Origin: Salinicoccus halitifaciens
GTDB taxonomy: Bacteria > Bacillota > Bacilli > Staphylococcales > Salinicoccaceae
Length of the DNA stretch: 64,000 nucleotides
Direction: 5' to 3'
Assembly: GCF_021026095.1 (NCBI RefSeq)
Contig: NZ_JAJNCU010000002.1
Coordinates: 248,001 to 312,000, forward strand
Part shown: piece after piece, positions 1 to 64,000 of the stretch
Layout: each line of letters opens with the position of its first letter
Position numbering within the stretch: the stretch's first letter is position 1
The notes under the pieces: generated by a model
Told to the model about the DNA's origin: nothing
What the model saw: only the letters and a program-made list of their open reading frames with translations
The model's database searches: none
Position numbers and translations under genes: made by a program

Positions 1-1
1 A

Positions 2-775
2 TCCATAGGTGACCTCTTTATAGCAGGCATCATTCCAGGTGTTCTGGTCGGTCTTCTGCTAATACTTTACGCTTATTTCTATTCTAAAAAACAAGGATAT
101 ACTGGGACAGGAGAATCTTTCAGTTTCAAAAAATTACTGTATGCAATAAATCGGGCAAAATGGTCATTATTGATTCCGGTAATCATACTTGGCGGTATAT
201 ATGGTGGAATCTTTACACCAACTGAAGCAGCAGTCGTAGCAGTAGTCTATGCAACTGTGGTTAGTCTTTTCCTTCACAAAGAGATAAAACTCAGAGATTT
301 TCATGTGGCTATCAGAGAAGCGGCATTGAGTTCGGTAGTAATATTACTCATTATAGGTACGGCCAATGCTTTTGGCACTGTACTTTCTATGGAGCAAATC
401 CCTCAAGTTGTCGCTGAAGGATTCTTATCCATAACGGAAAATACAATCATGTTAATGATACTGATTATCATACTTCTACTCATTATCGGATTATTTATCG
501 ATACTTCAGCAGCAGTCATTATATTCACACCAATCTTATTACCAATGGTTATTGAAATAGGGATCAATCCAATTCATTTCGGAATTGTGATGATTGTAGC
601 ACTTTCAATTGGATTTATCACACCACCGATGGGGGTGAACTTATTTGTAGGTTCAAGTATTTCGGGGTTAAGTGTACCAATCTTAGCGAAAGCAGTCATG
701 CCTTTCTTTATTGTATTGCTGCTTGGGTTAATTATTATTACATTAATTCCACAAATATCATTGATGCTGTTATAG
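2..775 (+). CDS. TRAP transporter large permease (DctM-like), 5' truncated
   Basis: Membrane permease of a tripartite, sodium-coupled TRAP transporter, which normally works with a small membrane subunit and a solute-binding protein to import organic acids. The frame is open from the left edge, so the start lies outside the window. Visible family motifs are AGIIPG near the left edge, GIFTPTEAA, DTSAAVIIFTPILLP and GFITPPMGVNLFV. The C-terminal half is strongly hydrophobic, as in this family. The stop is followed by a strong terminator, so this is the last gene of its unit. The substrate cannot be read from this fragment. Confidence 0.93.
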   Translation, partial: SIGDLFIAGIIPGVLVGLLLILYAYFYSKKQGYTGTGESFSFKKLLYAINRAKWSLLIPVIILGGIYGGIFTPTEAAVVAVVYATVVSLFLHKEIKLRDFHVAIREAALSSVVILLIIGTANAFGTVLSMEQIPQVVAEGFLSITENTIMLMILIIILLLIIGLFIDTSAAVIIFTPILLPMVIEIGINPIHFGIVMIVALSIGFITPPMGVNLFVGSSISGLSVPILAKAVMPFFIVLLLGLIIITLIPQISLMLL

Positions 776-786
776 AATCAAAATAG

Positions 787-825
787 AAAAAGACTGGCGG
801 GGGCAAGAGGCCGTCAGTCTTTTTA
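787..825. terminator. bidirectional terminator
   Basis: Arms AAAAAGACTG-GCGG and CCG-TCAGTCTTTTT pair with one G-T and enclose a short loop. There is a T-run on one side and an A-run on the other. It lies between the ends of two convergent genes and can serve both. Confidence 0.85.
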
Positions 826-840
826 TTTCTGATATGAATA

Positions 841-2097
841 TTATTTTGAATGAGAGCCCGTTTCCACAAGCTGCCTCGTTATTTTGACCGTATGGATCCT
901 TCTATCACCGACCTCGAGTATCTCAAAGACGAGACCTTCAGTTTCCAGTGTCTCACCGGTCTCGGGGAGGTAGCCGAGCTCGCCGAGTATGAAGCCGGCG
1001 AGGTTGTCATCCTCATCCGGGATATCCCCATCGAGCATGTTGTTCAGCTGGTGGAGGGGGATCTTGCTGTCGCAGATGATTTCATCGTCGGTGTGTTTCT
1101 TGACCATGACGCCGTCCACGTCGGTTTCATCCCTGATTTCCCGGCCGATCATGGTTTCGATCAGTTCCTCGTGGGTGAGGATCCCTTCCGTGCCGCCGTA
1201 CTCGTCGAGTACGATTGCGAGGTGTTTATTCTCCTGGAGCATCCGTTTGAAGACTACGTCGACCGGCTGGAATTCGTAAATTGTAAGCGGGTCGAGGTCG
1301 GAGAAGTCCGTGATGGCTTTCTCCGTCTGATCGGACCATGCGACGAAGAATTTCGTGTGGAAGACGCCGATCATGTTGTCCAGGTCACCGTCATAGACAG
1401 GGTAGCGGCTGTACCTTGAGTGAAGCATGACTTTCTTCGCATCCTCATAGGATATATGCGCGCTGAGTGCATCGACTTCCGTCCGGGGTGTCTGCAGGAT
1501 ATCCGCAACATTCAGGTCCGGGAAATCGAGCACGCCTTTCAGGCTGTATACTTCATCATTTTCAAAAGTGCCTTCGGTGTGGCCGATGTCGACCATCGCG
1601 CGCATATCCGACCTTGAAATCGTCAGTTCCCGGCCGTCATCTTTTCCAAGGAGCTTGATTGTCGTCTTGGTGATCAGGTTAAGCAGGAAAATGAATGGTC
1701 TGAGGACGAAGAGGATGGCCATCGTCGGATAGTAGACGATATGGGAAATCCTTTCGGGGAAAGCGGCTGCCACTGATTTTGGCAGGACTTCTGCGAAAAT
1801 GATGATGAGAACGGTGAGGATCGCGGTCGTGATGCCGATGTTCCAGCCGTATTCAATCGCAACGATGGTGACGAGCGACGGCAGGACGATATTCGGCAGG
1901 TTGTTTGCGATGAGGATACCCGGGATGAAGATTGTCGGGTTGTTGACGAGCTTCAAAAGACGCTCGGATTTTTTATCGCCGCTTCGGGCTTTCATCTGCA
2001 GCTTCATCTCGTTGGTGGCGGTGAGTGCCGTCTCACTGCCGGAGAAGTAGCTGGAAGCGATGAATAAAAGAATTATTGCTATGAACAAAACTGTCAA
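841..2097 (-). CDS. CNNM/CorC/HlyC-family membrane protein with CBS pair
   Basis: Integral membrane protein of the CorC/HlyC family, whose Bacillus and Staphylococcus members are linked to magnesium export and resistance. The protein has 418 residues. The N-terminal membrane domain (about 1-175) carries the SGSETAL motif at 19-25. A CBS-domain pair follows (about 180-310), then a C-terminal CorC_HlyC domain (about 325-410). The best start is TTG at 2097, because AAAGGTG lies a suitable distance upstream and no ATG is better placed. It stands alone between two terminators. Assignment to magnesium is from the family; ion specificity is not visible. Confidence 0.9.
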   Translation of the reverse strand: MTVLFIAIILLFIASSYFSGSETALTATNEMKLQMKARSGDKKSERLLKLVNNPTIFIPGILIANNLPNIVLPSLVTIVAIEYGWNIGITTAILTVLIIIFAEVLPKSVAAAFPERISHIVYYPTMAILFVLRPFIFLLNLITKTTIKLLGKDDGRELTISRSDMRAMVDIGHTEGTFENDEVYSLKGVLDFPDLNVADILQTPRTEVDALSAHISYEDAKKVMLHSRYSRYPVYDGDLDNMIGVFHTKFFVAWSDQTEKAITDFSDLDPLTIYEFQPVDVVFKRMLQENKHLAIVLDEYGGTEGILTHEELIETMIGREIRDETDVDGVMVKKHTDDEIICDSKIPLHQLNNMLDGDIPDEDDNLAGFILGELGYLPETGETLETEGLVFEILEVGDRRIHTVKITRQLVETGSHSK

Positions 2098-2261
2098 AAT
2101 GATTCACCTTTTTATAATTAGTTATTTTATGGGTCTGTGTTTAATGTGCAGGATATATTATACAGACTCCTGCCTCTATATGCCCGTATATACATACTGG
2201 GAAACTGACAAATTCAGGCATATATGTACAAAAAGTGTCGAGAAGGGCTGGGGGAACCTAA

Positions 2262-2291
2262 TAAAAAAGACAGACCGCTTTGGGTCTGTCC
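2262..2291 (-). terminator. rho-independent terminator
   Basis: Perfect stem GACAGACC/GGTCTGTC with a short loop. Read on the minus strand it is followed by a run of six T. It ends the symporter gene. Confidence 0.85.
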
Positions 2292-2306
2292 ATATTACGA
2301 TGATAT

Positions 2307-3734
2307 TCAGCTGTGTGTCGTGACCGGTTCCCTCTGTTTCGTCACGGCCGTGACAATGAGCAGTGTGACAAGTGACAGCGGCAGCCCGACAAATATCGGG
2401 TGCAGTCCGAAAGGATGCCCCAGGATCTGCCAGATGACGGCTGTGATGAGGCCGCCCCACATGGCTGCAAGGCCAGCGGATTTCGTGACCCGCTTCCAGA
2501 AGAGGCCGAGCATGATCGGTGCGAGCAGGCCGGATACGGTCATGGCCGTCCCGGTCACCATCAGGTTGACGAGTCCGGGGATCGACAGCGCCAGGACAAG
2601 CGCCACGACGGAGACGATCAGGACGGATATCCTGCTCCAGATGAGCATCTTCTTATCATTCTGATCCGTGACGAGCGGTCTGATCAGATCATTGACCACT
2701 GAGGAGGATCCCGCCAGAAGGAAGGAGTCCGCACTCGATATGACCGCTGCGAGTAATACGACAATCATCACAACGACCAAAGCGAACGGGAATACATCTC
2801 CGATGACACCGTAGTAGATGAGCACCGGATCGATGTTCTCGATTCCGAGGCCGTAACGGCTGAGTACACCGATGCCGATTGCAATCGCTCCAATTGCGAC
2901 GGCGATGATCATGGAGATCAGGTAGCCGTTGCCCGCCGTCTTCAAATCATCAGCCGCCCATACACGCTGCCAGAGATCCTGGCGGACGAACTGGAATACA
3001 GCCAAAGTCAGCAGGTATATGAGGATTTCACCCGGCGTGATGTTCATCACACTGAGCATATCCCCTTCACCTGCGGCATTGGCATTCGCTGCGATATCCC
3101 CCCAGCCGCCTGCGAATGCGAGCACCGTCACGAACAGCACGACCACACCGATCGTCAAAATCGTCCCGTGGATGACGTCCTGCCAGATGACCATCTTCAA
3201 TCCGCCGAAGTAGGTCTTGAGCGTAAGCAGTACCCAGCCGATGAAGACGCCGAGGATGAAGTCGATTCCGAGCGTGAGGTTCAGGATCGTTGCGATCGCC
3301 ACAAACTGCATGCCGGTCATCGCACAGTATGAGAATAAAATGCTGATGACCGTCGGTATGCGCGCCGCTTCGCCGTAGCGGAGGGCGGTGTAGTCACCGA
3401 TCGTCACCATCTTATGCTCCTCACCGAGCTGCCTGATCCGCTTGAGCAGGAACGCGGCAAAGATGAGTATGCATAAGAACATCGTGATATGTATCCACTG
3501 CTGGCCCATCCCGAGGCTGTAGCCATTCTCCATATAACCGAGCAGCGTCGATCCGCCGACGCCCGTCCCGATGAATGTCAGTATGATCGGCCAGAACGAG
3601 ACCGATCTGCCGGCGACGTTGTAGTCTTCATATGTCTTCGTTTTCCGGTTCAGGTATATGGCCGATACAAACAGGAAAATGAAGTAGGCGAAGACGATGA
3701 CCGCCAATAAAATTCTTTCATCTGCATTGAACAT
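2307..3734 (-). CDS. sodium:solute symporter family protein
   Basis: Secondary transporter of the sodium:solute symporter (SSS) family, importing a solute with Na+ across the cell membrane. The 475 residues contain about 12-13 hydrophobic helices. The stretch after the first helix (TKTYEDYNVAGRSVSFWP) and the following GTGVGGSTLLGYMENGY are typical of the first part of SSS proteins. The gene is monocistronic with its own terminator. The family includes proline, pantothenate and urea carriers; I cannot tell which substrate applies, and no catabolic gene sits directly beside it. Confidence 0.88.
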   Translation of the reverse strand: MFNADERILLAVIVFAYFIFLFVSAIYLNRKTKTYEDYNVAGRSVSFWPIILTFIGTGVGGSTLLGYMENGYSLGMGQQWIHITMFLCILIFAAFLLKRIRQLGEEHKMVTIGDYTALRYGEAARIPTVISILFSYCAMTGMQFVAIATILNLTLGIDFILGVFIGWVLLTLKTYFGGLKMVIWQDVIHGTILTIGVVVLFVTVLAFAGGWGDIAANANAAGEGDMLSVMNITPGEILIYLLTLAVFQFVRQDLWQRVWAADDLKTAGNGYLISMIIAVAIGAIAIGIGVLSRYGLGIENIDPVLIYYGVIGDVFPFALVVVMIVVLLAAVISSADSFLLAGSSSVVNDLIRPLVTDQNDKKMLIWSRISVLIVSVVALVLALSIPGLVNLMVTGTAMTVSGLLAPIMLGLFWKRVTKSAGLAAMWGGLITAVIWQILGHPFGLHPIFVGLPLSLVTLLIVTAVTKQREPVTTHS

Positions 3735-3955
3735 GTAACAAATTCACCCCTGTAAAGTTAAATTCACGGACCGGTTTGAAACTCAAAATCAATATGTATG
3801 TGCCGGCCCATGGTGACCTTTTTCATTTTACCACACAACTCATATCCATGAACTATGAAATGATGGCGCTTCCTGAAATCAGGTGCAGCAGGATATACAT
3901 ATTGATATAATCGTTTAAAAGGGTACAGGCATCTTTATACATACAGGGAGGCACA

Positions 3956-5632
3956 ATGATGAAAGAACGAATGAAAACACTCGATTGCCGCGGGGATATT
4001 CTCGCGATAACGAAGCGGCTTGTCGGCATACGGAGCGAGGTCAATACGGAAGGGGAGCGGGTGATCGCCGCTTCCATCCATGGCATGCTTGCATCACACC
4101 CGTACTTTGAGGCGAACCCGTCGCAGCTCGTTATGGCGCCGACAGTCAATGATGAGCGGAAGCGGTACAACGTCATGGCGTATGTCAAAGGCACAAAGAC
4201 AGAAAGCAGCCGCACGGTCGTGCTGATGGGGCATATGGATACGGTCGGTGTGGAAGATTTCGGTGCACACCAGGAACTCGCATTCAAGCCGGGAGACTGG
4301 ATGGAACACCTGAAGGATACAGAGCTGTCAGAGTCCGTGAAATCCCAGCTTGATTCCGGTGACTGGCTGTTCGGCCGCGGCGTCCTCGATATGAAGAGCG
4401 GGGTGGCAAGCAACCTGCACCTGCTCACGTATTATGCGGAGCATCCGGAAGAGCTTGCCGGAAACCTCGTCTTTATCGCGGAATGTGATGAGGAGGACAG
4501 CTCACACGGCATATTGTCGGCTTTGAAGACGCTGAAGCGCTGGCAGGAGGAAGAAGGTTTTGAATATGCCGCCGCCATCAATGCGGATTTCGTCGCACCT
4601 GGTTATGAAGGTGACGAGAACCGCTACATCTACAAAGGCACGGTCGGAAAACTCCTCCCATCCTTCTTCATCACAGGCGAGGAAACGCACGTTGGCTCAG
4701 CCTTCGACGGACTTGATCCGAACTTCATCGCAGCCGAACTTACGCGCCAGATCAGCTATAATCCCGAACTCTCAGATATGGCGCTCGGGGAGGCGACGAT
4801 TCCGCCGGTCTCGCTCAAGCAGACTGACCTGAAGCCGAATTATACCGTGCAGACGGCACTGTCGGCTTACGTCTACTACAACTTCTTCGTCCATTCATGG
4901 TCGCCCGAGAAGGTTCTGGAACTGTTGAAGGAGCAGGCGGGGGCCGCCTTCCGCAATGCGCTCGACACTTTCCAGGCACGCCACAGGAAATTCGGCGAGC
5001 TGAGCGGCGGAGAGGAACGAAAAATCCCGTGGGAACCGAGGGTGTTTACTTACGATGAGATGGATGCACTGCTCAAAGACGTACACGAGGAAGAGTACGT
5101 GAATCATATGAAGGACTTCAAGGCGGAACTCGAGCAGGACGAGAGCCTCGATTCCCGCATGCTCGCCGCACACGTCGTCGAGGAGGCATGGCAGTTCATG
5201 CCGGATAAGAGCCCTGCGATCATCGTCTTCTACTCATCACTGTATTCGCCGAGGGTCGCGCTGACGGGGGAAAATGCGGATGAACGGAGGCTCCTTGATG
5301 CGCTGGATGCGGCGATCGAAGAGATGCAGCCGGAGTATGGGCACCCGATTGTGGCTAAGAACTTCTTCCCGCATATATCGGATATGAGCTTCGTTGCGAT
5401 GAGCGATGACATGTCGGAGATCGATGATATGATCCGGAACACACCGTCGTGGGGTAAGAAGCTCTACGTCGAATACCAGGATGTCGCCGACCTGAACATT
5501 CCCGTCATCAACATCGGGCCGTACGGCATGGATGGCCACAAGCGCCTCGAGCGGATGGAGATGACCTACTCGCTTGAGGTGGTGCCGAACCTCACGAACA
5601 ACGTAATCAGAAGAGTGCTTGAAGCGGAATGA
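3956..5632 (+). CDS. M20-family peptidase, RocB-like
   Basis: Zinc-dependent M20 metallopeptidase of the RocB type, named for a Bacillus gene of the arginine-utilisation operon whose exact reaction is poorly defined. The protein has 558 residues, as expected for RocB. Metal-binding motifs are visible: MGHMDT (H93, D95), GRGVLDMKSG (D145) and the acidic pair in AECDEED (179-180). ATG at 3956 follows GGGAGG at 3946-3951; a second ATG comes directly after. No other arginine gene is nearby, so a role in arginine use is only a name-based guess. It ends at a long perfect hairpin. Confidence 0.88.
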   Translation: MMKERMKTLDCRGDILAITKRLVGIRSEVNTEGERVIAASIHGMLASHPYFEANPSQLVMAPTVNDERKRYNVMAYVKGTKTESSRTVVLMGHMDTVGVEDFGAHQELAFKPGDWMEHLKDTELSESVKSQLDSGDWLFGRGVLDMKSGVASNLHLLTYYAEHPEELAGNLVFIAECDEEDSSHGILSALKTLKRWQEEEGFEYAAAINADFVAPGYEGDENRYIYKGTVGKLLPSFFITGEETHVGSAFDGLDPNFIAAELTRQISYNPELSDMALGEATIPPVSLKQTDLKPNYTVQTALSAYVYYNFFVHSWSPEKVLELLKEQAGAAFRNALDTFQARHRKFGELSGGEERKIPWEPRVFTYDEMDALLKDVHEEEYVNHMKDFKAELEQDESLDSRMLAAHVVEEAWQFMPDKSPAIIVFYSSLYSPRVALTGENADERRLLDALDAAIEEMQPEYGHPIVAKNFFPHISDMSFVAMSDDMSEIDDMIRNTPSWGKKLYVEYQDVADLNIPVINIGPYGMDGHKRLERMEMTYSLEVVPNLTNNVIRRVLEAE

Positions 5633-5672
5633 AAAACCGCGGGTTTCCCATCAGGGAACCCGCGGTTTTTTC
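5633..5672. terminator. bidirectional terminator
   Basis: Fourteen-base perfect arms (AAAACCGCGGGTTCCC-type) around the loop ATC, with T-run and A-run flanks. It separates the convergent M20 peptidase and regulator genes. Confidence 0.9.
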
Positions 5673-7467
5673 ATTCGAAAGATAAAGTGCCGGTCAGTAT
5701 CAACGTTTCAATCATCAGGAGGAGATGGGCGGTCGTCGTGGAATCCTTCAAATCCTTATCGAGCATCTTTTCAATTTTCCCGATGCGGTATTGAATGCCG
5801 CCGATGGACAAAGCGAGGTCCTTCATCGTCTTTTCCAGCTTCTGATTATTTTTAAGGAATACATATAACGTGTGGAGCAGTTCCCTGTTCTTATCACTTG
5901 GTTCAAGCAGTGATTTCAGCTCCCGTGTGGCGATGCCTTCAATCACTCCGGGGTTTATATTTTCAAGGAGGCTGCCGAGAATGCCGAGATCTTCATAGTG
6001 CACGAGCATCGAATCTTTCGGGAAATTCGCCGCCTGTTCCGCTTCAGTGACACTTCCTGAGAGCTGCTCCAGATCAGTGAATGCTTTACTGACGCCTGCC
6101 TTGAAACGGAAAGGAGGGAGGTCTTTCGACAGCTTCTCCATGATGGATTCGAATACTTTGAAAGTATGTGCTTCATCTTTGTAGCCGTAAAGGAACATAA
6201 GTATATTGTCACCCTTTTGGGTGAGCAGGCCGTTCAGATTGTATAACTTCAACGATTTGGCAATGGATATGAGTATATGATAATGGTCTGTCAGCACGTC
6301 GGGCTGGCATGCATGCAGCGGCTTGATGGAAATCATACGGAAGGGCGGAAGGATCTTCGGGTTCAGGTAACTTGCATGCAGGGCAAGTTCTGTCTTGTTC
6401 TCAAACCGGCTGTGGACCATGCGGTCGAGGAAGTTGATTTTCAGCCTCTCAGTCGTTTCAAAGCTCACTTTTTCATTGAGGAAACACAGGCTCGCCGCAA
6501 CGGCCAGCCGTTCCAGAAACAGGTGATCATTCAAAGGGACGGCTGAAGGTGCGTCATACAACAGGCAGCAGTATCCTTCAACACGCTCATTGAGCAGAAT
6601 CGGGGATGTCATCATGCAACCGTTTTCAATTTCGTGTTTGCCGGTGCCGAGAGAATCGAATGCATGGCTGCTGAAGACTGCTTCTAAATCAGGCAGCGGC
6701 TCATCCACACCTTCCCGGAACAGTATATTCCCCTCTGTATCTGTGATGAAGGCACCGGTCTCCAGGAGATCTGCAGTGATCTTCAAGAGATGCGGCAGAT
6801 CTTTTTGCTGTGCGATGCTTTCAGTGATGCGGTTGTGGAAATCAGAGACTTTATCGAGCAGCCGTGTCTTCTCCAGCAGCTGGTCGTACGTCCCTTCGAG
6901 TTCATCGACGAATGTGCGTTCATCGTAAATCGGCAGGATTTCACCGTGAAGCGCTTCCCAGTGTTCCCTTGTCTGGACTTCGAAGGCACATTGCGCATCC
7001 CCCCGTGCACAGCACGTCACTTCCTTGACGAATATTTCCTCCCCGCACAGCATCGTCATCATACCGCTCGCAAATCCGCTTAAAATATAACAGGAACATT
7101 CATCGGAGAGGCCGAAACTTTCAAGCTGCATCTTCACTTCGAATGAATCATACCAGACGCCGCCAAGATCTTTGAAATGAAGGCGGTTATCCCTGTACTC
7201 AAGAGCGCCTTTGCGTCTGAGCCCCGATACATGGCCGAGCCCTGCGTGAATGCTTTGGATTTCATCGATCAGTGTTTCAAGGTCGTCTGGACCGGAGAGC
7301 ATTTCCTTTGCCTTTTCGATGCCGAGATCCTTGCCGAAACGGAGCAGGAAGCGTTTCGCCTTCTGCTGGCCGAGGTGTTCAATCAGCACCTTCCGCATCA
7401 GACCGAATGTCGATGAGGTGACGACCAGGTCGTTGGTTTTCAAGTCCCTGAGTTGAGATTGGTTCAT
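5671..7467 (-). CDS. aromatic-sensing transcription regulator, XylR_N/V4R sensor fused to PucR-type output
   Basis: Likely effector-dependent activator of the divergent aromatic operon. The protein has 598 residues. Residues 1-165 match the XylR_N plus V4R sensor of DmpR/MopR/XylR. The zinc ligands known from MopR (Cys155, Glu178, Cys181, Cys189, from memory) fit with exact spacing as C126, E149, C152 and C160. The phenol-contacting Trp134 fits as W105, and H79 lies close to the place of MopR His106. A GAF-like middle part follows, then at about 535-590 a PucR-type helix-turn-helix (LKNNQKLEKTMKDLALS, then IQYRIGKIEKML). There is no sigma54 AAA+ domain. AGGAGGT precedes the ATG. Sensor and output are seen; the effector is inferred. 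Confidence 0.88.
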   Translation of the reverse strand: MNQSQLRDLKTNDLVVTSSTFGLMRKVLIEHLGQQKAKRFLLRFGKDLGIEKAKEMLSGPDDLETLIDEIQSIHAGLGHVSGLRRKGALEYRDNRLHFKDLGGVWYDSFEVKMQLESFGLSDECSCYILSGFASGMMTMLCGEEIFVKEVTCCARGDAQCAFEVQTREHWEALHGEILPIYDERTFVDELEGTYDQLLEKTRLLDKVSDFHNRITESIAQQKDLPHLLKITADLLETGAFITDTEGNILFREGVDEPLPDLEAVFSSHAFDSLGTGKHEIENGCMMTSPILLNERVEGYCCLLYDAPSAVPLNDHLFLERLAVAASLCFLNEKVSFETTERLKINFLDRMVHSRFENKTELALHASYLNPKILPPFRMISIKPLHACQPDVLTDHYHILISIAKSLKLYNLNGLLTQKGDNILMFLYGYKDEAHTFKVFESIMEKLSKDLPPFRFKAGVSKAFTDLEQLSGSVTEAEQAANFPKDSMLVHYEDLGILGSLLENINPGVIEGIATRELKSLLEPSDKNRELLHTLYVFLKNNQKLEKTMKDLALSIGGIQYRIGKIEKMLDKDLKDSTTTAHLLLMIETLILTGTLSFE

Positions 7468-7486
7468 TAAATGACCTCCTGTATTT

Positions 7487-7637
7487 ATTGATATGATGAT
7501 ATCACATCGTACTGATTATTTGAATTTTCAATAAATTATACTGTGAATTTGATGAATTACAATAAAAATCGATATTATATATAAAATTATTATACAGTAC
7601 CATGAGGTTGTAGCAAAAAACAAAGGGGGATTCAGCA
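7487..7637. promoter_or_regulatory. divergent control region of aromatic cluster 1
   Basis: This AT-rich gap separates the regulator from the operon it probably controls. It holds a palindrome TGATATGATGATATCA (7489-7504). It also holds two related direct repeats, TGAATTTTCAATAAATTA (7521-7538) and TGAATTTGATGAATTA (7544-7559), starting 23 bp apart, about two helical turns. These are candidate binding sites for the regulator. The operon start codon is preceded by AAAGGGGGA. No clear consensus sigma-A promoter was found, which fits an activated promoter. Confidence 0.5.
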
Positions 7638-8498
7638 ATGGCAACATTCGAAGTTAAAAATTTGATGACAGAAGGATTCAACACGGTTTATGCCCACGGC
7701 GGTGAAGGACAGGATGAGGCGATTTTCTTCCTGCACGGTTCCGGTCCCGGAGCAAACGGCCTTTCGAACTGGAATAAGGTGCTGAAAGTGATGGGGGAAA
7801 AGTATGAGGTGTTCGCTCCGGATTTTGTAGGTTTCGGCAACACTGAAATACCGGAAAATACAGATCTGACATTTTGGGAATGGACGACATTGAGGGTCAA
7901 ACAGGTATTTGCGATCATGGAGCACCATGGTATTGAAAAAGCGCATTTTGTTGGAAATTCAATGGGCGGCATCATTTCCATGCATGCGATCATGTACGAC
8001 GAGTCCAAAGTCGATAAATTGGTGCTGATGGGCAGCGGCGGAGGAAAGACTCCGGGTCCGACACCTGAAATCGTAAGAATGACCGGGTTCTTCAATGATC
8101 CGTCCATAGAGTCTCTCAGGAACCTGATGAAATGGTTTGTATATGATGAGAGCATCCTCGGTGATGATATTGAAAGCATCGTCCAGACACGCTATGAAAA
8201 CCTGATGCGTCCCGGCATGAAGGAACTCTACCCGACGCTCTTTCCGAAAAATCCGATGGAGCTGCTGATCCCGCCGAGTGCGCTGAGACGCATCAAGCAG
8301 AAGACGCTCATGATCCACGGATATGAAGATCAGTTCGTACCGGTCGACAGCAGCCAGAGCCTTCTGAAGCATATACCAAACTCGGAACTGGTCATCTTGA
8401 AACAGTGCGGTCACTGGGCACAGATCGAGAAAGCCGAGCGGTTCCTGGAGTTGACCGATCAGTTTTTGGCAGATGAAGCGAAAGTGCTTTCAAATTAA
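7638..8498 (+). CDS. meta-cleavage product hydrolase (alpha/beta hydrolase)
   Basis: Carbon-carbon bond hydrolase acting on the ring-fission product of an extradiol dioxygenase, giving 2-hydroxypenta-2,4-dienoate and a carboxylic acid (MhpC/DmpD/TodF type). The protein has 286 residues. Visible are the oxyanion motif HGSGPG, the nucleophile elbow GNSMGG, the acid in GYEDQFVP and the catalytic histidine in GHWAQIE. The N-terminal HGSGPGANG pattern is characteristic of meta-cleavage hydrolases rather than general esterases. It is the first gene of a six-gene operon with gaps of 11-33 bp. Its presence shows that cluster 1 uses the hydrolytic branch. Confidence 0.9.
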   Translation: MATFEVKNLMTEGFNTVYAHGGEGQDEAIFFLHGSGPGANGLSNWNKVLKVMGEKYEVFAPDFVGFGNTEIPENTDLTFWEWTTLRVKQVFAIMEHHGIEKAHFVGNSMGGIISMHAIMYDESKVDKLVLMGSGGGKTPGPTPEIVRMTGFFNDPSIESLRNLMKWFVYDESILGDDIESIVQTRYENLMRPGMKELYPTLFPKNPMELLIPPSALRRIKQKTLMIHGYEDQFVPVDSSQSLLKHIPNSELVILKQCGHWAQIEKAERFLELTDQFLADEAKVLSN

Positions 8499-8519
8499 GC
8501 TTTAAGGGGGGATGGGAAT

Positions 8520-9686
8520 ATGAAAGCGAACATTTCAGATGAAAAAATTTACAGCGAATTGATTGAAAGTGCCAAAAAGGTGGGCATCATCGCGGAGCGG
8601 GAGGCAGTTGAAGCGGATGAAAATGCCACTGTATCAAAGAATGTCGTGGATGCGATCGTTGAGGGGGGACTGAACCGCCTCATCATCCCGAAAGAGTATG
8701 GATATCCGCAGATAGACTTCAGGACTTTTACGGATATCGTGAGGACAGTCGGTTATCATAATCTTTCCGCCGCCTGGCTGACGTATTTCTATGGACTGCA
8801 TAATTCATGGGTCGCATTTCTGCCGAAACACCGGATGGATGAAATATATGAAGACGGCGGGCTGCTTGCTGATATTTTCGCACCCGTAGGCAAACTCGAA
8901 AAAGTGGAGGGCGGCTTCATACTCAACGGCAAATGGAATTTTGTAAGCGGTATCAATTATTCTGAATGGGTTTCTGTCGGTGCGGATTACCTGGAGGAAG
9001 GTGCGGAGCGGCCGGACCGTCTCGGATTGTGCATGCGCGTCTCAGACCTTGAAGTGATTGAAAACTGGAATCCGCTCGGTCTCAGGGGGTCCGGCAGCAA
9101 TACCGTCGTCGCAAAGAATCTGTTCGTGCCGGATGATATGGTCATCTCCTTCAATGAAATGATGATCAACCGCAAACCGTACAAGCTTGAAATCGATGAA
9201 GACTACCTTTATTACAACGTATCATTTTTCCCTGCATTTTTCGTCGGCTTCCCGGCGATGAGCATTGGGGCGGCGGAACGTGTGATCGAAGAATTCATCG
9301 CCCGCACCAAAAAACGCGTGCGTTTTGATGGCACAAATGAAGGTGAGTCAGCGAAAAGCCAGCGTGTGGCTGCAGAAATGACCTTGAAGCTGAAAGCGGC
9401 GAGAGGTCTGATGAACGAATACCTCGAAATGCTTGAAAGCGATGAAGGCCAGTACAGTCTCGCAGAATACAACGGCATACGGGTGCAAATCGTCAAGTAC
9501 TGCCTGGAAATCGCCAACCGTGCGGTATCGACGCTCGGAGCGAGTGCGCTGGCGAAGGGGCAGCCGATCGAGATCATGACAAGGGACCTGATGGCAATCA
9601 GCACCCATGTCACTTCATTATATGAAGACGGCATCGACAGTTACGGGAAAGCTTTGTTCGGTATACAACCCATGACAATGGGATAA
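8520..9686 (+). CDS. flavin-dependent monooxygenase, acyl-CoA dehydrogenase fold (two-component oxygenase)
   Basis: Oxygenase component of a two-component flavin-dependent aromatic hydroxylase of the HsaA/HpaH-C2/DszC type. It would use reduced flavin supplied by the reductase two genes downstream to place an ortho hydroxyl on a phenol. The protein has 388 residues with the acyl-CoA dehydrogenase layout: helical N-terminus, a central beta part around LNGKWNFVSGI and NPLGLRGSGSNTVVA, and a helical C-terminus. True acyl-CoA dehydrogenases are unlikely given the partner flavin reductase and ring-cleavage dioxygenase. The exact phenolic substrate is unknown. Confidence 0.83.
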   Translation: MKANISDEKIYSELIESAKKVGIIAEREAVEADENATVSKNVVDAIVEGGLNRLIIPKEYGYPQIDFRTFTDIVRTVGYHNLSAAWLTYFYGLHNSWVAFLPKHRMDEIYEDGGLLADIFAPVGKLEKVEGGFILNGKWNFVSGINYSEWVSVGADYLEEGAERPDRLGLCMRVSDLEVIENWNPLGLRGSGSNTVVAKNLFVPDDMVISFNEMMINRKPYKLEIDEDYLYYNVSFFPAFFVGFPAMSIGAAERVIEEFIARTKKRVRFDGTNEGESAKSQRVAAEMTLKLKAARGLMNEYLEMLESDEGQYSLAEYNGIRVQIVKYCLEIANRAVSTLGASALAKGQPIEIMTRDLMAISTHVTSLYEDGIDSYGKALFGIQPMTMG

Positions 9687-9702
9687 TAAAGGGGATATAA
9701 TA

Positions 9703-10707
9703 ATGGAAAATATAAGATATGAACTTTTACCTGAAATTGCAAAACTTGGACATGTGGCACTGGAGACGACGGATCTTGAGAAATCATTATGGTTCTTCGA
9801 AGAAGTCGTCGGACTTGAGAAGACTACGACAAAAGACGGCGTACATTACCTGCGCGCATGGGGCGATTTTGAACATCATACATTATCAATCCAGGAAGGA
9901 CCTGTTGCACGTGTGCATCATATCGCGTGGAAAGCGAAACGGCGTGAAGATGTCAGGAACTTCGCGGTCCTGCTCCGCAAGGCGGATGTGGAAGTTCAGG
10001 AAGTGAAGGCCGGAACGGAAGCGGGCCAGGGGGATGCCATCCGATTCCAGCTGCCTTCAGGGCATAATTTCGAAATTTATTTCGATATGGAAAAGCCGCC
10101 GGCAGCGGATCCAAAACGCAAATCGGTCCTGAAGAACCAGACATATAAAGCCTGGCGCAAAGGAATCTCGCCGCGGCGCATCGACCATGTCAATATAGGG
10201 ACGAACACGGATCCCGCAGTGCTCCTCGATTTCCTGCAGGAAAAACTCGGCTTCAAGATGCGCGAGTACTTGAAGACGCCGGATGATAAAGTCGGGGCGG
10301 CATGGCTCAGTGTCACGAATCTTGTACACGATATCGCAGTGATGGCACAGCCTGAACTGCCAACATCTCATGAAATACATCATCTGTCATACTGGTCTGA
10401 CAATGCCCAGGACATTCTGCGTGCGGCGGACATCCTTGCAGAAAACGGCATCACCTTCACCGGACCCGGCAAGCACGGGATTTCCCAGGCGATGTACTTA
10501 TATGTCATAGACCCGGGCAGCGGTGTCCGTCTGGAGCTGTTCTCAAACGGCTATCTGATCTTCGAACCTGACTGGGAGCCGGTCGAATGGAAAGCCGAAG
10601 AAATGGCTGTCGGATTCACATTCTGGGGAGAGCAGGCAGGATTGAGTGAGCAGGACAGAAAGACGATACCGGCGGGAGAACCGCTGAAAAGCGCTAAAAA
10701 AGTTTAG
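9703..10707 (+). CDS. extradiol ring-cleavage dioxygenase (catechol 2,3-dioxygenase type, VOC family)
   Basis: Fe(II)-dependent type I extradiol dioxygenase that opens a catechol next to its hydroxyls. The protein has 334 residues in two vicinal-oxygen-chelate domains. Candidate iron ligands in the C-terminal domain are H162 (RRIDHVNI), the H226/H227 pair (EIHHLSYW) and E278 (VRLELFS). H258 in GKHGISQ and Y267 in LYVIDP match the family signature apart from one inserted residue before the glutamate. It is paralogous to the dioxygenase at 56980, sharing GYLIF.PDW.PV.W near the C-terminus. The start has a good GGGGAT site. Confidence 0.92.
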   Translation: MENIRYELLPEIAKLGHVALETTDLEKSLWFFEEVVGLEKTTTKDGVHYLRAWGDFEHHTLSIQEGPVARVHHIAWKAKRREDVRNFAVLLRKADVEVQEVKAGTEAGQGDAIRFQLPSGHNFEIYFDMEKPPAADPKRKSVLKNQTYKAWRKGISPRRIDHVNIGTNTDPAVLLDFLQEKLGFKMREYLKTPDDKVGAAWLSVTNLVHDIAVMAQPELPTSHEIHHLSYWSDNAQDILRAADILAENGITFTGPGKHGISQAMYLYVIDPGSGVRLELFSNGYLIFEPDWEPVEWKAEEMAVGFTFWGEQAGLSEQDRKTIPAGEPLKSAKKV

Positions 10708-10723
10708 AAGGGGATGAACCACT

Positions 10724-11206
10724 ATGGATGATCGTCAGTTCAGGAATGCGATGGGCAAGTTTGCAACAGGCGTCAATGTCATTGCGACGGAAGTGGGAGG
10801 AGAGGTGTACGGCATGACCGCGAATGCGTTCATGTCCGTCTCCCTCGATCCCAAACTGATTGTAATTTCAATCGGGGACAAGGCAAAGATGCTGGAACGC
10901 ATCCGGCAGAGCGGCAGATTTTCTGTGAATGTGCTCTCCTGCGAGCAGCAGGACGAGTCCATGCGCTTCGCCGGACAGAAGCAGTTCGAGGATAAGTTTG
11001 AATTTGACCGGCTCGGTGAAACACCGGTGGTGAAAGATGCATTATGCCAGCTCTCATGTGAAGTCTACAATGAGCATGTCGAAGGGGATCATGTCCTTTT
11101 CGTCGGCAAGGTGGAGAAGCTCGCCCTTGAAGACGGCGATCCGCTCATCTTCAACTGCGGTAAATACCGCAGGCTGGAAGCGCCTGAGGAAGTTTTGAGC
11201 AAATAA
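10724..11206 (+). CDS. flavin reductase (HpaC-like)
   Basis: NAD(P)H:flavin oxidoreductase of the DIM6/NTAB/HpaC family, which supplies free FMNH2 or FADH2 to the oxygenase encoded at 8520. The protein has 160 residues, typical for the family. The start MDDRQFRNAMGKFATGVNV, the segment GMTANAFMSVSLDP and the GDHVLFVGKV segment are standard landmarks. Its place inside the operon, one gene after the dioxygenase, supports the two-component monooxygenase reading. Confidence 0.9.
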   Translation: MDDRQFRNAMGKFATGVNVIATEVGGEVYGMTANAFMSVSLDPKLIVISIGDKAKMLERIRQSGRFSVNVLSCEQQDESMRFAGQKQFEDKFEFDRLGETPVVKDALCQLSCEVYNEHVEGDHVLFVGKVEKLALEDGDPLIFNCGKYRRLEAPEEVLSK

Positions 11207-11239
11207 AAGTATTCCAATCCATCAAAAGGGAGGGATAGT

Positions 11240-12067
11240 ATGGAAATCATATGGCTGGATGATAAGAACCTCAAAGAGTGGCAGTGCAGATCGCGGAGGA
11301 ACGTCATCGCGCTCGGATTTTTCGACGGTGTGCATAAGGGGCATCAGAAAGTCCTGCAGACGGCGGGTCTTATCGCAGAAAAGGAAGGTGCCGCATTCGA
11401 TGTGATGAGCTTTTTTCCACACCCGAAGACGGTCCTGTCGAACGGCAGGATCACGGTGGATTATCTTATGCCGCTTGAGGAGAAAGCACGCGCACTTGAA
11501 GCTTTCGGTGTCGACCGCTTCTATATCGTGAAGTTCACGAAGGCATTCGCCTCCCTTTTGAAGGAAGAATACGTTGATACTTATTTGAAGCGCATGGGCA
11601 CCATCCATGCCGTGGCAGGCTATGACTTTTCCTACGGATTCAGGGGAGAAGGTACGATCGACAGCCTTACAGCAGACTCCGGCGGTGAAATCACTGCATC
11701 AAAGGTTGAAAAAGTGACTTACCGTGGTGAGAAGATCAGCTCGACCCGCATACGGAGTGCCATATTGAACGGCCGGATATCCGAGACCGAGGCGCTGACG
11801 GGGAGGAAATACCGCACGTGCGCCGTGATTTCGGGAGGGCATCTGTCCTTAAAACCGTATTATATGCTGCCGCAGGACGGCGTTTACGATGTCATCATCG
11901 ATACAGGGACGAGACAGTATGATACCCAAATCCATGTAGACAACAGAGTCCAGAAGATTTCATTCACCAGGCGGTGCCTGCTGGATGAAATCGATCATAA
12001 TGAAATTGCCATCACCTGGAAGAGGCGGGTTGCGACATATTCCCGTTATCAGCTTGTGGCACAATAG
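11240..12067 (+). CDS. RibF-like FAD synthetase with degenerate riboflavin-kinase half
   Basis: Homologue of the bifunctional riboflavin kinase/FMN adenylyltransferase. The protein has 275 residues. The N-terminal adenylyltransferase domain looks intact: GFFDGVHKGHQ at about 28-38 and SSTRIR near 170. The C-terminal half retains YYMLPQDGVYDV and the final beta segments but lacks the GR..GFPTAN stretch needed by the kinase. I infer an enzyme that makes FAD from FMN only. Its position between the flavin reductase and the hydratase suggests local cofactor supply for the flavin monooxygenase. A housekeeping ribF would be expected elsewhere in the genome. Confidence 0.8.
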   Translation: MEIIWLDDKNLKEWQCRSRRNVIALGFFDGVHKGHQKVLQTAGLIAEKEGAAFDVMSFFPHPKTVLSNGRITVDYLMPLEEKARALEAFGVDRFYIVKFTKAFASLLKEEYVDTYLKRMGTIHAVAGYDFSYGFRGEGTIDSLTADSGGEITASKVEKVTYRGEKISSTRIRSAILNGRISETEALTGRKYRTCAVISGGHLSLKPYYMLPQDGVYDVIIDTGTRQYDTQIHVDNRVQKISFTRRCLLDEIDHNEIAITWKRRVATYSRYQLVAQ

Positions 12068-12078
12068 GAGACGATGAA

Positions 12079-12855
12079 ATGGTCATAACCAAACTGTTGG
12101 GAGAAGAGATTTATGAAGCGGAAAAGACTTTGAAGCCCATCCCGCCGATCACGGAAAGCCATCCAGGCATTACAGTGGATGAGGCCTATGAGACCCAGCT
12201 TCAGTATGTTGAAAGAAGGTTTGCCGACGGCACACGAGTCGCAGGCAAGAAGATCGGCCTCACGAGCAAAGCCATGCAGGAGATGCTCGGCGTCGACCGG
12301 CCGGACTACGGTCATATCCTTGAAGACATGATCTTCAGCGAGGACACACCGGTTGATGCAGGACGTTTCATCGCACCGAGGGTGGAGTTCGAGATCGCCT
12401 TCATATTGAAGCAGGACATCAACGGTGCAGACGTCACTGTAGAAAATGTGGCAGAAGCCATCGAATTCGCGGTGCCTGCGGCAGAAATCATCGACAGCCG
12501 CATCCGTGACTGGAAGATCAAGTTCGAAGATACCGTAGCGGACAACGGCTCATCCGCCGGAGCGGTACTCGGGAACACACGCGTGCCGCTTGCCGACATC
12601 GCCCTCCCATCGGTCAGGATGGAAGTCTTTAAGAACGGCGAGAAAATCAACGAAGGGCAAGGGTCCGCTGTACTTGGCAATCCACTCAAAGCCGTCGTCT
12701 GGCTGGCCGAAGCCCTCCATCAATACGGCATTTCACTGAAAGCCGGTGAAGTCATCCTCGCCGGAGCATTGACCAAGGCGGAGGATGTCAGAAGCGGAGA
12801 TACATTCAAAGCCACCTTTGACGGCCTGGGTGAAGTGAAAGTTACGTTTTCGTAA
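12079..12855 (+). CDS. 2-hydroxypenta-2,4-dienoate hydratase (2-keto-4-pentenoate hydratase)
   Basis: Adds water to 2-hydroxypenta-2,4-dienoate to give 4-hydroxy-2-oxovalerate, the last step present in this operon. The protein has 258 residues of the MhpD/DmpE/XylJ family in the FAH-like fold. Landmarks are GKKIGLTSKAMQEMLGVD, metal-binding EFEIAF and DSRIRDWKIKFEDTVADN. It resembles the hydratase at 59091, where the same motifs appear. It ends the operon; the aldolase and acylating acetaldehyde dehydrogenase that normally follow are not in the window. Confidence 0.9.
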   Translation: MVITKLLGEEIYEAEKTLKPIPPITESHPGITVDEAYETQLQYVERRFADGTRVAGKKIGLTSKAMQEMLGVDRPDYGHILEDMIFSEDTPVDAGRFIAPRVEFEIAFILKQDINGADVTVENVAEAIEFAVPAAEIIDSRIRDWKIKFEDTVADNGSSAGAVLGNTRVPLADIALPSVRMEVFKNGEKINEGQGSAVLGNPLKAVVWLAEALHQYGISLKAGEVILAGALTKAEDVRSGDTFKATFDGLGEVKVTFS

Positions 12856-12923
12856 GTGATAGGTAGTAAAATCCCACTTGGAAAAATCTCTCTACTTCGT
12901 ATCAAGAATACTATTGAGATAGT

Positions 12924-12952
12924 TTTATAAGTGCTAAATGAGATGGTATAAT
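12924..12952 (+). promoter_or_regulatory. promoter of the Fst antitoxin RNA
   Basis: TTTATA (12924-12929), 17 bp, TATAAT (12947-12952). The start point would be near 12959. A TATAAT box at a similar distance from the hairpin recurs in the dispersed copies of this unit. Confidence 0.65.
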
Positions 12953-12958
12953 AGTTGT

Positions 12959-13034
12959 ACAATTAATGCAGTGAGCATGAGAGACACCAAAACCCCCCCA
13001 ACCTATGTGCGTAGGCTGGGGGGGGTTTTTTTGG
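12959..13034 (+). ncRNA. antitoxin RNA (RNAII-like) of a type I Fst toxin-antitoxin locus
   Basis: A roughly 75-nt transcript is predicted from the promoter just upstream to a C-run/G-run hairpin with a T-run (12985-13034). It converges on the toxin gene and shares the terminator with it. Its 5' part contains TAATGCAGTGAGCATGA (12964-12980). That sequence repeats at 13137-13153 over the toxin start codon with one difference (16 of 17). Because the two RNAs are transcribed in opposite directions, the antitoxin can pair with the toxin initiation region. This is the architecture of the pAD1 par locus (RNAII about 66 nt). Expression is not shown. Confidence 0.8.
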
Positions 13035-13052
13035 TGTGTTGGTGTCACCTGG

Positions 13053-13151
13053 TTAATTTTCGTTGCATTTGTTCAACCAATAAGCAAACAATGCAACAAT
13101 CACACCAGTGATGATTGGTGAGATAGCGAGCTTAAATAATGCAGTGAACAT
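13053..13151 (-). CDS. fst: Fst-family type I toxin peptide (32 aa)
   Basis: Small membrane toxin. The peptide starts MFTALFKLAISPIITGVIVA, continues with LFAYWLNK and ends in a short polar tail. This is the Fst pattern of one hydrophobic helix with a charged C-terminus and a conserved proline. ATG at 13149-13151 follows AGGTGGTG. Upstream arms CTTCTATGC and GCATGGAAG form a hairpin that takes in part of this ribosome site, as in par RNA I. A likely toxin promoter is the extended -10 TGTTATAGT (minus strand, -10 at 13248-13253). Overexpressed Fst peptides damage the membrane and nucleoid; normally the antitoxin RNA blocks translation. Confidence 0.9.
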   Translation of the reverse strand: MFTALFKLAISPIITGVIVALFAYWLNKCNEN

Positions 13152-13159
13152 GACTTCAC

Positions 13160-13529
13160 CACCTTCCATGCTAAGCGCATAGAAGCCAACCAGATGACTT
13201 AAATCATTTTATTCTCCTTGTATAAGGATTCTTGTTTTTCTTTAGATACTATAACAGTAGATTGCTCATCAAAATTACTTGCTCTTATTTTTGGGGTAAA
13301 TATAGTACAATGGAACCAAATTCCAAATTTATCGAATGATGGAACTAAATAGAGTGTACTTTTAATTATTCAAAACCATTTATTTAAGAATCAATGAAAA
13401 TTTTTGAGGAATATAAATTTATTAAAAACAGAATCCTTAAATTTTCTATAATTTTAATAATGAATCTGTTAGGTGATTTTAAGTTGAAATCATAAGTTTA
13501 CGAAATGATTAGAATAAAAAGGTGATAGT
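13160..13529. other. AT-rich gap with toxin leader; otherwise empty
   Basis: The left part is the 5' leader of the toxin mRNA, including a hairpin TCCTTGTATAAGGA (about 13216-13229). From about 13260 to the start of hamA I see no gene, only AT-rich sequence. The sharp drop in GC marks the left edge of the defence island. Confidence 0.6.
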
Positions 13530-14303
13530 GTGAATGAATCAATCTTCGATTTTGAAATAAAGATGTTAAATAAAAATATTGAATTGCATTATATAAGTAT
13601 AAAAGAAATTGATGAACCCTTTAAAAAATATCTTGATAAAATGTTTGTAAAAATTTGTGGAGGAAGTTCCAGTAAAAGAAATTTAAATGTAATGAAAGAA
13701 AGGGTAAGAAAATTTTACGAAAATAAGGACATAAAGACGAGAATCGGCGCAACTGCTGAATTTATATTACATTTATATCTCAATAAAATTGGATATAAAC
13801 AGGAATGTATGTTTCTTAATATGGAAGAAAATTCAATAAAAAAAGGGTTTGACGGATTTTATTCGTTTCAAAATGAACCTTGGATTATGGAAAGTAAGTC
13901 TGGGATGGAAAGTACTACTAACAATAGTCATAAGAATAAAATCAAAGAAGCATATAATAGCTTAGAAAAACAAGTGACAGGCAGTTCTACTAATGATCCG
14001 TGGCAAAACGCATATAACCATGCCAATACCAAGTCTGTAAACACCGACGAAAGTATATTAGAATTAATCGAAAATCTATCTGATAATTATATGATAAATA
14101 AATTTGCTAAATTAGAAGATTTAAACCTTATACCATGTGGCACTATTTTTTTACAAGGAACTTGGAAGGATTATGATACTGAGGATTTAAAAAGAGTTTT
14201 AGAAAAAATGATAAAAAAATTTGATTATAATAACCTTTTAGTAATATGTATGACTAAGCTGTCTCTAGATTTATTTATGGACTACTTATATAAGGAGGGG
14301 TAG
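13530..14303 (+). CDS. hamA: Hachiman defence protein HamA (DUF1837 nuclease)
   Basis: Nuclease effector of the Hachiman anti-phage system. The 257-residue protein has a PD-(D/E)xK-like core: E77 in GATAEFILHLYL, D108 in KKGFDGFYS and E121-x-K123 in WIMESKSGM. This agrees with the DUF1837 family. HamA is known to work with the helicase HamB, which senses damaged or aberrant DNA and releases HamA for DNA degradation. The next gene is that helicase, only 2 bp away. The GTG start at 13530 follows AAAGGTGATA. The sequence is far more AT-rich than cluster 1, consistent with transfer. Confidence 0.87.
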   Translation: MNESIFDFEIKMLNKNIELHYISIKEIDEPFKKYLDKMFVKICGGSSSKRNLNVMKERVRKFYENKDIKTRIGATAEFILHLYLNKIGYKQECMFLNMEENSIKKGFDGFYSFQNEPWIMESKSGMESTTNNSHKNKIKEAYNSLEKQVTGSSTNDPWQNAYNHANTKSVNTDESILELIENLSDNYMINKFAKLEDLNLIPCGTIFLQGTWKDYDTEDLKRVLEKMIKKFDYNNLLVICMTKLSLDLFMDYLYKEG

Positions 14304-14305
14304 CA

Positions 14306-16765
14306 GTGGAAAAAAATATAAACAATGAAATTAGGAAGTTAATTAATAATAAAATGTTCTTTCAATCTATAAAAAAATTAGAATTAAATAAAAAGTTAAC
14401 TGAAAAAGAAAGCTCATTCATATTAACTTGTGCTTTATTATTTACAAAAATTTATGAGCAGGATCAACGAAAAAAAATAATTGTAGAATTTGCCTACTAT
14501 ATATTTCTAAAATACTCTCTGATTTCAAAAGATTACAGACCACTAAATGATTTTTCTTTAAATTTTGGCTTCTACCCTATATCTAAGCTAATAAGGGAAA
14601 AAGAATTAATAGAAAACGTGTCTTTAAACGATATAATTTTAAATTACAGAATAGAGAAAGATTTCACATCAAATGGTTTTATTAATACAAGAGAACAAAA
14701 AGTAATTAGTGAGAACTTAATGAATGATACATCAAAGTATACAAGTTATGTTGCACCAACTTCCTATGGTAAAAGTGAGTTAATAGTAAATTATTTAAAA
14801 AAAGAATCGTCTAATTATGAAAAAATGGCAATCATTGTACCGACGAAATCTTTATTGGCCCAAACATTTAGAAATGTTAAAAAATCAAATCTCAAAAGAA
14901 AAATAATTACTCATGATGAGATGTATAATAATGATGAATCTTTTATAGCTATTCTCACGCAAGAAAGAGCGTTAAGGCTGCTTAATAGATATAGAGGTGA
15001 TTTATTTTTTGATATTATCTATATAGATGAAGCGCATAACTTATTTAATAAAGAGGAACGTAGTTTATTAATAGCAAGATTAATAAGATTGAATTACAGG
15101 TATAACCATAAACAAAAATTAATATATTTATCTCCCCTCATTAACAATAGTGATCATCTTCAATTAGATTTTCAAGAAGATATTAATGAACAAAAAATTC
15201 ACTTTAATATGAAGGAACCTGAGATATTTGAATTAAGAAGAGATAAAAAACTTTATAAATATAATCGTTTTCTAAATAAGTTTTTTTTCCAAAAAAAATT
15301 AGAATATGAAAAGTCCGATTATATAAACTATATCTTTGAAAATATGTCAGAAAAAAATATGATATATCATCGGAGTCCAAAAAAGATTGAACAAATTGCC
15401 AACACATTATTTACCCAATCAGATGAAAATCTAGAAGAAGAAAGAATTAATGAGGTAATTGAGGTGCTTCGTGAATATGTCCACCATGATTTCAATATGA
15501 TTGATTATTTAAAAAAGGGAATTATATACTTACATGGAAAATTACCTACTTTAATTAAAGAATTTTTAGAGTATGAGTTTTCTAGAAACAAAAAAATTCA
15601 GTTTGTAGTAGCAAATAATGTAATATTAGAGGGGGTTAATTTGCCTATTTCTACATTATTTATACTCAATACTTTTCAATTATCTAAAAATCAATTAATG
15701 AACTTGATAGGTAGGGTAAACAGATTAGATAATATTTTCATTCATTCAAAGGATTTGCATAAATTGACTCCCCCTATACATTTTATAAATAGTGATTTAA
15801 ATGCTAAGCGAATGAAAATGGAGAATCAAATAAAAAAATTAGGCGATAATACTCCTATTGATAAGCTTCTTAACCCTTTCTTGAAGAATTTTGATATAGA
15901 AAGTTTAAGTGGAAAAAATTTAGAGAAAATAAAAACTATTCTAAAAAATGAAGAGTACTTACTTAGTGATTCAGCTACGAAAAGTGACCAATTTTACTTA
16001 AAATTATTAGAAGAAGGACTAGAAAAAATATTAGATTTATCAAATGTGAAATTAGTTAATGGACTAAAAAGAAGAGTTGAGATTTATAAAGATGACAAAG
16101 AATTTTTTAGAAAAGATTTAATTGAAAAAGTATATTTAGTCTTTATTAGTGGAATTAAAGATGAGTATTTTATTGATTTTGAATTTAGAAGATTAAAAAA
16201 CGAAGCTGCAAGAAATTATTATAAAATGTTTATTGTTGATCAGAAATTATCATTAAAAGAAAGGATTAATAAACAATTTAGATATTTCTACAGGATAAAA
16301 TATGATAGCGATTCATCCGGGTTAATGTATATAGGACATGGATATGGAGAAGTTGAAAGACCCAACAATAATTATGAAGGTCAAAGTTACAAGGTTTATG
16401 TGAACCTAAAAGAAAAAACTGAAAAAGAAATCATTAATTTAGTAATAATAAAATTGAAAATGGAAGAGGACTTTATTAACTACAAAGTATTTAAGTTTAT
16501 TAGATTTCTGTATGAATATAACTTAATAAATGATAATGATTATAATACTTTTGTTTACGGCACAAATGAAAAAAAGAAGATAGACTTGTTGAAAATGGGA
16601 CTATCTTTAAATTTGGTTGACAAATTTGGAAAGGACGAGCAACTCAAGAATTTAAGTATCGACAGCTTTGGAAACTTAGTAACAAATGAGGAATTTGTAG
16701 CTTATAAAGAAAAATTAAGAGGTTTATATAAGTTTGAGACCAACAAATACTTCTTTGATAAATAG
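14306..16765 (+). CDS. hamB: Hachiman defence protein HamB (DEAH-box helicase)
   Basis: Superfamily 2 helicase partner of HamA. The protein has 819 residues. It shows a Walker A-like APTSYGKSE at 150-158, motif Ia IVPTKSLLAQ, and DEAH at 241-244. A GRVNRLDN segment in the second RecA domain fits helicase motif VI. A long family-specific C-terminal region follows. The GTG start at 14306 follows AAGGAGGGG inside the end of hamA, so the two genes are translationally coupled. The length and order hamA-hamB match described Hachiman loci. It is AT-rich like hamA. Confidence 0.87.
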   Translation: MEKNINNEIRKLINNKMFFQSIKKLELNKKLTEKESSFILTCALLFTKIYEQDQRKKIIVEFAYYIFLKYSLISKDYRPLNDFSLNFGFYPISKLIREKELIENVSLNDIILNYRIEKDFTSNGFINTREQKVISENLMNDTSKYTSYVAPTSYGKSELIVNYLKKESSNYEKMAIIVPTKSLLAQTFRNVKKSNLKRKIITHDEMYNNDESFIAILTQERALRLLNRYRGDLFFDIIYIDEAHNLFNKEERSLLIARLIRLNYRYNHKQKLIYLSPLINNSDHLQLDFQEDINEQKIHFNMKEPEIFELRRDKKLYKYNRFLNKFFFQKKLEYEKSDYINYIFENMSEKNMIYHRSPKKIEQIANTLFTQSDENLEEERINEVIEVLREYVHHDFNMIDYLKKGIIYLHGKLPTLIKEFLEYEFSRNKKIQFVVANNVILEGVNLPISTLFILNTFQLSKNQLMNLIGRVNRLDNIFIHSKDLHKLTPPIHFINSDLNAKRMKMENQIKKLGDNTPIDKLLNPFLKNFDIESLSGKNLEKIKTILKNEEYLLSDSATKSDQFYLKLLEEGLEKILDLSNVKLVNGLKRRVEIYKDDKEFFRKDLIEKVYLVFISGIKDEYFIDFEFRRLKNEAARNYYKMFIVDQKLSLKERINKQFRYFYRIKYDSDSSGLMYIGHGYGEVERPNNNYEGQSYKVYVNLKEKTEKEIINLVIIKLKMEEDFINYKVFKFIRFLYEYNLINDNDYNTFVYGTNEKKKIDLLKMGLSLNLVDKFGKDEQLKNLSIDSFGNLVTNEEFVAYKEKLRGLYKFETNKYFFDK

Positions 16766-17793
16766 TAGAACAAGCGTCTTTGTAGTTATTTTAATGTCAA
16801 TATAGACATAACTCATTCTAATAAATTCATGATTTCAAAAAGGATTTTAAATTTTTATTAGCATTCCATGTTTCTAAGGAAATTTCTGCTAAGAGGCTCC
16901 TTTTTTGCTATAAAATTAGGGAGTTTACTATATATTATACAAGTTATGCCTTAAAAAAATTAACAATACTAACTTAAAAAGTGTGATAACCTCTACGGAT
17001 GTATTTAATAATCTTTTTAAATCGACTGATGGTAGAGAGCTAAAGAAAGATTGATTTTAAGAAATTATACTCACAATTGCTAAGCATCTTGTTTAGGATA
17101 GAACATGACAATTCTTGATAGTGATTTAGAAAAATATTCATTTTTGAGAAGCCTCTCTACCTCGCTTAACTATTACTTATCTTACTATCCAACTTAAACT
17201 GTTGCATTCTATTTTTACATTATTATACTTCTATGGATTTTAATCGTGGTCTTTCTTCATAATTAATTATAGGTTCATATTGAGGCGCATAGGTACTTAC
17301 TTTACTTTCTATTCTTCACTGAAAATCTCTGAATGTCTTGAGGATATTTCAATCTTATATCAATTAAGATATCTTAATGATTTCAATCTTTTCAAGATTA
17401 ACAAGATAATATTGAAAATTATATTTAATATTTATATGTGAAATAAGAGAGAAATTACAGGATGGCGTGATTGCTTCTAGCATTCGGGATTAAAAGAGTT
17501 ATTGAATTACTGTAAGAGTCATTTAAATCAAAGGATTTAAGGATGTCTGTGCCATAGCTAGCAGACGAGTTAAATAATAAAGAAACCTTTTACGTATTGA
17601 TTATAGATTGATTCTGAGGTCGAAGAAAATCTTGTAGTAGCTGAATTATTATATATATTTATATAAATGAAATCTGTTATTACAAATCACGCTCCAAGTA
17701 ATATGAAGACTTCTCATTTGATCCAATAGATTTTTATACATTAGCATAATAAGTAAGTTTTAATTTTAAAATTATATAAAGGATTAGATAGAA
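16766..17793. other. gene-free AT-rich spacer, probably decayed sequence
   Basis: This is about 1 kb between hamB and hsdM with no convincing coding frame on either strand. Every frame is broken at short intervals. One 30-codon frame begins ATGACAATTCTTGATAGT (about 17105) behind a weak AGGA; I do not call it. No clear inverted repeat pair, tRNA or transposase remnant was found. It looks like eroded genes within the island. Confidence 0.6.
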
Positions 17794-19806
17794 ATGATGA
17801 ATTTCCAAGATAAAGTAAACTTTTTATGGACTATAGCTGAAATACTAAGAGGTCCATATAAACCAGAAGACTACGGTAAGGTGATTCTGCCAATGGCAGT
17901 ATTGCGTCGGTTTGACAATGTTCTAGAAGATACAAAAGAGGAAGTTCTGGAAAGCTATCAGAAATTCAAGAACTTGCCTGAAGAAGCTCGAGACGAAATA
18001 CTAAATAGAACATCAAAGCAACGTTTCAATAATACGAGCAACTATGACTTTCAGAAACTCTTGAATGATTCTGATAATATTGCAGAAAACTTCCGAGATT
18101 ATATCAATGGCTTTTCAAAAACAGCAAGAGAGATCATCGAGTACTTTGATTTTGATAAGCATATTGAAAAGATGGATCGTAATGGCCTTTTGTATTTGAC
18201 CGTAAAACGATTTGCAGAGGTTGATTTACATCCTGATAAAGTTACCAATCTTGAAATGGGTTATATTTTTGAAGAATTGATTCGTCGATATTCTGAACAC
18301 GCTGAAGCCGGGGACCACTATACACCAAGGGAAGTCGTTAGATTGATGGTGGGTCTTATGTTCAATGAGGATGATGAGATTTTGACGAGGCCTGGTATTA
18401 CCCAGACTCTTTATGATGGATGTGCGGGCACAGGGGGCATGGGTTCTATTGCACAGGAATATATGCAGGAAATGAATCCATCAGCAGAGTTGGAATTTTT
18501 TGCTCAAGAGTTTAATGAAGAGTCATTTGCGATGTGTAAGGCAGATATATTAATCAAAGGACAAAATGCACAGAACATTCGTTTTGGTAATACGTTAACA
18601 AGAGATGCTTTTCCGACGCAAAAATTTGATTATCTGATTTCAAATCCACCATATGGAGTCGAGTGGAAGCCTGCTGAGAAAGTTGTGAGGGAAGAACATG
18701 AGGATTTAGGAATGAATGGACGTTTCGGTGCTGGGTTGCCGCGGATTGGTGACGGCCAACTTCTATTCTTGCAGCATCTCGTATCGAAAATGAAGCCTGT
18801 AAGCGAGGATAATCCCCAAGGATCTCGTATGGCAATTATCATGAATGGCTCGCCACTATTCACAGGAGATGCTGGCAGTGGAGAAAGTGAGATACGCCGC
18901 TATGTAATTGAAAATGACCTGGTAGAAGGTATTATTGCAATGCCTAAAGACCTTTTCTACAACACTGGCATATCTACATATGTTTGGATTCTCACCAATA
19001 ATAAAACCAAATGGCGCAAAGGAAAAATTCAGCTTGTTAATGCGGTTGAATACTACGAGAAGATGCGCAAAAGCTTAGGAGAAAAGCGTAACCAGATTTC
19101 TCAGTATCAAATCGATGAAATCATCCGTATATATGGAGAGTTTAAAGAGCAGGATAATGTGAAGATTTTTGATAACGAAGATTTTGGCTATCAAAAGATT
19201 GTTGTAGAGCGACCGCTGAAGCTTAACTTTATAGTAAACGATGAACGCATCGAGCGTCTCTACGAACAGAAGGCATTCCAGAACCTGGCAAAATCAAAGA
19301 AAAAAGGTGAAGTGGGTATTAAAGAACAAGAAGCCGGGGAAGAAATACAAAATACTATCATTAAAGTATTACAGCAGTTGAAAGAAGATAGGCTATATAA
19401 GAACCGAGAAATATTCACCGAAAAATTGAAAACTGCATTTGTAGAGGCTGGCATTGATATGAAAGCTTCATTATTAAAGGCGCTTCTCGCAGCACTTTCT
19501 GAGAAAGACGAGACGGCTGATGTCTGTGTGAAAAATAAAAAAGGGGATGTGGAAGCAGATCTTGATTTGCGTGACACAGAGAATGTCCCCCTCAAAGAGG
19601 ACATTCGTGCTTATTTTGAACGTGAAGTGTTGCCACATGTACCAGATGCATGGATAGATGAAGAGAAAACAAAAATCGGCTATGAAATACCATTTACTAG
19701 ACACTTCTATCAGTACCAGGAACTTCGTTCTTCCAGTGAAATCAAAGAGGAAATACAGGAGCTAGAAATGAGTATTTTAGATAAGTTGAAGAAGGTGATG
19801 ATGTGA
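17794..19806 (+). CDS. hsdM: type I restriction-modification methyltransferase subunit HsdM
   Basis: N6-adenine methyltransferase subunit of a type I restriction complex (2 HsdM:1 HsdS:2 HsdR). The protein has 670 residues. An N-terminal helical HsdM_N domain is followed by motif I DGCAGTGGM (208-216) and motif IV NPPY (284-287, in LISNPPYGVEW). A charged C-terminal extension lies beyond about 500. ATG at 17794 follows AAAGGA, with a second ATG directly after. Its end overlaps hsdS by 4 bp (GTGA), so the two are coupled. Confidence 0.95.
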   Translation: MMNFQDKVNFLWTIAEILRGPYKPEDYGKVILPMAVLRRFDNVLEDTKEEVLESYQKFKNLPEEARDEILNRTSKQRFNNTSNYDFQKLLNDSDNIAENFRDYINGFSKTAREIIEYFDFDKHIEKMDRNGLLYLTVKRFAEVDLHPDKVTNLEMGYIFEELIRRYSEHAEAGDHYTPREVVRLMVGLMFNEDDEILTRPGITQTLYDGCAGTGGMGSIAQEYMQEMNPSAELEFFAQEFNEESFAMCKADILIKGQNAQNIRFGNTLTRDAFPTQKFDYLISNPPYGVEWKPAEKVVREEHEDLGMNGRFGAGLPRIGDGQLLFLQHLVSKMKPVSEDNPQGSRMAIIMNGSPLFTGDAGSGESEIRRYVIENDLVEGIIAMPKDLFYNTGISTYVWILTNNKTKWRKGKIQLVNAVEYYEKMRKSLGEKRNQISQYQIDEIIRIYGEFKEQDNVKIFDNEDFGYQKIVVERPLKLNFIVNDERIERLYEQKAFQNLAKSKKKGEVGIKEQEAGEEIQNTIIKVLQQLKEDRLYKNREIFTEKLKTAFVEAGIDMKASLLKALLAALSEKDETADVCVKNKKGDVEADLDLRDTENVPLKEDIRAYFEREVLPHVPDAWIDEEKTKIGYEIPFTRHFYQYQELRSSSEIKEEIQELEMSILDKLKKVMM

Positions 19807-21092
19807 GAACTGAGAAAAAATATAGTAATTCTAATTGGAAGCGTTTAAAAATAGCTTGGTTATTTGAAGATATATCAAGTGGAACTACTCCTAGTTCTAC
19901 GAATGAGGAATATTATAGAGATGGAGAAATCCCGTGGGTAAATACAGGAGATTTAACCGATGGGAAGTTATTTAGTGTAAGTAAAAAAATATCTAGAAAA
20001 GCAATTGCTGATTATCCTACTTTAAAAGTACACTCTAAAAATTCTTTAATTGTTGCTCTTTATGGAGCAACAATTGGAAAATTAGCTATTACTCAATTTG
20101 ATGTGACAACAAATCAAGCTTGCTGCGTACTTAATAAACCAAAAAATGTTGATATTAATTTTGTATTCTATTGGTTTCTTGCCAACCGAGAGGGGATTAT
20201 TCAGAGAGCTGTAGGAGGAGGACAAAAGAATATAAGTCAAGGGATCATTCGATCCTTGCGAATGGATGTACCAAATGCACCGTTGCAAAATAAAATAATA
20301 AGTTTCCTCGACCAAAAAACTTCAGAAATCGACGCTTTGATTACAGATAAAGAAAAACTTATTAGACTCCTCGAAGAAAAACGGCAAGCAATCATTACAG
20401 AAGCCGTTACAAAAGGCCTTGATCCGGACGTTAAAATGAAAGACTCCGGTGTGGAATGGATTGGTGAGATTCCGGAGCATTGGAAAATGAGAAAAGCAAA
20501 ATACATTTTCAAACAAATAAATGAAAAAAATTATCCAGAAGAGAAACTTCTTTCTGTATTAAAAGGGAAAGGACTGTTACTCAGAAGTGAGTTAGAATTT
20601 AAAGCGGTCATGGCATTTAAAGGACTAGAAAACTTTAAATTGGTAAGAGAGGGCGATTTTGTTATCCATTTAAGAAGTTTTCAAAGTGGCTTTGAAATGT
20701 CTTCATTACAAGGGATTGTGAGCCCTGCGTATACTGTTTTTCGTGCTTCTATAGAATTAGATAACAATTATTTTAAGTATGTATTCTACTCACAGTATTT
20801 TATTGACTATATTGGTTCGACTACACAAAGTTTAAGAGATGGCAAACCTATAGCTTATGACGATTTTTCTTCATCATATTTAATGTTTCCTCCCGAAAAA
20901 GAGCAGAAGGAAATATCGGATTATTTAGCGAGTCTCTGTAAGGAGATGGATAAAGCAAAAGAATTAATACAAAAACAACTCTTAAAGCTCAAAGAATACC
21001 GACAAGCCCTTATTTATGAAGCCGTCACAGGAAAAATTGATGTTCAGGAGATGCTGAAAGAAACAGAGCAGGAGGAGGTATCGTCGTCGTGA
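19803..21092 (+). CDS. hsdS: type I restriction specificity subunit HsdS
   Basis: DNA-recognition subunit that sets the target sequence. The 429 residues contain two target-recognition domains (about 10-150 and 225-370). These are separated and followed by helical spacers, FLDQKTSEIDALITDKEKLI and KEMDKAKELIQKQLLKLKEY, each ending in RQA-I-EAVT. The repeated GVEWIGEIPEHW at the second domain is typical of HsdS. The GTG start overlaps the hsdM stop. The target sequence cannot be predicted by eye. Confidence 0.94.
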   Translation: MRTEKKYSNSNWKRLKIAWLFEDISSGTTPSSTNEEYYRDGEIPWVNTGDLTDGKLFSVSKKISRKAIADYPTLKVHSKNSLIVALYGATIGKLAITQFDVTTNQACCVLNKPKNVDINFVFYWFLANREGIIQRAVGGGQKNISQGIIRSLRMDVPNAPLQNKIISFLDQKTSEIDALITDKEKLIRLLEEKRQAIITEAVTKGLDPDVKMKDSGVEWIGEIPEHWKMRKAKYIFKQINEKNYPEEKLLSVLKGKGLLLRSELEFKAVMAFKGLENFKLVREGDFVIHLRSFQSGFEMSSLQGIVSPAYTVFRASIELDNNYFKYVFYSQYFIDYIGSTTQSLRDGKPIAYDDFSSSYLMFPPEKEQKEISDYLASLCKEMDKAKELIQKQLLKLKEYRQALIYEAVTGKIDVQEMLKETEQEEVSSS

Positions 21093-24082
21093 GTATCGAC
21101 AAGAGTGAAACAGGCTTTGAAGAGAATATAGAACGTGCGTTAATGGCATCCGGGTTTCAACAGCGCACCCTGAAGGGACCTGCACTTGCCAAGTTCCAAA
21201 AGTGGGCCATCGATCAGGAAGTCCTCTTCACATTTTTGGAAGCGACACAACCAAAGGCTTTGGAAAGGTTACAGAAAGTCTACAAAGACGACTACGAGTC
21301 CAAGATAATAGAACGTCTTGACAAAGAATTAAAGCGCCGTGGTATCATAGATTGCCTGCGCCATGGTATCAAAGATTATGGGGCCACACTCAAACTCGCC
21401 TATAATAAACCACCGACGGAGATGAACCAGACACTCGTTGAAAACTATGAAAATAATATTTTTACGGTGAGCCGGCAGGTGTATTATAGTAAGTCAAATC
21501 GGAACTCCATCGATATGATGATTTCTTTGAATGGGCTGCCACTGATTGTGATGGAGTTAAAAAACCAGCTGACCAACCAAACTGTGGAGCATTCCATCAG
21601 GCAGTTCAAAAAAGACCGGGATCCTAGAGAACCATTGTTTCGATTCAAGGAACGCGCGGCTGTTTTCTTTGCGGTGGATACCGATGAAGTATATATGACA
21701 ACCCAACTTAATGGAGACAATACATTCTTCCTGCCGTTTAATAAAGGGAATAATGGTGGAAAAGGGAATCCACCTGTAGAAGAAGATTATCGCACATCCT
21801 ATCTCTGGCAGGAAGTGCTGCAGCCGGATAGTCTTCTCGATATCCTATTTCGATTTTTATATGTCGAAAAAAAGAGTATACGGGACAGTAATGGAGACAT
21901 TATTGATGAAAAAGAAGTGGTCATCTTCCCAAGATATCATCAATTGGATGCCGTGCGTAAGATTGAAGCCGACGTAAAAGTGCACCAGGCAGGAAGAAAC
22001 TACTTGATTCAGCATTCTGCTGGCAGCGGGAAAACCAACAGTATTTCTTGGTTATCTCATCGTCTGGCAAAAACCCATGATGATGACGATAATCCTGTCT
22101 TTGACAGTATCATCGTCATCACAGACAGACGGGTACTCGATAAACAGCTCCAGAATGCGATTTATCAACTGGAGCACAAGGCCGGCATGGTAGAAAAGAT
22201 AGATGAGGATTCAGACCAACTGGCGAAAGCCATCCGCAATAAGACAAAAATCATCGTGACAACCCTCCAAAAGTTTCCTTTTATCCTGGATAAAGTAGGG
22301 GAGTTCAACCGAGGCACATACGGCATCATCATAGATGAGGCGCACAGTTCGCAAGGTGGAAAAGCCTCCTCCGCTATGACAGCCCTGCTTTCCAACAAAA
22401 CCTTGGAAGAAGCATACGAACAAAGCGCAATGGAGGAGGAAGCAGCAACAGATGCAGAGGAACGGATGATTGAAGCTATTGCGAAAAGCGGTGATCAGTC
22501 TAATATTTCCTTCTTCGCGTTCACTGCGACTCCCAAGCCGAAAACTGTGGAACGATTTGGTACTCAAAGACCGAATGGGACTTTCGAACCATTTCATCTC
22601 TATTCTATGCGACAGGCCATTGAAGAGGGATTCATTCATGATGTTCTGAGGAATTATGTAACGTATAAAACATTCTATAAGATTGAAAAGAGCATCTCAG
22701 AGGACCCGGAAGTGGCTAAAGGCAAAGCGAGCAAGCAGATAGCGCGTTTTGTGTCTCTCCATCCCCACAACATTGCCCAAAAAGCGGAAGTTATGGTTGA
22801 ACACTTTAGAAACGTTACCCGCCATAAGATTAACGGTCGTGCAAAATCGATGGTAGTCACAAGCAGTCGACTCCACGCTGTGCGTTATAAACTCGCCTTT
22901 GATAAGTATTTGAAAACCAAAGGATACACGGATCTTCAGACACTTGTAGCATTCTCCGGTACTGTAGAAGATTTTGGAGAGTCCTATACTGAGGCGGATA
23001 TGAATAAGATCAGTGAAAACGAATTGCCAGATAAGTTTCATTCAGATGACTATCAAGTACTGATTGTGGCAGAAAAATACCAGACAGGGTTTGATGAACC
23101 ATTATTGCATACAATGTACGTTGATAAACCTTTGGATGGTATTAAAGCTGTACAAACTCTATCTCGTCTAAACCGGACATGTCGCGGAAAAGATGATACG
23201 TTTGTATTGGATTTCGTGAATAATCCGGAAACCATTCAAGCAGCTTTCCAGACCTATTATGAAGTGACAGGGCTTGGGGAAGCGACAGATCCGAACATCC
23301 TCTACGATTTGCAGAACGAACTGGATGCGATGCAGGTATATACAAACGAAGAAGTGGATACCATAGCCAACTTGGAATATAGTGAGCAGTCTGCAAAAAG
23401 TGCCCATTTCCAAGGAAAGCTAAATGCCACCTTGGATCCTGGGGTAGAGCGATACAAACAAGAGCTGGAAGATGAGGCGCAGGAACTCTTTAAAGCAGCA
23501 GCTGTAAAATTTGTCAGGACTTATGCATTTATTCTTCAGATTGGTCCATTCTCAGATTTGGATCTGCACAAGCGGTTCATTTACCTCAGTTCATTGCTGA
23601 AAAAGCTGCCAAAGAAATCAGGGGATCCTGTTTATATCTCTGATGATGTGGCCTTGGAATACTACCGTAATGAAAAAGCATTTGACGGCAGCATCTCTCT
23701 GGATTCTACGGGTGGTGAGAATCTCTATCCCACCCAGCATGGAGGAGCCGGCAGAGTGGAAGAAGAAAAAGAACGCCTATCTTCTATTATAGACCGTTTA
23801 AATGAGCGCTTTGGGACAGATTTTACAGAAGCGGATAAACTATCAAGAGATCAAATCATTGAAGATATGAAAGCCGACGAAGAACTCGTACAAAAAGCTC
23901 AGAGTAACACGAAAGACAACTTTAAATTCAGTTTCCAGCGCGTTTTTATGGATTTTGTAATCAATCGGATGCAAAGCAACGAGACCTTCTTTATGAAAAT
24001 ATTGGAGAATCCAGATTTCAAAAATTACTTGATGGAAGATGTGCTGGATGAAGTGTATACAGATTTAAGGAAGGCAGACTGA
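21089..24082 (+). CDS. hsdR: type I restriction endonuclease subunit HsdR
   Basis: ATP-dependent translocase and nuclease subunit. The protein has 997 residues. The N-terminal PD-(D/E)xK nuclease shows D142 and E156-x-K158 (LIVMELKNQ). The helicase motor has AGSGKT at 311-316 and DEAH at 416-419. A C-terminal helical region binds the methyltransferase core. The GTG start at 21089 overlaps the hsdS stop. No frameshift is seen, so all three subunits look functional. Confidence 0.95.
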   Translation: MSIDKSETGFEENIERALMASGFQQRTLKGPALAKFQKWAIDQEVLFTFLEATQPKALERLQKVYKDDYESKIIERLDKELKRRGIIDCLRHGIKDYGATLKLAYNKPPTEMNQTLVENYENNIFTVSRQVYYSKSNRNSIDMMISLNGLPLIVMELKNQLTNQTVEHSIRQFKKDRDPREPLFRFKERAAVFFAVDTDEVYMTTQLNGDNTFFLPFNKGNNGGKGNPPVEEDYRTSYLWQEVLQPDSLLDILFRFLYVEKKSIRDSNGDIIDEKEVVIFPRYHQLDAVRKIEADVKVHQAGRNYLIQHSAGSGKTNSISWLSHRLAKTHDDDDNPVFDSIIVITDRRVLDKQLQNAIYQLEHKAGMVEKIDEDSDQLAKAIRNKTKIIVTTLQKFPFILDKVGEFNRGTYGIIIDEAHSSQGGKASSAMTALLSNKTLEEAYEQSAMEEEAATDAEERMIEAIAKSGDQSNISFFAFTATPKPKTVERFGTQRPNGTFEPFHLYSMRQAIEEGFIHDVLRNYVTYKTFYKIEKSISEDPEVAKGKASKQIARFVSLHPHNIAQKAEVMVEHFRNVTRHKINGRAKSMVVTSSRLHAVRYKLAFDKYLKTKGYTDLQTLVAFSGTVEDFGESYTEADMNKISENELPDKFHSDDYQVLIVAEKYQTGFDEPLLHTMYVDKPLDGIKAVQTLSRLNRTCRGKDDTFVLDFVNNPETIQAAFQTYYEVTGLGEATDPNILYDLQNELDAMQVYTNEEVDTIANLEYSEQSAKSAHFQGKLNATLDPGVERYKQELEDEAQELFKAAAVKFVRTYAFILQIGPFSDLDLHKRFIYLSSLLKKLPKKSGDPVYISDDVALEYYRNEKAFDGSISLDSTGGENLYPTQHGGAGRVEEEKERLSSIIDRLNERFGTDFTEADKLSRDQIIEDMKADEELVQKAQSNTKDNFKFSFQRVFMDFVINRMQSNETFFMKILENPDFKNYLMEDVLDEVYTDLRKAD

Positions 24083-24120
24083 TATTTCTTCTTTAATAGC
24101 AAACAGAAGGCGGTTAAATT

Positions 24121-24158
24121 AATAAAGAGGCTGGCAATGTCCCAGCCTCTTTATCATT
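24121..24158 (+). terminator. terminator after hsdR
   Basis: Stem TAAAGAGGCTGG/CCAGCCTCTTTA with a short loop. The T-run is weak (TTATCATTT), so termination strength is uncertain. Confidence 0.65.
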
Positions 24159-24297
24159 TCATAAAAAGTATCATCTATGATTTATATTATATAAATCAAA
24201 CTCATGCCTTATGCTCAAGCTATCCATATGACTGAACTTATTTAAATCGATAATATAAACTATGACTTTGCTATCATTTTTAAAGTAAATGAAATCG

Positions 24298-25638
24298 TTA
24301 TATTATTGTAATCTTTAATTTTGCTTCTTCATGAAGCATGACCTCTTCAAACGTATTAAAGTCGCTTTCCTGGCTTGGGATGCCGAGACCATATTTAATC
24401 ACTTTAACATTCGGATCTCTTACACTTGTTTCTTCAACACCACTTAATAGCGTTAATGTCTTTTCACCTTTTTTATTCAAGCTTTTCTGCAAAGGATAGA
24501 TAAAGTATCCTTCAGCGGCTTCAAAGCGGTGTAAGTAGGCAACCAACTGCAAATAATCACGACCCCGTATATTATTAATCGGTTTATACTTGGCATCTGC
24601 AATTTTCCGATTGATACCGCTTCTACTTATAAAATCAGGGTAGATTAATCCATTAGCATCATTGAATAAGTAATGTCGACCAATGCCTTTGGTATTCTGC
24701 GGGTGTATATAGTGGTCTCCAATCAGGGTGTTGATATATTCCTCGAACAACCAGGCGCCATCAAAGAGGATTCCAAATACTTCATTGTTTGAATCTTTTT
24801 TAAAATAATTGGATTCTGCCCTCAATATCGCAATACATAATCTCTGTAATGCCTGATATTCAAAAAAGTACCCATGTCTAACTGGTTTACGAATATTTTG
24901 GTGAATTACCTTTGCTGCATGAATGGAGTTAAATTCCAACGAATTTTCTTCTATGATATGAACATTTTCTTTTGTAACATCATTCATGTAGAGCACTTTT
25001 CGCAGATCTTTTCTCCTCTTTATATACTCGATCGTATACCTGATCAAATGAATGACATGATTTTCATAACTGAATTCACGGGTATTATAAGCCACTTTGC
25101 CGAGAAAAGGGACATTCTCTTTCAACTGTCTTTTGAAATCAATGACGCCTTTCACGTTTGCTTCATTATGATGACGAACTTTATATTCCTTATACAGCCC
25201 TTTTTTCATGGCATTATTCAGGAATTTAGGGAAGAGGGGGATCAACAGCTCCAGAAAATCACTCTGGTGCTCCATATTCACTTCAGTGTTGATCACGTTC
25301 ATATTCAACACTTTTTTCAACAAGTAATAGAAGAAATAGTCATTGCCTTCATCAAACCTTGAACCTATAAACAATCTTTCATTTTTATAACCAATCACTC
25401 CCATGACATTTGTTGTCCTGATTTCATCAGTATTTGCCATCATCACAAAATGTGAAGCATCCAGATCATCGGCCTCACTCACTTTGGGCGGAAACAAAAA
25501 TAAGCTCGAGCTCTCCAAATCCTCAATATTTTTATTTGCGATTTTATTAAGAAAATCCTCACTGATGGTCACATCACGGGTCCTGGTTACTGTATTATCT
25601 TTAGTTTTCATAGTCATTCTCAGAAAGGCTCCCGTCAT
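24298..25638 (-). CDS. mcrC: McrC-like nuclease subunit of a modification-dependent restriction system
   Basis: Endonuclease partner of McrB. The protein has up to 446 residues. A C-terminal PD-(D/E)xK site is visible: LFEEYI (E299/E300), IYPDF (D335) and ADAKYK (D348, K350). The frame overlaps the end of mcrB by 38 bp from the ATG at 25638. An internal ATG (MKTKDN, about 27 bp downstream) is possible, and neither has a strong ribosome site, suggesting coupling to mcrB. It is convergent with hsdR. Confidence 0.88.
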   Translation of the reverse strand: MTGAFLRMTMKTKDNTVTRTRDVTISEDFLNKIANKNIEDLESSSLFLFPPKVSEADDLDASHFVMMANTDEIRTTNVMGVIGYKNERLFIGSRFDEGNDYFFYYLLKKVLNMNVINTEVNMEHQSDFLELLIPLFPKFLNNAMKKGLYKEYKVRHHNEANVKGVIDFKRQLKENVPFLGKVAYNTREFSYENHVIHLIRYTIEYIKRRKDLRKVLYMNDVTKENVHIIEENSLEFNSIHAAKVIHQNIRKPVRHGYFFEYQALQRLCIAILRAESNYFKKDSNNEVFGILFDGAWLFEEYINTLIGDHYIHPQNTKGIGRHYLFNDANGLIYPDFISRSGINRKIADAKYKPINNIRGRDYLQLVAYLHRFEAAEGYFIYPLQKSLNKKGEKTLTLLSGVEETSVRDPNVKVIKYGLGIPSQESDFNTFEEVMLHEEAKLKITII

Positions 25639-27826
25639 AAGCAGCTTTCAATCTTGAGAGTATACTCATTTCATCGAAGAACCCACGGACATACTCCTCC
25701 AATAATGGTTCCAGATAATCCTGCCATAATAAGTCGTAGTCATTGTTGATATCATTCAATTTCAGGAAGTAACTCGGACCAATATGGTAATGACTGTTCA
25801 GTCCTTCCACTTCGGATATCGCATTGTTCAATCTGAGCAGACGGCTGACGGCTTCTTCATAACTATCGACTTTATCTTCGAGCATAGCGAGCTGGCTCTC
25901 GGCAGTCACCTCTATGAATCTGAATCGGCGACGCATCGCAAAGTCAAAACTTTCAACACTGCGGTCTATATCGTTCATAGTGCCGATGATGTATACATTC
26001 TCCGGTATATAAAGGAATTTATTTTCATCATTGAAAGAAGAGTATTGCGTTCTGACTGCACCGCTTCGTCCACGGTAACCGGGATCAATTGCGAAGAACA
26101 ATTCCCCAAAAATCTTGGAGATTTCCCCACGGTTGATTTCGTCGATGATGAAGACGAACTGATCTCCTGAACTTTGTCTGGATATTGCTTTTAAGATGAA
26201 TTCCTTAAAAATACCGGGTATGATTTCATAGCGCATTTCGCCGGTTTCTTCATCAATGGTGGGTCTGAAACCTTCTACAAAGTCTGTATAATCATAGCTT
26301 GGATGGAATTGAATGAATTCGATATTACTTTTAAAGTTTTCATCCAATTCATCAAAGGAGGTGACCCTCCCGCTACTGGCAACCTCGGCTGCAATATTTC
26401 TTGCGAGGTATGTTTTTCCTGTGCCCGGCGCACCTCTCAAAATGATATTTTTTGAAGAGACGAGTTTACCCGCGTATCCAGAAAGCTCAATATCTTCTAA
26501 ACTCACCTCATGAAGCGCTTCTGTTTCGCCCCTATCTTCATTAGGTTTTTGGGTGGAATGCCACGCCTGGAATGATAGTTCCGGGAAGGTGCTGTATTTA
26601 TAGCGACTGCTTTTCAACGAAGCACGGGCAGCTTCAATTATAGATAAATACTCCTCGCCGGAAGGCATTTTAGTAATGTGCCCGAATTTGCTTACAAATT
26701 CTGATGCCATATTTTCGTCGCTTGAGATAAAGGCTCTATTCTTGGCGTCAAGGTTGATGAACGCTTCGGGCCGGATCCAATAAAGTCCCATAGTCAGGTT
26801 CCATCTCATCCCTTTTTGTCGAATAACAGTATCAAAATCTTCGACGAATTGCCCTTTGCTTTCTTCTGAATAACTCTTCTCATAATCCAGTGCAGAGTTG
26901 AAAACCGCCCATAAGTTGTCGATATCATATTCATCCCTGTCACCTTTAAAATAATAAAATGTTGCGGCCATATTGTTCACTACAGGAATTCCATCAAAAG
27001 ATTCTGGAACCTCTGCATCAACGGAAAACTCTTCTTTAAATCCCTGGATAATTCTAATCCTGTTTTTATCTGTAATCCCTTTATTAAACAAGGCAAAAAT
27101 GGTGAATGGATCAATATCGACTATATTTCGTTCCCTTTCGAGTGTCGGCAGTTTCATATTGATGGCTTTATAGGTCTCGATTACTTTCTCAATCAGTGCA
27201 CCTCTGTCATTAAAGTAGGGACGCAGTTTATCAGCAAACTCCTGGTAAAAATGTACCCATGCAAACTGGTTCTCAGACTCTTGCTCCTGTTGTAAGGTTT
27301 CAAATTCCCGGAACTGTTCATCAGTGTAAAATTGGTTCTTCCAGTAGTCACGATATAGAAAAATGCTATAGTCCTGTTCTACATCATTTAAAGCAAATTC
27401 AATCAGATGACTATTTCTTGAATCACTTTTATAATCCAGCATCCATATCGCAAACCTGGAAGTGTAGAAGTACCATTCTTTCATAGTTGTTCGGTAGTCC
27501 CCGAACCAATCGACCTTGATTGTATGGCCGTCCTTAAGATTTTCTTTTATAATGCCCACTGCTTTAATCCTCATTACAGAGGCAGTCTTATTGTTTGGAT
27601 TGAAAAATGGGAGGTTATTTTTTCGGGTATAAGATGCTTTAAGAATGATATAGTCGCCTTCACGCATTTGATCATAATAGGTTCGCATGGACTGATAGTG
27701 GTCGTCATCTTCATTTCCTTCCCATCCAAGCCGCCATTCATTGTTTTCCACAAACTCATTGGTATAATCTTTTCCATCGATAGTAGTTCCTACGAAGAAA
27801 AAGTTTTTATCTATATAGTTGCTCAT
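25601..27826 (-). CDS. mcrB: McrB-like AAA+ GTPase with N-terminal EVE-like domain
   Basis: Motor and recognition subunit of an McrBC-type system, which cuts DNA carrying modified cytosines. The protein has 741 residues. Residues 1-160 look like an EVE/YTH-type modified-base reader (FFVGTTIDGKD start, GDYIILKASY, WYFYTSRFAIWML). The middle region (about 190-440) has no clear assignment. The AAA+ domain shows GAPGTGKT (465-472), IIDEINRGE (560-568) and GTMNDIDRS (615-623), the last two characteristic of McrB. AGAGGAGG precedes the ATG. The EVE call is by eye and moderate. Confidence 0.88.
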   Translation of the reverse strand: MSNYIDKNFFFVGTTIDGKDYTNEFVENNEWRLGWEGNEDDDHYQSMRTYYDQMREGDYIILKASYTRKNNLPFFNPNNKTASVMRIKAVGIIKENLKDGHTIKVDWFGDYRTTMKEWYFYTSRFAIWMLDYKSDSRNSHLIEFALNDVEQDYSIFLYRDYWKNQFYTDEQFREFETLQQEQESENQFAWVHFYQEFADKLRPYFNDRGALIEKVIETYKAINMKLPTLERERNIVDIDPFTIFALFNKGITDKNRIRIIQGFKEEFSVDAEVPESFDGIPVVNNMAATFYYFKGDRDEYDIDNLWAVFNSALDYEKSYSEESKGQFVEDFDTVIRQKGMRWNLTMGLYWIRPEAFINLDAKNRAFISSDENMASEFVSKFGHITKMPSGEEYLSIIEAARASLKSSRYKYSTFPELSFQAWHSTQKPNEDRGETEALHEVSLEDIELSGYAGKLVSSKNIILRGAPGTGKTYLARNIAAEVASSGRVTSFDELDENFKSNIEFIQFHPSYDYTDFVEGFRPTIDEETGEMRYEIIPGIFKEFILKAISRQSSGDQFVFIIDEINRGEISKIFGELFFAIDPGYRGRSGAVRTQYSSFNDENKFLYIPENVYIIGTMNDIDRSVESFDFAMRRRFRFIEVTAESQLAMLEDKVDSYEEAVSRLLRLNNAISEVEGLNSHYHIGPSYFLKLNDINNDYDLLWQDYLEPLLEEYVRGFFDEMSILSRLKAAYDGSLSENDYEN

Positions 27827-27839
27827 TGGAATATTCCTC

Positions 27840-28215
27840 CTCTATACCACATTGCCGTTAAATTTATGATATCACATCAAAATTATCCCGGAATTATTTT
27901 AAGAGAAGGCTACGGTATGAGGCATATGGCGGGAGAAGTGCATTAAACGCTCCACTCGTAATACGCAGTCAATTTTCTCTTTTACTTCATGATTCATTGT
28001 CAGTCGTTCCTACGCAGTAGCAGCACATGATTATTGAAAATAATTCAGGGTAGAGAATAGGGAGCCGGGATTTCCGGTTCCTTATTTTTATGTAAAAAGG
28101 CAGTTGCCTTTCTAAAACCAGTCTCTCTGACAGACTGAGATACAGTTAGTATTTACTTCACGCATTTTCGTATGAATCACATGATTTTATGAAAATCTGA
28201 AAGGAGCCATTCTTA
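27840..28215. other. intergenic region with an unassigned hairpin
   Basis: No gene is seen. A terminator-like hairpin on the plus strand (GGAGCCGG at 28061-28068, CCGGTTCC at 28074-28081, then TTATTTTT) stands where only a minus-strand gene lies upstream. It may end a small plus-strand RNA. The right end supplies the gldA leader, with AAAGGAG before the start codon. Confidence 0.45.
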
Positions 28216-29307
28216 ATGCAAAGAAGAGTCTTTATTTCACCGAAAAAATATATACAGGGTGCCGGGGTTCTCGCCCAACTTGGAGAAGAAGTCGAGAAAA
28301 TCGGAAAAGCACCGCTTATTTTATCCGACGAAACTGTGTGGGGTATCACAGGAGATGCTGTAGAGGAGAGTTTTAAAGCTTCAAACATTTCTTATTCGTA
28401 CGAAGAGTTTGGCGGAGAAGCGTCAGTCACAGAGATTGACCGCCTTACTGAAGTTGGAAAAGAAAATAATGCGGATGTAGTGATCGGACTCGGCGGCGGA
28501 AAAACAATCGACACGGCAAAAGCAGTCGGGGATAACCTGGACATCGCGGTTGTTGCTGCACCTACCACTGCCTCTACAGATGCACCGACAAGTGCGCTTT
28601 CGGTGATTTATTCAGATGAGGGTGTATTTGAAGGATATAAATTCTACAATAAAAACCCTGATCTGGTTTTAATCGATTCCAAAGTGGTTGTTGGTGCGCC
28701 TATATCCCTGCTGGCTTCCGGTATGGGGGACGCAATGGCGACACTGGTTGAAGCAAAAGCTTCACAAAAAAGAAATTCAGACACAATGGCTGGCGGAAAA
28801 GCAACGCTTACCGGAACAGCGATTGCTGAAAAAGCCGAAGAGGTTTTATTCACTCAAGGTATTGCCGCATATAAAGCAGCAAAAGAAGGGTTGGTCACAC
28901 CGCAAGTGGAAGCCATCATTGAAACTAATACACTGTTGTCCGGCTTAGGTTTTGAAAACAGTGGACTAGCGGCGGCGCATGCCATTCATAACGGCTTTAC
29001 CGCACTGGAAGGTGACATTCACGGCCTGACCCATGGGCAGAAGGTGGCATACGGCGTCCTGACTCAATTGGTGCTTGAAGGATACTCAGAAACGGAAATT
29101 CTACCTTATGTTGATTTCTTTAAAGCAATTGAGCTGCCGACAACATTGGAAGACCTCCATTTGGAAGAGGCATCTTATGAGGATTTAATTGAGATTGGTA
29201 AGTTGGCCACTGCAGAAGGTGAGACCTCCCACAACATGGATCCGGAACTTACACCTGAACAGATTGCAGATGCAATCTTGGCAGTTAATGCAATGACCAC
29301 TGCTTAA
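28216..29307 (+). CDS. gldA: glycerol dehydrogenase
   Basis: NAD-dependent, metal-containing dehydrogenase that oxidises glycerol to dihydroxyacetone. The protein has 363 residues, the normal GldA length. Landmarks are VIGLGGGKTIDTAKA (nucleotide-binding), APTTASTDAPTSALSV, the metal-binding aspartate in SGMGDAMATL, and the histidines in AAAHAIHNGF and LTHGQKVAYG. It is monocistronic, with a hairpin terminator directly after. No glycerol kinase or dihydroxyacetone kinase gene is adjacent. Confidence 0.93.
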   Translation: MQRRVFISPKKYIQGAGVLAQLGEEVEKIGKAPLILSDETVWGITGDAVEESFKASNISYSYEEFGGEASVTEIDRLTEVGKENNADVVIGLGGGKTIDTAKAVGDNLDIAVVAAPTTASTDAPTSALSVIYSDEGVFEGYKFYNKNPDLVLIDSKVVVGAPISLLASGMGDAMATLVEAKASQKRNSDTMAGGKATLTGTAIAEKAEEVLFTQGIAAYKAAKEGLVTPQVEAIIETNTLLSGLGFENSGLAAAHAIHNGFTALEGDIHGLTHGQKVAYGVLTQLVLEGYSETEILPYVDFFKAIELPTTLEDLHLEEASYEDLIEIGKLATAEGETSHNMDPELTPEQIADAILAVNAMTTA

Positions 29308-29340
29308 TAGTTAATCAACTGCCGTTAATATGGCTTATCA

Positions 29341-29378
29341 AACTCTCATTCCATTGATTTGGAATGGGAGTTTTTTGG
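29341..29378 (+). terminator. gldA terminator, with a tail shared by the dispersed hairpin repeats
   Basis: Stem AACTCTCATTCCA/TGGAATGGGAGTT with a six-T run. The 30 bases after it (GGTGTATCCGTTCAGTCATT, then TAGTTAATTA) resemble the tail after the repeat at 32250 (GGTATATCGGTTCAGT). This terminator may therefore derive from the same repeat family. Confidence 0.8.
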
Positions 29379-29620
29379 TGTATCCGTTCAGTCATTTAGT
29401 TAATTATTTCTTTCGCGGAGCTGAGAAGCTATATACTTGGCAGACTAAATTTTGACCATTCACTTGAACTAAAGAATAGTAGAGATCTTTATGTTTTGAG
29501 CATGATAAAGACAGTTATTTCACATGACAAACCTTACTTACATCCCAAACCTTTCTAAGGGTGAATCGGTTTTCTTTATTAAAAATTTATAAATAGCTTT
29601 GTGAATATATAAGTATTTTC

Positions 29621-29650
29621 TTGCTTAAAAACAAGGTTCTGCTCTATAAT
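29621..29650 (+). promoter_or_regulatory. sigma-A-type promoter of a candidate small RNA
   Basis: TTGCTT (29621-29626), 18 bp, TATAAT (29645-29650). No protein gene follows before the terminator at 29846. Confidence 0.55.
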
Positions 29651-29656
29651 AAAGAG

Positions 29657-29880
29657 CATTGATAAAGCTTGTTAATTAATTGTAAAGAATTTGAGACTGT
29701 AATTGACAAGATTGAAATGATCAATACAGGGTCCATAAAAGGGATTACACCTCAATGAAGTGGAGGAAGTGACTGTCCATATATTGATGATCAGTTGCTG
29801 TAATCTCTGTTATAAGTGTTTCAATTTCTCTTGCCGTCTGTCACCAAACCCTCCACGCCGATGTTTGAGGGTTTTTATTA
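29657..29880 (+). ncRNA. candidate small RNA (about 225 nt)
   Basis: Bounded by a good promoter and by a hairpin AAACCCTC/GAGGGTTT with a T-run (29846-29878). Short frames inside are cysteine-rich or end quickly and none is convincing. The bases before the hairpin (GTCACCAAACCCTCC) resemble the Fst antitoxin units, but the rest does not. Function unknown. Confidence 0.4.
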
Positions 29881-29968
29881 TATTCTACTCTATCTTAATC
29901 TGCTGAGAATAATCCGTATAAAACTTTAATAAGTTAAGATAAAAGATAGAGAATCAGGAAGTGGAAAC

Positions 29969-32107
29969 ATGTCAAAAATAAAAGAATTACTGAATAAACG
30001 TTATGGATACTTCATCTTATTTCTTTTTTTATTCTGGTTGAAAACGTACATAGCCTACTGGGTTGAATTCAGCCTGGGCGTATCAGGTGTAATGGAAAAC
30101 ATTATATTGTTCATCAACCCGATTGCCACCGGTGTTATAGTTTTATCCATTGCGCTGTTTTTTAAAAATCCCGGTTTAAGAAAATGGGTAATGTTTACAT
30201 TGCTGCTGTTAATGACACTGTTATTATATGTGAACATTCTATATTACAGGGAGTTCGCTGATTTCCTAACGTTTAATATAGTATCCAGTACCAATAACGT
30301 GACGACTGCCTTATTTACTTCCACGTTTGAAATGATGAGGATCTGGGACTTGTTATACTGGGTCGATATCATGTTGTTTGGCTACTTGTTCTTCTATAAA
30401 AAGAAGGCGCTGCTCACTGAAGATCAGAAAACATATAAGAGGCGCACCAAGACTTTGGTCACATCACTCGGTGTCCTGCTTTTGGCAGGAAACCTGATAC
30501 TGGCGGAAATTGACCGTCCTGAACTATTGACCCGGACTTTTGACCGGAATTACATTGTTAAATATTTAGGGCTGAATTTCTTTACCGGTTATGATGCTTT
30601 CCAGGCCTCGCAGAACAGTCAAATGCGCGTAAGCGCCGACGAGTCGGATTTAGCGAAGGTGTTCAACTTTGCATCGGAAAACCATGCAGCGCCGAACCCT
30701 GAATACTTCGGGGTGGCGGAAGACCGCAACGTCATCGTGATCGCATTGGAAAGTGTGCAGCAGTTTTTGATCGATTATGAATTGGAAGATGAATATGGGG
30801 AGAGGCATGAAGTCATGCCGTTTCTTTCGAGTATATATAACAATGAAGACTCATACAGCTTTGAGAACTTTTTCCACCAGACCGGTCAGGGCAAGTCATC
30901 AGACGCTGAAGTTTTAGGTGAGTTGTCATTATACGGCCTCCCGCAGGGCAGTGTGTTCCAGACACTGGGATCCACGAATACATTCCATTCAGCGCCGAAT
31001 ATTCTGGCACAGCAGGGGGATTACACCTCAGCTGCTTTCCACGGCAATGTCGGCTCCTTTTGGAACAGGACGGATACTTACCGGAGTTTCGGTTATGATT
31101 ACTTCTTTGATGCCGAGTTTTATGACGTATCCGGAAACAGATCAATGGAATACGGCTTGAAAGATAAATTGTTTTTCCATGATTCAGTGGAGTATCTTGA
31201 ACAGCTGCCGCAGCCGTTCTACTCGAAGTTCATCACTGTTTCCCATCACTTCCCTTATCCTTTGGATGAGGAAAATTCGGAATTTCCGGCTGCCCGGACA
31301 GACGATGACACAATCAATAATTATTTCGTTACAGCCCATTATGCCGACCAGGCGTTGGAAGAGTTTTTCAATTACTTGAAATCAAGCGGCCTATATGAGG
31401 ACTCAATCATAGTCATGTATGGTGACCATTATGGCATTTCCGACATGAGAAACCCGACATTAGCGCCTTTGGTGGGTGAAGATTCGGATGAGTGGAATGA
31501 TTACCATAATACTCAAATACAAAGAGTGCCGTTCATCATGCATGTTCCCGGCATTGGAAACGGTGAAGTGTTTGACACCTACAGCGGTCAGGTGGACATG
31601 CTTCCAACCTTGATGCATTTATTAGGCATAGAAACAGACGGCTACTTGTTTATGGGGCAGGATATTTTATCAGAAGAACATGATAATACCGTACCCTTGA
31701 GAAATGGACGTGTAATCACCCCGGAATATACTTTCCTTGAACAGGAAATCTATGATACAGAGACAGGGGAGCCGCTGCTGGACCAATTTACCGAAGAAGA
31801 GTTGGAAGAACTTTATCTCTTTAGAAACGAAGCGAGAGAAGAGTTAAATCATTCCAATGAAATTCTGATGAAAGATCTACTGCGTTTCTATAACCCTGAA
31901 CCTCTGGATGAATTGAAAGAAATCGATTATTTATATCGTGATCAGTTGGATGTCCTCGAAGATCATCCAGGAAAAGAAACGAGCCTGATCGAACAACGTG
32001 ATGGCGAATCAAGCAGGGATTTATATGAAACAGATGCCCCGGAGATGGAAGGGTTAGAAAGTAATACATCAGAAGAAGAGTCGAATTCAACTGACCAGCC
32101 GGAATGA
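29969..32107 (+). CDS. LtaS-like membrane sulfatase / phosphoglycerol transferase
   Basis: Polyglycerolphosphate lipoteichoic acid synthase family enzyme, moving glycerol phosphate from phosphatidylglycerol outside the cell. The protein has 712 residues: five N-terminal membrane helices (to about 180), then an extracellular sulfatase domain. Catalytic landmarks are E261 (IALESVQ), HQTGQGKSSD (304-312), FWNR (364-367), SHHFPYP (425-431) and YGDHYG (484-489; D486, H487). The nucleophile position, Thr in Staphylococcus aureus LtaS (GKTSD), is Ser310 here. The last 70 residues are a highly acidic tail missing from the 646-residue S. aureus enzyme. Whether it is the main synthase or a paralogue is unknown. 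Confidence 0.88.
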   Translation: MSKIKELLNKRYGYFILFLFLFWLKTYIAYWVEFSLGVSGVMENIILFINPIATGVIVLSIALFFKNPGLRKWVMFTLLLLMTLLLYVNILYYREFADFLTFNIVSSTNNVTTALFTSTFEMMRIWDLLYWVDIMLFGYLFFYKKKALLTEDQKTYKRRTKTLVTSLGVLLLAGNLILAEIDRPELLTRTFDRNYIVKYLGLNFFTGYDAFQASQNSQMRVSADESDLAKVFNFASENHAAPNPEYFGVAEDRNVIVIALESVQQFLIDYELEDEYGERHEVMPFLSSIYNNEDSYSFENFFHQTGQGKSSDAEVLGELSLYGLPQGSVFQTLGSTNTFHSAPNILAQQGDYTSAAFHGNVGSFWNRTDTYRSFGYDYFFDAEFYDVSGNRSMEYGLKDKLFFHDSVEYLEQLPQPFYSKFITVSHHFPYPLDEENSEFPAARTDDDTINNYFVTAHYADQALEEFFNYLKSSGLYEDSIIVMYGDHYGISDMRNPTLAPLVGEDSDEWNDYHNTQIQRVPFIMHVPGIGNGEVFDTYSGQVDMLPTLMHLLGIETDGYLFMGQDILSEEHDNTVPLRNGRVITPEYTFLEQEIYDTETGEPLLDQFTEEELEELYLFRNEAREELNHSNEILMKDLLRFYNPEPLDELKEIDYLYRDQLDVLEDHPGKETSLIEQRDGESSRDLYETDAPEMEGLESNTSEEESNSTDQPE

Positions 32108-32155
32108 ATCAGTCGTTTAGATTATAATATAGAGTAAGAATATTAAATTTTAAAA

Positions 32156-32198
32156 GACAGGATATCCATGAGTTTGGATATCCTGCTTTTTGTTTTTT
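32156..32198 (+). terminator. terminator of the LtaS-like gene
   Basis: Stem CAGGATATCCA/TGGATATCCTG with a six-base loop, followed by CTTTTTGTTTTTT. The T-run overlaps the -35 region of the repeat unit that follows. Confidence 0.85.
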
Positions 32199-32318
32199 CA
32201 ATAAAAAGTGGTATAATACAAGTATCAATCCACTATTGTTAACATGATTCACCAACCCCCATCCTATGGTCGTAGAATGGGGGTTTTGGTATATCGGTTC
32301 AGTTTTTAGTTATGAATT
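32190..32318 (+). repeat. dispersed antitoxin-like unit, copy B
   Basis: AAAAAGTGGTATAATACAA box (TATAAT 32212-32217) followed 44 bp later by a hairpin CCCCCATCCTA/TAGAATGGGGG with a T-run. The stretch AACATGATTCACCA matches the sequence over the toxin start at 13148-13162 with one base missing. No intact Fst frame is present on the minus strand; GCCATTGGTT (about 32345, minus) may be a toxin remnant. Very like copy D at 42433. Confidence 0.7.
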
Positions 32319-32345
32319 GAATTCAGAACCAATGGCTTTCACATA

Positions 32346-32381
32346 AAAACAAGGACCCGAATATTCGGGTCCTTGTTTTTA
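32346..32381. terminator. bidirectional terminator, used by the adh operon
   Basis: Near-perfect stem AAAACAAGGACCCGAATATTCGGGTCCTTGTTTTT, with A/T flanks on both sides. Confidence 0.85.
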
Positions 32382-32398
32382 TACAGCATTATCATTTC

Positions 32399-33526
32399 TC
32401 AATCCATCTTCACTACAAGCCTTGCCACGTCACCTTTATGCAGTCTGTCGAATCCTTCGTTGATATCTTCGAGTTTGAGGGTGTCTGATAGCAATGTATC
32501 GACAGGTAATCTTCCCTGCTTATAAAGCTCGATGAACCTCGGGATATCCCGGGTAGGGACACAGCTGCCGACGTAGGATCCTTTAACCGTCCTTTCTTCC
32601 GCAGTCAACGTCACCTGTGGGAATGAGAAGTTGTGCTTGGGATCGGGAAGGCCGGTGGTCACCGTCATACCGCCGCGTCTTGTGATTTTATAGGCCACTT
32701 CCATTGCAGGTACGACACCTGCAGTTTCAAAGGCATAATTGACGCCGCCGTTTGTCAGTTCTTTCACTTCTTCCAAAACCGTTTCATCGGATGAATCGAA
32801 AGTGTTTGTGGCCCCGAGTTTCTTCGCAAGGTCGAATTTATTCGGATTGATGTCGAGGGCAATGATCTTGCTTGCTCCGGCAAGCTTGGCGCCGAGTATT
32901 GCGTTCAGGCCGATGCCGCCGAGCCCGACGACTGCGACGGTGCTGCCTGGCTTCACCTGTGCGGTGTTGATGATGGCACCGATGCCGGTGATCACGGCAC
33001 AACCGAAGATCGCGACTTTCTCAAAAGGTATATCCTTATCCACTTTGACGACCGAGTTGGCGGAGACGACGACATGGGTGGCGAATCCTGATACACCGAC
33101 ATGGTGATGGACATCCTTGCCGTCGGCATGGAGCCTCACACCGCCGTCGAGCAGTTCTCCTTTTTCGTTGGATTTGGCGCCTTTCTCACAAAGGGCAGGC
33201 CTGCCTTCACGGCAGGGGATGCAGTGTCCGCAGCTCGGTACGAACACGCAGACGACATGGTCACCTTCCTGCAGGTCTTTCACGTTGTCACCGACCTTAA
33301 CGATCTCACCGGCCGCTTCATGCCCGAGCGCCATCGGTGTCGGGCGGGGTCTTGAGCCGTTGATGACGGACAAGTCCGAATGGCACAGGCCGATCGCACC
33401 GACTTTGATCATCACTTCATTGCTTTTTGGGTCATCCAGTTCAAGTGTCTCTATCTTTAAAGGCTTGCTTTCGGCATAAGGTGCAGGCAAGCCCATCTCA
33501 TGTAAAACCGCAGCTTTAATCTCCAT
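32399..33526 (-). CDS. zinc-dependent alcohol dehydrogenase
   Basis: Medium-chain, NAD-dependent alcohol dehydrogenase. The protein has 375 residues. Catalytic zinc ligands are C48 (GLCHSD), H69-E70 (GHE) and C176. Structural zinc ligands are C99, C102, C105 and C113. The nucleotide site is GLGGIG (201-206), with D225 after the second strand indicating NAD. The overall pattern is that of class III/aryl-alcohol type enzymes. It lies 25 bp after the lactonase-like gene and probably shares its promoter, so it may oxidise the hydroxy-acid or alcohol released there. The substrate is inferred only. Confidence 0.9.
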   Translation of the reverse strand: MEIKAAVLHEMGLPAPYAESKPLKIETLELDDPKSNEVMIKVGAIGLCHSDLSVINGSRPRPTPMALGHEAAGEIVKVGDNVKDLQEGDHVVCVFVPSCGHCIPCREGRPALCEKGAKSNEKGELLDGGVRLHADGKDVHHHVGVSGFATHVVVSANSVVKVDKDIPFEKVAIFGCAVITGIGAIINTAQVKPGSTVAVVGLGGIGLNAILGAKLAGASKIIALDINPNKFDLAKKLGATNTFDSSDETVLEEVKELTNGGVNYAFETAGVVPAMEVAYKITRRGGMTVTTGLPDPKHNFSFPQVTLTAEERTVKGSYVGSCVPTRDIPRFIELYKQGRLPVDTLLSDTLKLEDINEGFDRLHKGDVARLVVKMD

Positions 33527-33551
33527 AATTGCCTCCTAGTGAATGTGAAGT

Positions 33552-34409
33552 TTATTCGTAATAGCCTTCGGTGGATTTCCGGAACCCTTCGAACTGTTCG
33601 CCGTCATGGCCAAACCATATATCCGCATTCTTCTCTTTTGCCATCTTCTTGATCTTCTCGACGGAGCGTGCCCAGCCGATGGAGTCATAGATGATGCCCG
33701 GCGGTTTCAAGGTCGGTTCCATGCTGTCTTTTGTATAAATGGCGTCAGATGCAAGGATGAGCGTGCCAAGTTCCTCTGATTTTATTTCAAGCCCGATCAT
33801 GCCCCAGACATGTCCACTGCCGAAGTTCAGAACCCTGACACCCTCAACCAGTTCAAGGTCGTCCTCATACGGCTTGATCGTGCGCCAGCTCAACTCATTC
33901 TTAATCCAGGCATCGATGTCCGCCCATATATAGGCGCCTTCCTTCTGGTTCCTGGCATACATCTGCATCGTGCCATTCAATTCATCATCATGTACAATCA
34001 CCAGTGCGTTCGTGAAATATTCAAGACATCCCGCGTGGTCGAGATGGAGGTGGGAGGCGACGACGTAGTCGACTTCTTTCGGATCGACGCCAATCTGTTC
34101 CAGCCTGTTGGGTAAGTAACATTCTTCAGTGGCAGAGTAGGGGAAAGCTTTCTGGATATTCGGGCCCCAGCGCCCTTCGTGGTCTTCGTTCGCCATACTT
34201 TCAGGGTTGCATGCGGTATCGAAAAGAATTTTTGCTTCAGGGTGATCGATGAACACAGTGTAGATCGGGAATTCAATCATCTCGTTCGGTGCATTGGGAT
34301 TATCGATGGTGGCCTGGTTCGAGTTTGCGATCATCAAGTTCTTGTCCATACTGAGCGTTCCATTGTCCAACACGTAAATCTTCATCCGGCTTTTGTTCAC
34401 ATTTACCAC
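33552..34409 (-). CDS. metallo-beta-lactamase-fold lactonase, AHL-lactonase family
   Basis: Dinuclear zinc hydrolase of the AiiA/AttM family, which opens N-acyl homoserine lactones or gamma-butyrolactones. The protein has 285 residues. The HxHxDH motif is at 120-125 (SHLHLDHAG), with further ligands H200, D222 and H268. Y225 (SDAIY) matches the active-site tyrosine of lactonases. The GTG start at 34409 follows AGGTGA. A cre-like box lies about 40 bp upstream. Pairing with an alcohol dehydrogenase recalls the Agrobacterium AttM-AttL butyrolactone module, so carbon use is as likely as quorum quenching. Confidence 0.85.
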   Translation of the reverse strand: MVNVNKSRMKIYVLDNGTLSMDKNLMIANSNQATIDNPNAPNEMIEFPIYTVFIDHPEAKILFDTACNPESMANEDHEGRWGPNIQKAFPYSATEECYLPNRLEQIGVDPKEVDYVVASHLHLDHAGCLEYFTNALVIVHDDELNGTMQMYARNQKEGAYIWADIDAWIKNELSWRTIKPYEDDLELVEGVRVLNFGSGHVWGMIGLEIKSEELGTLILASDAIYTKDSMEPTLKPPGIIYDSIGWARSVEKIKKMAKEKNADIWFGHDGEQFEGFRKSTEGYYE

Positions 34410-34446
34410 TTACATCACCTCTTCATAAGAATACTTCCATTATATA

Positions 34447-34460
34447 AGAAAGCGCTTACA
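34447..34460 (-). promoter_or_regulatory. cre-like CcpA site of the lactonase/adh unit
   Basis: TGTAAGCGCTTTCT on the minus strand fits the consensus TGWAANCGNTNWCA at 13 of 14 positions. This suggests carbon catabolite repression. Confidence 0.65.
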
Positions 34461-34778
34461 TATTCAAAGTGAATGAAGCTTTTAAAAATGATTTTTATAA
34501 ATTTCATGTAATTTAAAACATTTTTTCGAGAGACCTTAAGGAATATAAGAATGAATTATATCAACGCTCAGGAAAATTTAAGAATGAAAAAGAATTTGAT
34601 TCTATGTAATTATTGTGTAGTAAAATAGTCGACATTAGATTTGAGTATTAAAACATTACTTCAAAAAATTATTTTATAGAAAAATCGGAATATTCATTGT
34701 ATTGAGCTAAGTGTTATTTTATAATTTATTAATATATAGGAAATTAAGAGGAGGTCTGTAATTTTTTTACTTATATAA

Positions 34779-34792
34779 TGGAAGCGCTTTTA
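34779..34792 (+). promoter_or_regulatory. cre-like CcpA site overlapping a -10 box
   Basis: TGGAAGCGCTTTTA fits the cre consensus with two differences. It begins at the last base of a TATAAT box (34774-34779), a typical place for repression. No good -35 was found. Confidence 0.6.
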
Positions 34793-34824
34793 TACATTGG
34801 GGAATAAAACAAAGGAGGAGAAAC

Positions 34825-35601
34825 ATGTCTGATAAAAAAGAAAAGCAGTTCTCACGTCGCGATTTCTTAAAGACAACAGGTGCTGCAACAGGTGGAATTA
34901 TCGGGGGTTCACTAATTGGAGGTTTCATAGGCAGCGGATGGGCAAGTAATGACAATGAAATAGTAGGCTCTTCAGAAGATACTAGCGGAGGAGATAATGC
35001 TTCTAGTAATGATAACTTTGCCGAAGCAAGGATGTTTTTCAGCAGGCAAGAAGATTTTGATGTTTTAGTTGCAGCGACAGAAACCATTTTTCCAGAAGAT
35101 GATAACGGCCCAGGTGCAATAGCTTTAGGTGTACCATTCTTCATAGATAGACAACTTGCAGGGAATTGGGGAAGTAATGCACGAGATTATATGCAGGGGC
35201 CGTTTGCAGAAGGCGAAGACACTCAAGGATACCAATCGCCGTTAACCCGGGGTGAGATATTTCTTCAAGGCATTCGGAGAATTATTGATGAGAGTGTTGA
35301 AAGATTTGATCATGCGTTTGTAGAGTTAGGGGAAGACGCGAGAGTAGAGATTATAGCAGCATTTGAAGCTGGAGAAATTGAAATGCAAGGTGTCTCTTCC
35401 AGCCGCTTCTTCCAGTTATTGAAACAAGCGACTCTCGAAGGGGCATATTGTGATCCATTATACGGCGGTAATAAAAATATGGATGGCTGGAAGATGAAGG
35501 GTTATCCTGGCAGCGTCATGTCCTATTATAATGTGATTGACCAAGAAGAATTCGAAGAAATGGATCAAGTTGCTTTAAAGGATCATATGAACTCACATTA
35601 A
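34825..35601 (+). CDS. gluconate 2-dehydrogenase subunit 3-like protein with Tat signal
   Basis: Small subunit of a membrane-associated flavin dehydrogenase. The protein has 258 residues. The N-terminus has a twin-arginine signal (SRRDFLKTTG at about 10-19) followed by a glycine-rich hydrophobic stretch. The remainder matches the Gluconate_2-dh3 family (ETIFPEDDNGPGA and the C-terminal YCDPLYGGNKNMDGWKMKGYP). In known systems this subunit carries the folded flavoprotein partner out through Tat. The partner follows 34 bp downstream. AAGGAGGAG precedes the ATG. Confidence 0.9.
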   Translation: MSDKKEKQFSRRDFLKTTGAATGGIIGGSLIGGFIGSGWASNDNEIVGSSEDTSGGDNASSNDNFAEARMFFSRQEDFDVLVAATETIFPEDDNGPGAIALGVPFFIDRQLAGNWGSNARDYMQGPFAEGEDTQGYQSPLTRGEIFLQGIRRIIDESVERFDHAFVELGEDARVEIIAAFEAGEIEMQGVSSSRFFQLLKQATLEGAYCDPLYGGNKNMDGWKMKGYPGSVMSYYNVIDQEEFEEMDQVALKDHMNSH

Positions 35602-35635
35602 TAGATATTAACTATTGAAAGGGGAAATATTAAGC

Positions 35636-37375
35636 ATGGTAGAAGTTTTAGATAAAGTGGATGTAGTGACTGTTGGTGTAGGATGGACCGGTGGAATAGT
35701 CGCTTCAGAATTAGCAAAAGCTGGCTATAACGTAGTGGGACTTGAAAGAGGGAGGCATCAAAAGCAAGAAGATTTTCTTCAGACAAAAGATGAACTGCGA
35801 TTCGATTCAAGGTATGATTTATTGCAAAATCTATCCAAAGAAACGTTGACCTTCAGGAATAATCCGGATATGACCGCTTTGCCAATGAGAGAATACGGTG
35901 CTTTTCATTTAGGGACTGGTCTCGGAGGGGCAGGGGTCCACTGGAGTGGAGTCACATGGAGATTTTTACCTTACGATTTTGAAATTAGATCGCAGACAAT
36001 TGATCGATACGGGGAAGAGAAGATTCCTGAAGATATGACTTTGCAAGATTGGGGAATTACATATGATGAGTTAGAACCTTATTATGATAAGTTTGAAAAA
36101 ACTGCAGGCATTTCCGGTGAAGAAAACCCATTCGGTGGACCTCGCTCCAACCCATATCCGACTCCCCCAATGAAAGATACTGCGGCTCTAAGGTTATTTA
36201 GAGATACTACAGAAGAAATGGGCTACCAGCCATTTATGGCTCCTTCAGCGAATTTATCAGAGCAATATACTAATCCAGATGGACAAACAATCAATCAATG
36301 TCAGTTCTGCTCTTTTTGTTCCAGGTATGGATGTGATTTTGGAGCTAAATCAGATCCAATCAATACTGTAATCCCTACTGCAGAAGAAACAGGTAATTAT
36401 GAATTGAGAACCTCAGCCAATGTAACAGAAATTATTCATGAAGATGGAGAAGTTACGGGTGTTCGATACGTAGATTTAAATACTGGGAGAGAGTATGAGC
36501 AGCCAGCAGAAACAGTGGCTTTAACGAGCTATGTACTTAATAATGTTCGTCTGTTGCTTCAATCAGGTTTAGGTCAGCCTTATGATCCTGAGGAAGAAAC
36601 AGGTGTAATTGGTAAGAACTATTGCTACCAAGTTGAATTTAGCGGGCGAGCATTTTTTGATAAACAATATAATATGCACATGGGGGCAGGTGCATTGGGG
36701 ATGGCCATTGATGATTTCAATGGAGATAACTTTGATCACAGTGATTTAGATTTCCTACATGGTGGATGGATTTCGCTTAGGCAGGGTGGACGTACACCTA
36801 TAAGTTCCAATCCTGTACCTAGCGGGACTCCAGGATTTGGAAGAGAATTTAAAGAGCAATCTATATATAATTTTTATCGTATGTTATCAGTGGGTACTCA
36901 AGGCGCCTCATTACCAAACAGGTATAATTACTTGGATTTAGATCCAACATATACCGACGAATTTGGTAACCCATTACTGAGGATGACATTTGATTTTCAT
37001 GAACAAGATAGGAATCTAGCAACTTTTTTAGCTGAAAGAATAGAAAATATACTTGAAGAGATGGGTGGACAGGATATTTCAGTTAATAAGGAGTTGGGTA
37101 ATTTCGATGTAGAACCATACCAATCTACTCATAATACAGGAGGAGTCATCATAGGAGATGATCCAGAAACTTCAGCAGTGAATTCATACCTTCAAATGTG
37201 GGATCATGATAACTTATTTGTTATTGGAGCATCTGCATTCGCTCATAATGGTGGTTATAATCCGACTGGAACAGTTGGCGCCTTGGCATATAGAGCAACA
37301 GAAGGTATGATTGAATTCTTAGATAATGGGGGCGGGCAACTGGTGACTGCTAAAAATAAAAGCAAGTTAACTTAA
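35636..37375 (+). CDS. GMC-family flavin oxidoreductase, gluconate 2-dehydrogenase large-subunit type
   Basis: FAD-dependent sugar, sugar-acid or polyol dehydrogenase working with the Tat-targeted subunit encoded just upstream. The protein has 579 residues from the ATG at 35636, chosen because AAAGGGG precedes it. An upstream in-frame TTG has no site. The FAD motif GVGWTGGIVASELAKAGYNV is close to the N-terminus. A cysteine-rich NQCQFCSFCSRYGCDFGAK lies in the middle, and the C-terminal NPTGTVGALAYRATEGM fits the family. The usual cytochrome c third subunit is not encoded here. Substrate unknown. Confidence 0.88.
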   Translation: MVEVLDKVDVVTVGVGWTGGIVASELAKAGYNVVGLERGRHQKQEDFLQTKDELRFDSRYDLLQNLSKETLTFRNNPDMTALPMREYGAFHLGTGLGGAGVHWSGVTWRFLPYDFEIRSQTIDRYGEEKIPEDMTLQDWGITYDELEPYYDKFEKTAGISGEENPFGGPRSNPYPTPPMKDTAALRLFRDTTEEMGYQPFMAPSANLSEQYTNPDGQTINQCQFCSFCSRYGCDFGAKSDPINTVIPTAEETGNYELRTSANVTEIIHEDGEVTGVRYVDLNTGREYEQPAETVALTSYVLNNVRLLLQSGLGQPYDPEEETGVIGKNYCYQVEFSGRAFFDKQYNMHMGAGALGMAIDDFNGDNFDHSDLDFLHGGWISLRQGGRTPISSNPVPSGTPGFGREFKEQSIYNFYRMLSVGTQGASLPNRYNYLDLDPTYTDEFGNPLLRMTFDFHEQDRNLATFLAERIENILEEMGGQDISVNKELGNFDVEPYQSTHNTGGVIIGDDPETSAVNSYLQMWDHDNLFVIGASAFAHNGGYNPTGTVGALAYRATEGMIEFLDNGGGQLVTAKNKSKLT

Positions 37376-37424
37376 GAAATAGATAGAATGTGTGGCCTTG
37401 CAATTAACTTAACCTATAGTGAGG

Positions 37425-37540
37425 TTGAAGTTCTACTATAATAACAATCATTTAATTATCTCATACATTAAAGCCCCCAATCTACTGCCATAGATAGGGG
37501 GTTTGGTGTTCCATGTTGAGCACTTTAGTTTGATACTTAC
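37425..37540 (+). repeat. dispersed antitoxin-like unit, copy C
   Basis: TATAAT (37439-37444) followed 37 bp later by the hairpin GCCCCCAATCTA/TAGATAGGGGGT with a weak T-run. The tail GGTGTTCCATGTTGAGCACT and TTAGTT resembles the tails after copy B and the gldA terminator. No Fst peptide is encoded on the other strand. It also serves as terminator of the flavin dehydrogenase unit. More divergent than copies B and D. Confidence 0.55.
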
Positions 37541-37737
37541 ATAATAGCACATTAATTTTGGTGTTAAAAGTAGACTATGCACTTGATAAATTGACTCTAT
37601 AATACCTTTTAACAATTTATTTAACCAGCTTCTCCAACGCACTTGCTATCTTTATTTCCCAACCCAATACGATTAATTCCTCCTTGTACGTGGTAAAAAG
37701 ATATATAAAACAAACTTTTTTAAAGGAGGCATGATTG

Positions 37738-38118
37738 ATGGAAGTCAGAGACATCATGAGGACTGAAGTCGAGACATGCGGGCCTGAAATGACAATTGAG
37801 ACAGTGGCATCGATGATGAAGGAATTTGATTTAGGCTCCATACCTGTACTTGGAGATGGTGAACTAAAAGGTATGATTACAGACAGGGATATTGTCATCC
37901 GCGGGATTGCTTCACATTTCCCTATGGATACGCCGATAGATTTGATCATGGCATCCGATGCGCCCCTGATGGGCACTCCAATTATGAGTGTTGAAGATGC
38001 AGCGGATATCATGGTAAAAAACCGGCTGCGCTGCCTGCCGATCGTGGAAGAGGGCAGGGTCGTCGGCATGCTCGTCCTCAGCGACGTGACGGTAGATGAA
38101 GACCAGGAAACATTCTAA
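37738..38118 (+). CDS. CBS-domain pair protein
   Basis: Small cytosolic protein of 126 residues made of two CBS domains (about 6-60 and 72-125), with the repeated patterns DIMRT..ETCGPEM and LIMASDAPLMGTPIMSVEDA. Such proteins bind adenine nucleotides and act as sensors; relatives include Bacillus YhcV-type and mycobacterial Hrp1-type proteins. ATG at 37738 follows AAAGGAGG with 8 bp spacing. It is monocistronic with its own terminator. The regulated partner is unknown. Confidence 0.88.
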   Translation: MEVRDIMRTEVETCGPEMTIETVASMMKEFDLGSIPVLGDGELKGMITDRDIVIRGIASHFPMDTPIDLIMASDAPLMGTPIMSVEDAADIMVKNRLRCLPIVEEGRVVGMLVLSDVTVDEDQETF

Positions 38119-38144
38119 GCAGCAGAAAATTGATCGGCATAACG

Positions 38145-38194
38145 AAGACCGGCGATTTGCCATTCGTGTGTTAAGGTGATCGTCCGTCTTTTTT
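38145..38194 (+). terminator. terminator of the CBS gene
   Basis: Long imperfect stem AAGACCGGCGAT/ATCGTCCGTCTT followed by TTTTTT. Confidence 0.65.
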
Positions 38195-38238
38195 AATGCA
38201 AAAATCTTATAAAAGTTGATGCAATAAAATTCTCCAAG

Positions 38239-38247
38239 TGTTATAAT
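38239..38247 (+). promoter_or_regulatory. extended -10 promoter of the tRNA gene
   Basis: TGTTATAAT, an extended -10 box 33 bp before the tRNA. A good -35 at 17 bp is lacking, as is common for extended -10 promoters. Confidence 0.5.
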
Positions 38248-38279
38248 TAAGAAGTGACTGATTATCAGACTAAAAATAT

Positions 38280-38352
38280 GGCCCCGTAGCTCAGGGGATA
38301 GAGCAATGGTTTCCTAAACCATGTGCCGCAGGTTCGATTCCTGCCGGGGCCG
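38280..38352 (+). tRNA. tRNA-Arg (anticodon CCT)
   Basis: Complete cloverleaf. The acceptor arms GGCCCCG (38280-38286) and CGGGGCC (38345-38351) pair fully, with G as discriminator. The D arm is TAGCTCAGGGGATAGAGC. The anticodon stem ATGGT/ACCAT has loop TTCCTAA, giving anticodon CCT. The T arm is GCAGGTTCGATTCCTGC. It reads AGG codons. CCA is not encoded. I see no attachment-site duplication or integrase nearby. Confidence 0.95.
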
Positions 38353-38400
38353 TTGACTTGCTTTTAATAGTAGAGACAGCTTCATACATAGATCAACCGC

Positions 38401-38429
38401 AACTGCACCCGTTAAGGTGCAGTTTTTTT
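38401..38429 (+). terminator. terminator after tRNA-Arg
   Basis: Stem AACTGCACC/GGTGCAGTT with a six-base loop, then a run of seven T. Confidence 0.85.
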
Positions 38430-38452
38430 GTGTTTGCTTTTCTTGGCTATGT

Positions 38453-38490
38453 AAAAAGAAAGACCCCCATTCCAATTGGAATAGGGGGCA
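38453..38490 (-). terminator. terminator of the thiamine operon
   Basis: Stem CCCCCATTCCA/TGGAATAGGGGG. On the minus strand it is followed by TCTTTCTTTTT. Confidence 0.8.
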
Positions 38491-38493
38491 AAG

Positions 38494-39504
38494 TCATTGA
38501 TGCTGGTTCACCGGTAAGCCTTCTGTAATTTCCCTGTACAACGCTTCCGCTTCTTCCATGCCGTCCAAGCCGTACACATTCATCCGGCCGTCATTGAACA
38601 GGGTCATCTCGTAGCCGTCATAGTTGATGAACTTGACGAAGCGGTTCTCTTTGATGACTTCACCGTTCATTTCTGCATTGAATATGGAGTCATCAAACCT
38701 CAGCGTGAACACGCGGCCGCAGTTGGACTGGACGGGTCTGAAGGTTTCCTTCTCCAGATGTTCGTACTTGTGCTGGCCGCAGACGATGCAGTCGTCGTCT
38801 TTTAATGCATTGATGTTCATTGTCTTATAATTCATGCCGAATGTGTCGACGGTGATGAGTTTCCTGGAGAAGCCCTCGCCGGATAAAAAGCGGATGACTT
38901 CTGAGACTTCGAGGCCCGCCGTCTGTGTGGTGACGGGCGGCAGGACGCCGTTGATCTCACAGCTTTCCCCCGTTGCGGGCATGGTGGCCATCAGGCATTT
39001 CAGGCAGGGGCCTTCGTAATCTATCGCGTAGACGCTGCCTTTGCTTCCAACGGCTGCGCCATATACCCACGGGATGTCGAGCTTATGGCATGCTTCATTG
39101 ACCAGGAACCTTATTTCAAAATGGTCCATGGCATCGATGACGATGTCGGGCTGATGTTCCTGCAGGATGCCGACTATATTTTGAGAGTTTAGCTCTGTGT
39201 TGAGGGTCTTTATTTCAACATCATTGTTGATTTGCTGGAGCTTTTCCTTCAAAGCTTCGACTTTCGGCTTCATCAGCCGGACATCTTCTTCGGTGTATAA
39301 GGTCTGGCGGTGCAGGTTGGTCAGCTCGACGATGTCCATGTCAATCACAATTAGTTTGCCGGCACCCATCCGCGTGAGGAGTTCGGCTGCATGGGTGCCG
39401 AGGGCGCCGGCGCCCATCACCATGATGGCGGTATTGCTTAGTTTTTCCTGGCCGGACTCGCCGAAACCGGCAAACCTGACCTGCCTGTCGTACCTCTCCA
39501 TCAC
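38494..39504 (-). CDS. thiF: ThiF/MoeB-type adenylyltransferase
   Basis: Activates the C-terminal glycine of ThiS by adenylation so that sulfur can be loaded for thiazole synthesis. The protein has 336 residues. The nucleotide motif GAGALG (31-36) is followed by an aspartate-rich segment [15 protein letters not shown]. Two CxxC pairs (CLKC and CIVC) bind the structural zinc. A C-terminal extension after about 250 is longer than in E. coli ThiF, as in many Bacillales. It overlaps the end of thiG by 4 bp and is the last gene of the riboswitch-controlled operon. Confidence 0.92.
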
Positions 39505-40268
39505 AGGAATCCGAGTCCTTCGGCCGGACTCGATGCCTGGGCGGTGTACCTCACCGGTATGCGGCCGGCTTCCTGGCTGAGCATGCCCGCTTCAATGCCG
39601 AGCTTCATCGCTTTTGCCATCTTGACCGGATCTTCTGCGCCCGAGACGGCGGTGTTCAGAAGGATGGCATCTGCACCGAGTTCCATGGCGTAACATGCAT
39701 CTTTCGGCGAGCCGATTCCTGCATCGACGATGACGGGGATGTTGGCCTGCTCGATGATATACCTTAAATTGAGCGGGTTGTTGATGCCGCGCCCGGTCCC
39801 AATCGGGGAAGCAAGGGGCATGACGGCATGGACGCCGAGTTCTTCGAGCCTTCTTGCGAGCACGACGTCGTTCGAGATGTAAGGGCAGACCGTGTAGCCC
39901 TTATCAAGCAGAATCTCGCACGCTTCATATGTCGCGATCGGGTCGGGGAGGAGTGTCTTGTCGTCGCCGATCACTTCCACTTTAATCATGTCACATACGC
40001 CGGCATGGTTTGCGATCTCTGCGATGCGCACCGTCTCTTCGACGGTCTTTGCGCCTGCAGTGTTCGGGAAGGTGGTGAAATTTTTCAGATCGATGTTTGC
40101 GAGCGGGTTCGGCAGGTCTTTATCATATAAATTCATGCGCCTCACCGCGAAGGTGAGCACTTCCGTCTTTGATGCCTCAATCGCTTTTGTCTGCGTTTCC
40201 TCATCCGAAAACTTCCCTGTACCGAGGAACAGCCTTGAGTTGAATTCGAATTCTCCTATTTTAAGCAT
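39501..40268 (-). CDS. thiG: thiazole synthase
   Basis: Builds the thiazole phosphate ring from deoxyxylulose 5-phosphate, dehydroglycine and the thiocarboxylate of ThiS. The protein has 255 residues, normal for ThiG. The N-terminal [14 protein letters not shown], the segment [11 protein letters not shown], the [15 protein letters not shown] segment and the C-terminal phosphate-binding [11 protein letters not shown] are all typical. It begins just after thiS and overlaps thiF. Glycine supply comes through ThiO in this operon, as in aerobic Bacillales. Confidence 0.94.
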
Positions 40269-40269
40269 T

Positions 40270-40470
40270 TTATCCGCCTCCTACAAATTCCAGCAATTCA
40301 AGCCTGTCGTCACTTCTGACGACATGGCTGTCGAATGCCTCTTTTTTGATTAATGTTCCGTTATGTTCCACGACGATGCGGTCCGGGTCGATCTCCATCT
40401 GCTCAAGCAGCTGTGAGACGGTGAGTTCCTCGTCAAACGTGAATGTTTCATCATTGATGATGCATTGCAT
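40270..40470 (-). CDS. thiS: sulfur carrier protein ThiS
   Basis: Ubiquitin-like sulfur carrier of 66 residues ending in FVGGG; the terminal Gly-Gly is the site of thiocarboxylate formation. It overlaps the 3' end of thiO by about 20 bp and is followed 1 bp later by thiG. Confidence 0.93.
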
Positions 40471-41584
40471 TTTTCCTCATCCTTTCAATAGTGAAATCGT
40501 TTAATATGGCAGGGCGCCTGCCGGTCTCGATCCATTCCGACATCAATATCCCGGTGGCGGGGGAGAGCAGTATGCCGTTGCGGTAGTGGCCGCTCACGAC
40601 GAAGAGGCCGTTTTCCACTTCATCCATGACCGGTGTTTCTGTTGGTGTATACGGGCGGACGCCGGATGACTTCATCAATACGTCTGCGCTTTTCAGTCTC
40701 GGCATGTGCTTCAGTATTTCCATCCACAGCCATGTTTCGCCTTCCTTCGTCATGCCGGAAGAGAAGTCGCCAAATCTGCTGGTCGCACCGACCAGGAAGC
40801 GGTGGTTCCGCTTCGGTATGATGTAGAAGCCGTTCGTCATGAAAAGCGTATCTTTAAGTCTCACTTCCGGCTGCTCCAGCAGCATGACCTCACCCTTGAC
40901 ACCCGTCGCGTTTGACTCGATCCGGAAGGGTGCGAGCAGATTTTGCGACCATGCGCCTGCGGTGACGGCCACTTTTGAAGCATGGATATCCCCGGTTGAA
41001 GTTTTAATCCGGTAATCCTGTCCTTCCCGGTGGATGGCGATGACTTCGGTGCGGCTGATGCGCGTCACCCCGTGATGGAGCGCTGAAGCGGTCAGCGCCT
41101 TCGTGTACTTGTTCGCATTCACCTGGCCGTCATCCGGGATATGCATCGCAAAGTGTTCACCCGGAGTGATGAACTGGTTGCCGAGGTTCAGGATTTCTTT
41201 TTCACTTAATGCTTTCACGTTGTCATTATGGGCGTTTAAAAATTGGAACTGCCTGTCGAGCGCTGCCTCTGATTCTTTAGAGTCCGCCATCTTGATCAGT
41301 CCGGTCTCCATATACTCGATATCGATGCCCGTCGTCTCCAAAAGTTCCGTGCTGAGCGGCTCAAAGTACCTCCTCGACGCTTTCGCCAGGCGGAATAAAG
41401 GACTGTCGTTCGAAAACTCGTTCTGTGCACCGAGCATGCCGCCGGCCTTCCAAGAAGCGTGCATCCCCGGCGCGTCGCGGTCGACGACCGCAACTTTCAA
41501 CCCCTTTTTGGCGAGCGCATTGGCGATGGATAACCCCATCACCCCTGCACCCACGGTCACTACATCAAATTTGATAATTCCCAT
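40451..41584 (-). CDS. thiO: glycine oxidase ThiO
   Basis: FAD enzyme that oxidises glycine to the imine used by ThiG. The protein has 377 residues. The FAD motif GAGVMGLSIANALAKKG lies near the N-terminus, with ASWKAGGMLG following. The C-terminal GHYRNGILLSPATG is the second FAD-contacting segment of the glycine oxidase family. Its start overlaps tenI by 25 bp; the ribosome site (AGAAAGG) is very close to this ATG, so the exact start is slightly uncertain. Confidence 0.92.
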   Translation of the reverse strand: MGIIKFDVVTVGAGVMGLSIANALAKKGLKVAVVDRDAPGMHASWKAGGMLGAQNEFSNDSPLFRLAKASRRYFEPLSTELLETTGIDIEYMETGLIKMADSKESEAALDRQFQFLNAHNDNVKALSEKEILNLGNQFITPGEHFAMHIPDDGQVNANKYTKALTASALHHGVTRISRTEVIAIHREGQDYRIKTSTGDIHASKVAVTAGAWSQNLLAPFRIESNATGVKGEVMLLEQPEVRLKDTLFMTNGFYIIPKRNHRFLVGATSRFGDFSSGMTKEGETWLWMEILKHMPRLKSADVLMKSSGVRPYTPTETPVMDEVENGLFVVSGHYRNGILLSPATGILMSEWIETGRRPAILNDFTIERMRKNAMHHQ

Positions 41585-42150
41585 CCCTTTCTGAGTGCTT
41601 TTATTTCGGAAGGTGCTGCATCCATGAAATATGAAATCGCGGCGATGCCGTCAAATCCCCCCGGCAGCTGATGGATCGTCCGCTCATTGATGCCGCCGAG
41701 TGCGATCACCGGGATATCAGATGACAGCGCCTGGTTGATCTCCCGCTCCGTGCGGGGCGGGCGGGCTGGTTTTGAAGCGGTTTCAAATATATGGCCGAAG
41801 AGGACAAAGTCAAGGCCGTTTACCTCCGCCGCTTCAACCGTCCGGGCGGAGTGCGTGGACATGCTGACGGTGATTTCAGGATGCTTTTGTTTATATCTGA
41901 AGGCATCTGCATCATTCTCCCTGAAATGAATACCGTTCAAGTCAAAGCGCTCTAGCAGTGCCATGTCACTGTGGATGAGAAGTTTATTCTTCGGGAAGCC
42001 GGCCTCGAGCAGTGATGTTAAAAAATCAGCAGTCTCCCGTTGCGGCATGGGCGTCCGGATCATCAGATGATCAATGAAGGGCGAGACGGCTGTAAAATGA
42101 CGGATATCTCCTGGGTCGGGTGTCCTGTATGGTGTGATTACGATGAACAT
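41560..42150 (-). CDS. tenI: TenI, thiazole tautomerase
   Basis: Thiamine phosphate synthase-like protein; in Bacillus subtilis TenI aromatises the thiazole tautomer made by ThiG. The protein has 196 residues, slightly short for ThiE. The segment FDLNGIHFREND and the phosphate-binding VIALGGINERTI are visible. The position at the head of a tenI-thiO-thiS-thiG-thiF order is as in B. subtilis, which favours TenI over ThiE. GGAGGTG precedes the ATG, directly after the riboswitch terminator. Confidence 0.88.
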   Translation of the reverse strand: MFIVITPYRTPDPGDIRHFTAVSPFIDHLMIRTPMPQRETADFLTSLLEAGFPKNKLLIHSDMALLERFDLNGIHFRENDADAFRYKQKHPEITVSMSTHSARTVEAAEVNGLDFVLFGHIFETASKPARPPRTEREINQALSSDIPVIALGGINERTIHQLPGGFDGIAAISYFMDAAPSEIKALRKGWELSNLM

Positions 42151-42164
42151 TGATCCACCTCCAT

Positions 42165-42202
42165 AAAAAAATGCGCCGTTTCCCTATAAGGAAAACAGCG
42201 CA
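42165..42202 (-). terminator. riboswitch expression-platform terminator
   Basis: Minus-strand stem GCGCTGTTTTCC/GGGAAACGGCGC followed by ATTTTTTT, lying between the TPP aptamer and tenI. It gives control by premature termination. Confidence 0.85.
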
Positions 42203-42229
42203 ATATATATTCATATACTTCGATTCGTT

Positions 42230-42335
42230 ATCGTTACGCCACTTTCCTACGCCAGCATGATCTGGATCAGGTTCCGGAATCCCGAAGTCGCTACTTCGAT
42301 CTCAGCCTTTTCTAAAAGGCACTTCCAGTGGTCTT
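42230..42335 (-). promoter_or_regulatory. TPP riboswitch (THI element)
   Basis: On the minus strand the conserved blocks GGCTGAGA, ACCTGATCCAGATCATGC and TGGCGTAGGAAAG occur in order, with a variable hairpin (GAAGTAGCGACTTC) between them. This matches the thi-box aptamer. Binding of thiamine pyrophosphate would favour the terminator at 42165-42202. Confidence 0.95.
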
Positions 42336-42417
42336 TCTATTCGGTTGTGTGATGCATTGGTTTCATGATAACGCATATTTACACATATTACAAATCAGTG
42401 AGACGCAGTGGTTTATT

Positions 42418-42515
42418 TTCTCTAAAAAGTGGTATAATACAATTATCAAACAATGTTATGAGCATGAGTCACCAAACCCCCATTCTATGGTAGTAGGATG
42501 GGGTATTTTTATGTA
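42418..42515 (+). repeat. dispersed antitoxin-like unit, copy D
   Basis: TAAAAAGTGGTATAATACAA box (TATAAT 42433-42438), then GAGCATGAGTCACCAAA, and after 44 bp the hairpin CCCCCATTCTA/TAGGATGGGG with a T-run. It is nearly identical in layout to copy B and shares GAGCATGAG with the Fst antitoxin at 12973. No toxin frame is on the minus strand. Confidence 0.72.
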
Positions 42516-42608
42516 CCAGTCTTATACCCTCAAGCCCATTAAAATCTCCTTTCTATGGTAAACTATGATAATAAAATTGATATTAAATTTCAGGACCGGG
42601 TGATTGTT

Positions 42609-43328
42609 ATGCCGTTGGATTATACAAATTCCATACCGCTTTACATACAATTGAAGGAGAAGATCGAGGAGAAGGTCATGGACGGGACTTACACGGGCAA
42701 AGTGCCGAGTGAGCGCGAGTTCATGGATGAATATTATATCAGCCGGAGCACAGTGCGGCAGGCGATTGATGCGCTTGTGCGTGAAGGGACACTCGTGAAG
42801 AAGCCCGGGAAGGGGACGTTCGTTGCGGTACGGCCGATCAACGACTGGCTCGGAAATTTGAGCAGCACGACCGAGACGATCGAGAATATGGGCATGAATC
42901 CGGGTGCGAAACTGATTAAGGTGCGCACGATTGTCCTGCCGGTATATCTTCAGAAAATCACCGGTTTGAATGAAGCGGTCCATATCAAACGTGTGCGCTA
43001 TGCCGACAGCATCCCGATTGGTGTCGAAAACAACTATTATCCTGTGGCGCTCGGTGAAAAGATCAAACAGCATGATTTGAATAAAGTGACGCTGTATGAC
43101 CTGCTCGAACAGGAGCTCGGTATCATGTCGATTGAAGCGGAGCAGACCATCAAATCGGAGAAGGTCAAAAAAGGGGATGCCAACCTGTTGAAAGTGGCCC
43201 CGGACACAAGCATGCTCATCGCGGAGAGGAGGCTCGTCGACCACAACGGCGACTTCATCGAATACGAACGCGCCGCCTACAGGGCGGACATGTACGCCTT
43301 CAACATCAAGCTCTCCAGGAAGAAATGA
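42609..43328 (+). CDS. GntR/HutC-family transcription regulator
   Basis: Repressor-type regulator of 239 residues. It has an N-terminal winged helix (YIQLKEKIEEKV, VPSEREFMDEYYISRSTVRQ) and a C-terminal UTRA effector domain. ATG at 42609 is chosen because GGGTGAT precedes it; an upstream in-frame ATG at 42555 has no ribosome site. It is transcribed towards the symporter-amidohydrolase pair, with its own terminator between. Control of those genes is likely but inferred from position. Confidence 0.88.
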   Translation: MPLDYTNSIPLYIQLKEKIEEKVMDGTYTGKVPSEREFMDEYYISRSTVRQAIDALVREGTLVKKPGKGTFVAVRPINDWLGNLSSTTETIENMGMNPGAKLIKVRTIVLPVYLQKITGLNEAVHIKRVRYADSIPIGVENNYYPVALGEKIKQHDLNKVTLYDLLEQELGIMSIEAEQTIKSEKVKKGDANLLKVAPDTSMLIAERRLVDHNGDFIEYERAAYRADMYAFNIKLSRKK

Positions 43329-43334
43329 ATGGAT

Positions 43335-43366
43335 GCCGCCGTCAATCCCGACGGCGGTGTTTTTAT
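43335..43366 (+). terminator. terminator of the GntR gene
   Basis: Stem GCCGCCGTC/GACGGCGGT with loop AATCCC, followed by GTTTTTAT. Confidence 0.85.
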
Positions 43367-43491
43367 TCCAACTGGTACGGACGTCCTGACCATATTGCCA
43401 TTTATATGCATCCTTCATTAATATGGACAATGTAATTAAAAGATGACTGAGAATTTAAAATACTCAAAAGTCCATTGGAGGGAATCATTTT

Positions 43492-44895
43492 ATGACATTC
43501 ATGATCGCATTTGGGCTCGCGAGCGTCATGCTCGCCGTCGGGCTCATCATACGTTCGAAAGTCGGCTTCATCCGGCGCATGCTTGTGCCGACCAGCGTCA
43601 TCGCCGGCATCATCGGATTTTTCGTCATGAACAGCGGGATGGTCACTGCAGTGGATGCAGGGATGTATATTCAAATTGTGACATTGCTCTTTACGGTGAC
43701 ATTCATCTCGATCGGGCTGACGAGCAATCCGAAGTCCAAATCCACGGCATCAAGCGGCCGGGACGTCGCAAAAGGTTCACTTGGTATGGGCTTCACGTGG
43801 AATATACTCTATGCCCTGACACCGTTCGTCGCAGTGGTGATACTGCTCGCAATCGGCGGCATCTTCGGGATGGATGCCGTGTACGGGCTGCTTATACCGT
43901 TCGCATTCACGCAGGGTCCGGGCCAGGCGGCGACATACGGTGCCATTATGGAAAACGAATACGGTATCATGGACGCGGCGACCGTCGGTGTGACATTCGC
44001 GGCCCTGGGCTTCGTGCTCTGCTTCCTCATCGGTGTGCCGCTCGCAAGGTACGGGATCAAGAGGGGCCTTGCCAAAAGCATGGCTTCAAGGAAAATAGAG
44101 AAGCCGGTTGAGCGCGGTTATTATAATAAAGATGAAGAACGTGAATCCCTTGGGGACGAAACGATGTACAGCGGCAACATCGATACGATGAGTTTCCATT
44201 TCGCCATCATCGGCATCTGTTTCCTGCTTGCGATCGGGCTGGCGGAACTCGCATCAATGATTCCGGGCATCGGCCCGACGATCAGCGGGATGCTGTTCAT
44301 CTACGGTATGATCGCCGGTTATCTTGTGAAATATGTGATGCGGAAACTCAGCATTGAACATTTCCTCGATAATAAATTCCAGTCGAAAATCACGGGCTGG
44401 TCGACGGACTATCTGATCGTCGCCTCATTCATGAGTGTGACATTCAGCGTCATCGGCAACTGGATTGTGCCGATACTCATCATTTCGGTCATCGTCACGC
44501 TGATCAGCCTGGCAATCTGCCTGTACTTTGGCCAGCGATACGGCGGCAAGAATGATTATGAGCGAACCATCGGGATTTACGGCACTTCGACCGGGACGGT
44601 GCCGAGCGGCATCGCACTTGTGCGCATCGTCGATCCGTCACTCAGGACGTCCACTTCGGTGGAGCTCGGACTGATGAACATACCGATGATGATTTCAAAC
44701 GTCACTTTCGCAACCATCATGCTGATCGCTTCAGGCGTCTTATCGATGCCGCTCGGGCTGCTGCTGCTTCTGGCACCGATACCGGCCTATCTGATTGTCA
44801 TGAGGGTATTCAAAGTGTGGGGACCGAAGACGTACGATTTGAAAGAAGAGAGCACAGCGCACGTCGGGGACTTGGAAAGTGTCCCTTCAAAATAG
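43492..44895 (+). CDS. GltS-like sodium/carboxylate symporter
   Basis: Membrane carrier of 467 residues related to the sodium:glutamate symporter GltS, which has two inverted repeats of about five helices. The first repeat holds AFTQGPGQAATYGAIMEN and the second holds GIYGTSTGTVPSGIALVRIVDP, the two re-entrant-loop type segments. GGAGGGAA precedes the ATG. The amidohydrolase begins 18 bp after it, so the pair probably imports a substrate that the enzyme then cleaves. Substrate need not be glutamate. Confidence 0.82.
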   Translation: MTFMIAFGLASVMLAVGLIIRSKVGFIRRMLVPTSVIAGIIGFFVMNSGMVTAVDAGMYIQIVTLLFTVTFISIGLTSNPKSKSTASSGRDVAKGSLGMGFTWNILYALTPFVAVVILLAIGGIFGMDAVYGLLIPFAFTQGPGQAATYGAIMENEYGIMDAATVGVTFAALGFVLCFLIGVPLARYGIKRGLAKSMASRKIEKPVERGYYNKDEERESLGDETMYSGNIDTMSFHFAIIGICFLLAIGLAELASMIPGIGPTISGMLFIYGMIAGYLVKYVMRKLSIEHFLDNKFQSKITGWSTDYLIVASFMSVTFSVIGNWIVPILIISVIVTLISLAICLYFGQRYGGKNDYERTIGIYGTSTGTVPSGIALVRIVDPSLRTSTSVELGLMNIPMMISNVTFATIMLIASGVLSMPLGLLLLLAPIPAYLIVMRVFKVWGPKTYDLKEESTAHVGDLESVPSK

Positions 44896-44913
44896 TAAGG
44901 GGAGTGTCTGATC

Positions 44914-46524
44914 ATGAAAAAATTATTTTACAACGGAGACATCATCACGATGGAAGGTGAAACGGAAACTGCAGAAGCGGTGCTGATCGAGGACGGTCTG
45001 ATCCGGAGTGTAGTGGAAGACGGGATGGATGAGTACCTCAATGATCCTGCAGTTGAAAAGGTCGATCTCGGAGGCCGGACTTTATTGCCTGCCTTCATCG
45101 ATCCGCACAGCCACCTTGCGATGATGGGACCGACGTCACTGCTTGCCGATCTTAAGGGGTGCCGGAACTTCACGGACATCCAGGACACTCTGACCGCCTA
45201 CATCAAGGACAATGATATAGGGAAGGGTGAGAAGGTGGTCGGCTTCGGCTATGACCCGAATTTCATGGACGAACAGGCACATCCGACAAAAGACGTGCTG
45301 AACGCGGTGTCGACGGAGCACCCCATCATGATCACACATGCTTCAGGCCATATGGGTGCCGTGAATGATTATACGCTCGAGATGGCCGGGATTGATGAAG
45401 ATACGCCGGATACGGAAGGCGGCCTGATTGGCCGTATCGAAGGCACGAGGGAGCCGAACGGTTACCTGGAGGAGACGCCTTTTATGAGCCTGAGGCGCAA
45501 AGTGTTCAGCGGCACCGGCGGGGATCCTGAGGAGGTGCTTGCCATCGGTGAGGCCGCCTATATCAAAAACGGCATCACCACGGTGCAGGACGGGGCGACA
45601 TCGACTGAGACCATCGATCTTTTCAAGTCGTACTCCAATAAATTCAAGGTGGATGTTGTGATGTATCCGCTGGTGGCGGAAAATCCGGAAGACCTGGAAG
45701 CGAACCGGGAGATGGTCGGGAAGTACCATAACCGTGTGAAGATCGGCGGTTATAAGATGTTCCTCGACGGTTCACCGCAGGGCAAGACGGCCTGGATGAC
45801 CGAGCCTTATGAAGGTGAAGGGGATTACAAGGGCTATCCCATCTATCATGATGACGAAGTGAAGAAATACGCGGAAACGGCGATCCGTGCGGGTGTGCAG
45901 TTACTCACCCACTGCAACGGTGATGCGGCGAGCGACCAACTTCTCAAAAGTTACGGTGCGGCCCTGGAAGCATCTGACGATCCAAATAAAAATGCTCTCA
46001 GGCCGGTGATGATCCACTGCCAGACCGCCCGGGACGATCAGCTCGACCAGATGGCGGAACTCGCAATGATCCCTTCCATCTTCGTCTCGCACACTTATTA
46101 CTGGGGTGATGTGCATCTTAAAAACTTCGGGGAAAAGCGCGGCAGCCGGGTGAGCCCCGCGAGATCCGCCTTCGACCGGGGGCTCGCGGTGAACTTTCAT
46201 CAGGATTCGCCGATCGTCGACCCCGACATGCTGCACACGATATGGTGCGCGGTCAACCGCATCACACGGAACGGTGCATCAATCGGGCCGGAGCAGCGGG
46301 TCTCCGTTTACGAGGCGCTGCAGGCGGTGACGATCAATGCGGCATACGCCTACTTCGAGGAGGACCGGAAAGGCAGCATCAAAGAGGGGAAGCTTGCCGA
46401 TCTGGTGGTGCTCGATGCCAATCCTTTGAAAGTCCCGAAAGAAGAGATAAAAGACATCAAAGTACTCGAGACGATCAAAGAAGGGGAGACCATCTACAAG
46501 GCGGAGCACGCCTCCGTCAGATGA
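44914..46524 (+). CDS. amidohydrolase, YtcJ-like
   Basis: Metal-dependent hydrolase of the amidohydrolase superfamily. The protein has 536 residues. HSH (H65, H67 in FIDPHSHLAM) is the first metal site. Other landmarks are LTHCNGDAASDQ, VMIHCQTARDDQ and NFHQDSPIVDP near the end of the barrel, and the C-terminal GSIKEGKLADLVVLDANP completes the small domain. This is the YtcJ/NfdA group, which cleaves N-formyl or related amides. It forms a two-gene unit with the symporter and ends at a hairpin. Confidence 0.88.
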   Translation: MKKLFYNGDIITMEGETETAEAVLIEDGLIRSVVEDGMDEYLNDPAVEKVDLGGRTLLPAFIDPHSHLAMMGPTSLLADLKGCRNFTDIQDTLTAYIKDNDIGKGEKVVGFGYDPNFMDEQAHPTKDVLNAVSTEHPIMITHASGHMGAVNDYTLEMAGIDEDTPDTEGGLIGRIEGTREPNGYLEETPFMSLRRKVFSGTGGDPEEVLAIGEAAYIKNGITTVQDGATSTETIDLFKSYSNKFKVDVVMYPLVAENPEDLEANREMVGKYHNRVKIGGYKMFLDGSPQGKTAWMTEPYEGEGDYKGYPIYHDDEVKKYAETAIRAGVQLLTHCNGDAASDQLLKSYGAALEASDDPNKNALRPVMIHCQTARDDQLDQMAELAMIPSIFVSHTYYWGDVHLKNFGEKRGSRVSPARSAFDRGLAVNFHQDSPIVDPDMLHTIWCAVNRITRNGASIGPEQRVSVYEALQAVTINAAYAYFEEDRKGSIKEGKLADLVVLDANPLKVPKEEIKDIKVLETIKEGETIYKAEHASVR

Positions 46525-46554
46525 TTAGGGAGAAATAAGGGGTATTGAAGATAT

Positions 46555-46585
46555 ACAGACATCTCGGTCAGAGGTGTCTTTTTTA
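46555..46585 (+). terminator. terminator of the amidohydrolase unit
   Basis: Stem GACATCT/AGGTGTC with a small loop, then TTTTTTATT. Confidence 0.75.
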
Positions 46586-46638
46586 TTCCGGTAATTTATG
46601 TTAAAATGACTTCAAATATATGCGAGGAGGTTCTGAAG

Positions 46639-46689
46639 ATGGGTATCCCAAGGATTTGGCAGGCTTTTTTGAATAAACCAACCGAATAA
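46639..46689 (+). CDS. leader peptide of the ABC-F gene (16 aa)
   Basis: Short frame MGIPRIWQAFLNKPTE behind a very strong site (GCGAGGAGG at 46622-46630). An extended -10 box TGTTAAAAT (46609-46617) lies upstream. A hairpin terminator follows at 46764-46791, before the ABC-F start. This is the arrangement of ribosome-mediated attenuation used by antibiotic-resistance genes, including several ABC-F genes: stalling on the leader would prevent the terminator. The inducer is unknown. The peptide itself probably has no other function. Confidence 0.6.
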   Translation: MGIPRIWQAFLNKPTE

Positions 46690-46763
46690 AATTCAAAAAA
46701 GTCTTGCTGACTATATTCCACGGGATCAGTGTGTCCATTTTCAGGACAGATGAAACGACATGG

Positions 46764-46791
46764 GAGATGGCAGAAGGCCGTCTCTTTTTTT
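46764..46791 (+). terminator. attenuator in the ABC-F leader
   Basis: Stem GAGATGGC/GCCGTCTC with loop AGAAG, followed by seven T, placed 46 bp before the ABC-F start codon. A competing stem TGTCC/GGACA (about 46733-46748) lies just upstream. Confidence 0.7.
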
Positions 46792-46837
46792 GTGTCCAAA
46801 AATATAGTTTGCAGGCTCTAAGGGAGTGCAAATTATA

Positions 46838-48289
46838 ATGGATGAAAAAACAGTAGAACTAAAAGAGGTCGAAGTCAATTTCGGCACGAAGGAATCATTG
46901 AAGATAGAAACGCTGTCGGCATATATGAATGAGCGCATCGCCATCATCGGCGCAAACGGATCGGGCAAGTCGACGCTCCTGAAGATGATTGCAGGCGAGT
47001 TTGAAGGTTACACGGGTGAAGTGGAAACCGCAGCAGAGTTCAATTATTTCGCGCAGATCGGGGAAGCCGGCGGAGTGGATGAAGGGTTCGATTTCGAACT
47101 GCTCAGCCGGCTGGATGTGCCGGATAATGAGGGTTTGAGCGGCGGTGAAGCGACGAAGCTGCGCCTCGCGCATATTTTATCGGGGTACAGACCGGGGCTG
47201 CTGCTGGATGAACCGACGACACATCTGGATGAGGCGGGCGTCTCACTTTTGATCGATGAACTCGAGTATTATTACGGCACATTGATATTCGTAAGCCATG
47301 ACCGTCATTTCATCAACAGCCTTGCAGAAACGATATGGGAAGTCTCAGACGGCACAGTCAGGGAATACACGGGCAATTATGATGATTACGAAGCCCAAAA
47401 AGAACAGGAAAGGCTCGCCCGGGAACGTGAATATGACAATTTCATCAGTGAAAAGAAGCGGCTGGAAAACGCCGTGCAGAAGCAGATCGAGAAAGCGGAG
47501 AAGATGAAGGCGGTTAAGAAGAATAAGCAGGACATCAAACCGGACCGTCTGAGTTCAAGCAAACAGAAGGATACGGTGCAGAAGCAGGCCTTCAAAGCGG
47601 CAAAATCCATCGAATCGAGGCTCGGCCAGCTGGAGGAAGCGGCGCCTCCGCGGGCAGAGACCCATTTGAAATTCCCGATGCCTGAGTCACTTGAGATCCA
47701 TAATAAATTTCCAATCATGGCACAGGACCTCACCGTCGTGCGCGGTGGCAGGATGCTCCTCGACCGGGTGAATTTCCAGTTCCCTCTGGGGAAGGTCATC
47801 GCGATCACCGGCAGGAACGGGGCCGGGAAGTCGAGCCTCCTAGAGGAGATCATGAACCGCAGCGAAGGGCTCGATATTTCCCCGAAGGTGAGGATCGAGA
47901 CCTACAGGCAGATGGATTACAAGCTGTTCACGGATGAACCGGTCATCCGGCATCTGATGAAGCAGACCGACTTCAGCGAACCGGTCGTGAGAAGCATGCT
48001 CCAGAACCTCGGGTTCAGCCAGGATGAAGTGACAAAGCCGCTCCATGATTTGAGCGGCGGCGAAGCGACGCGGGTGTCTCTTGCCCTGATGTTCGTGAGG
48101 CCCTCGAACGTCCTTATACTCGACGAACCGACGAACTTCATCGACCTCGATACGATTGAAGCACTCGAGAAGTTCATTGATGCATATAAAGGCACCGTCA
48201 TCGTCACTTCGCATGACAAGTATTTCATAGAGCGGGTGGCAGACCATATATATAAAATTGAAGACCATAAGCTTGTGAGTGTGTTATAA
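46838..48289 (+). CDS. ABC-F ribosome-protection type protein
   Basis: Cytosolic twin-ATPase of 483 residues without membrane segments. ABC1 has GANGSGKS (38-45) and LSGGE (100-104). ABC2 has GRNGAGKS (325-332) and LSGGE (405-409). A basic, helical linker of about 100 residues (185-285) lies between, as in antibiotic-resistance ABC-F proteins that remove drugs from the ribosome. The size is near Msr and Lsa proteins (about 490-500), but I cannot assign a class. The leader peptide and attenuator, and the arr gene next door, support a resistance role. Start at 46838; a GTG at 46826 is less likely. Confidence 0.83.
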   Translation: MDEKTVELKEVEVNFGTKESLKIETLSAYMNERIAIIGANGSGKSTLLKMIAGEFEGYTGEVETAAEFNYFAQIGEAGGVDEGFDFELLSRLDVPDNEGLSGGEATKLRLAHILSGYRPGLLLDEPTTHLDEAGVSLLIDELEYYYGTLIFVSHDRHFINSLAETIWEVSDGTVREYTGNYDDYEAQKEQERLAREREYDNFISEKKRLENAVQKQIEKAEKMKAVKKNKQDIKPDRLSSSKQKDTVQKQAFKAAKSIESRLGQLEEAAPPRAETHLKFPMPESLEIHNKFPIMAQDLTVVRGGRMLLDRVNFQFPLGKVIAITGRNGAGKSSLLEEIMNRSEGLDISPKVRIETYRQMDYKLFTDEPVIRHLMKQTDFSEPVVRSMLQNLGFSQDEVTKPLHDLSGGEATRVSLALMFVRPSNVLILDEPTNFIDLDTIEALEKFIDAYKGTVIVTSHDKYFIERVADHIYKIEDHKLVSVL

Positions 48290-48352
48290 TACACTTACTC
48301 ATAGTGACGACCCCAAAACATGACCCATTCCGGAGACTGGAATGGGTTTTTT
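48285..48352 (+). repeat. promoter-hairpin unit between the ABC-F gene and arr (copy E, divergent)
   Basis: TATAAT (48285-48290) at the very end of the ABC-F gene, then GTGACGACCCCAAAA and the hairpin CCCATTC/GAATGGG with a seven-T run. The layout recalls the antitoxin-like units, but sequence identity is low. It may simply be the ABC-F terminator, or an attenuator in front of arr. Confidence 0.45.
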
Positions 48353-48393
48353 TATCCGAAATTTATAAAAGCGAAACGATCGGGAGTGATTAT

Positions 48394-48810
48394 ATGAAGG
48401 ATGAAAATAAAAATTTGGACCCTGGGCCGTTCTTCCACGGGACGAAAGCAGCACTCGGGGTCGGGGATTTACTCGAGCCGGAATTCCGGTCGAATTACAA
48501 AAATCAGCCACTGAAGCACATCTACTTTACCGCGACACTGGATGCCGCAAAATGGGGTGCAGAACTTGCCGGTGGGGATGGAAGGGAGAGGATATATGTG
48601 GTGGAACCGACAGGCGAGTACGAGGATGATCCAAACCTTACGGATAAACGCTTCCCCGGGAATCCAACACGGTCCTACCGCTCCCTCGAGCCGCTCAAGA
48701 TTACGGCTGAACTCGGCGCCTGGGAAAGGCATTCAGAAAAAGAAATCAACCGTATGCTTGAAAGCCTGGCCAAACTGAAAGCTGAAGGAAAAGATGTAAT
48801 AATAGAATAG
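48394..48810 (+). CDS. arr: rifampin ADP-ribosyltransferase
   Basis: Inactivates rifamycins by ADP-ribosylation with NAD. The protein has 138 residues, as in known Arr proteins. It follows the Arr family closely: FFHGTKA (H15), IYFTATLDAAKWGAELA, RIYVVEPTGEYEDDPN and RFPGNPTRSYRS. ATG at 48394 follows GGGAGTGA. An upstream in-frame extension from 48304 crosses a terminator hairpin and is rejected. No transposon or integron sequence flanks it, so it looks like a resident chromosomal gene. Confidence 0.95.
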   Translation: MKDENKNLDPGPFFHGTKAALGVGDLLEPEFRSNYKNQPLKHIYFTATLDAAKWGAELAGGDGRERIYVVEPTGEYEDDPNLTDKRFPGNPTRSYRSLEPLKITAELGAWERHSEKEINRMLESLAKLKAEGKDVIIE

Positions 48811-48918
48811 TGATTAAATTCACAAATTTGTAACTTCCGGGAAGCGCCTGCGCCGGATTTCAAGGGTGAAAATGTTATAATTAAGGTGTAAACAAACTTT
48901 AATTCAGGAGGCGTTTCA

Positions 48919-49683
48919 ATGATTTCTCTGGAAAACAAATCAGCAATCATTACAGGAGCTGCGATGGGCATGGGGAAAGCGACGGCTTTGAAGTTCGGTA
49001 AAGCCGGAGCGAAAGTGGTCGTTGCAGACATGAATGAAGAGGAAGGCAACAAAGTCGTAGAGGAGATCAAATCAGACGGCGGCGAGGCGATTTTCGTCAA
49101 AGTCGATGTTTCCAATGAAGAGTCCGTAAAGCAGATGGTCCAGAAGACGGTGGAGGCGTTCGGCAAGCTCGATGTCGCCGTCAACAACGCAGCGATCACG
49201 CCGGACGACAAACCGATTGCGGACATGGACTTCGATTATTATGAGAAACTGATGTCGGTCGACTTGAACGGTGTCGCGCTCTGCCTGAAATATGAATTGA
49301 AACAGATGGAACAGGGCGGCACTCAAGGTTCCATCATCAACACTTCATCCGTGAGCGGCATCCGCCCGCAGCCGACGAACCCGGCGTATGTGGCGGCGAA
49401 GCACGGTGTCATCGGCCTGACCAAGCAGGCGGCGATGGATTACTCACCTAAAGGCATCCGCATCAACAGTGTGGCGCCAGGTGCCATCGATACGCCGATG
49501 CTCCGCGGTGCGCTCGACCAGTTCGGTTTCGACCCGGACGAGTATGCAAAACAGCTGAGCATGCTCGGGCGTTTTGCGGAAGCGGACGAAGTCGCAGAAG
49601 CTAACCTTTGGCTCGCATCCGACCACTCCTCATATGTCACGGGCACCGTGCTGAACGTGGACGGCGGCTACACTTCAATGTAA
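48919..49683 (+). CDS. short-chain dehydrogenase/reductase
   Basis: NAD(P)-dependent classical SDR of 254 residues. The cofactor motif is TGAAMGMG (12-19), with D41 at the end of strand 2 suggesting NAD. NNAA, the catalytic serine (SSVSG) and YVAAK follow. The C-terminal GTVLNVDGGYTSM is standard. Substrate unknown. It is a single gene with an AGGAGG site and a strong terminator. Confidence 0.9.
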   Translation: MISLENKSAIITGAAMGMGKATALKFGKAGAKVVVADMNEEEGNKVVEEIKSDGGEAIFVKVDVSNEESVKQMVQKTVEAFGKLDVAVNNAAITPDDKPIADMDFDYYEKLMSVDLNGVALCLKYELKQMEQGGTQGSIINTSSVSGIRPQPTNPAYVAAKHGVIGLTKQAAMDYSPKGIRINSVAPGAIDTPMLRGALDQFGFDPDEYAKQLSMLGRFAEADEVAEANLWLASDHSSYVTGTVLNVDGGYTSM

Positions 49684-49694
49684 ATCAGTATGGA

Positions 49695-49733
49695 ATCAGG
49701 GCATCTGCCGCTTCGGCAGATGTCTTTTTTCAT
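49695..49733 (+). terminator. terminator of the SDR gene
   Basis: Stem GGCATCTGCCG/CGGCAGATGTC with a CTTC-type tight loop, then six T. Confidence 0.88.
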
Positions 49734-49798
49734 TCATGCCGCATTTATCATCCTTGGATGCTATAATTTAATGACAATGAATATAAGGAGGTGAGCGG

Positions 49799-51076
49799 AT
49801 GGATCAGTGGTACAGGATAGATAATACAGGAAAGATTTTTCATGCGGTCTCAAGTGCAACCAACTCCTCGGTGTTCAGGGTGTCCATGATCATGAATGAT
49901 ACGGTGGAGCCCGAATGCCTGCAGGAGGCACTCGACATTGTCGCGGTGCGTTTTCCGACGCTCACCGTACGGGTGAGGAAGGGGCTGTTCTGGGACTTCA
50001 TGGAGCATAATGATGAACAGCTGCTGGTGAAGCCTGAAACTGGCCATCCATGCTCACCGATAGACAGGAAGGAGAACAATGCCTACCTGATACGGGTCCT
50101 TTATTTCGAAAAGCGGATTTCCGTGGAAATCTTCCATTCGCTGACCGACGGCGGCGGGGCGGTGGAGTTCCTGAAGACGCTCGTCTACCAGTACCTCGTG
50201 CAGAGGGGTGAGGCGGTGGAGACGGATGGAGTGATCCTTGATCCGGAAGATGCGCCCGATCCTGAGGAGATGGAGGACAGTTTCGAGCGGTATGCCTCGT
50301 CCGATACAGCTTTGCGGCAGGTGGGACGGGCGGAGAAGGCTTACCAGATCAAAGGCACCGCCTTTGAGCCGCCGGGCATCCATGTCACGCACGGCGTGGT
50401 GGACGGCACGGCGCTGAATGCCTTCGCCAAAAGCCGGGGGACATCGCTGACCGGATTTTTGACGAGCGTGCTGATCCAGGCGATCCACGAGGAAAGGATG
50501 CGGCGGGATATGACGGACGGGACGGTCTCGATCGCACTGCCGATCAGCCTGCGCCGGCAGTTCCCTTCAGTGACGCTCAGGAACTTTTTCTCCGTTGCGA
50601 ACATCGGGGTGCCGATGGACGGGTATATGCACCTTGAAGACATCATTAAAGAGGTGACCGGGCAGCTTATCAGTCATACCGATAAAAATGTGCTGCAGGC
50701 GGGGATCGACCGATTCGTCTCGCTGCAGGGCAAGTGGATCGTCCGGGCCCTGCCGGTGCTCGTGAAATATCCAATTATGCGGATCGGGTTCAACCAGTAC
50801 GGGGAACGCTCGAAGACGATGACGTTTTCGAACCTCGGCAACATCCCGGTGCCGGATTCATTAAAACCCCATGTGGACAGGATGGAAGTCGTCTTATACC
50901 CGACGAGGAAAAGCCCGATCAATGCAGCCGTCGGCACGCTGAACGGCAGGCTTACGATCACTTTCGCCCGGTCGATTGAAGAAGCGGACATCATCCGGGC
51001 GTTCTTCAAATCACTTGCGGATATCACGGGCCTCGATGTCGAAGTATATTCGAATGAATGGGGGGATATGCGATGA
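49799..51076 (+). CDS. condensation/alcohol acetyltransferase-superfamily protein
   Basis: Protein of 425 residues with the CoA-dependent acyltransferase fold of condensation domains, PapA and fungal alcohol acetyltransferases. The HxxxDGG catalytic motif is at 113-119 (FHSLTDGGGAVEF). A second landmark is FSNLGNIPVPDSL in the C-terminal half. There is no peptide-synthetase context. It is the first of three tightly linked genes, overlapping the next by 4 bp. I infer an acyl transfer to a small alcohol or lipid, with no evidence for the substrate. Confidence 0.72.
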   Translation: MDQWYRIDNTGKIFHAVSSATNSSVFRVSMIMNDTVEPECLQEALDIVAVRFPTLTVRVRKGLFWDFMEHNDEQLLVKPETGHPCSPIDRKENNAYLIRVLYFEKRISVEIFHSLTDGGGAVEFLKTLVYQYLVQRGEAVETDGVILDPEDAPDPEEMEDSFERYASSDTALRQVGRAEKAYQIKGTAFEPPGIHVTHGVVDGTALNAFAKSRGTSLTGFLTSVLIQAIHEERMRRDMTDGTVSIALPISLRRQFPSVTLRNFFSVANIGVPMDGYMHLEDIIKEVTGQLISHTDKNVLQAGIDRFVSLQGKWIVRALPVLVKYPIMRIGFNQYGERSKTMTFSNLGNIPVPDSLKPHVDRMEVVLYPTRKSPINAAVGTLNGRLTITFARSIEEADIIRAFFKSLADITGLDVEVYSNEWGDMR

Positions 51077-51729
51077 ACCAGTGCCCGAACTGTGATGTAT
51101 GGACAAAAGACGGCCACTGCCCGCTGTGCCGGGAGGACCTGTCACAGGATAAAGGGGCCGCATGGTATCCATACTACGATCCTGAGCTCCATAAGAAGCG
51201 GACCAACATATCGAGGCTTGCGATTCTGCTCGGCATCCTTGCGGTGTTCATATGCCTGGCGATCAACATTATCGTCATCCCGCAGTTTCTGTGGGTGTTC
51301 TATGTGGCGATCGGGGTATTTTATGTCGTTGTCTCGCTGACGCATACGATTCTTTCAGCATCGCACATCGGCGGGAAGATCACCGCCCAGGTTGTGAGCC
51401 TCACCATCGTGCTGCTGGTGATCGATTTCCTGTCCGGGGATATGCAGTGGTCGGTGAATTACGCTGTCCCGTTCCTCATCGTTGCAGGCATACTCGTGAT
51501 ATCGATCATCATTTTGACGGTGCGCCTGAAGTGGACGGGCTACTTGAGCTTCCTGCTTATCATGATCGCACTCGGTTTCCTGCCGCTCGTATTTTTTCTG
51601 TCCGGCCTTGCGGACGTGCTATGGCCGAGCATCATCGCTGCAGTGTTCGCGGTGACGGTATTCACACTGCTTCTGCTGTTTGCCAACCGGTCGTTCATGA
51701 CCCAGCTCGGAAGACGGTTCCATCTGTAA
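51073..51729 (+). CDS. zinc-ribbon membrane protein (DUF6320-like)
   Basis: Protein of 218 residues that starts with a four-cysteine zinc ribbon (C4, C7, C16, C19 in CPNCDVW and GHCPLC), followed by about six hydrophobic helices from residue 45 on. ATG at 51073 follows GGGGGATAT and overlaps the previous stop. Function unknown. Its fixed place between an acyltransferase-like protein and an esterase suggests a shared membrane process. Confidence 0.75.
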   Translation: MNQCPNCDVWTKDGHCPLCREDLSQDKGAAWYPYYDPELHKKRTNISRLAILLGILAVFICLAINIIVIPQFLWVFYVAIGVFYVVVSLTHTILSASHIGGKITAQVVSLTIVLLVIDFLSGDMQWSVNYAVPFLIVAGILVISIIILTVRLKWTGYLSFLLIMIALGFLPLVFFLSGLADVLWPSIIAAVFAVTVFTLLLLFANRSFMTQLGRRFHL

Positions 51730-51769
51730 CACCGTGCGTGATGCGTGCGGAATCGAAAGGACTGATTCA

Positions 51770-52747
51770 ATGAAACGTGTTTTAAAGACGGCCGCCGTCA
51801 TCGCGGGTGCAGGGGTTTTATATTATACGGCACGTGCCGGGCGGGCGGCGTTATTCGAAGAAAGAAGCATCGAAAGTAAAATCGTTGAGGACTTGATACG
51901 GGTGTTCAACTTCGACCTTGAAGACGTCGATGCGGAGATGCTTGCGAAAAACTTCAAGGAGAACAGGAAAGAACATAAAATCCGGGAGAACCTGATGCGC
52001 TCGGAAGTCGAATCATACTACGACAACGGGATGAAAGTGTACAGGATCATGCCCGAGGAGAAAGTGGCTACACGCCGCGTACTCTACCTGCACGGCGGCG
52101 GCTACATCCATCAGCCGTCCGCGTTCCACTGGCTGTTCATCGATCAGATGGTCCGGGAGACCGGACTTGAATTCATCGTGCCAATCTACCCGAAGACGCC
52201 GGAATACTCCTATGAGAGTGCTTATGATGCCGTCTCAGCGCTGTACGACAACCTGCTTGAAGAATGCAGCGATGAACTTATATTGTTCGGGGACTCCGCC
52301 GGCGGCGGGCTCGCAATCGGGTTCACCCAGTGGCTTGCGGAGGAAGGAAAGACCATGCCGGCAGGGCTCGTCATCATTTCCCCGTGGCTTGATATCACTT
52401 TGGAACATCCGGAGATGGACAAGTACGCAAAAATGGATCCGATGCTCCGGCCGGATCATTTGAAGATCATCGGCCGTATATGGGCGGGGAATACGGATCC
52501 GTCGTATTATAAAATCTCCCCGATCAACGGCCGGCTTGAGGGTCTTCCGAAGATATACTTATTTGTTGGTGAACGTGAGATCTGCCTGCCCGATTCCCGG
52601 GATTTTGCGAGGAAGCTTGAAGCGGCCGGGGCGCCGTATGAATACTATGAGTACCCGATGATGAACCACGTCTTCCCTCAGTATCCGATACGGGAAGGCG
52701 CGAGGGCGAGGCGGCAGATCAAAGAGATATTGGAGTCTTTGATATAA
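51770..52747 (+). CDS. alpha/beta hydrolase, hormone-sensitive-lipase family esterase
   Basis: Carboxylesterase of 325 residues. It has a possible N-terminal membrane anchor (residues 5-20), the oxyanion motif HGGG (108-111), the nucleophile S176 in GDSAGGG and H300 in MMNHVF. The acid is probably in GEREICLPD, where Glu may replace the usual Asp. ATG at 51770 follows AAAGGACTG; a frame extension to 51734 has no site. It is the third gene of the acyltransferase/zinc-ribbon/esterase module. Substrate unknown. Confidence 0.85.
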   Translation: MKRVLKTAAVIAGAGVLYYTARAGRAALFEERSIESKIVEDLIRVFNFDLEDVDAEMLAKNFKENRKEHKIRENLMRSEVESYYDNGMKVYRIMPEEKVATRRVLYLHGGGYIHQPSAFHWLFIDQMVRETGLEFIVPIYPKTPEYSYESAYDAVSALYDNLLEECSDELILFGDSAGGGLAIGFTQWLAEEGKTMPAGLVIISPWLDITLEHPEMDKYAKMDPMLRPDHLKIIGRIWAGNTDPSYYKISPINGRLEGLPKIYLFVGEREICLPDSRDFARKLEAAGAPYEYYEYPMMNHVFPQYPIREGARARRQIKEILESLI

Positions 52748-52772
52748 AATTTCAATTAAAATATTTATATTG

Positions 52773-52803
52773 AACTGTGCTTTTCCAGGCACAGTTTTTT
52801 TAT
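52773..52803 (+). terminator. terminator of the three-gene module
   Basis: Stem ACTGTGC/GCACAGT with a nine-base loop, followed by seven T. Confidence 0.85.
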
Positions 52804-52827
52804 TTGTAATAAATCATAGGTTGATTG

Positions 52828-52856
52828 TTGACAAATATGAATTACTGAATTATATT
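52828..52856 (+). promoter_or_regulatory. sigma-A promoter of aromatic cluster 2
   Basis: TTGACA (52828-52833), exactly 17 bp, TATATT (52851-52856). The start would be near 52863, giving a leader of about 235 nt before the first gene. Confidence 0.75.
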
Positions 52857-52877
52857 AATAATCAGATAATTAATTTA

Positions 52878-52960
52878 CGAACACAGTTCGACATTATCGA
52901 ACGATGAAGGATTGATATGTTAAGATTTAAATTTTTAACATATTTTTGAAAGCACTTTCA
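52878..52960. promoter_or_regulatory. operator region of cluster 2: IclR-type palindrome and cre-like box
   Basis: CGAAC (52878), GTTCG (52886) and CGAAC (52899) form overlapping inverted repeats, including GTTCGA-catta-TCGAAC. GTTCGATAAT-type sequences are known sites of IclR regulators such as PcaU and PobR. Further on, TGAAAGCACTTTCA (52947-52960) is a near-match to the CcpA cre consensus. Both lie downstream of the promoter, where bound repressors could block transcription. Confidence 0.6.
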
Positions 52961-53099
52961 GACAGTGTTTGTAATTAGAGGAGGATGGCAGACTAAGGGG
53001 AATTAGATGTTTTTGAGGAATCGTTAAGGGGTTACTGTTGTTGATCAAACTGGGATATAACGATAAAAAAATTAATTAAATTATATGGGGGATTTTAAA

Positions 53100-54506
53100 A
53101 TGACAGTTAAAACAACGAAAAGCAATTCTTTACAAAGTCTGATTGAAAGCAAGCCGAACCTGGTGGATCATTTTTATAACGACGCGCCGTCGTTGCATTT
53201 CGCTAAATCTGCAACAGGTGCTTATATACCGCCTGCATTTACAAACTGGCGTGAGGAACAGCAATCCTGGAGTAAAGCTGTGGCGCTGCTCCATCAGTCT
53301 CATCATATGCCTGAGCTTTTCGTGGAAGGGCCTGACGCTGAAAAATTCCTGATGAAATATACGGTAAATAAATTTAATAATTTTACGGAAGGTCGTGCTA
53401 AACAACTCGTCGCAGTGACGCCAAGCGGTTATTTAATCGGCGACTGCATAGCCCATAACCTTGATGATGATAAATATGAATTGATCAGTGGAATGCCTCT
53501 TCAAAACTGGCTGCTGTATAATGCCGAAAAGGGCGAGTTCGATGTGAAATTGACTCAGGACATGCCGTCACATTTAAGGAAAAGCGGTGAAAGAACATTT
53601 TGGAGATTCCAATTGGTCGGGCCTAATGCAGGACCATTATTCGAAGCTCTGATTGATGAGCCGTTAGAGGAAAAAATTAAGTTTTTCCGGACTAAAAGAG
53701 TCAAAATCAGAGGCTGCGATGTTCTGGTCCATAGACATGATATGACCGGTCATGAAGGTGTAGAGATCTCAGGGCCGTTCGAGGATGAAAAGACAGTCAG
53801 AGATGCAATCCTTGAAGTGGGTAAAGATTTCGGCCTGAAGCCGGTAGGCACCCAGGCTTACTTCACCACATCTTTTGCAAGCGGCTTCATGGCGCATCCA
53901 ATGCCTGGCATCTATACTGATCCGGCCCTTGAAGACTACCGCAATTGGTTGAAAGAAGACGGCTGGGAAGCCCATAGCGAAATCGGAGGCAGTTATGTCA
54001 CGGATAATATAGAAGATTATTATGTGACGCCTTTTGATCTGGGTTACGGTCATGTCATTGATTTTGAACGTGATTTCGTCGGGAAAGAAGCATTGCAAAA
54101 TTTCCCTGAAGATAAGAAGCGTAAAAAAGTGTGTCTTGTCTGGAGCCGTGAAGATGTCAAAAAGATCTACGACTCACAACTGGGAACAGGAAAGCGCTAT
54201 AAGGCACTGGAGCTGCCGGTGACGAATTTCGCATGGAACCAATATGATGAAGTCAAAAGTGAAGATGGGGCGTTTGCCGGGGTATCCTGCCACGCCGGAT
54301 ATGTAGATCCTGTAGGAGATTTCCAATCCATTGCAATGGTGAAGCCTGAGTTCAGTGAGCCCGGTACAGAACTTGTACTTACATGGGGAGAGATTAATGG
54401 CGGGTCCAGGAAACCTCAAGTTGAAAGTCACGAGCAGACTACAATCAAAGTGACTGTTGCACCGGAGTTTTACAGCACTAAAAGTCCTGGTATCAATAAT
54501 GATTAA
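53100..54506 (+). CDS. GcvT-family O-demethylase, LigM/DesA-like
   Basis: Tetrahydrofolate-dependent aminomethyltransferase-fold protein of 468 residues, the length of the Sphingobium vanillate O-demethylase LigM (about 471). It probably removes the methyl group of a methoxylated aromatic and passes it to tetrahydrofolate. The N-terminal folate-binding domain includes LVAVTPSGYLIGDCI and GHEGVEISGP; a C-terminal beta domain follows (about 350-460). ATG at 53100 follows GGGGGAT. The next gene encodes an MTHFR-like reductase, as with ligM-metF. Substrate not known; other GcvT-like demethylases are possible. Confidence 0.8.
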   Translation: MTVKTTKSNSLQSLIESKPNLVDHFYNDAPSLHFAKSATGAYIPPAFTNWREEQQSWSKAVALLHQSHHMPELFVEGPDAEKFLMKYTVNKFNNFTEGRAKQLVAVTPSGYLIGDCIAHNLDDDKYELISGMPLQNWLLYNAEKGEFDVKLTQDMPSHLRKSGERTFWRFQLVGPNAGPLFEALIDEPLEEKIKFFRTKRVKIRGCDVLVHRHDMTGHEGVEISGPFEDEKTVRDAILEVGKDFGLKPVGTQAYFTTSFASGFMAHPMPGIYTDPALEDYRNWLKEDGWEAHSEIGGSYVTDNIEDYYVTPFDLGYGHVIDFERDFVGKEALQNFPEDKKRKKVCLVWSREDVKKIYDSQLGTGKRYKALELPVTNFAWNQYDEVKSEDGAFAGVSCHAGYVDPVGDFQSIAMVKPEFSEPGTELVLTWGEINGGSRKPQVESHEQTTIKVTVAPEFYSTKSPGINND

Positions 54507-54551
54507 TTCTGTTGCATATTCAAGCAGCTTGAGAGAAGAGGGGTCAGTTCT

Positions 54552-55439
54552 ATGAAGAAAGTCGCTTCAAATGATCAGGAGAGAAGAATTTTAGCCGACT
54601 TACTGGATAATATCGGATATGAAGTCATGCCTTTCAAAAATGCTGTAGAAAAAGTGACTGCCGATGTACCGACAAGCATACCTTTGACTGTCACAGCAAC
54701 CGGTGATAAGGGGCTTGAATCGACACTTGAAGTATCCATTTCCCTGCGTGAAAAAGGCTATAAAGTTGCACCGCATATACCTGCACGTCTCGTTACCGGT
54801 CCGGATGAGCTGGATCAGATCATCGAAAGACTGAGGGTTGCAGATATTGATCAGATATTCATCATTGCAGGAGATGCCAAAGAGCCTGCCGGGAAATTCA
54901 AAGATTCATTGGATATGCTGAAAGTGCTGAACGCAAAAAATCATCATTTCAAGAATATAGGGATAGGCGGATATCCGGAAGGACATGCACTTTTTGAGGA
55001 TACTCAGATAGAAGATGCATTGAAGGCAAAGTCGCCCTATGCAGACAGGATTTTAACACAAATTTGTTTTTCGGCCGACACCTTCATTAAATGGAATAAA
55101 AATATTCAAAGTGATGGAGTAGAGCTGCCCGTCTACGCAGGAATGCCTGGTCCAATCAGCCGCCAAAAGCTGATTCGGATTTCGGCGGGCCTCGGTCTCG
55201 GCCAGTCAGCGAACTTTCTGAAGAAGCAGCAGAACATGTTTTGGAAATTCTTCACGCCCTCGGGATATAATGCCACGAATATCGTGAGAGGGCTGGTCAG
55301 GCAAATGACAAATACAACGACCACTTTTAAAGGATTCCATATTTTCACATTCAATGATTTCGAAAGCACTGAAAAATGGCGTAAGGAACTCTTGAAGCAA
55401 ACTGGTCAACAGAGTTGGCGTTTACAGGAAAATTCCTAA
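54552..55439 (+). CDS. methylenetetrahydrofolate reductase-like protein
   Basis: Flavoprotein of the MTHFR family with 295 residues, forming a single TIM barrel. IPLTVTATGDKGLE, IIAGDAKEPAGKF, IGIGGYPEGHALFED and FSADTFIKW are in the usual order. Beside an O-demethylase it would run in the oxidative direction, turning 5-methyl-THF back to methylene-THF. The protein is divergent from housekeeping MetF, which fits a dedicated catabolic copy. It lies 45 bp after the demethylase gene, in the same operon. Confidence 0.83.
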   Translation: MKKVASNDQERRILADLLDNIGYEVMPFKNAVEKVTADVPTSIPLTVTATGDKGLESTLEVSISLREKGYKVAPHIPARLVTGPDELDQIIERLRVADIDQIFIIAGDAKEPAGKFKDSLDMLKVLNAKNHHFKNIGIGGYPEGHALFEDTQIEDALKAKSPYADRILTQICFSADTFIKWNKNIQSDGVELPVYAGMPGPISRQKLIRISAGLGLGQSANFLKKQQNMFWKFFTPSGYNATNIVRGLVRQMTNTTTTFKGFHIFTFNDFESTEKWRKELLKQTGQQSWRLQENS

Positions 55440-55460
55440 AAGATGATTATGGGGGAAGAT

Positions 55461-56942
55461 ATGATGGCTGTTAATAATGAAGTGCATACTCTGGAAAAGA
55501 TATGGAATTTGAGGACCAATCCTCATTTGAAACCGATGAAAGTAGATGTGAATATCAACGAAGAAGGGAAGTCTCCCGGTTATTATTTCCTGGGACCCCA
55601 TGCATTGACGAAAGATGATTTAATCGGTCAAACTTCCGTGATGATCATGGATGATGAAGGGAATCCAGTCTGGTTTCACCCGGCCGATGAGTTCACACAG
55701 ATCATGAATTTCAGAACCCAGACATATAAAGGGGAGCCGGTCCTCACCTTGTGGCAAGGGACCCTGGCCGAATCGGAAATCAGGCCGAAGCCTTTGCCTT
55801 ATGGCGATCCCTTGCCTGGTGCAGTCTTTCAAATTTATAACCAGAACTATCAACTGATTAAAAATGTGAATGCCCAGAAAGGTTATGTGTCGGATTTCCA
55901 TGAATTTCTGATCACTGAGAGAGGTACTGCAATCATTCTCGGATTAAAACAAATCCCGGCTGATCTCTCAAAATACGGTGGGCCGGAAAATGGTTATATT
56001 GATGACTATTCAGTACAGGAAATTGATATCGAAACGGGAGAATTGCTGTTCTTCTGGGACGCGCTGTCCCATATCAATCCGGCTGATTCTGTCGAGCCGG
56101 TTCCTGATAAAGATGATTATCTTCCAATTTGGGACCCATATCATTTGAATTCAATCGAAGAAGGACCGGATGGGACATTGCTGCTCAGCATGAAAACCAT
56201 GAATGCGCTTTATAAAATCGACAAGGAGACGGGGCAAGTGATTTGGCAGATTGGTGGAAAAAACAGTGATTTCGAAGTGAGTTCCGACGCCGTTTTCTCC
56301 AATCAGCATGATGCACGTTTCATCTCTTCCGATACCATCAGTTTATTTGATAACAACAAAGGAGATCCTGAAAATGACCCGGATGGTATATCACGCGGCT
56401 TGATAATAAAGGTGGACGAAAAGAATAAGAAAGTGGAGGTCGACAGGACTTTTTACCACGATTCCCCTTTATATGTCGGACCGGAAGGCGGAATGAGCCA
56501 TCAAAGTGACGGCAACTTCACGGTAGGATGGGGTTCCGGATTCCATATTTCAGAATTCGGCGGTCAGGGCAACAGCGTTTCGGACACAGATTCGAATATA
56601 CTATTTGATGCAACGTTCCCCGGAGGTAACTTAACTTATAGAGCGTATAAGGATGAGTGGACCGGACTTCCGCTTGAATCGCCGAAAATCGCTGTGGAAT
56701 TGGATGAGGAGAACGGCGCAGCCGTATATGTCTCCTGGAATGGCACCACTGAAACAGCCAAATGGCAGGTGGTTGGAGGAAAAGAGGCGTATTTGATGGA
56801 GGAAATCATCACTGTTGAAAAAGAAGGCTTCGAAACAGTGATCAATGTCCAAGATTCAGGACCGTATTTTCTTGTTAATGCTTTGGATGAGAATGGCAAT
56901 ATTTTAGGAAGCTCCTTAACCAAGCATGCTGAGTTCTTTTAA
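55461..56942 (+). CDS. arylsulfotransferase-family beta-propeller protein
   Basis: Member of the PAPS-independent aryl sulfotransferase (ASST, Arylsulfotran_2) family, which moves sulfate between phenolic compounds. The protein has 493 residues. Propeller blades show SDFHEFLITERGTAIIL, then YHLNSIEEGPDGTLLLSMKT with IDKETGQVIWQIGG, then FSNQHDARFI and GGMSHQSDGNFTVGWG. A C-terminal domain resembles a fibronectin type III module. No signal peptide is seen, whereas the E. coli enzyme is periplasmic. Start 55461 is chosen for the GGGGGAAG site. Its role in an aromatic operon is unknown. Confidence 0.78.
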   Translation: MMAVNNEVHTLEKIWNLRTNPHLKPMKVDVNINEEGKSPGYYFLGPHALTKDDLIGQTSVMIMDDEGNPVWFHPADEFTQIMNFRTQTYKGEPVLTLWQGTLAESEIRPKPLPYGDPLPGAVFQIYNQNYQLIKNVNAQKGYVSDFHEFLITERGTAIILGLKQIPADLSKYGGPENGYIDDYSVQEIDIETGELLFFWDALSHINPADSVEPVPDKDDYLPIWDPYHLNSIEEGPDGTLLLSMKTMNALYKIDKETGQVIWQIGGKNSDFEVSSDAVFSNQHDARFISSDTISLFDNNKGDPENDPDGISRGLIIKVDEKNKKVEVDRTFYHDSPLYVGPEGGMSHQSDGNFTVGWGSGFHISEFGGQGNSVSDTDSNILFDATFPGGNLTYRAYKDEWTGLPLESPKIAVELDEENGAAVYVSWNGTTETAKWQVVGGKEAYLMEEIITVEKEGFETVINVQDSGPYFLVNALDENGNILGSSLTKHAEFF

Positions 56943-56979
56943 GTCACAATTCTTTTTTTAAATAACTAGGGGGATGGCA

Positions 56980-57945
56980 ATGGAAAATGAACTGAAAAAA
57001 TTTGATATTGCAGAACTGACACACATGGAACTTTATACACCTGATCTGGAGGGGACGGTCTGGTTTTTTAAAGACCTCCTCGGCTTGATCGAAACTTCCC
57101 GCGAAGGCAAGTCTGTTTATTTAAGGGGATATGAGGACACATATACATGTTCCCTCAAAGTAACGGAGAGAGACAAGCCGGGACTCGGACATTTAAGCTT
57201 CAGGGCAAGTTCCCCGGAAGCGTTGGAGCGGAGAGTCAAGGCACTGGAAAACTCAGATTATGGCAAAGGCTGGATTGATGGAGACGCAGGACATGGACCT
57301 GCGTATCAGTTTGTGACACCTGATAATCACTTGATGGAGATTTTGTGGGAAATAGATGAATTTGAAGCACCGGATAAAAATAAGACCATACTGAAAAACA
57401 GACCGCAGAAAAGACCTTTGCATGGTTATCCGGTAAAGAGGCTGGATCATGCGATGCTGATGTCTCATGATGTGGCCGGCAATAAAGAATTATTTATGGA
57501 TCTGCTCGGATTTAAATTGAGTGAGCATATTGTGAAGGATGACGGTTCTGATCTGGGAATCTGGCTGAGGGTCACGAATACGGTCAATGAGCTTGTGTTC
57601 ACTGAAGATGAAGCACCCAATTCAGAAGGGCTGGGGAGACTCAATCATTTTGCTTTCCTCTACGGCAGCACTCAAAACTTGTTTGAAGTTGCAGAAGTGC
57701 TGAAAGAACACGATCTTGAAATCGAAGCGGGACCATTTAAACACGGCATCAGCCAGACGACCAGTTTATATGTCTATGAGCCTGGAGGCAACAGAGTGGA
57801 ACTGTACGGGGATCCGGGGTACCTGATCTTTAATCCTGACTGGAAGCCTGTGAAATGGACTCAAGAGGAAGTTCAGGATGCCATCATGTTTTACGGATCA
57901 CCTTTACCTGAGTCGTTCTTCATTAACGGTACCCCTAATGTGTAA
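56980..57945 (+). CDS. extradiol ring-cleavage dioxygenase (catechol 2,3-dioxygenase type)
   Basis: Fe(II) extradiol dioxygenase with 321 residues in two VOC domains. Iron ligands are H157 (KRLDHAML), H223 (GRLNHFAF) and E274 (NRVELY). H255 (FKHGISQ) and Y264 (SLYVYEPGG) complete the family signature. ATG at 56980 is preferred over 56974, because AGGGGG abuts the earlier ATG. It is a paralogue of the enzyme at 9703. In this cluster the downstream enzymes belong to the 4-oxalocrotonate branch, which bears on its substrate. Confidence 0.92.
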   Translation: MENELKKFDIAELTHMELYTPDLEGTVWFFKDLLGLIETSREGKSVYLRGYEDTYTCSLKVTERDKPGLGHLSFRASSPEALERRVKALENSDYGKGWIDGDAGHGPAYQFVTPDNHLMEILWEIDEFEAPDKNKTILKNRPQKRPLHGYPVKRLDHAMLMSHDVAGNKELFMDLLGFKLSEHIVKDDGSDLGIWLRVTNTVNELVFTEDEAPNSEGLGRLNHFAFLYGSTQNLFEVAEVLKEHDLEIEAGPFKHGISQTTSLYVYEPGGNRVELYGDPGYLIFNPDWKPVKWTQEEVQDAIMFYGSPLPESFFINGTPNV

Positions 57946-58115
57946 CTGAAAAGACTGATAGACTATAAAATCTCTTTTCACGGTTTGATAAACTTAATAT
58001 GGTAAATTTTATATAATGAATATCCATTGCCTGCTTTCGAGGGTATCATTGGAACCAGGCTATACTTGAATATATTTATAAAATTTAAAAATAATAAAGG
58101 AAGAGTTGGGATTTT

Positions 58116-58871
58116 ATGTCTATCAAATCAGTACAAAGAGCGATGAACATTCTGGAATTGATTCAGAAGGAAGGGCCGGGCTTAAGTCTAGGGGAAATCA
58201 GCAAATCTCTTGATTTACCGAAAAGCACAGCTCATGGAATCATTAAGACGCTGCAAAGTCAGGATTTCATAAAACAGCATGCCAGAACTTCAGAGTATCA
58301 CCTTGGAATTAAACTTTTTGAACTGGGCAATACACTGGCGGACTCGATGGATATCGTAAATCTTGGTCATCAGTATCTGGAGTATTTGGTTGAAGAGTAT
58401 AATGAAACAGCCCATCTGGCCATCCTGAGCGATAAAGAAGTGGTATACGTGGATAAAAAAGAAGGGGAAGGTGCTCTTAGAATGTATTCGCAGCTTGGTA
58501 AAAGGGCACCTCTTTACTGCACGGGGGTTGGAAAAGCGATGCTTGCCCATCTTCCCGAAAAAGATATTGATAAAATTCTCTCAGAAATGGAAATGACTGC
58601 ATTTACTCCCAATACCATAACTGATTCCGAGCAGCTGAAAGAACATCTTGAAGAAACCAAAACCCAGGGTTACTTATATGATGATGAAGAAATTGAAATT
58701 GGATTGAAAAGTGTGGCGGCACCGGTTTTCAACCATAAGAGCGAAGTCTTTGCCGCCATCAGTTGTGCGGGGCCTTCAAGCAGGTTTGGAGATGAACGCA
58801 TCAAAGAAATAGGACTGACTTTGAAATCTTACGCTGAACAAATTTCCAAAAGTTTTGGGTACACCAAATAA
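58116..58871 (+). CDS. IclR-family transcription regulator
   Basis: Regulator of 251 residues. The N-terminal winged helix (SVQRAMNILELIQ, LGEISKSLDLPKSTAHGIIKTL) is followed by an IclR effector domain (YCTGVGKAMLAHL, VAAPVFNHKSEVFAAIS). It splits the upper genes (53100-57945) from the lower genes (58893 onward) on the same strand, with a 170-bp gap before it. It is the obvious candidate to bind the GTTCGA palindrome near 52886. Repressor or activator role cannot be decided from sequence. Confidence 0.92.
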   Translation: MSIKSVQRAMNILELIQKEGPGLSLGEISKSLDLPKSTAHGIIKTLQSQDFIKQHARTSEYHLGIKLFELGNTLADSMDIVNLGHQYLEYLVEEYNETAHLAILSDKEVVYVDKKEGEGALRMYSQLGKRAPLYCTGVGKAMLAHLPEKDIDKILSEMEMTAFTPNTITDSEQLKEHLEETKTQGYLYDDEEIEIGLKSVAAPVFNHKSEVFAAISCAGPSSRFGDERIKEIGLTLKSYAEQISKSFGYTK

Positions 58872-58892
58872 ACATTACAGGAAGTGATATAG

Positions 58893-59078
58893 ATGCCGAT
58901 TATTCATATGAATTTAGTGGAAGGCAGGGACGATGAGACTATAAGAAATTGTGTGCAAGAGGTCTCAAAAACAGTCTCTGAAACTCTTGATGCGCCACTG
59001 GAAAGTGTCAGGGTGATTGTAAATGAAGTGCCTAAAAATCGTTTTTCAGTCGGAGGAAAAATGAAGGATGAGAAATAA
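58893..59078 (+). CDS. 4-oxalocrotonate tautomerase
   Basis: Isomerises 2-hydroxymuconate to 2-oxo-3-hexenedioate (4-oxalocrotonate). The protein has 61 residues and begins MPIIHMNLVEGR, so the mature N-terminal proline is the catalytic base and R11 (mature numbering) is conserved. SVRVIVNEV follows as usual. AGGAAGTGA precedes the ATG. Its presence shows that this cluster handles a dicarboxylate ring-fission product. Confidence 0.92.
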   Translation: MPIIHMNLVEGRDDETIRNCVQEVSKTVSETLDAPLESVRVIVNEVPKNRFSVGGKMKDEK

Positions 59079-59090
59079 GGGGTTGGCATT

Positions 59091-59876
59091 ATGCTGGACG
59101 AACGGCAAAAACATTTAGCTGCTCTTTTAAGGCAGTCAAAATATGACCGGAAAAGTATTTCTTCTTTAACTGCTGGCAGTATCGATTTGAGTATCGATTC
59201 AGCGTATCATATACAATTGGAAAATATAAAATATGAGATGAAGCAGGGCCGGGAGATCACTGGGAAGAAAATCGGATTGACTTCAAAAAAAGTGCAGGAG
59301 ATGCTCGGGGTTGATGAACCTGACTATGGCCATCTTTTAGATGATATGGAGATTGATGATGGTGGGAGTATCTCATTCCGGCAGTTGCTGCAACCAAAAG
59401 TGGAGGGTGAATTGGCTTTCCGTTTAAAAGAAGATTTAAAGGGTCCGGGTGTTACCAGTATGGATGTTTTAAAAGCTACAGATCGCATTTTTCCATCCAT
59501 TGAAGTTGTGGACAGCCGTATAAAGGACTGGAAAATCAGCTTGATTGATACAGTTGCCGATAATGCATCAGCAGGATATTTTGTGCTGGGGAAAACAGGC
59601 AGAAAGGTTACCGATGTGGATGTGAAAAAAGTGGAAATGGCACTTTATCGTAATGGGCAATTGCTCAATACGGGAGTGGGGACAGCCGCTCTTGGGAATC
59701 CTGCATATTGCGTGGCCTGGCTCGCCAATAAATTATCCAATTATAATATTCCGCTTAAAGCGGGAGAAGTCATCTTATCCGGCGCATTATCAGGCATGGT
59801 TGAAGTGAAGCCGGGAGACAAAGTAAGGGCTGAATTTTCTGAGCTTGGCGAAGTGGAAGTCAGTTTTACATATTAA
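59091..59876 (+). CDS. 2-hydroxypenta-2,4-dienoate hydratase
   Basis: Hydratase of 261 residues, XylJ/DmpE type, which forms a complex with the decarboxylase encoded next in other bacteria. Landmarks are GKKIGLTSKKVQEMLGVDEP, VEGELAF and DSRIKDWKISLIDTVADN. It is a paralogue of the hydratase at 12079. Lies 12 bp after the tautomerase gene and 65 bp before the decarboxylase start. Confidence 0.87.
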   Translation: MLDERQKHLAALLRQSKYDRKSISSLTAGSIDLSIDSAYHIQLENIKYEMKQGREITGKKIGLTSKKVQEMLGVDEPDYGHLLDDMEIDDGGSISFRQLLQPKVEGELAFRLKEDLKGPGVTSMDVLKATDRIFPSIEVVDSRIKDWKISLIDTVADNASAGYFVLGKTGRKVTDVDVKKVEMALYRNGQLLNTGVGTAALGNPAYCVAWLANKLSNYNIPLKAGEVILSGALSGMVEVKPGDKVRAEFSELGEVEVSFTY

Positions 59877-59941
59877 TTTTTATGGGAAAAACACTTTCTG
59901 AACCAGGCTGTGAAACATACTATCGAAAGGACGTCAGTGAA

Positions 59942-60733
59942 ATGGATGAATCTATAATCAAAGAGCTTTCCCAGTATGTATTGACTGCAGAGGAAGAAAA
60001 AGAAGAGATTATAAAAATAACTGAAGCATTGCGGCCGGAACTTAATATTGACGAGGCATATATGGTTCAAGAGGAACTAATACGAAAAAAAATGGAAAAA
60101 GGACAGAAAGTCATTGGACCAAAGATGGGAATTACAAGCGAAGCAAAGATGAAACAAATGAATGTGGACAATCCGATATATGGATATGTATTTGATTACA
60201 TGGTGACGGAAGATGGGGGAGCAGTTTCAGCTGGGAATTTTATTCATCCCAAAGTCGAACCGGAAATTGCCTTTATCCTGTCGGAAGACTTGCAGGGACC
60301 CGGAATCACGGTCGATGATGTCTTGGAGGCTACTGAATTCATACTGCCTGCTTTGGAAATTATAGACAGCCGTTATGAAAACTTCAATTTTACGTTGCCG
60401 GATGTCATTGCCGACAATACTTCAGCAGCGGGCGCAGTTTACGGTACCGATTTAACAAAGCCCGAAGATGTAGATCTGGACACAGTTGAGGTCACTTTAG
60501 TCATCAACGGGGAAGTTCAGGATGCGGGGACAGGAGCAGCAATACTCGGACATCCTGCAAATTCTATAGCAAGGCTTGCGAATATGCTGGGCGAGAAGGG
60601 GAGGAAAGTATCCGCGGGAGAACGAATTCTTGCAGGAGCTGTAACCCAGGCAATCCCAATTAAGCCCGGGGACCACGTCGTTGCAAAATATGGAGGCGAG
60701 ATGGGCGAAGTCTCTTTTAAGGTCACGGACTGA
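59942..60733 (+). CDS. 2-oxo-3-hexenedioate (4-oxalocrotonate) decarboxylase
   Basis: Metal-dependent decarboxylase of the XylI/DmpH type, making 2-hydroxypenta-2,4-dienoate for the hydratase. The protein has 263 residues. GPKMGITSEAKMKQMNVD, EPEIAFIL and DSRYENFNFTLPDVIADN separate it from the hydratases (which have KIGLTSK and DWKI). ATG at 59942 follows AAAGGACG; an in-frame extension to 59882 lacks a site. Confidence 0.88.
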   Translation: MDESIIKELSQYVLTAEEEKEEIIKITEALRPELNIDEAYMVQEELIRKKMEKGQKVIGPKMGITSEAKMKQMNVDNPIYGYVFDYMVTEDGGAVSAGNFIHPKVEPEIAFILSEDLQGPGITVDDVLEATEFILPALEIIDSRYENFNFTLPDVIADNTSAAGAVYGTDLTKPEDVDLDTVEVTLVINGEVQDAGTGAAILGHPANSIARLANMLGEKGRKVSAGERILAGAVTQAIPIKPGDHVVAKYGGEMGEVSFKVTD

Positions 60734-60889
60734 TAATCTTTCCCGTGATTTTGTGATTAATTATTAAGTGTCTGATAATAAGAACTGAAAGCGAATTCAT
60801 AGTATTTTATCACGTTTAGCGAGAATCTTTCATCTGAACATAATCATTCGTTAAATCATCTGTTTAAGGGGAAGGGTGGACTTCATATA

Positions 60890-62305
60890 ATGGGGAAAAA
60901 TTCAAAAGAGAGTCCAAGAAAGAATTCATCACTGGCCGGGAATCAAATATGGAAGTGGGCAATCACGCTCCTGCTTCCGATGATTATTGCCTTGATACCA
61001 GTCACCGACATATTCACTTCCGATATAAAATGGTTTTTAGTGATCACTGTGATGGCAGTCGCCATTATGGCTACAGGGGTTATACCGTTGATTGCCATTT
61101 CTCTTGCTTTACCGATACTATATTTCATTTTGCTCGATATACCCACCTCACTTGCTTTATCACCTTGGACTGGACAGATACCGTGGCTTGTATTGGGGGG
61201 CTTTATCGTTACGATTGCAAGCCAAAAAACCGGTTTATTGAACCGTTTGGCCTACCACTCGATCTTATTATTTGGTGGTAATTTTAAAGGTATCATTTTT
61301 GGCTTACTTATAGTGGGGATTCTTCTCGCTGCAGTTATTGCCGACCCGAGTGCAAAGGCAATTTTACTAGGCACTTTGACCCTGGGTATTTGTACGGCGC
61401 TTAATTTGGAGTTGGGAAGTAAATCAGCTGCGGCACTGGGGGCCACTGTCATCGCCGTTACTTTGGGACCATCATTCTTATTTTCCCATGCTATAGGTAA
61501 TATGGTGGTATTTGAAGTAGCTTCCGATGTAGGAGTGTCCCTCCCGCCGGCACCTGAGTATTTCACTCATATGTTGATACCTCAACTAATCTATATATTA
61601 TTGACCGTTTTAGTGATTTTTATAGTGTTCAAGCCAGACGAAAAGATTGAATCTAAACAGTACTTTAAAGAACAATTAAAACAGTTGGGTCCAATGAGAA
61701 TTAACGAAAAGAAATTGGTGGCAATAACTATTTTACTCATCTTCGCCATTCTAACCTCGGGGATTCATGGTATTGATGTGGGATGGCTTTTTGCCATTGC
61801 AGCAATCCTAATGTTCCTGCCGGGAATTGCTCTGGTGAAGGAAGAGGATTTGAGTAAGGTGAACTTTACGATTATATTTTTTGCAGTTGCATGCTTAAGC
61901 ATAGGATTGGTATCCGTGGAGCTTGGGGTCGCGGGGCTCGCTCAATCACTCGCAAGTCCTTGGTTGAGAGGAGGGGGCCTAGAGGTCATTCCTGGTATAT
62001 GGATGTTCGGTTTTCTGATAAACTTCCTTTTAACGCCTTTAGCAGGATGGACAGCATTCACAGCCCCTTTGGTTGAACTTGCTAGGGATCTTAACATTAA
62101 TCCTTTGCCGGTACTATATTCGTATATTCAAGGATTGGAGCAGGTCCTGTTTCCATATGAATATGCAACTTTATTGATAATATTTGGCTTTGGTATGATG
62201 AGCATGGGTCAATTTATAAAATATAATCTTGTCCGGGCAGTGATCAGTGGTGTTGCGATTGCTGTTCTATTTATACCTTACTGGTATTTGATCGGTCTCC
62301 TGTAA
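60890..62305 (+). CDS. SLC13/DASS-family anion transporter
   Basis: Membrane carrier of 471 residues with about 12 hydrophobic segments. It belongs to the divalent anion:Na+ symporter group (SLC13, CitT/SdcS-like). The first half contains ATGVIPLIAISLALPILYF and PWLVLGGFIVTIASQKTG; the second repeat contains NFLLTPLAGWTAFTAPLVELA. Located at the end of aromatic cluster 2, 156 bp after the decarboxylase, it may import an aromatic acid or another carboxylate for this pathway. Direct evidence for the substrate is absent. Confidence 0.82.
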   Translation: MGKNSKESPRKNSSLAGNQIWKWAITLLLPMIIALIPVTDIFTSDIKWFLVITVMAVAIMATGVIPLIAISLALPILYFILLDIPTSLALSPWTGQIPWLVLGGFIVTIASQKTGLLNRLAYHSILLFGGNFKGIIFGLLIVGILLAAVIADPSAKAILLGTLTLGICTALNLELGSKSAAALGATVIAVTLGPSFLFSHAIGNMVVFEVASDVGVSLPPAPEYFTHMLIPQLIYILLTVLVIFIVFKPDEKIESKQYFKEQLKQLGPMRINEKKLVAITILLIFAILTSGIHGIDVGWLFAIAAILMFLPGIALVKEEDLSKVNFTIIFFAVACLSIGLVSVELGVAGLAQSLASPWLRGGGLEVIPGIWMFGFLINFLLTPLAGWTAFTAPLVELARDLNINPLPVLYSYIQGLEQVLFPYEYATLLIIFGFGMMSMGQFIKYNLVRAVISGVAIAVLFIPYWYLIGLL

Positions 62306-62309
62306 ATTG

Positions 62310-62358
62310 AAAAAACTCTGTGCTGATATTGGGGCGTTCCGATTTCAGCACAGAGTTT
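62310..62358. terminator. bidirectional terminator
   Basis: Stem AAAACTCTGTGCTGA/TCAGCACAGAGTTTT with A-run and T-run flanks, between the convergent transporter and arsA genes. Confidence 0.88.
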
Positions 62359-62359
62359 T

Positions 62360-63304
62360 TTATCGTCGATTATTATCCAGTATATAGTTTTCACTGAACG
62401 CATCCAGCTCATCGAGCGTCGTGATGTCATGTGGGAGCAGGGGCACATGGATTTTCCTCTGAGCCTTAAAAGTCTCCTCTATCTCCTCGAGGTACCGCTT
62501 CTCATGCGTCCGCCTCTGTTCAAGGAAAGTCCCATCCGCTTCATCCGGGAGGACTTTATTGACGATTATAGTTTTTACATGGAGGTGGTACTGATCGAGC
62601 AGATCGATCGCCTTCCGTGTCTCAAGTATCGGCAGCCTTTCAGGATTCAGTACGAATATGAAGCCCGTCTTATTCGATTCAAGCATAATCTCGCGTGCCT
62701 TTGAAAAGCGGTTCTGCCGCTCAAGCAGCACTTCGTAGATCGGATCTTCGATCGGCTCGCCGTCATTCAAGAGCTGGGTGTAGTTCTCGTTCGTCTTCCT
62801 GCGCTTTTTCAAGAGGCCTTCAATCCAGACGCCCATCAGTTCGGGCAGTGTCAACAGCCGGATCGTATGCCCGGTCGGCGCAGTGTCGAAGACGAGGTGG
62901 TCATATTCCTTCTCCTCTTCAAGGATGATGGAAATGAGCTTATCAAAGAGTGCCGACTCATCCGCCCCGGGTGAGGCTTTGGCGGTGTCGAGCTGCCGGT
63001 TGACCTCCTCGATCATGCTGGAGTGGACGGTTCCCTTGATGTTCTCCTTCACCTGATTGATGTACTTTGTCGTTTCACGCTCCGGATCGATCTCGAGGGC
63101 GTGCAGGTTTTCCGTGATCTTCTGAGTTTCCCCGCCGATCTTCATCGAAAATATGTCGCCGAGGTTGTGCGCCGGATCGGTCGAGATCAGTAGCGTCTTC
63201 TTATTTTCTTTTGCGAGTTTCCACGCGATGGCCGCGGCGGACGTGGATTTACCCACGCCACCTTTGCCGCCGACGAATATTATTTTATGATGCAGTGCGT
63301 CCAT
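62360..63304 (-). CDS. ArsA/GET3-family ATPase
   Basis: Cytosolic ATPase of 314 residues with the deviant P-loop GGKGGVGKS (12-20), STDPAHNLGD and FDTAPTGHT. Only one ATPase half is present, unlike the double ArsA of enterobacterial plasmids. No arsB, arsR or arsD is nearby, so arsenite export is unlikely. It follows a CC-ending small protein and cstA. ATG at 63304 follows AAGGAGGATG; the frame extension upstream is rejected. Confidence 0.87.
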   Translation of the reverse strand: MDALHHKIIFVGGKGGVGKSTSAAAIAWKLAKENKKTLLISTDPAHNLGDIFSMKIGGETQKITENLHALEIDPERETTKYINQVKENIKGTVHSSMIEEVNRQLDTAKASPGADESALFDKLISIILEEEKEYDHLVFDTAPTGHTIRLLTLPELMGVWIEGLLKKRRKTNENYTQLLNDGEPIEDPIYEVLLERQNRFSKAREIMLESNKTGFIFVLNPERLPILETRKAIDLLDQYHLHVKTIIVNKVLPDEADGTFLEQRRTHEKRYLEEIEETFKAQRKIHVPLLPHDITTLDELDAFSENYILDNNRR

Positions 63305-63326
63305 ACGGCATCCTCCTTCAATTTGA

Positions 63327-63584
63327 TCAACAGCAACGGATGCCCGTGAGTGGTGATTTGTCCATGCCCATCCTGAGGTGCCAGTCATGGAAATCCTCGA
63401 TGATGTGCGGATAGAGCTCGAGTGTGTAATAGTAGACCGGATTCGGTATGCCGATCATTTCGGAGTAGAGTAGGAGCAGGAACATATCATCCTGATCCCT
63501 GAGCTCCCGCGCCACTTCCGTCCTGTGCGGCATCTCCAGCACTTCCTCATAATATTTGATGAGTTTTTTCACTTTATCGAGCAT
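63327..63584 (-). CDS. small protein with C-terminal Cys-Cys (cory-CC-star-like)
   Basis: Acidic protein of 85 residues ending GIRCC. It matches, from memory, the small 'cory-CC-star' family that is found between cstA and an ArsA-type ATPase. ATG at 63584 is chosen because AAGGAAGG lies 8 bp upstream; two earlier in-frame starts are too close to the site. The terminal cysteine pair suggests metal or thiol chemistry, possibly handed to the ATPase. No known function. Confidence 0.72.
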   Translation of the reverse strand: MLDKVKKLIKYYEEVLEMPHRTEVARELRDQDDMFLLLLYSEMIGIPNPVYYYTLELYPHIIEDFHDWHLRMGMDKSPLTGIRCC

Positions 63585-63607
63585 AATCATCACCTTCCTT
63601 CAAAGCT

Positions 63608-64000
63608 TTAATCCTTGTACTTCTCCAATTCGTGATCGAACTTGCCGCTCAGTGCCTGGATGGCCGTGACGATGATCCAGATCGCGAATACGAAAATGAT
63701 GGCACCGAGCACAAAGAGCAGCATGTTCGAGCTGTCACCGTACCATGCCCATTCGAAGAACACCTGCACGAACATCGCATACAACGTCATGAACAGCAGG
63801 AAGATCATCGGAATCAGGGTGACCAGGTAATTCACACCTTTACGTTTCAGCCACACCGTGATCAGCAGTAAACTGATGCCCGCAAGGAGCTGGTTCGATG
63901 TACCGAACAGCGGCCAGATCAGATATCCGCCGGAACCGAATCCGCTCGGTCCTTCAGGTATGAGGACGAGTGCGGCGGTGGATAGTACCGCGACGGATGT
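63608..64000 (-). CDS. cstA: carbon starvation protein CstA-like peptide/pyruvate transporter, 3' end only
   Basis: The C-terminal 130 residues of a CstA-type carrier; the 5' part is outside the window. The frame is open to the right edge, and LIWPLFGTSNQLLAGISLLL is the conserved CstA segment. Three hydrophobic helices and a charged tail follow. CstA proteins import peptides or pyruvate. The frame ends 24 bp before the small CC protein begins, so the three genes form one unit. Confidence 0.88.
   Translation of the reverse strand, partial: TSVAVLSTAALVLIPEGPSGFGSGGYLIWPLFGTSNQLLAGISLLLITVWLKRKGVNYLVTLIPMIFLLFMTLYAMFVQVFFEWAWYGDSSNMLLFVLGAIIFVFAIWIIVTAIQALSGKFDHELEKYKD

Follow-up and report, generated by a model that had tools for sequence, protein, structure and literature searches.

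Described PAPS-independent sulfotransferases and the Salinicoccus locus

According to a 2026 review (PMC13426309), the natural substrates and physiological roles of most PAPS-independent sulfotransferases are unknown. The enzyme EcAST (AssT) of Escherichia coli CFT073 is described there as periplasmic, with an essential disulfide and an operon shared with DsbL/DsbI; it carries out a ping-pong transfer through a sulfo-histidine, and its active site includes His252, His356, Asn358 and His436 (PMC13426309). For another AST a tyrosine intermediate has been proposed, and the enzymes of Cluster I are reported to be more efficient with catechol as acceptor (PMC13426309). Cpz4 of Streptomyces acts in the biosynthesis of the antibiotic caprazamycin and, in the account of the same review, prefers sugar hydroxyls as acceptor (PMC13426309). 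The enzyme treated in PMC12135136 is presented there as PAPS-dependent.

Here we describe a member of this family, ASST, from Salinicoccus halitifaciens, which is encoded among aromatic catabolic genes, whereas Cpz4 belongs to caprazamycin biosynthesis. The window, by which we mean the whole stretch of DNA analysed, comprises 64,000 nt (assembly GCF_021026095.1, contig NZ_JAJNCU010000002.1, positions 248,001-312,000). The presence of a non-exported Cpz4-like protein among O-demethylation and meta-cleavage genes is genuine, unusual and known from a single instance; a limited literature search (titles and abstract openings among the matches listed) returned no precedent for an ASST in ring degradation.

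Gene order and catabolic neighbours

The features of the operon are as follows.

52772-52797, plus strand: terminator-like hairpin before the operon (consensus scan)
52828-52856, plus strand: TTGACA-17-TATATT, a promoter-like site ahead of the operon (matches the consensus at 11 of 12 positions in the scan)
53085-54506, plus strand: LigM/DesA-like aminomethyltransferase-family protein, likely a tetrahydrofolate-dependent aryl O-demethylase (GCV_T domain, PF01571, 129.3 bits)
54552-55439, plus strand: MetF/MTHFR-like protein, presumably handling methyl-tetrahydrofolate (PF02219, 58.6 bits)
55443-56942, plus strand: Arylsulfotran_2-family protein without signal peptide, ASST (PF14269, 162.3 bits)
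56974-57945, plus strand: catechol 2,3-dioxygenase-like (C23O-like) extradiol dioxygenase (TIGR03211, 311.3 bits)
58116-58871, plus strand: IclR-family regulator (PF01614, 178.3 bits)
58893-59078, plus strand: 2-hydroxymuconate (4-oxalocrotonate) tautomerase (NF002571, 66.7 bits, cut-off 55)
59091-59876, plus strand: 2-oxopent-4-enoate hydratase-like protein (TIGR03220, 309.8 bits, cut-off 408.8)
59882-60733, plus strand: 2-oxo-3-hexenedioate (4-oxalocrotonate) decarboxylase-like protein (TIGR03218, 303.7 bits, cut-off 350.55)
60890-62305, plus strand: DASS-type Na+/anion symporter (PF00939, 91.4 bits, cut-off 27)

ASST is the third gene of a run that begins with the LigM/DesA-like gene (likelier start 53100) and the MetF/MTHFR-like gene and continues with the C23O-like gene, the successive gaps being 45, 3 and 31 bases; the regulator, tautomerase, hydratase-like, decarboxylase-like and transporter genes follow on the same strand. 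An earlier note on this DNA had placed the arylsulfotransferase gene between O-demethylation genes and a dioxygenase, and this placement holds, with the LigM/DesA-like and MTHFR-like genes upstream and the C23O-like gene downstream. The first four genes probably form one transcription unit. The consensus scan found no terminator-like site on the plus strand from the promoter-like site to 62500; its totals, set against shuffles (31 promoter-like sites versus 22.5 +/- 4.9, 5 terminator-like sites versus 8.0), make such sites weak evidence, and a promoter-like consensus match alone is no proof of function.

Judged by their family matches, the genes around ASST are a catechol meta-cleavage set, and the DASS-type symporter is a possible importer of an anionic aromatic; among the operon frames there is no 2-hydroxymuconic semialdehyde dehydrogenase-like gene. 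Against NCBIfam models the O-demethylase-like protein scores 445.2 bits for DesA (cut-off 800) and 417.5 for LigM (cut-off 580), and since it thus misses the cut-offs for both LigM (vanillate/3-O-methylgallate) and DesA (syringate), we name it LigM/DesA-like only. It matches a Mesorhizobium protein at 52.9%; of 398 genomes of the class, only its own has the gene at E 1e-40, and a genome of the same family holds a 28% relative. The dioxygenase falls narrowly below the cut-off of TIGR03211 (311.3 versus 320.2 bits) and is therefore called C23O-like; its matches at 58.0% are Thermus proteins with a catechol 2,3-dioxygenase annotation. Taken together, the O-demethylase-like, MTHFR-like and C23O-like genes suggest that the operon acts on a guaiacol-type substrate.

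The genome holds five extradiol dioxygenase genes at E 1e-20, the operon's included. At three of the four others (L116, L129 and positions 1-52700 of the window) no match to the O-demethylase-like, MetF-like or ASST protein was found, which indicates that ASST goes with the demethylation module and not with ring cleavage generally. One of these stretches, L116 (C4:14000-33900, on the same contig), is a second meta-cleavage/aromatic cluster with semialdehyde dehydrogenase-like, hydratase-/decarboxylase-like, extradiol dioxygenase and ferredoxin-like genes, together with Rieske oxygenase subunits whose nearest models are benzoate and phenylpropionate dioxygenase; its 2-hydroxymuconic semialdehyde dehydrogenase-like gene scores 638.8 bits (cut-off 693.25). 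Within the window, the stretch 9703-12855 comprises a further C23O-like gene and, downstream of it, one of the hydratase/decarboxylase family.

The rhizobial loci L045 and L047 share with the ASST operon the succession of an O-demethylase-like gene and an MTHFR gene. The ASST operon differs from the four neighbourhoods L044-L047 in that these carry genes annotated as FAD oxidoreductases, maleylacetate reductase or ABC transporters, and none of the four contains a match to ASST or to the C23O-like protein. On the rhizobial plasmids L044, L045 and L047 the O-demethylase-like relatives (50-53%) lie beside MarR and FAD oxidoreductase genes, in L044 also with a dioxygenase and a maleylacetate reductase; these genes perhaps encode O-demethylases of another methoxy-aromatic.

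The GC content of the eight longer operon genes is 0.417-0.453 and that of four flanking genes 0.519-0.561, against a window mean of 0.447 and a range of 0.253 to 0.550 in 2-kb steps. Because the operon equals the window mean and the window itself varies so widely, composition says little on a common origin, and operon GC as a sign of acquisition was dropped for the same agreement with the mean. Elsewhere in the window, 14001-18000 has 25-27% GC against an average of 45%, with long frames at 14306-16765 and 17794-19806 in or adjoining it, and is possibly mobile or defence DNA.

Family, fold and conserved active site

The ASST frame is intact, with 499 codons from 55443 and 493 from 55461; the latter start is likelier, as GGGGGAAG, a ribosome-binding-like stretch read by eye, precedes it. 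Both Pfam arylsulfotransferase models match above their cut-offs, PF14269 (Arylsulfotran_2) with E 2.3e-47 and 162.3 bits against 27, and PF05935 (Arylsulfotrans) with E 7.1e-20 and 71.8 bits against 24.2, which bears out the earlier family assignment; no NCBIfam model matched at E 0.01.

An AlphaFold2 model, built from an alignment of 31 sequences taken from the window and the fetched loci (A3), reached a mean pLDDT of 88.7 and a pTM of 0.89. The predicted fold is a beta-propeller like that of Cpz4 and EcAST. The best solved-structure matches were the Cpz4 entries 9kf6 (Z 48.0; rmsd 1.6 over 448 residues) and 9kf4 (Z 47.7; rmsd 1.8 over 451 residues), which cover the full length at 34% identity; the EcAST entries came next with Z about 30 (30.3 to 4p05), and the remaining rows reached at most 20.6. 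ASST and Cpz4 thus have in common the full-length fold and the positions of His, His, Asn and His, and differ in that Cpz4 has Arg where ASST has K251 and the loop QGSMQ where ASST has EGGMS. With EcAST (3elq, 3ets, 3ett) the propeller is common at 20% identity, His252, His356, Asn358 and His436 are matched, and Arg374 is replaced by Lys. The corresponding codons are listed below.

55899-55901, plus strand: codon of H153, equivalent to EcAST H252 (profile alignment; His in 32 of 32 relatives)
56142-56150, plus strand: codons of H234 and N236, equivalent to EcAST H356 and N358, with the intervening codon
56193-56195, plus strand: codon of K251, aligned with the sulfate-binding Arg374 (all 32 A2 relatives have Arg here)
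56307-56309, plus strand: codon of H289, equivalent to EcAST H436, the sulfated nucleophilic histidine (profile alignment, A2)
56484-56498, plus strand: loop E348-S352, in the region of EcAST T501 (EGGMS; most relatives QGNxQ)

H153, H234, N236 and H289 align with EcAST residues 252, 356, 358 and 436 in the A1 profile (counted by hand), and all four are identical in 32 of 32 relatives in alignment A2, which has 33 rows and excludes L030 (stop codon), L004, L014, L017, L020, L026, L029, L031 and further matches. The earlier note had regarded loss of the catalytic histidines, together with a lack of activity on aryl sulfates, as telling against its reading and had expected an arginine along with them; H153, H234 and H289 are kept, as is N236, and the arginine is a lysine.

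Absence of an export signal

Unlike EcAST, ASST has neither a signal peptide nor a cysteine. The TAA of the MTHFR-like gene (55437-55439) stands in frame with the first ASST ATG (55443), 3 bases before it, so that an N-terminal extension is absent and a signal peptide impossible; no 15-residue stretch that begins within the first 60 residues has a mean hydropathy above 0.51, which leaves no hydrophobic segment. Several relatives, some of them exported, also lack cysteine.

Among the relatives an upstream in-frame hydrophobic segment of at least 1.4 is present in 40 of 46 rows, duplicates included, by a crude measure, namely plain hydropathy on upstream-extended frames with no signal-peptide predictor. 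The set behind this count has 47 rows with 40 distinct sequences and excludes 19 minus-strand matches and the short L029 match; the rows below 1.4 are L019 and L053 (0.71), L069 and L082 (1.19), L057 (1.27, a partial match) and L026 (cut off). Both statements of the earlier note on this point, that ASST lacks a signal peptide and that its relatives are normally exported, therefore agree with the data, the second for most rows. An export signal is usual in EcAST-type enzymes, if not necessarily a defining trait.

A possible role in the turnover of aromatic sulfate esters

The reading that we favour, with a probability somewhat short of even, is that ASST is a sulfuryl transferase with the structural type of Cpz4, independent of PAPS and located in the cytoplasm, which removes sulfate from, or parks it on, the methoxyphenol or catechol substrates of a demethylation/meta-cleavage operon. 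By analogy with EcAST, the likeliest chemistry would be a ping-pong transfer through sulfo-H289; given the operon, the likeliest substrates would be the sulfate esters of methoxyphenols or catechols, or these phenols as acceptors. An aryl sulfate, such as a sulfated phenol of the guaiacol or catechol type, would give its sulfuryl group to H289, and the freed phenol would be O-demethylated to a catechol and then undergo meta cleavage. Another hydroxyl compound would take over the sulfuryl group, and sulfate could later be set free from it by a sulfatase whose gene lies outside the operon; since Cpz4 sulfates sugar hydroxyls, a sugar-like acceptor is possible for ASST too. In the reverse direction, the same chemistry would park toxic phenols or catechols as sulfates.

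We find it rather doubtful, though worth stating, that ASST serves catabolism as an intracellular sulfo-histidine relay that desulfates sulfated methoxyphenols by transfer, or that uses sulfate as a removable protecting group. If true, such a catabolic relay would, judging by our limited literature search, be without precedent, and desulfation by transfer would open a further way for sulfated aromatics to enter ring cleavage. Methoxyphenols and catechols are the substrate class that the operon suggests, and the protein needs no export, which makes the substrate question directly testable.

Sulfate-ester metabolism is also represented elsewhere in the genome, which encodes three PF00884 proteins. 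Two of them carry the C-x-P-x-R motif and adjoin a PF03781 (FGE-like) gene; L113 (an ORF in L135) has a hydrophobic N-terminus by eye, and L114 (an ORF in L117) has no export segment by the same inspection. The FGE-like gene in L117 scores 265 bits with Pfam, and the one in L113 has 69% identity to a Pfam-confirmed one in L132. With NCBIfam the L117 sulfatase stays below cut-off (best 107.6 bits versus 481 for arylsulfatase), and its FGE-family neighbour yields sub-cut-off matches only, so that its role as a maturase is putative. The third PF00884 protein (29969-32107 of the window) lacks C-x-P-x-R.

In G022, another genome of the family, the locus L132:6813-14701 has a CxPxR sulfatase (72% to L113) with an FGE-like gene, directly beside and in the same orientation as an operon of C23O-like, acyl-CoA-dehydrogenase-fold and FAA-hydrolase-family genes. 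This locus is consistent with the idea that sulfate esters may feed ring cleavage in the family. Of six C23O loci of the family, this is the one with a sulfatase beside the C23O gene; the same search had no hit at the other five, L129, L130, L131, L133 and L134, of which L130 and L134 are shorter stretches. The earlier note had raised three options, movement of sulfate between phenols, use of aryl sulfates as substrates, and another reaction on the ring; the sulfatase/FGE-family pairs of the genome itself and of the G022 locus slightly favour sulfate esters as substrates.

The same chemistry and the same operon would equally serve a detoxifying shuttle, in which an imported aryl sulfate is used to sulfate catechol or methoxyphenol when ring cleavage is saturated, the reaction being reversed later. 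The efficiency of Cluster I enzymes with catechol as acceptor (PMC13426309) speaks for such a shuttle, as does the finding that no PAPS sulfotransferase of PF00685, the one such family searched, occurs in the genome, which makes an aryl sulfate the probable source of the sulfuryl group; the shuttle would, however, need a supply of donor in the cytoplasm, and the operon encodes none. We consider the shuttle unlikely.

Distribution and genomic context of ASST relatives

ASST was found in its own genome only, both among 157 genomes of the order (1/157 at E 1e-10) and among 398 genomes sampled over the phylum (1/398 at E 1e-20); among 33 genomes of the family, two others have partial matches only (27 and 32% over about 100 residues). 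In a Streptomyces-centred sample (the phylum of G809) matches occurred in 19 of 346 genomes at E 1e-40. The relatives at 34-43% belong to Streptomyces and its kin, Rubrobacter, other genomes of the sample, an Isosphaeraceae MAG and a MAG labelled Parachlamydiales, and more distant ones to a Bacteroidetes MAG and a KSB1 MAG. A single-sequence search of genome contigs with ASST found no relative, while alignment A1 recovered 24 loci; viral contigs held none, and plasmids contributed six records at 27-42% identity. In the tree ASST groups with the Streptomyces, Isosphaeraceae and Parachlamydiales rows (support 100/99), a placement that is unsure because its end branch is long (1.08), long branches meet and its letter composition is unlike that of the alignment.

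When the operon proteins were searched at E 1e-4 around other ASST genes, the same arrangement was found at 0 of 48 loci (L004-L031 and L085-L104; some have short flanks, and L022/L090 and, by coordinates, L021/L089 are the same places), none of which had a comparable match to the MetF-like, C23O-like, tautomerase, decarboxylase-only or DASS proteins. Two loci are partial exceptions: L029 has a 23% aminomethyltransferase-type match to the O-demethylase-like protein, and L009 has an IclR gene and one hydratase-family gene 4-6 kb from its ASST. The survey of homologues proposed in the earlier note thus brought no recurrence of the operon context, and, with ASST confined to its own genome, the association of ASST with the operon rests on one genome.

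Such a single occurrence, with no shared neighbourhood elsewhere, would fit a gene that had landed by chance between the MetF-like and dioxygenase genes and had no part in the pathway. Against a chance landing stand the intact frame with its conserved active-site histidines, the gaps of 3 and 31 bases, the ribosome-binding-like stretch before 55461 and the fact that ASST lacks the export segment seen in most rows of relatives; we regard this explanation as improbable.

Rubrobacter and related genomes have several ASST copies each, at least four in some among the matches listed, and sulfatase genes lie near some of these copies (L005, L087, L092, L095 and L104). A search of 44 ASST loci with the two L005 sulfatases gave matches at L087, L092, L095 and L104, and weakly at L007, besides L005 itself.

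Departures from the family consensus

One departure in the active site is K251, where the arginine is replaced and its charge kept. The active-site residues of EcAST, Arg374 among them, are given as conserved in all published enzymes aligned in the review (PMC13426309), and because of K251 we do not class ASST as a canonical EcAST-type enzyme. Lys at this position was dropped as a unique trait, since one further case, the distant KSB1 relative L031 (24% identity), appeared among the 47 rows (40 distinct sequences). The loop carries the departures N350G, Q352S and L354Q, at positions where the relatives have Asn in 30 of 32, Gln in 31 of 32 and Leu in 32 of 32 cases. K251 and the altered loop suggest a changed substrate; the same Arg374-to-Lys and T501-loop changes could also mean that sulfuryl transfer is altered or lost.

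In total ASST departs from the consensus at 27 of 128 positions, which we considered as a sign of changed function and dropped, because in a leave-one-out control two other lone lineages were nearly as divergent (24/126 and 23/125); divergence alone shows no new function, and only the location of the changes is used here as an argument. That the propeller was recruited to a different reaction on a methoxyphenol or on an intermediate of ring cleavage, be it another group transfer or a hydrolysis, its sulfate pocket no longer used for sulfate, would fit the location of K251, N350G, Q352S and L354Q where relatives agree and the lack of a sulfatase in the operon, but we hold it to be the least probable of the explanations, given that the histidines and Asn of the active site are kept, that the departures are about as numerous as in the control lineages and that a distant relative also has Lys in place of Arg374.

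EcAST Thr501 itself falls on E348 in the profile alignment; the relatives have Gln there in 26 of 32 cases and Thr in 0 of 32, so that this position differs across the whole branch.
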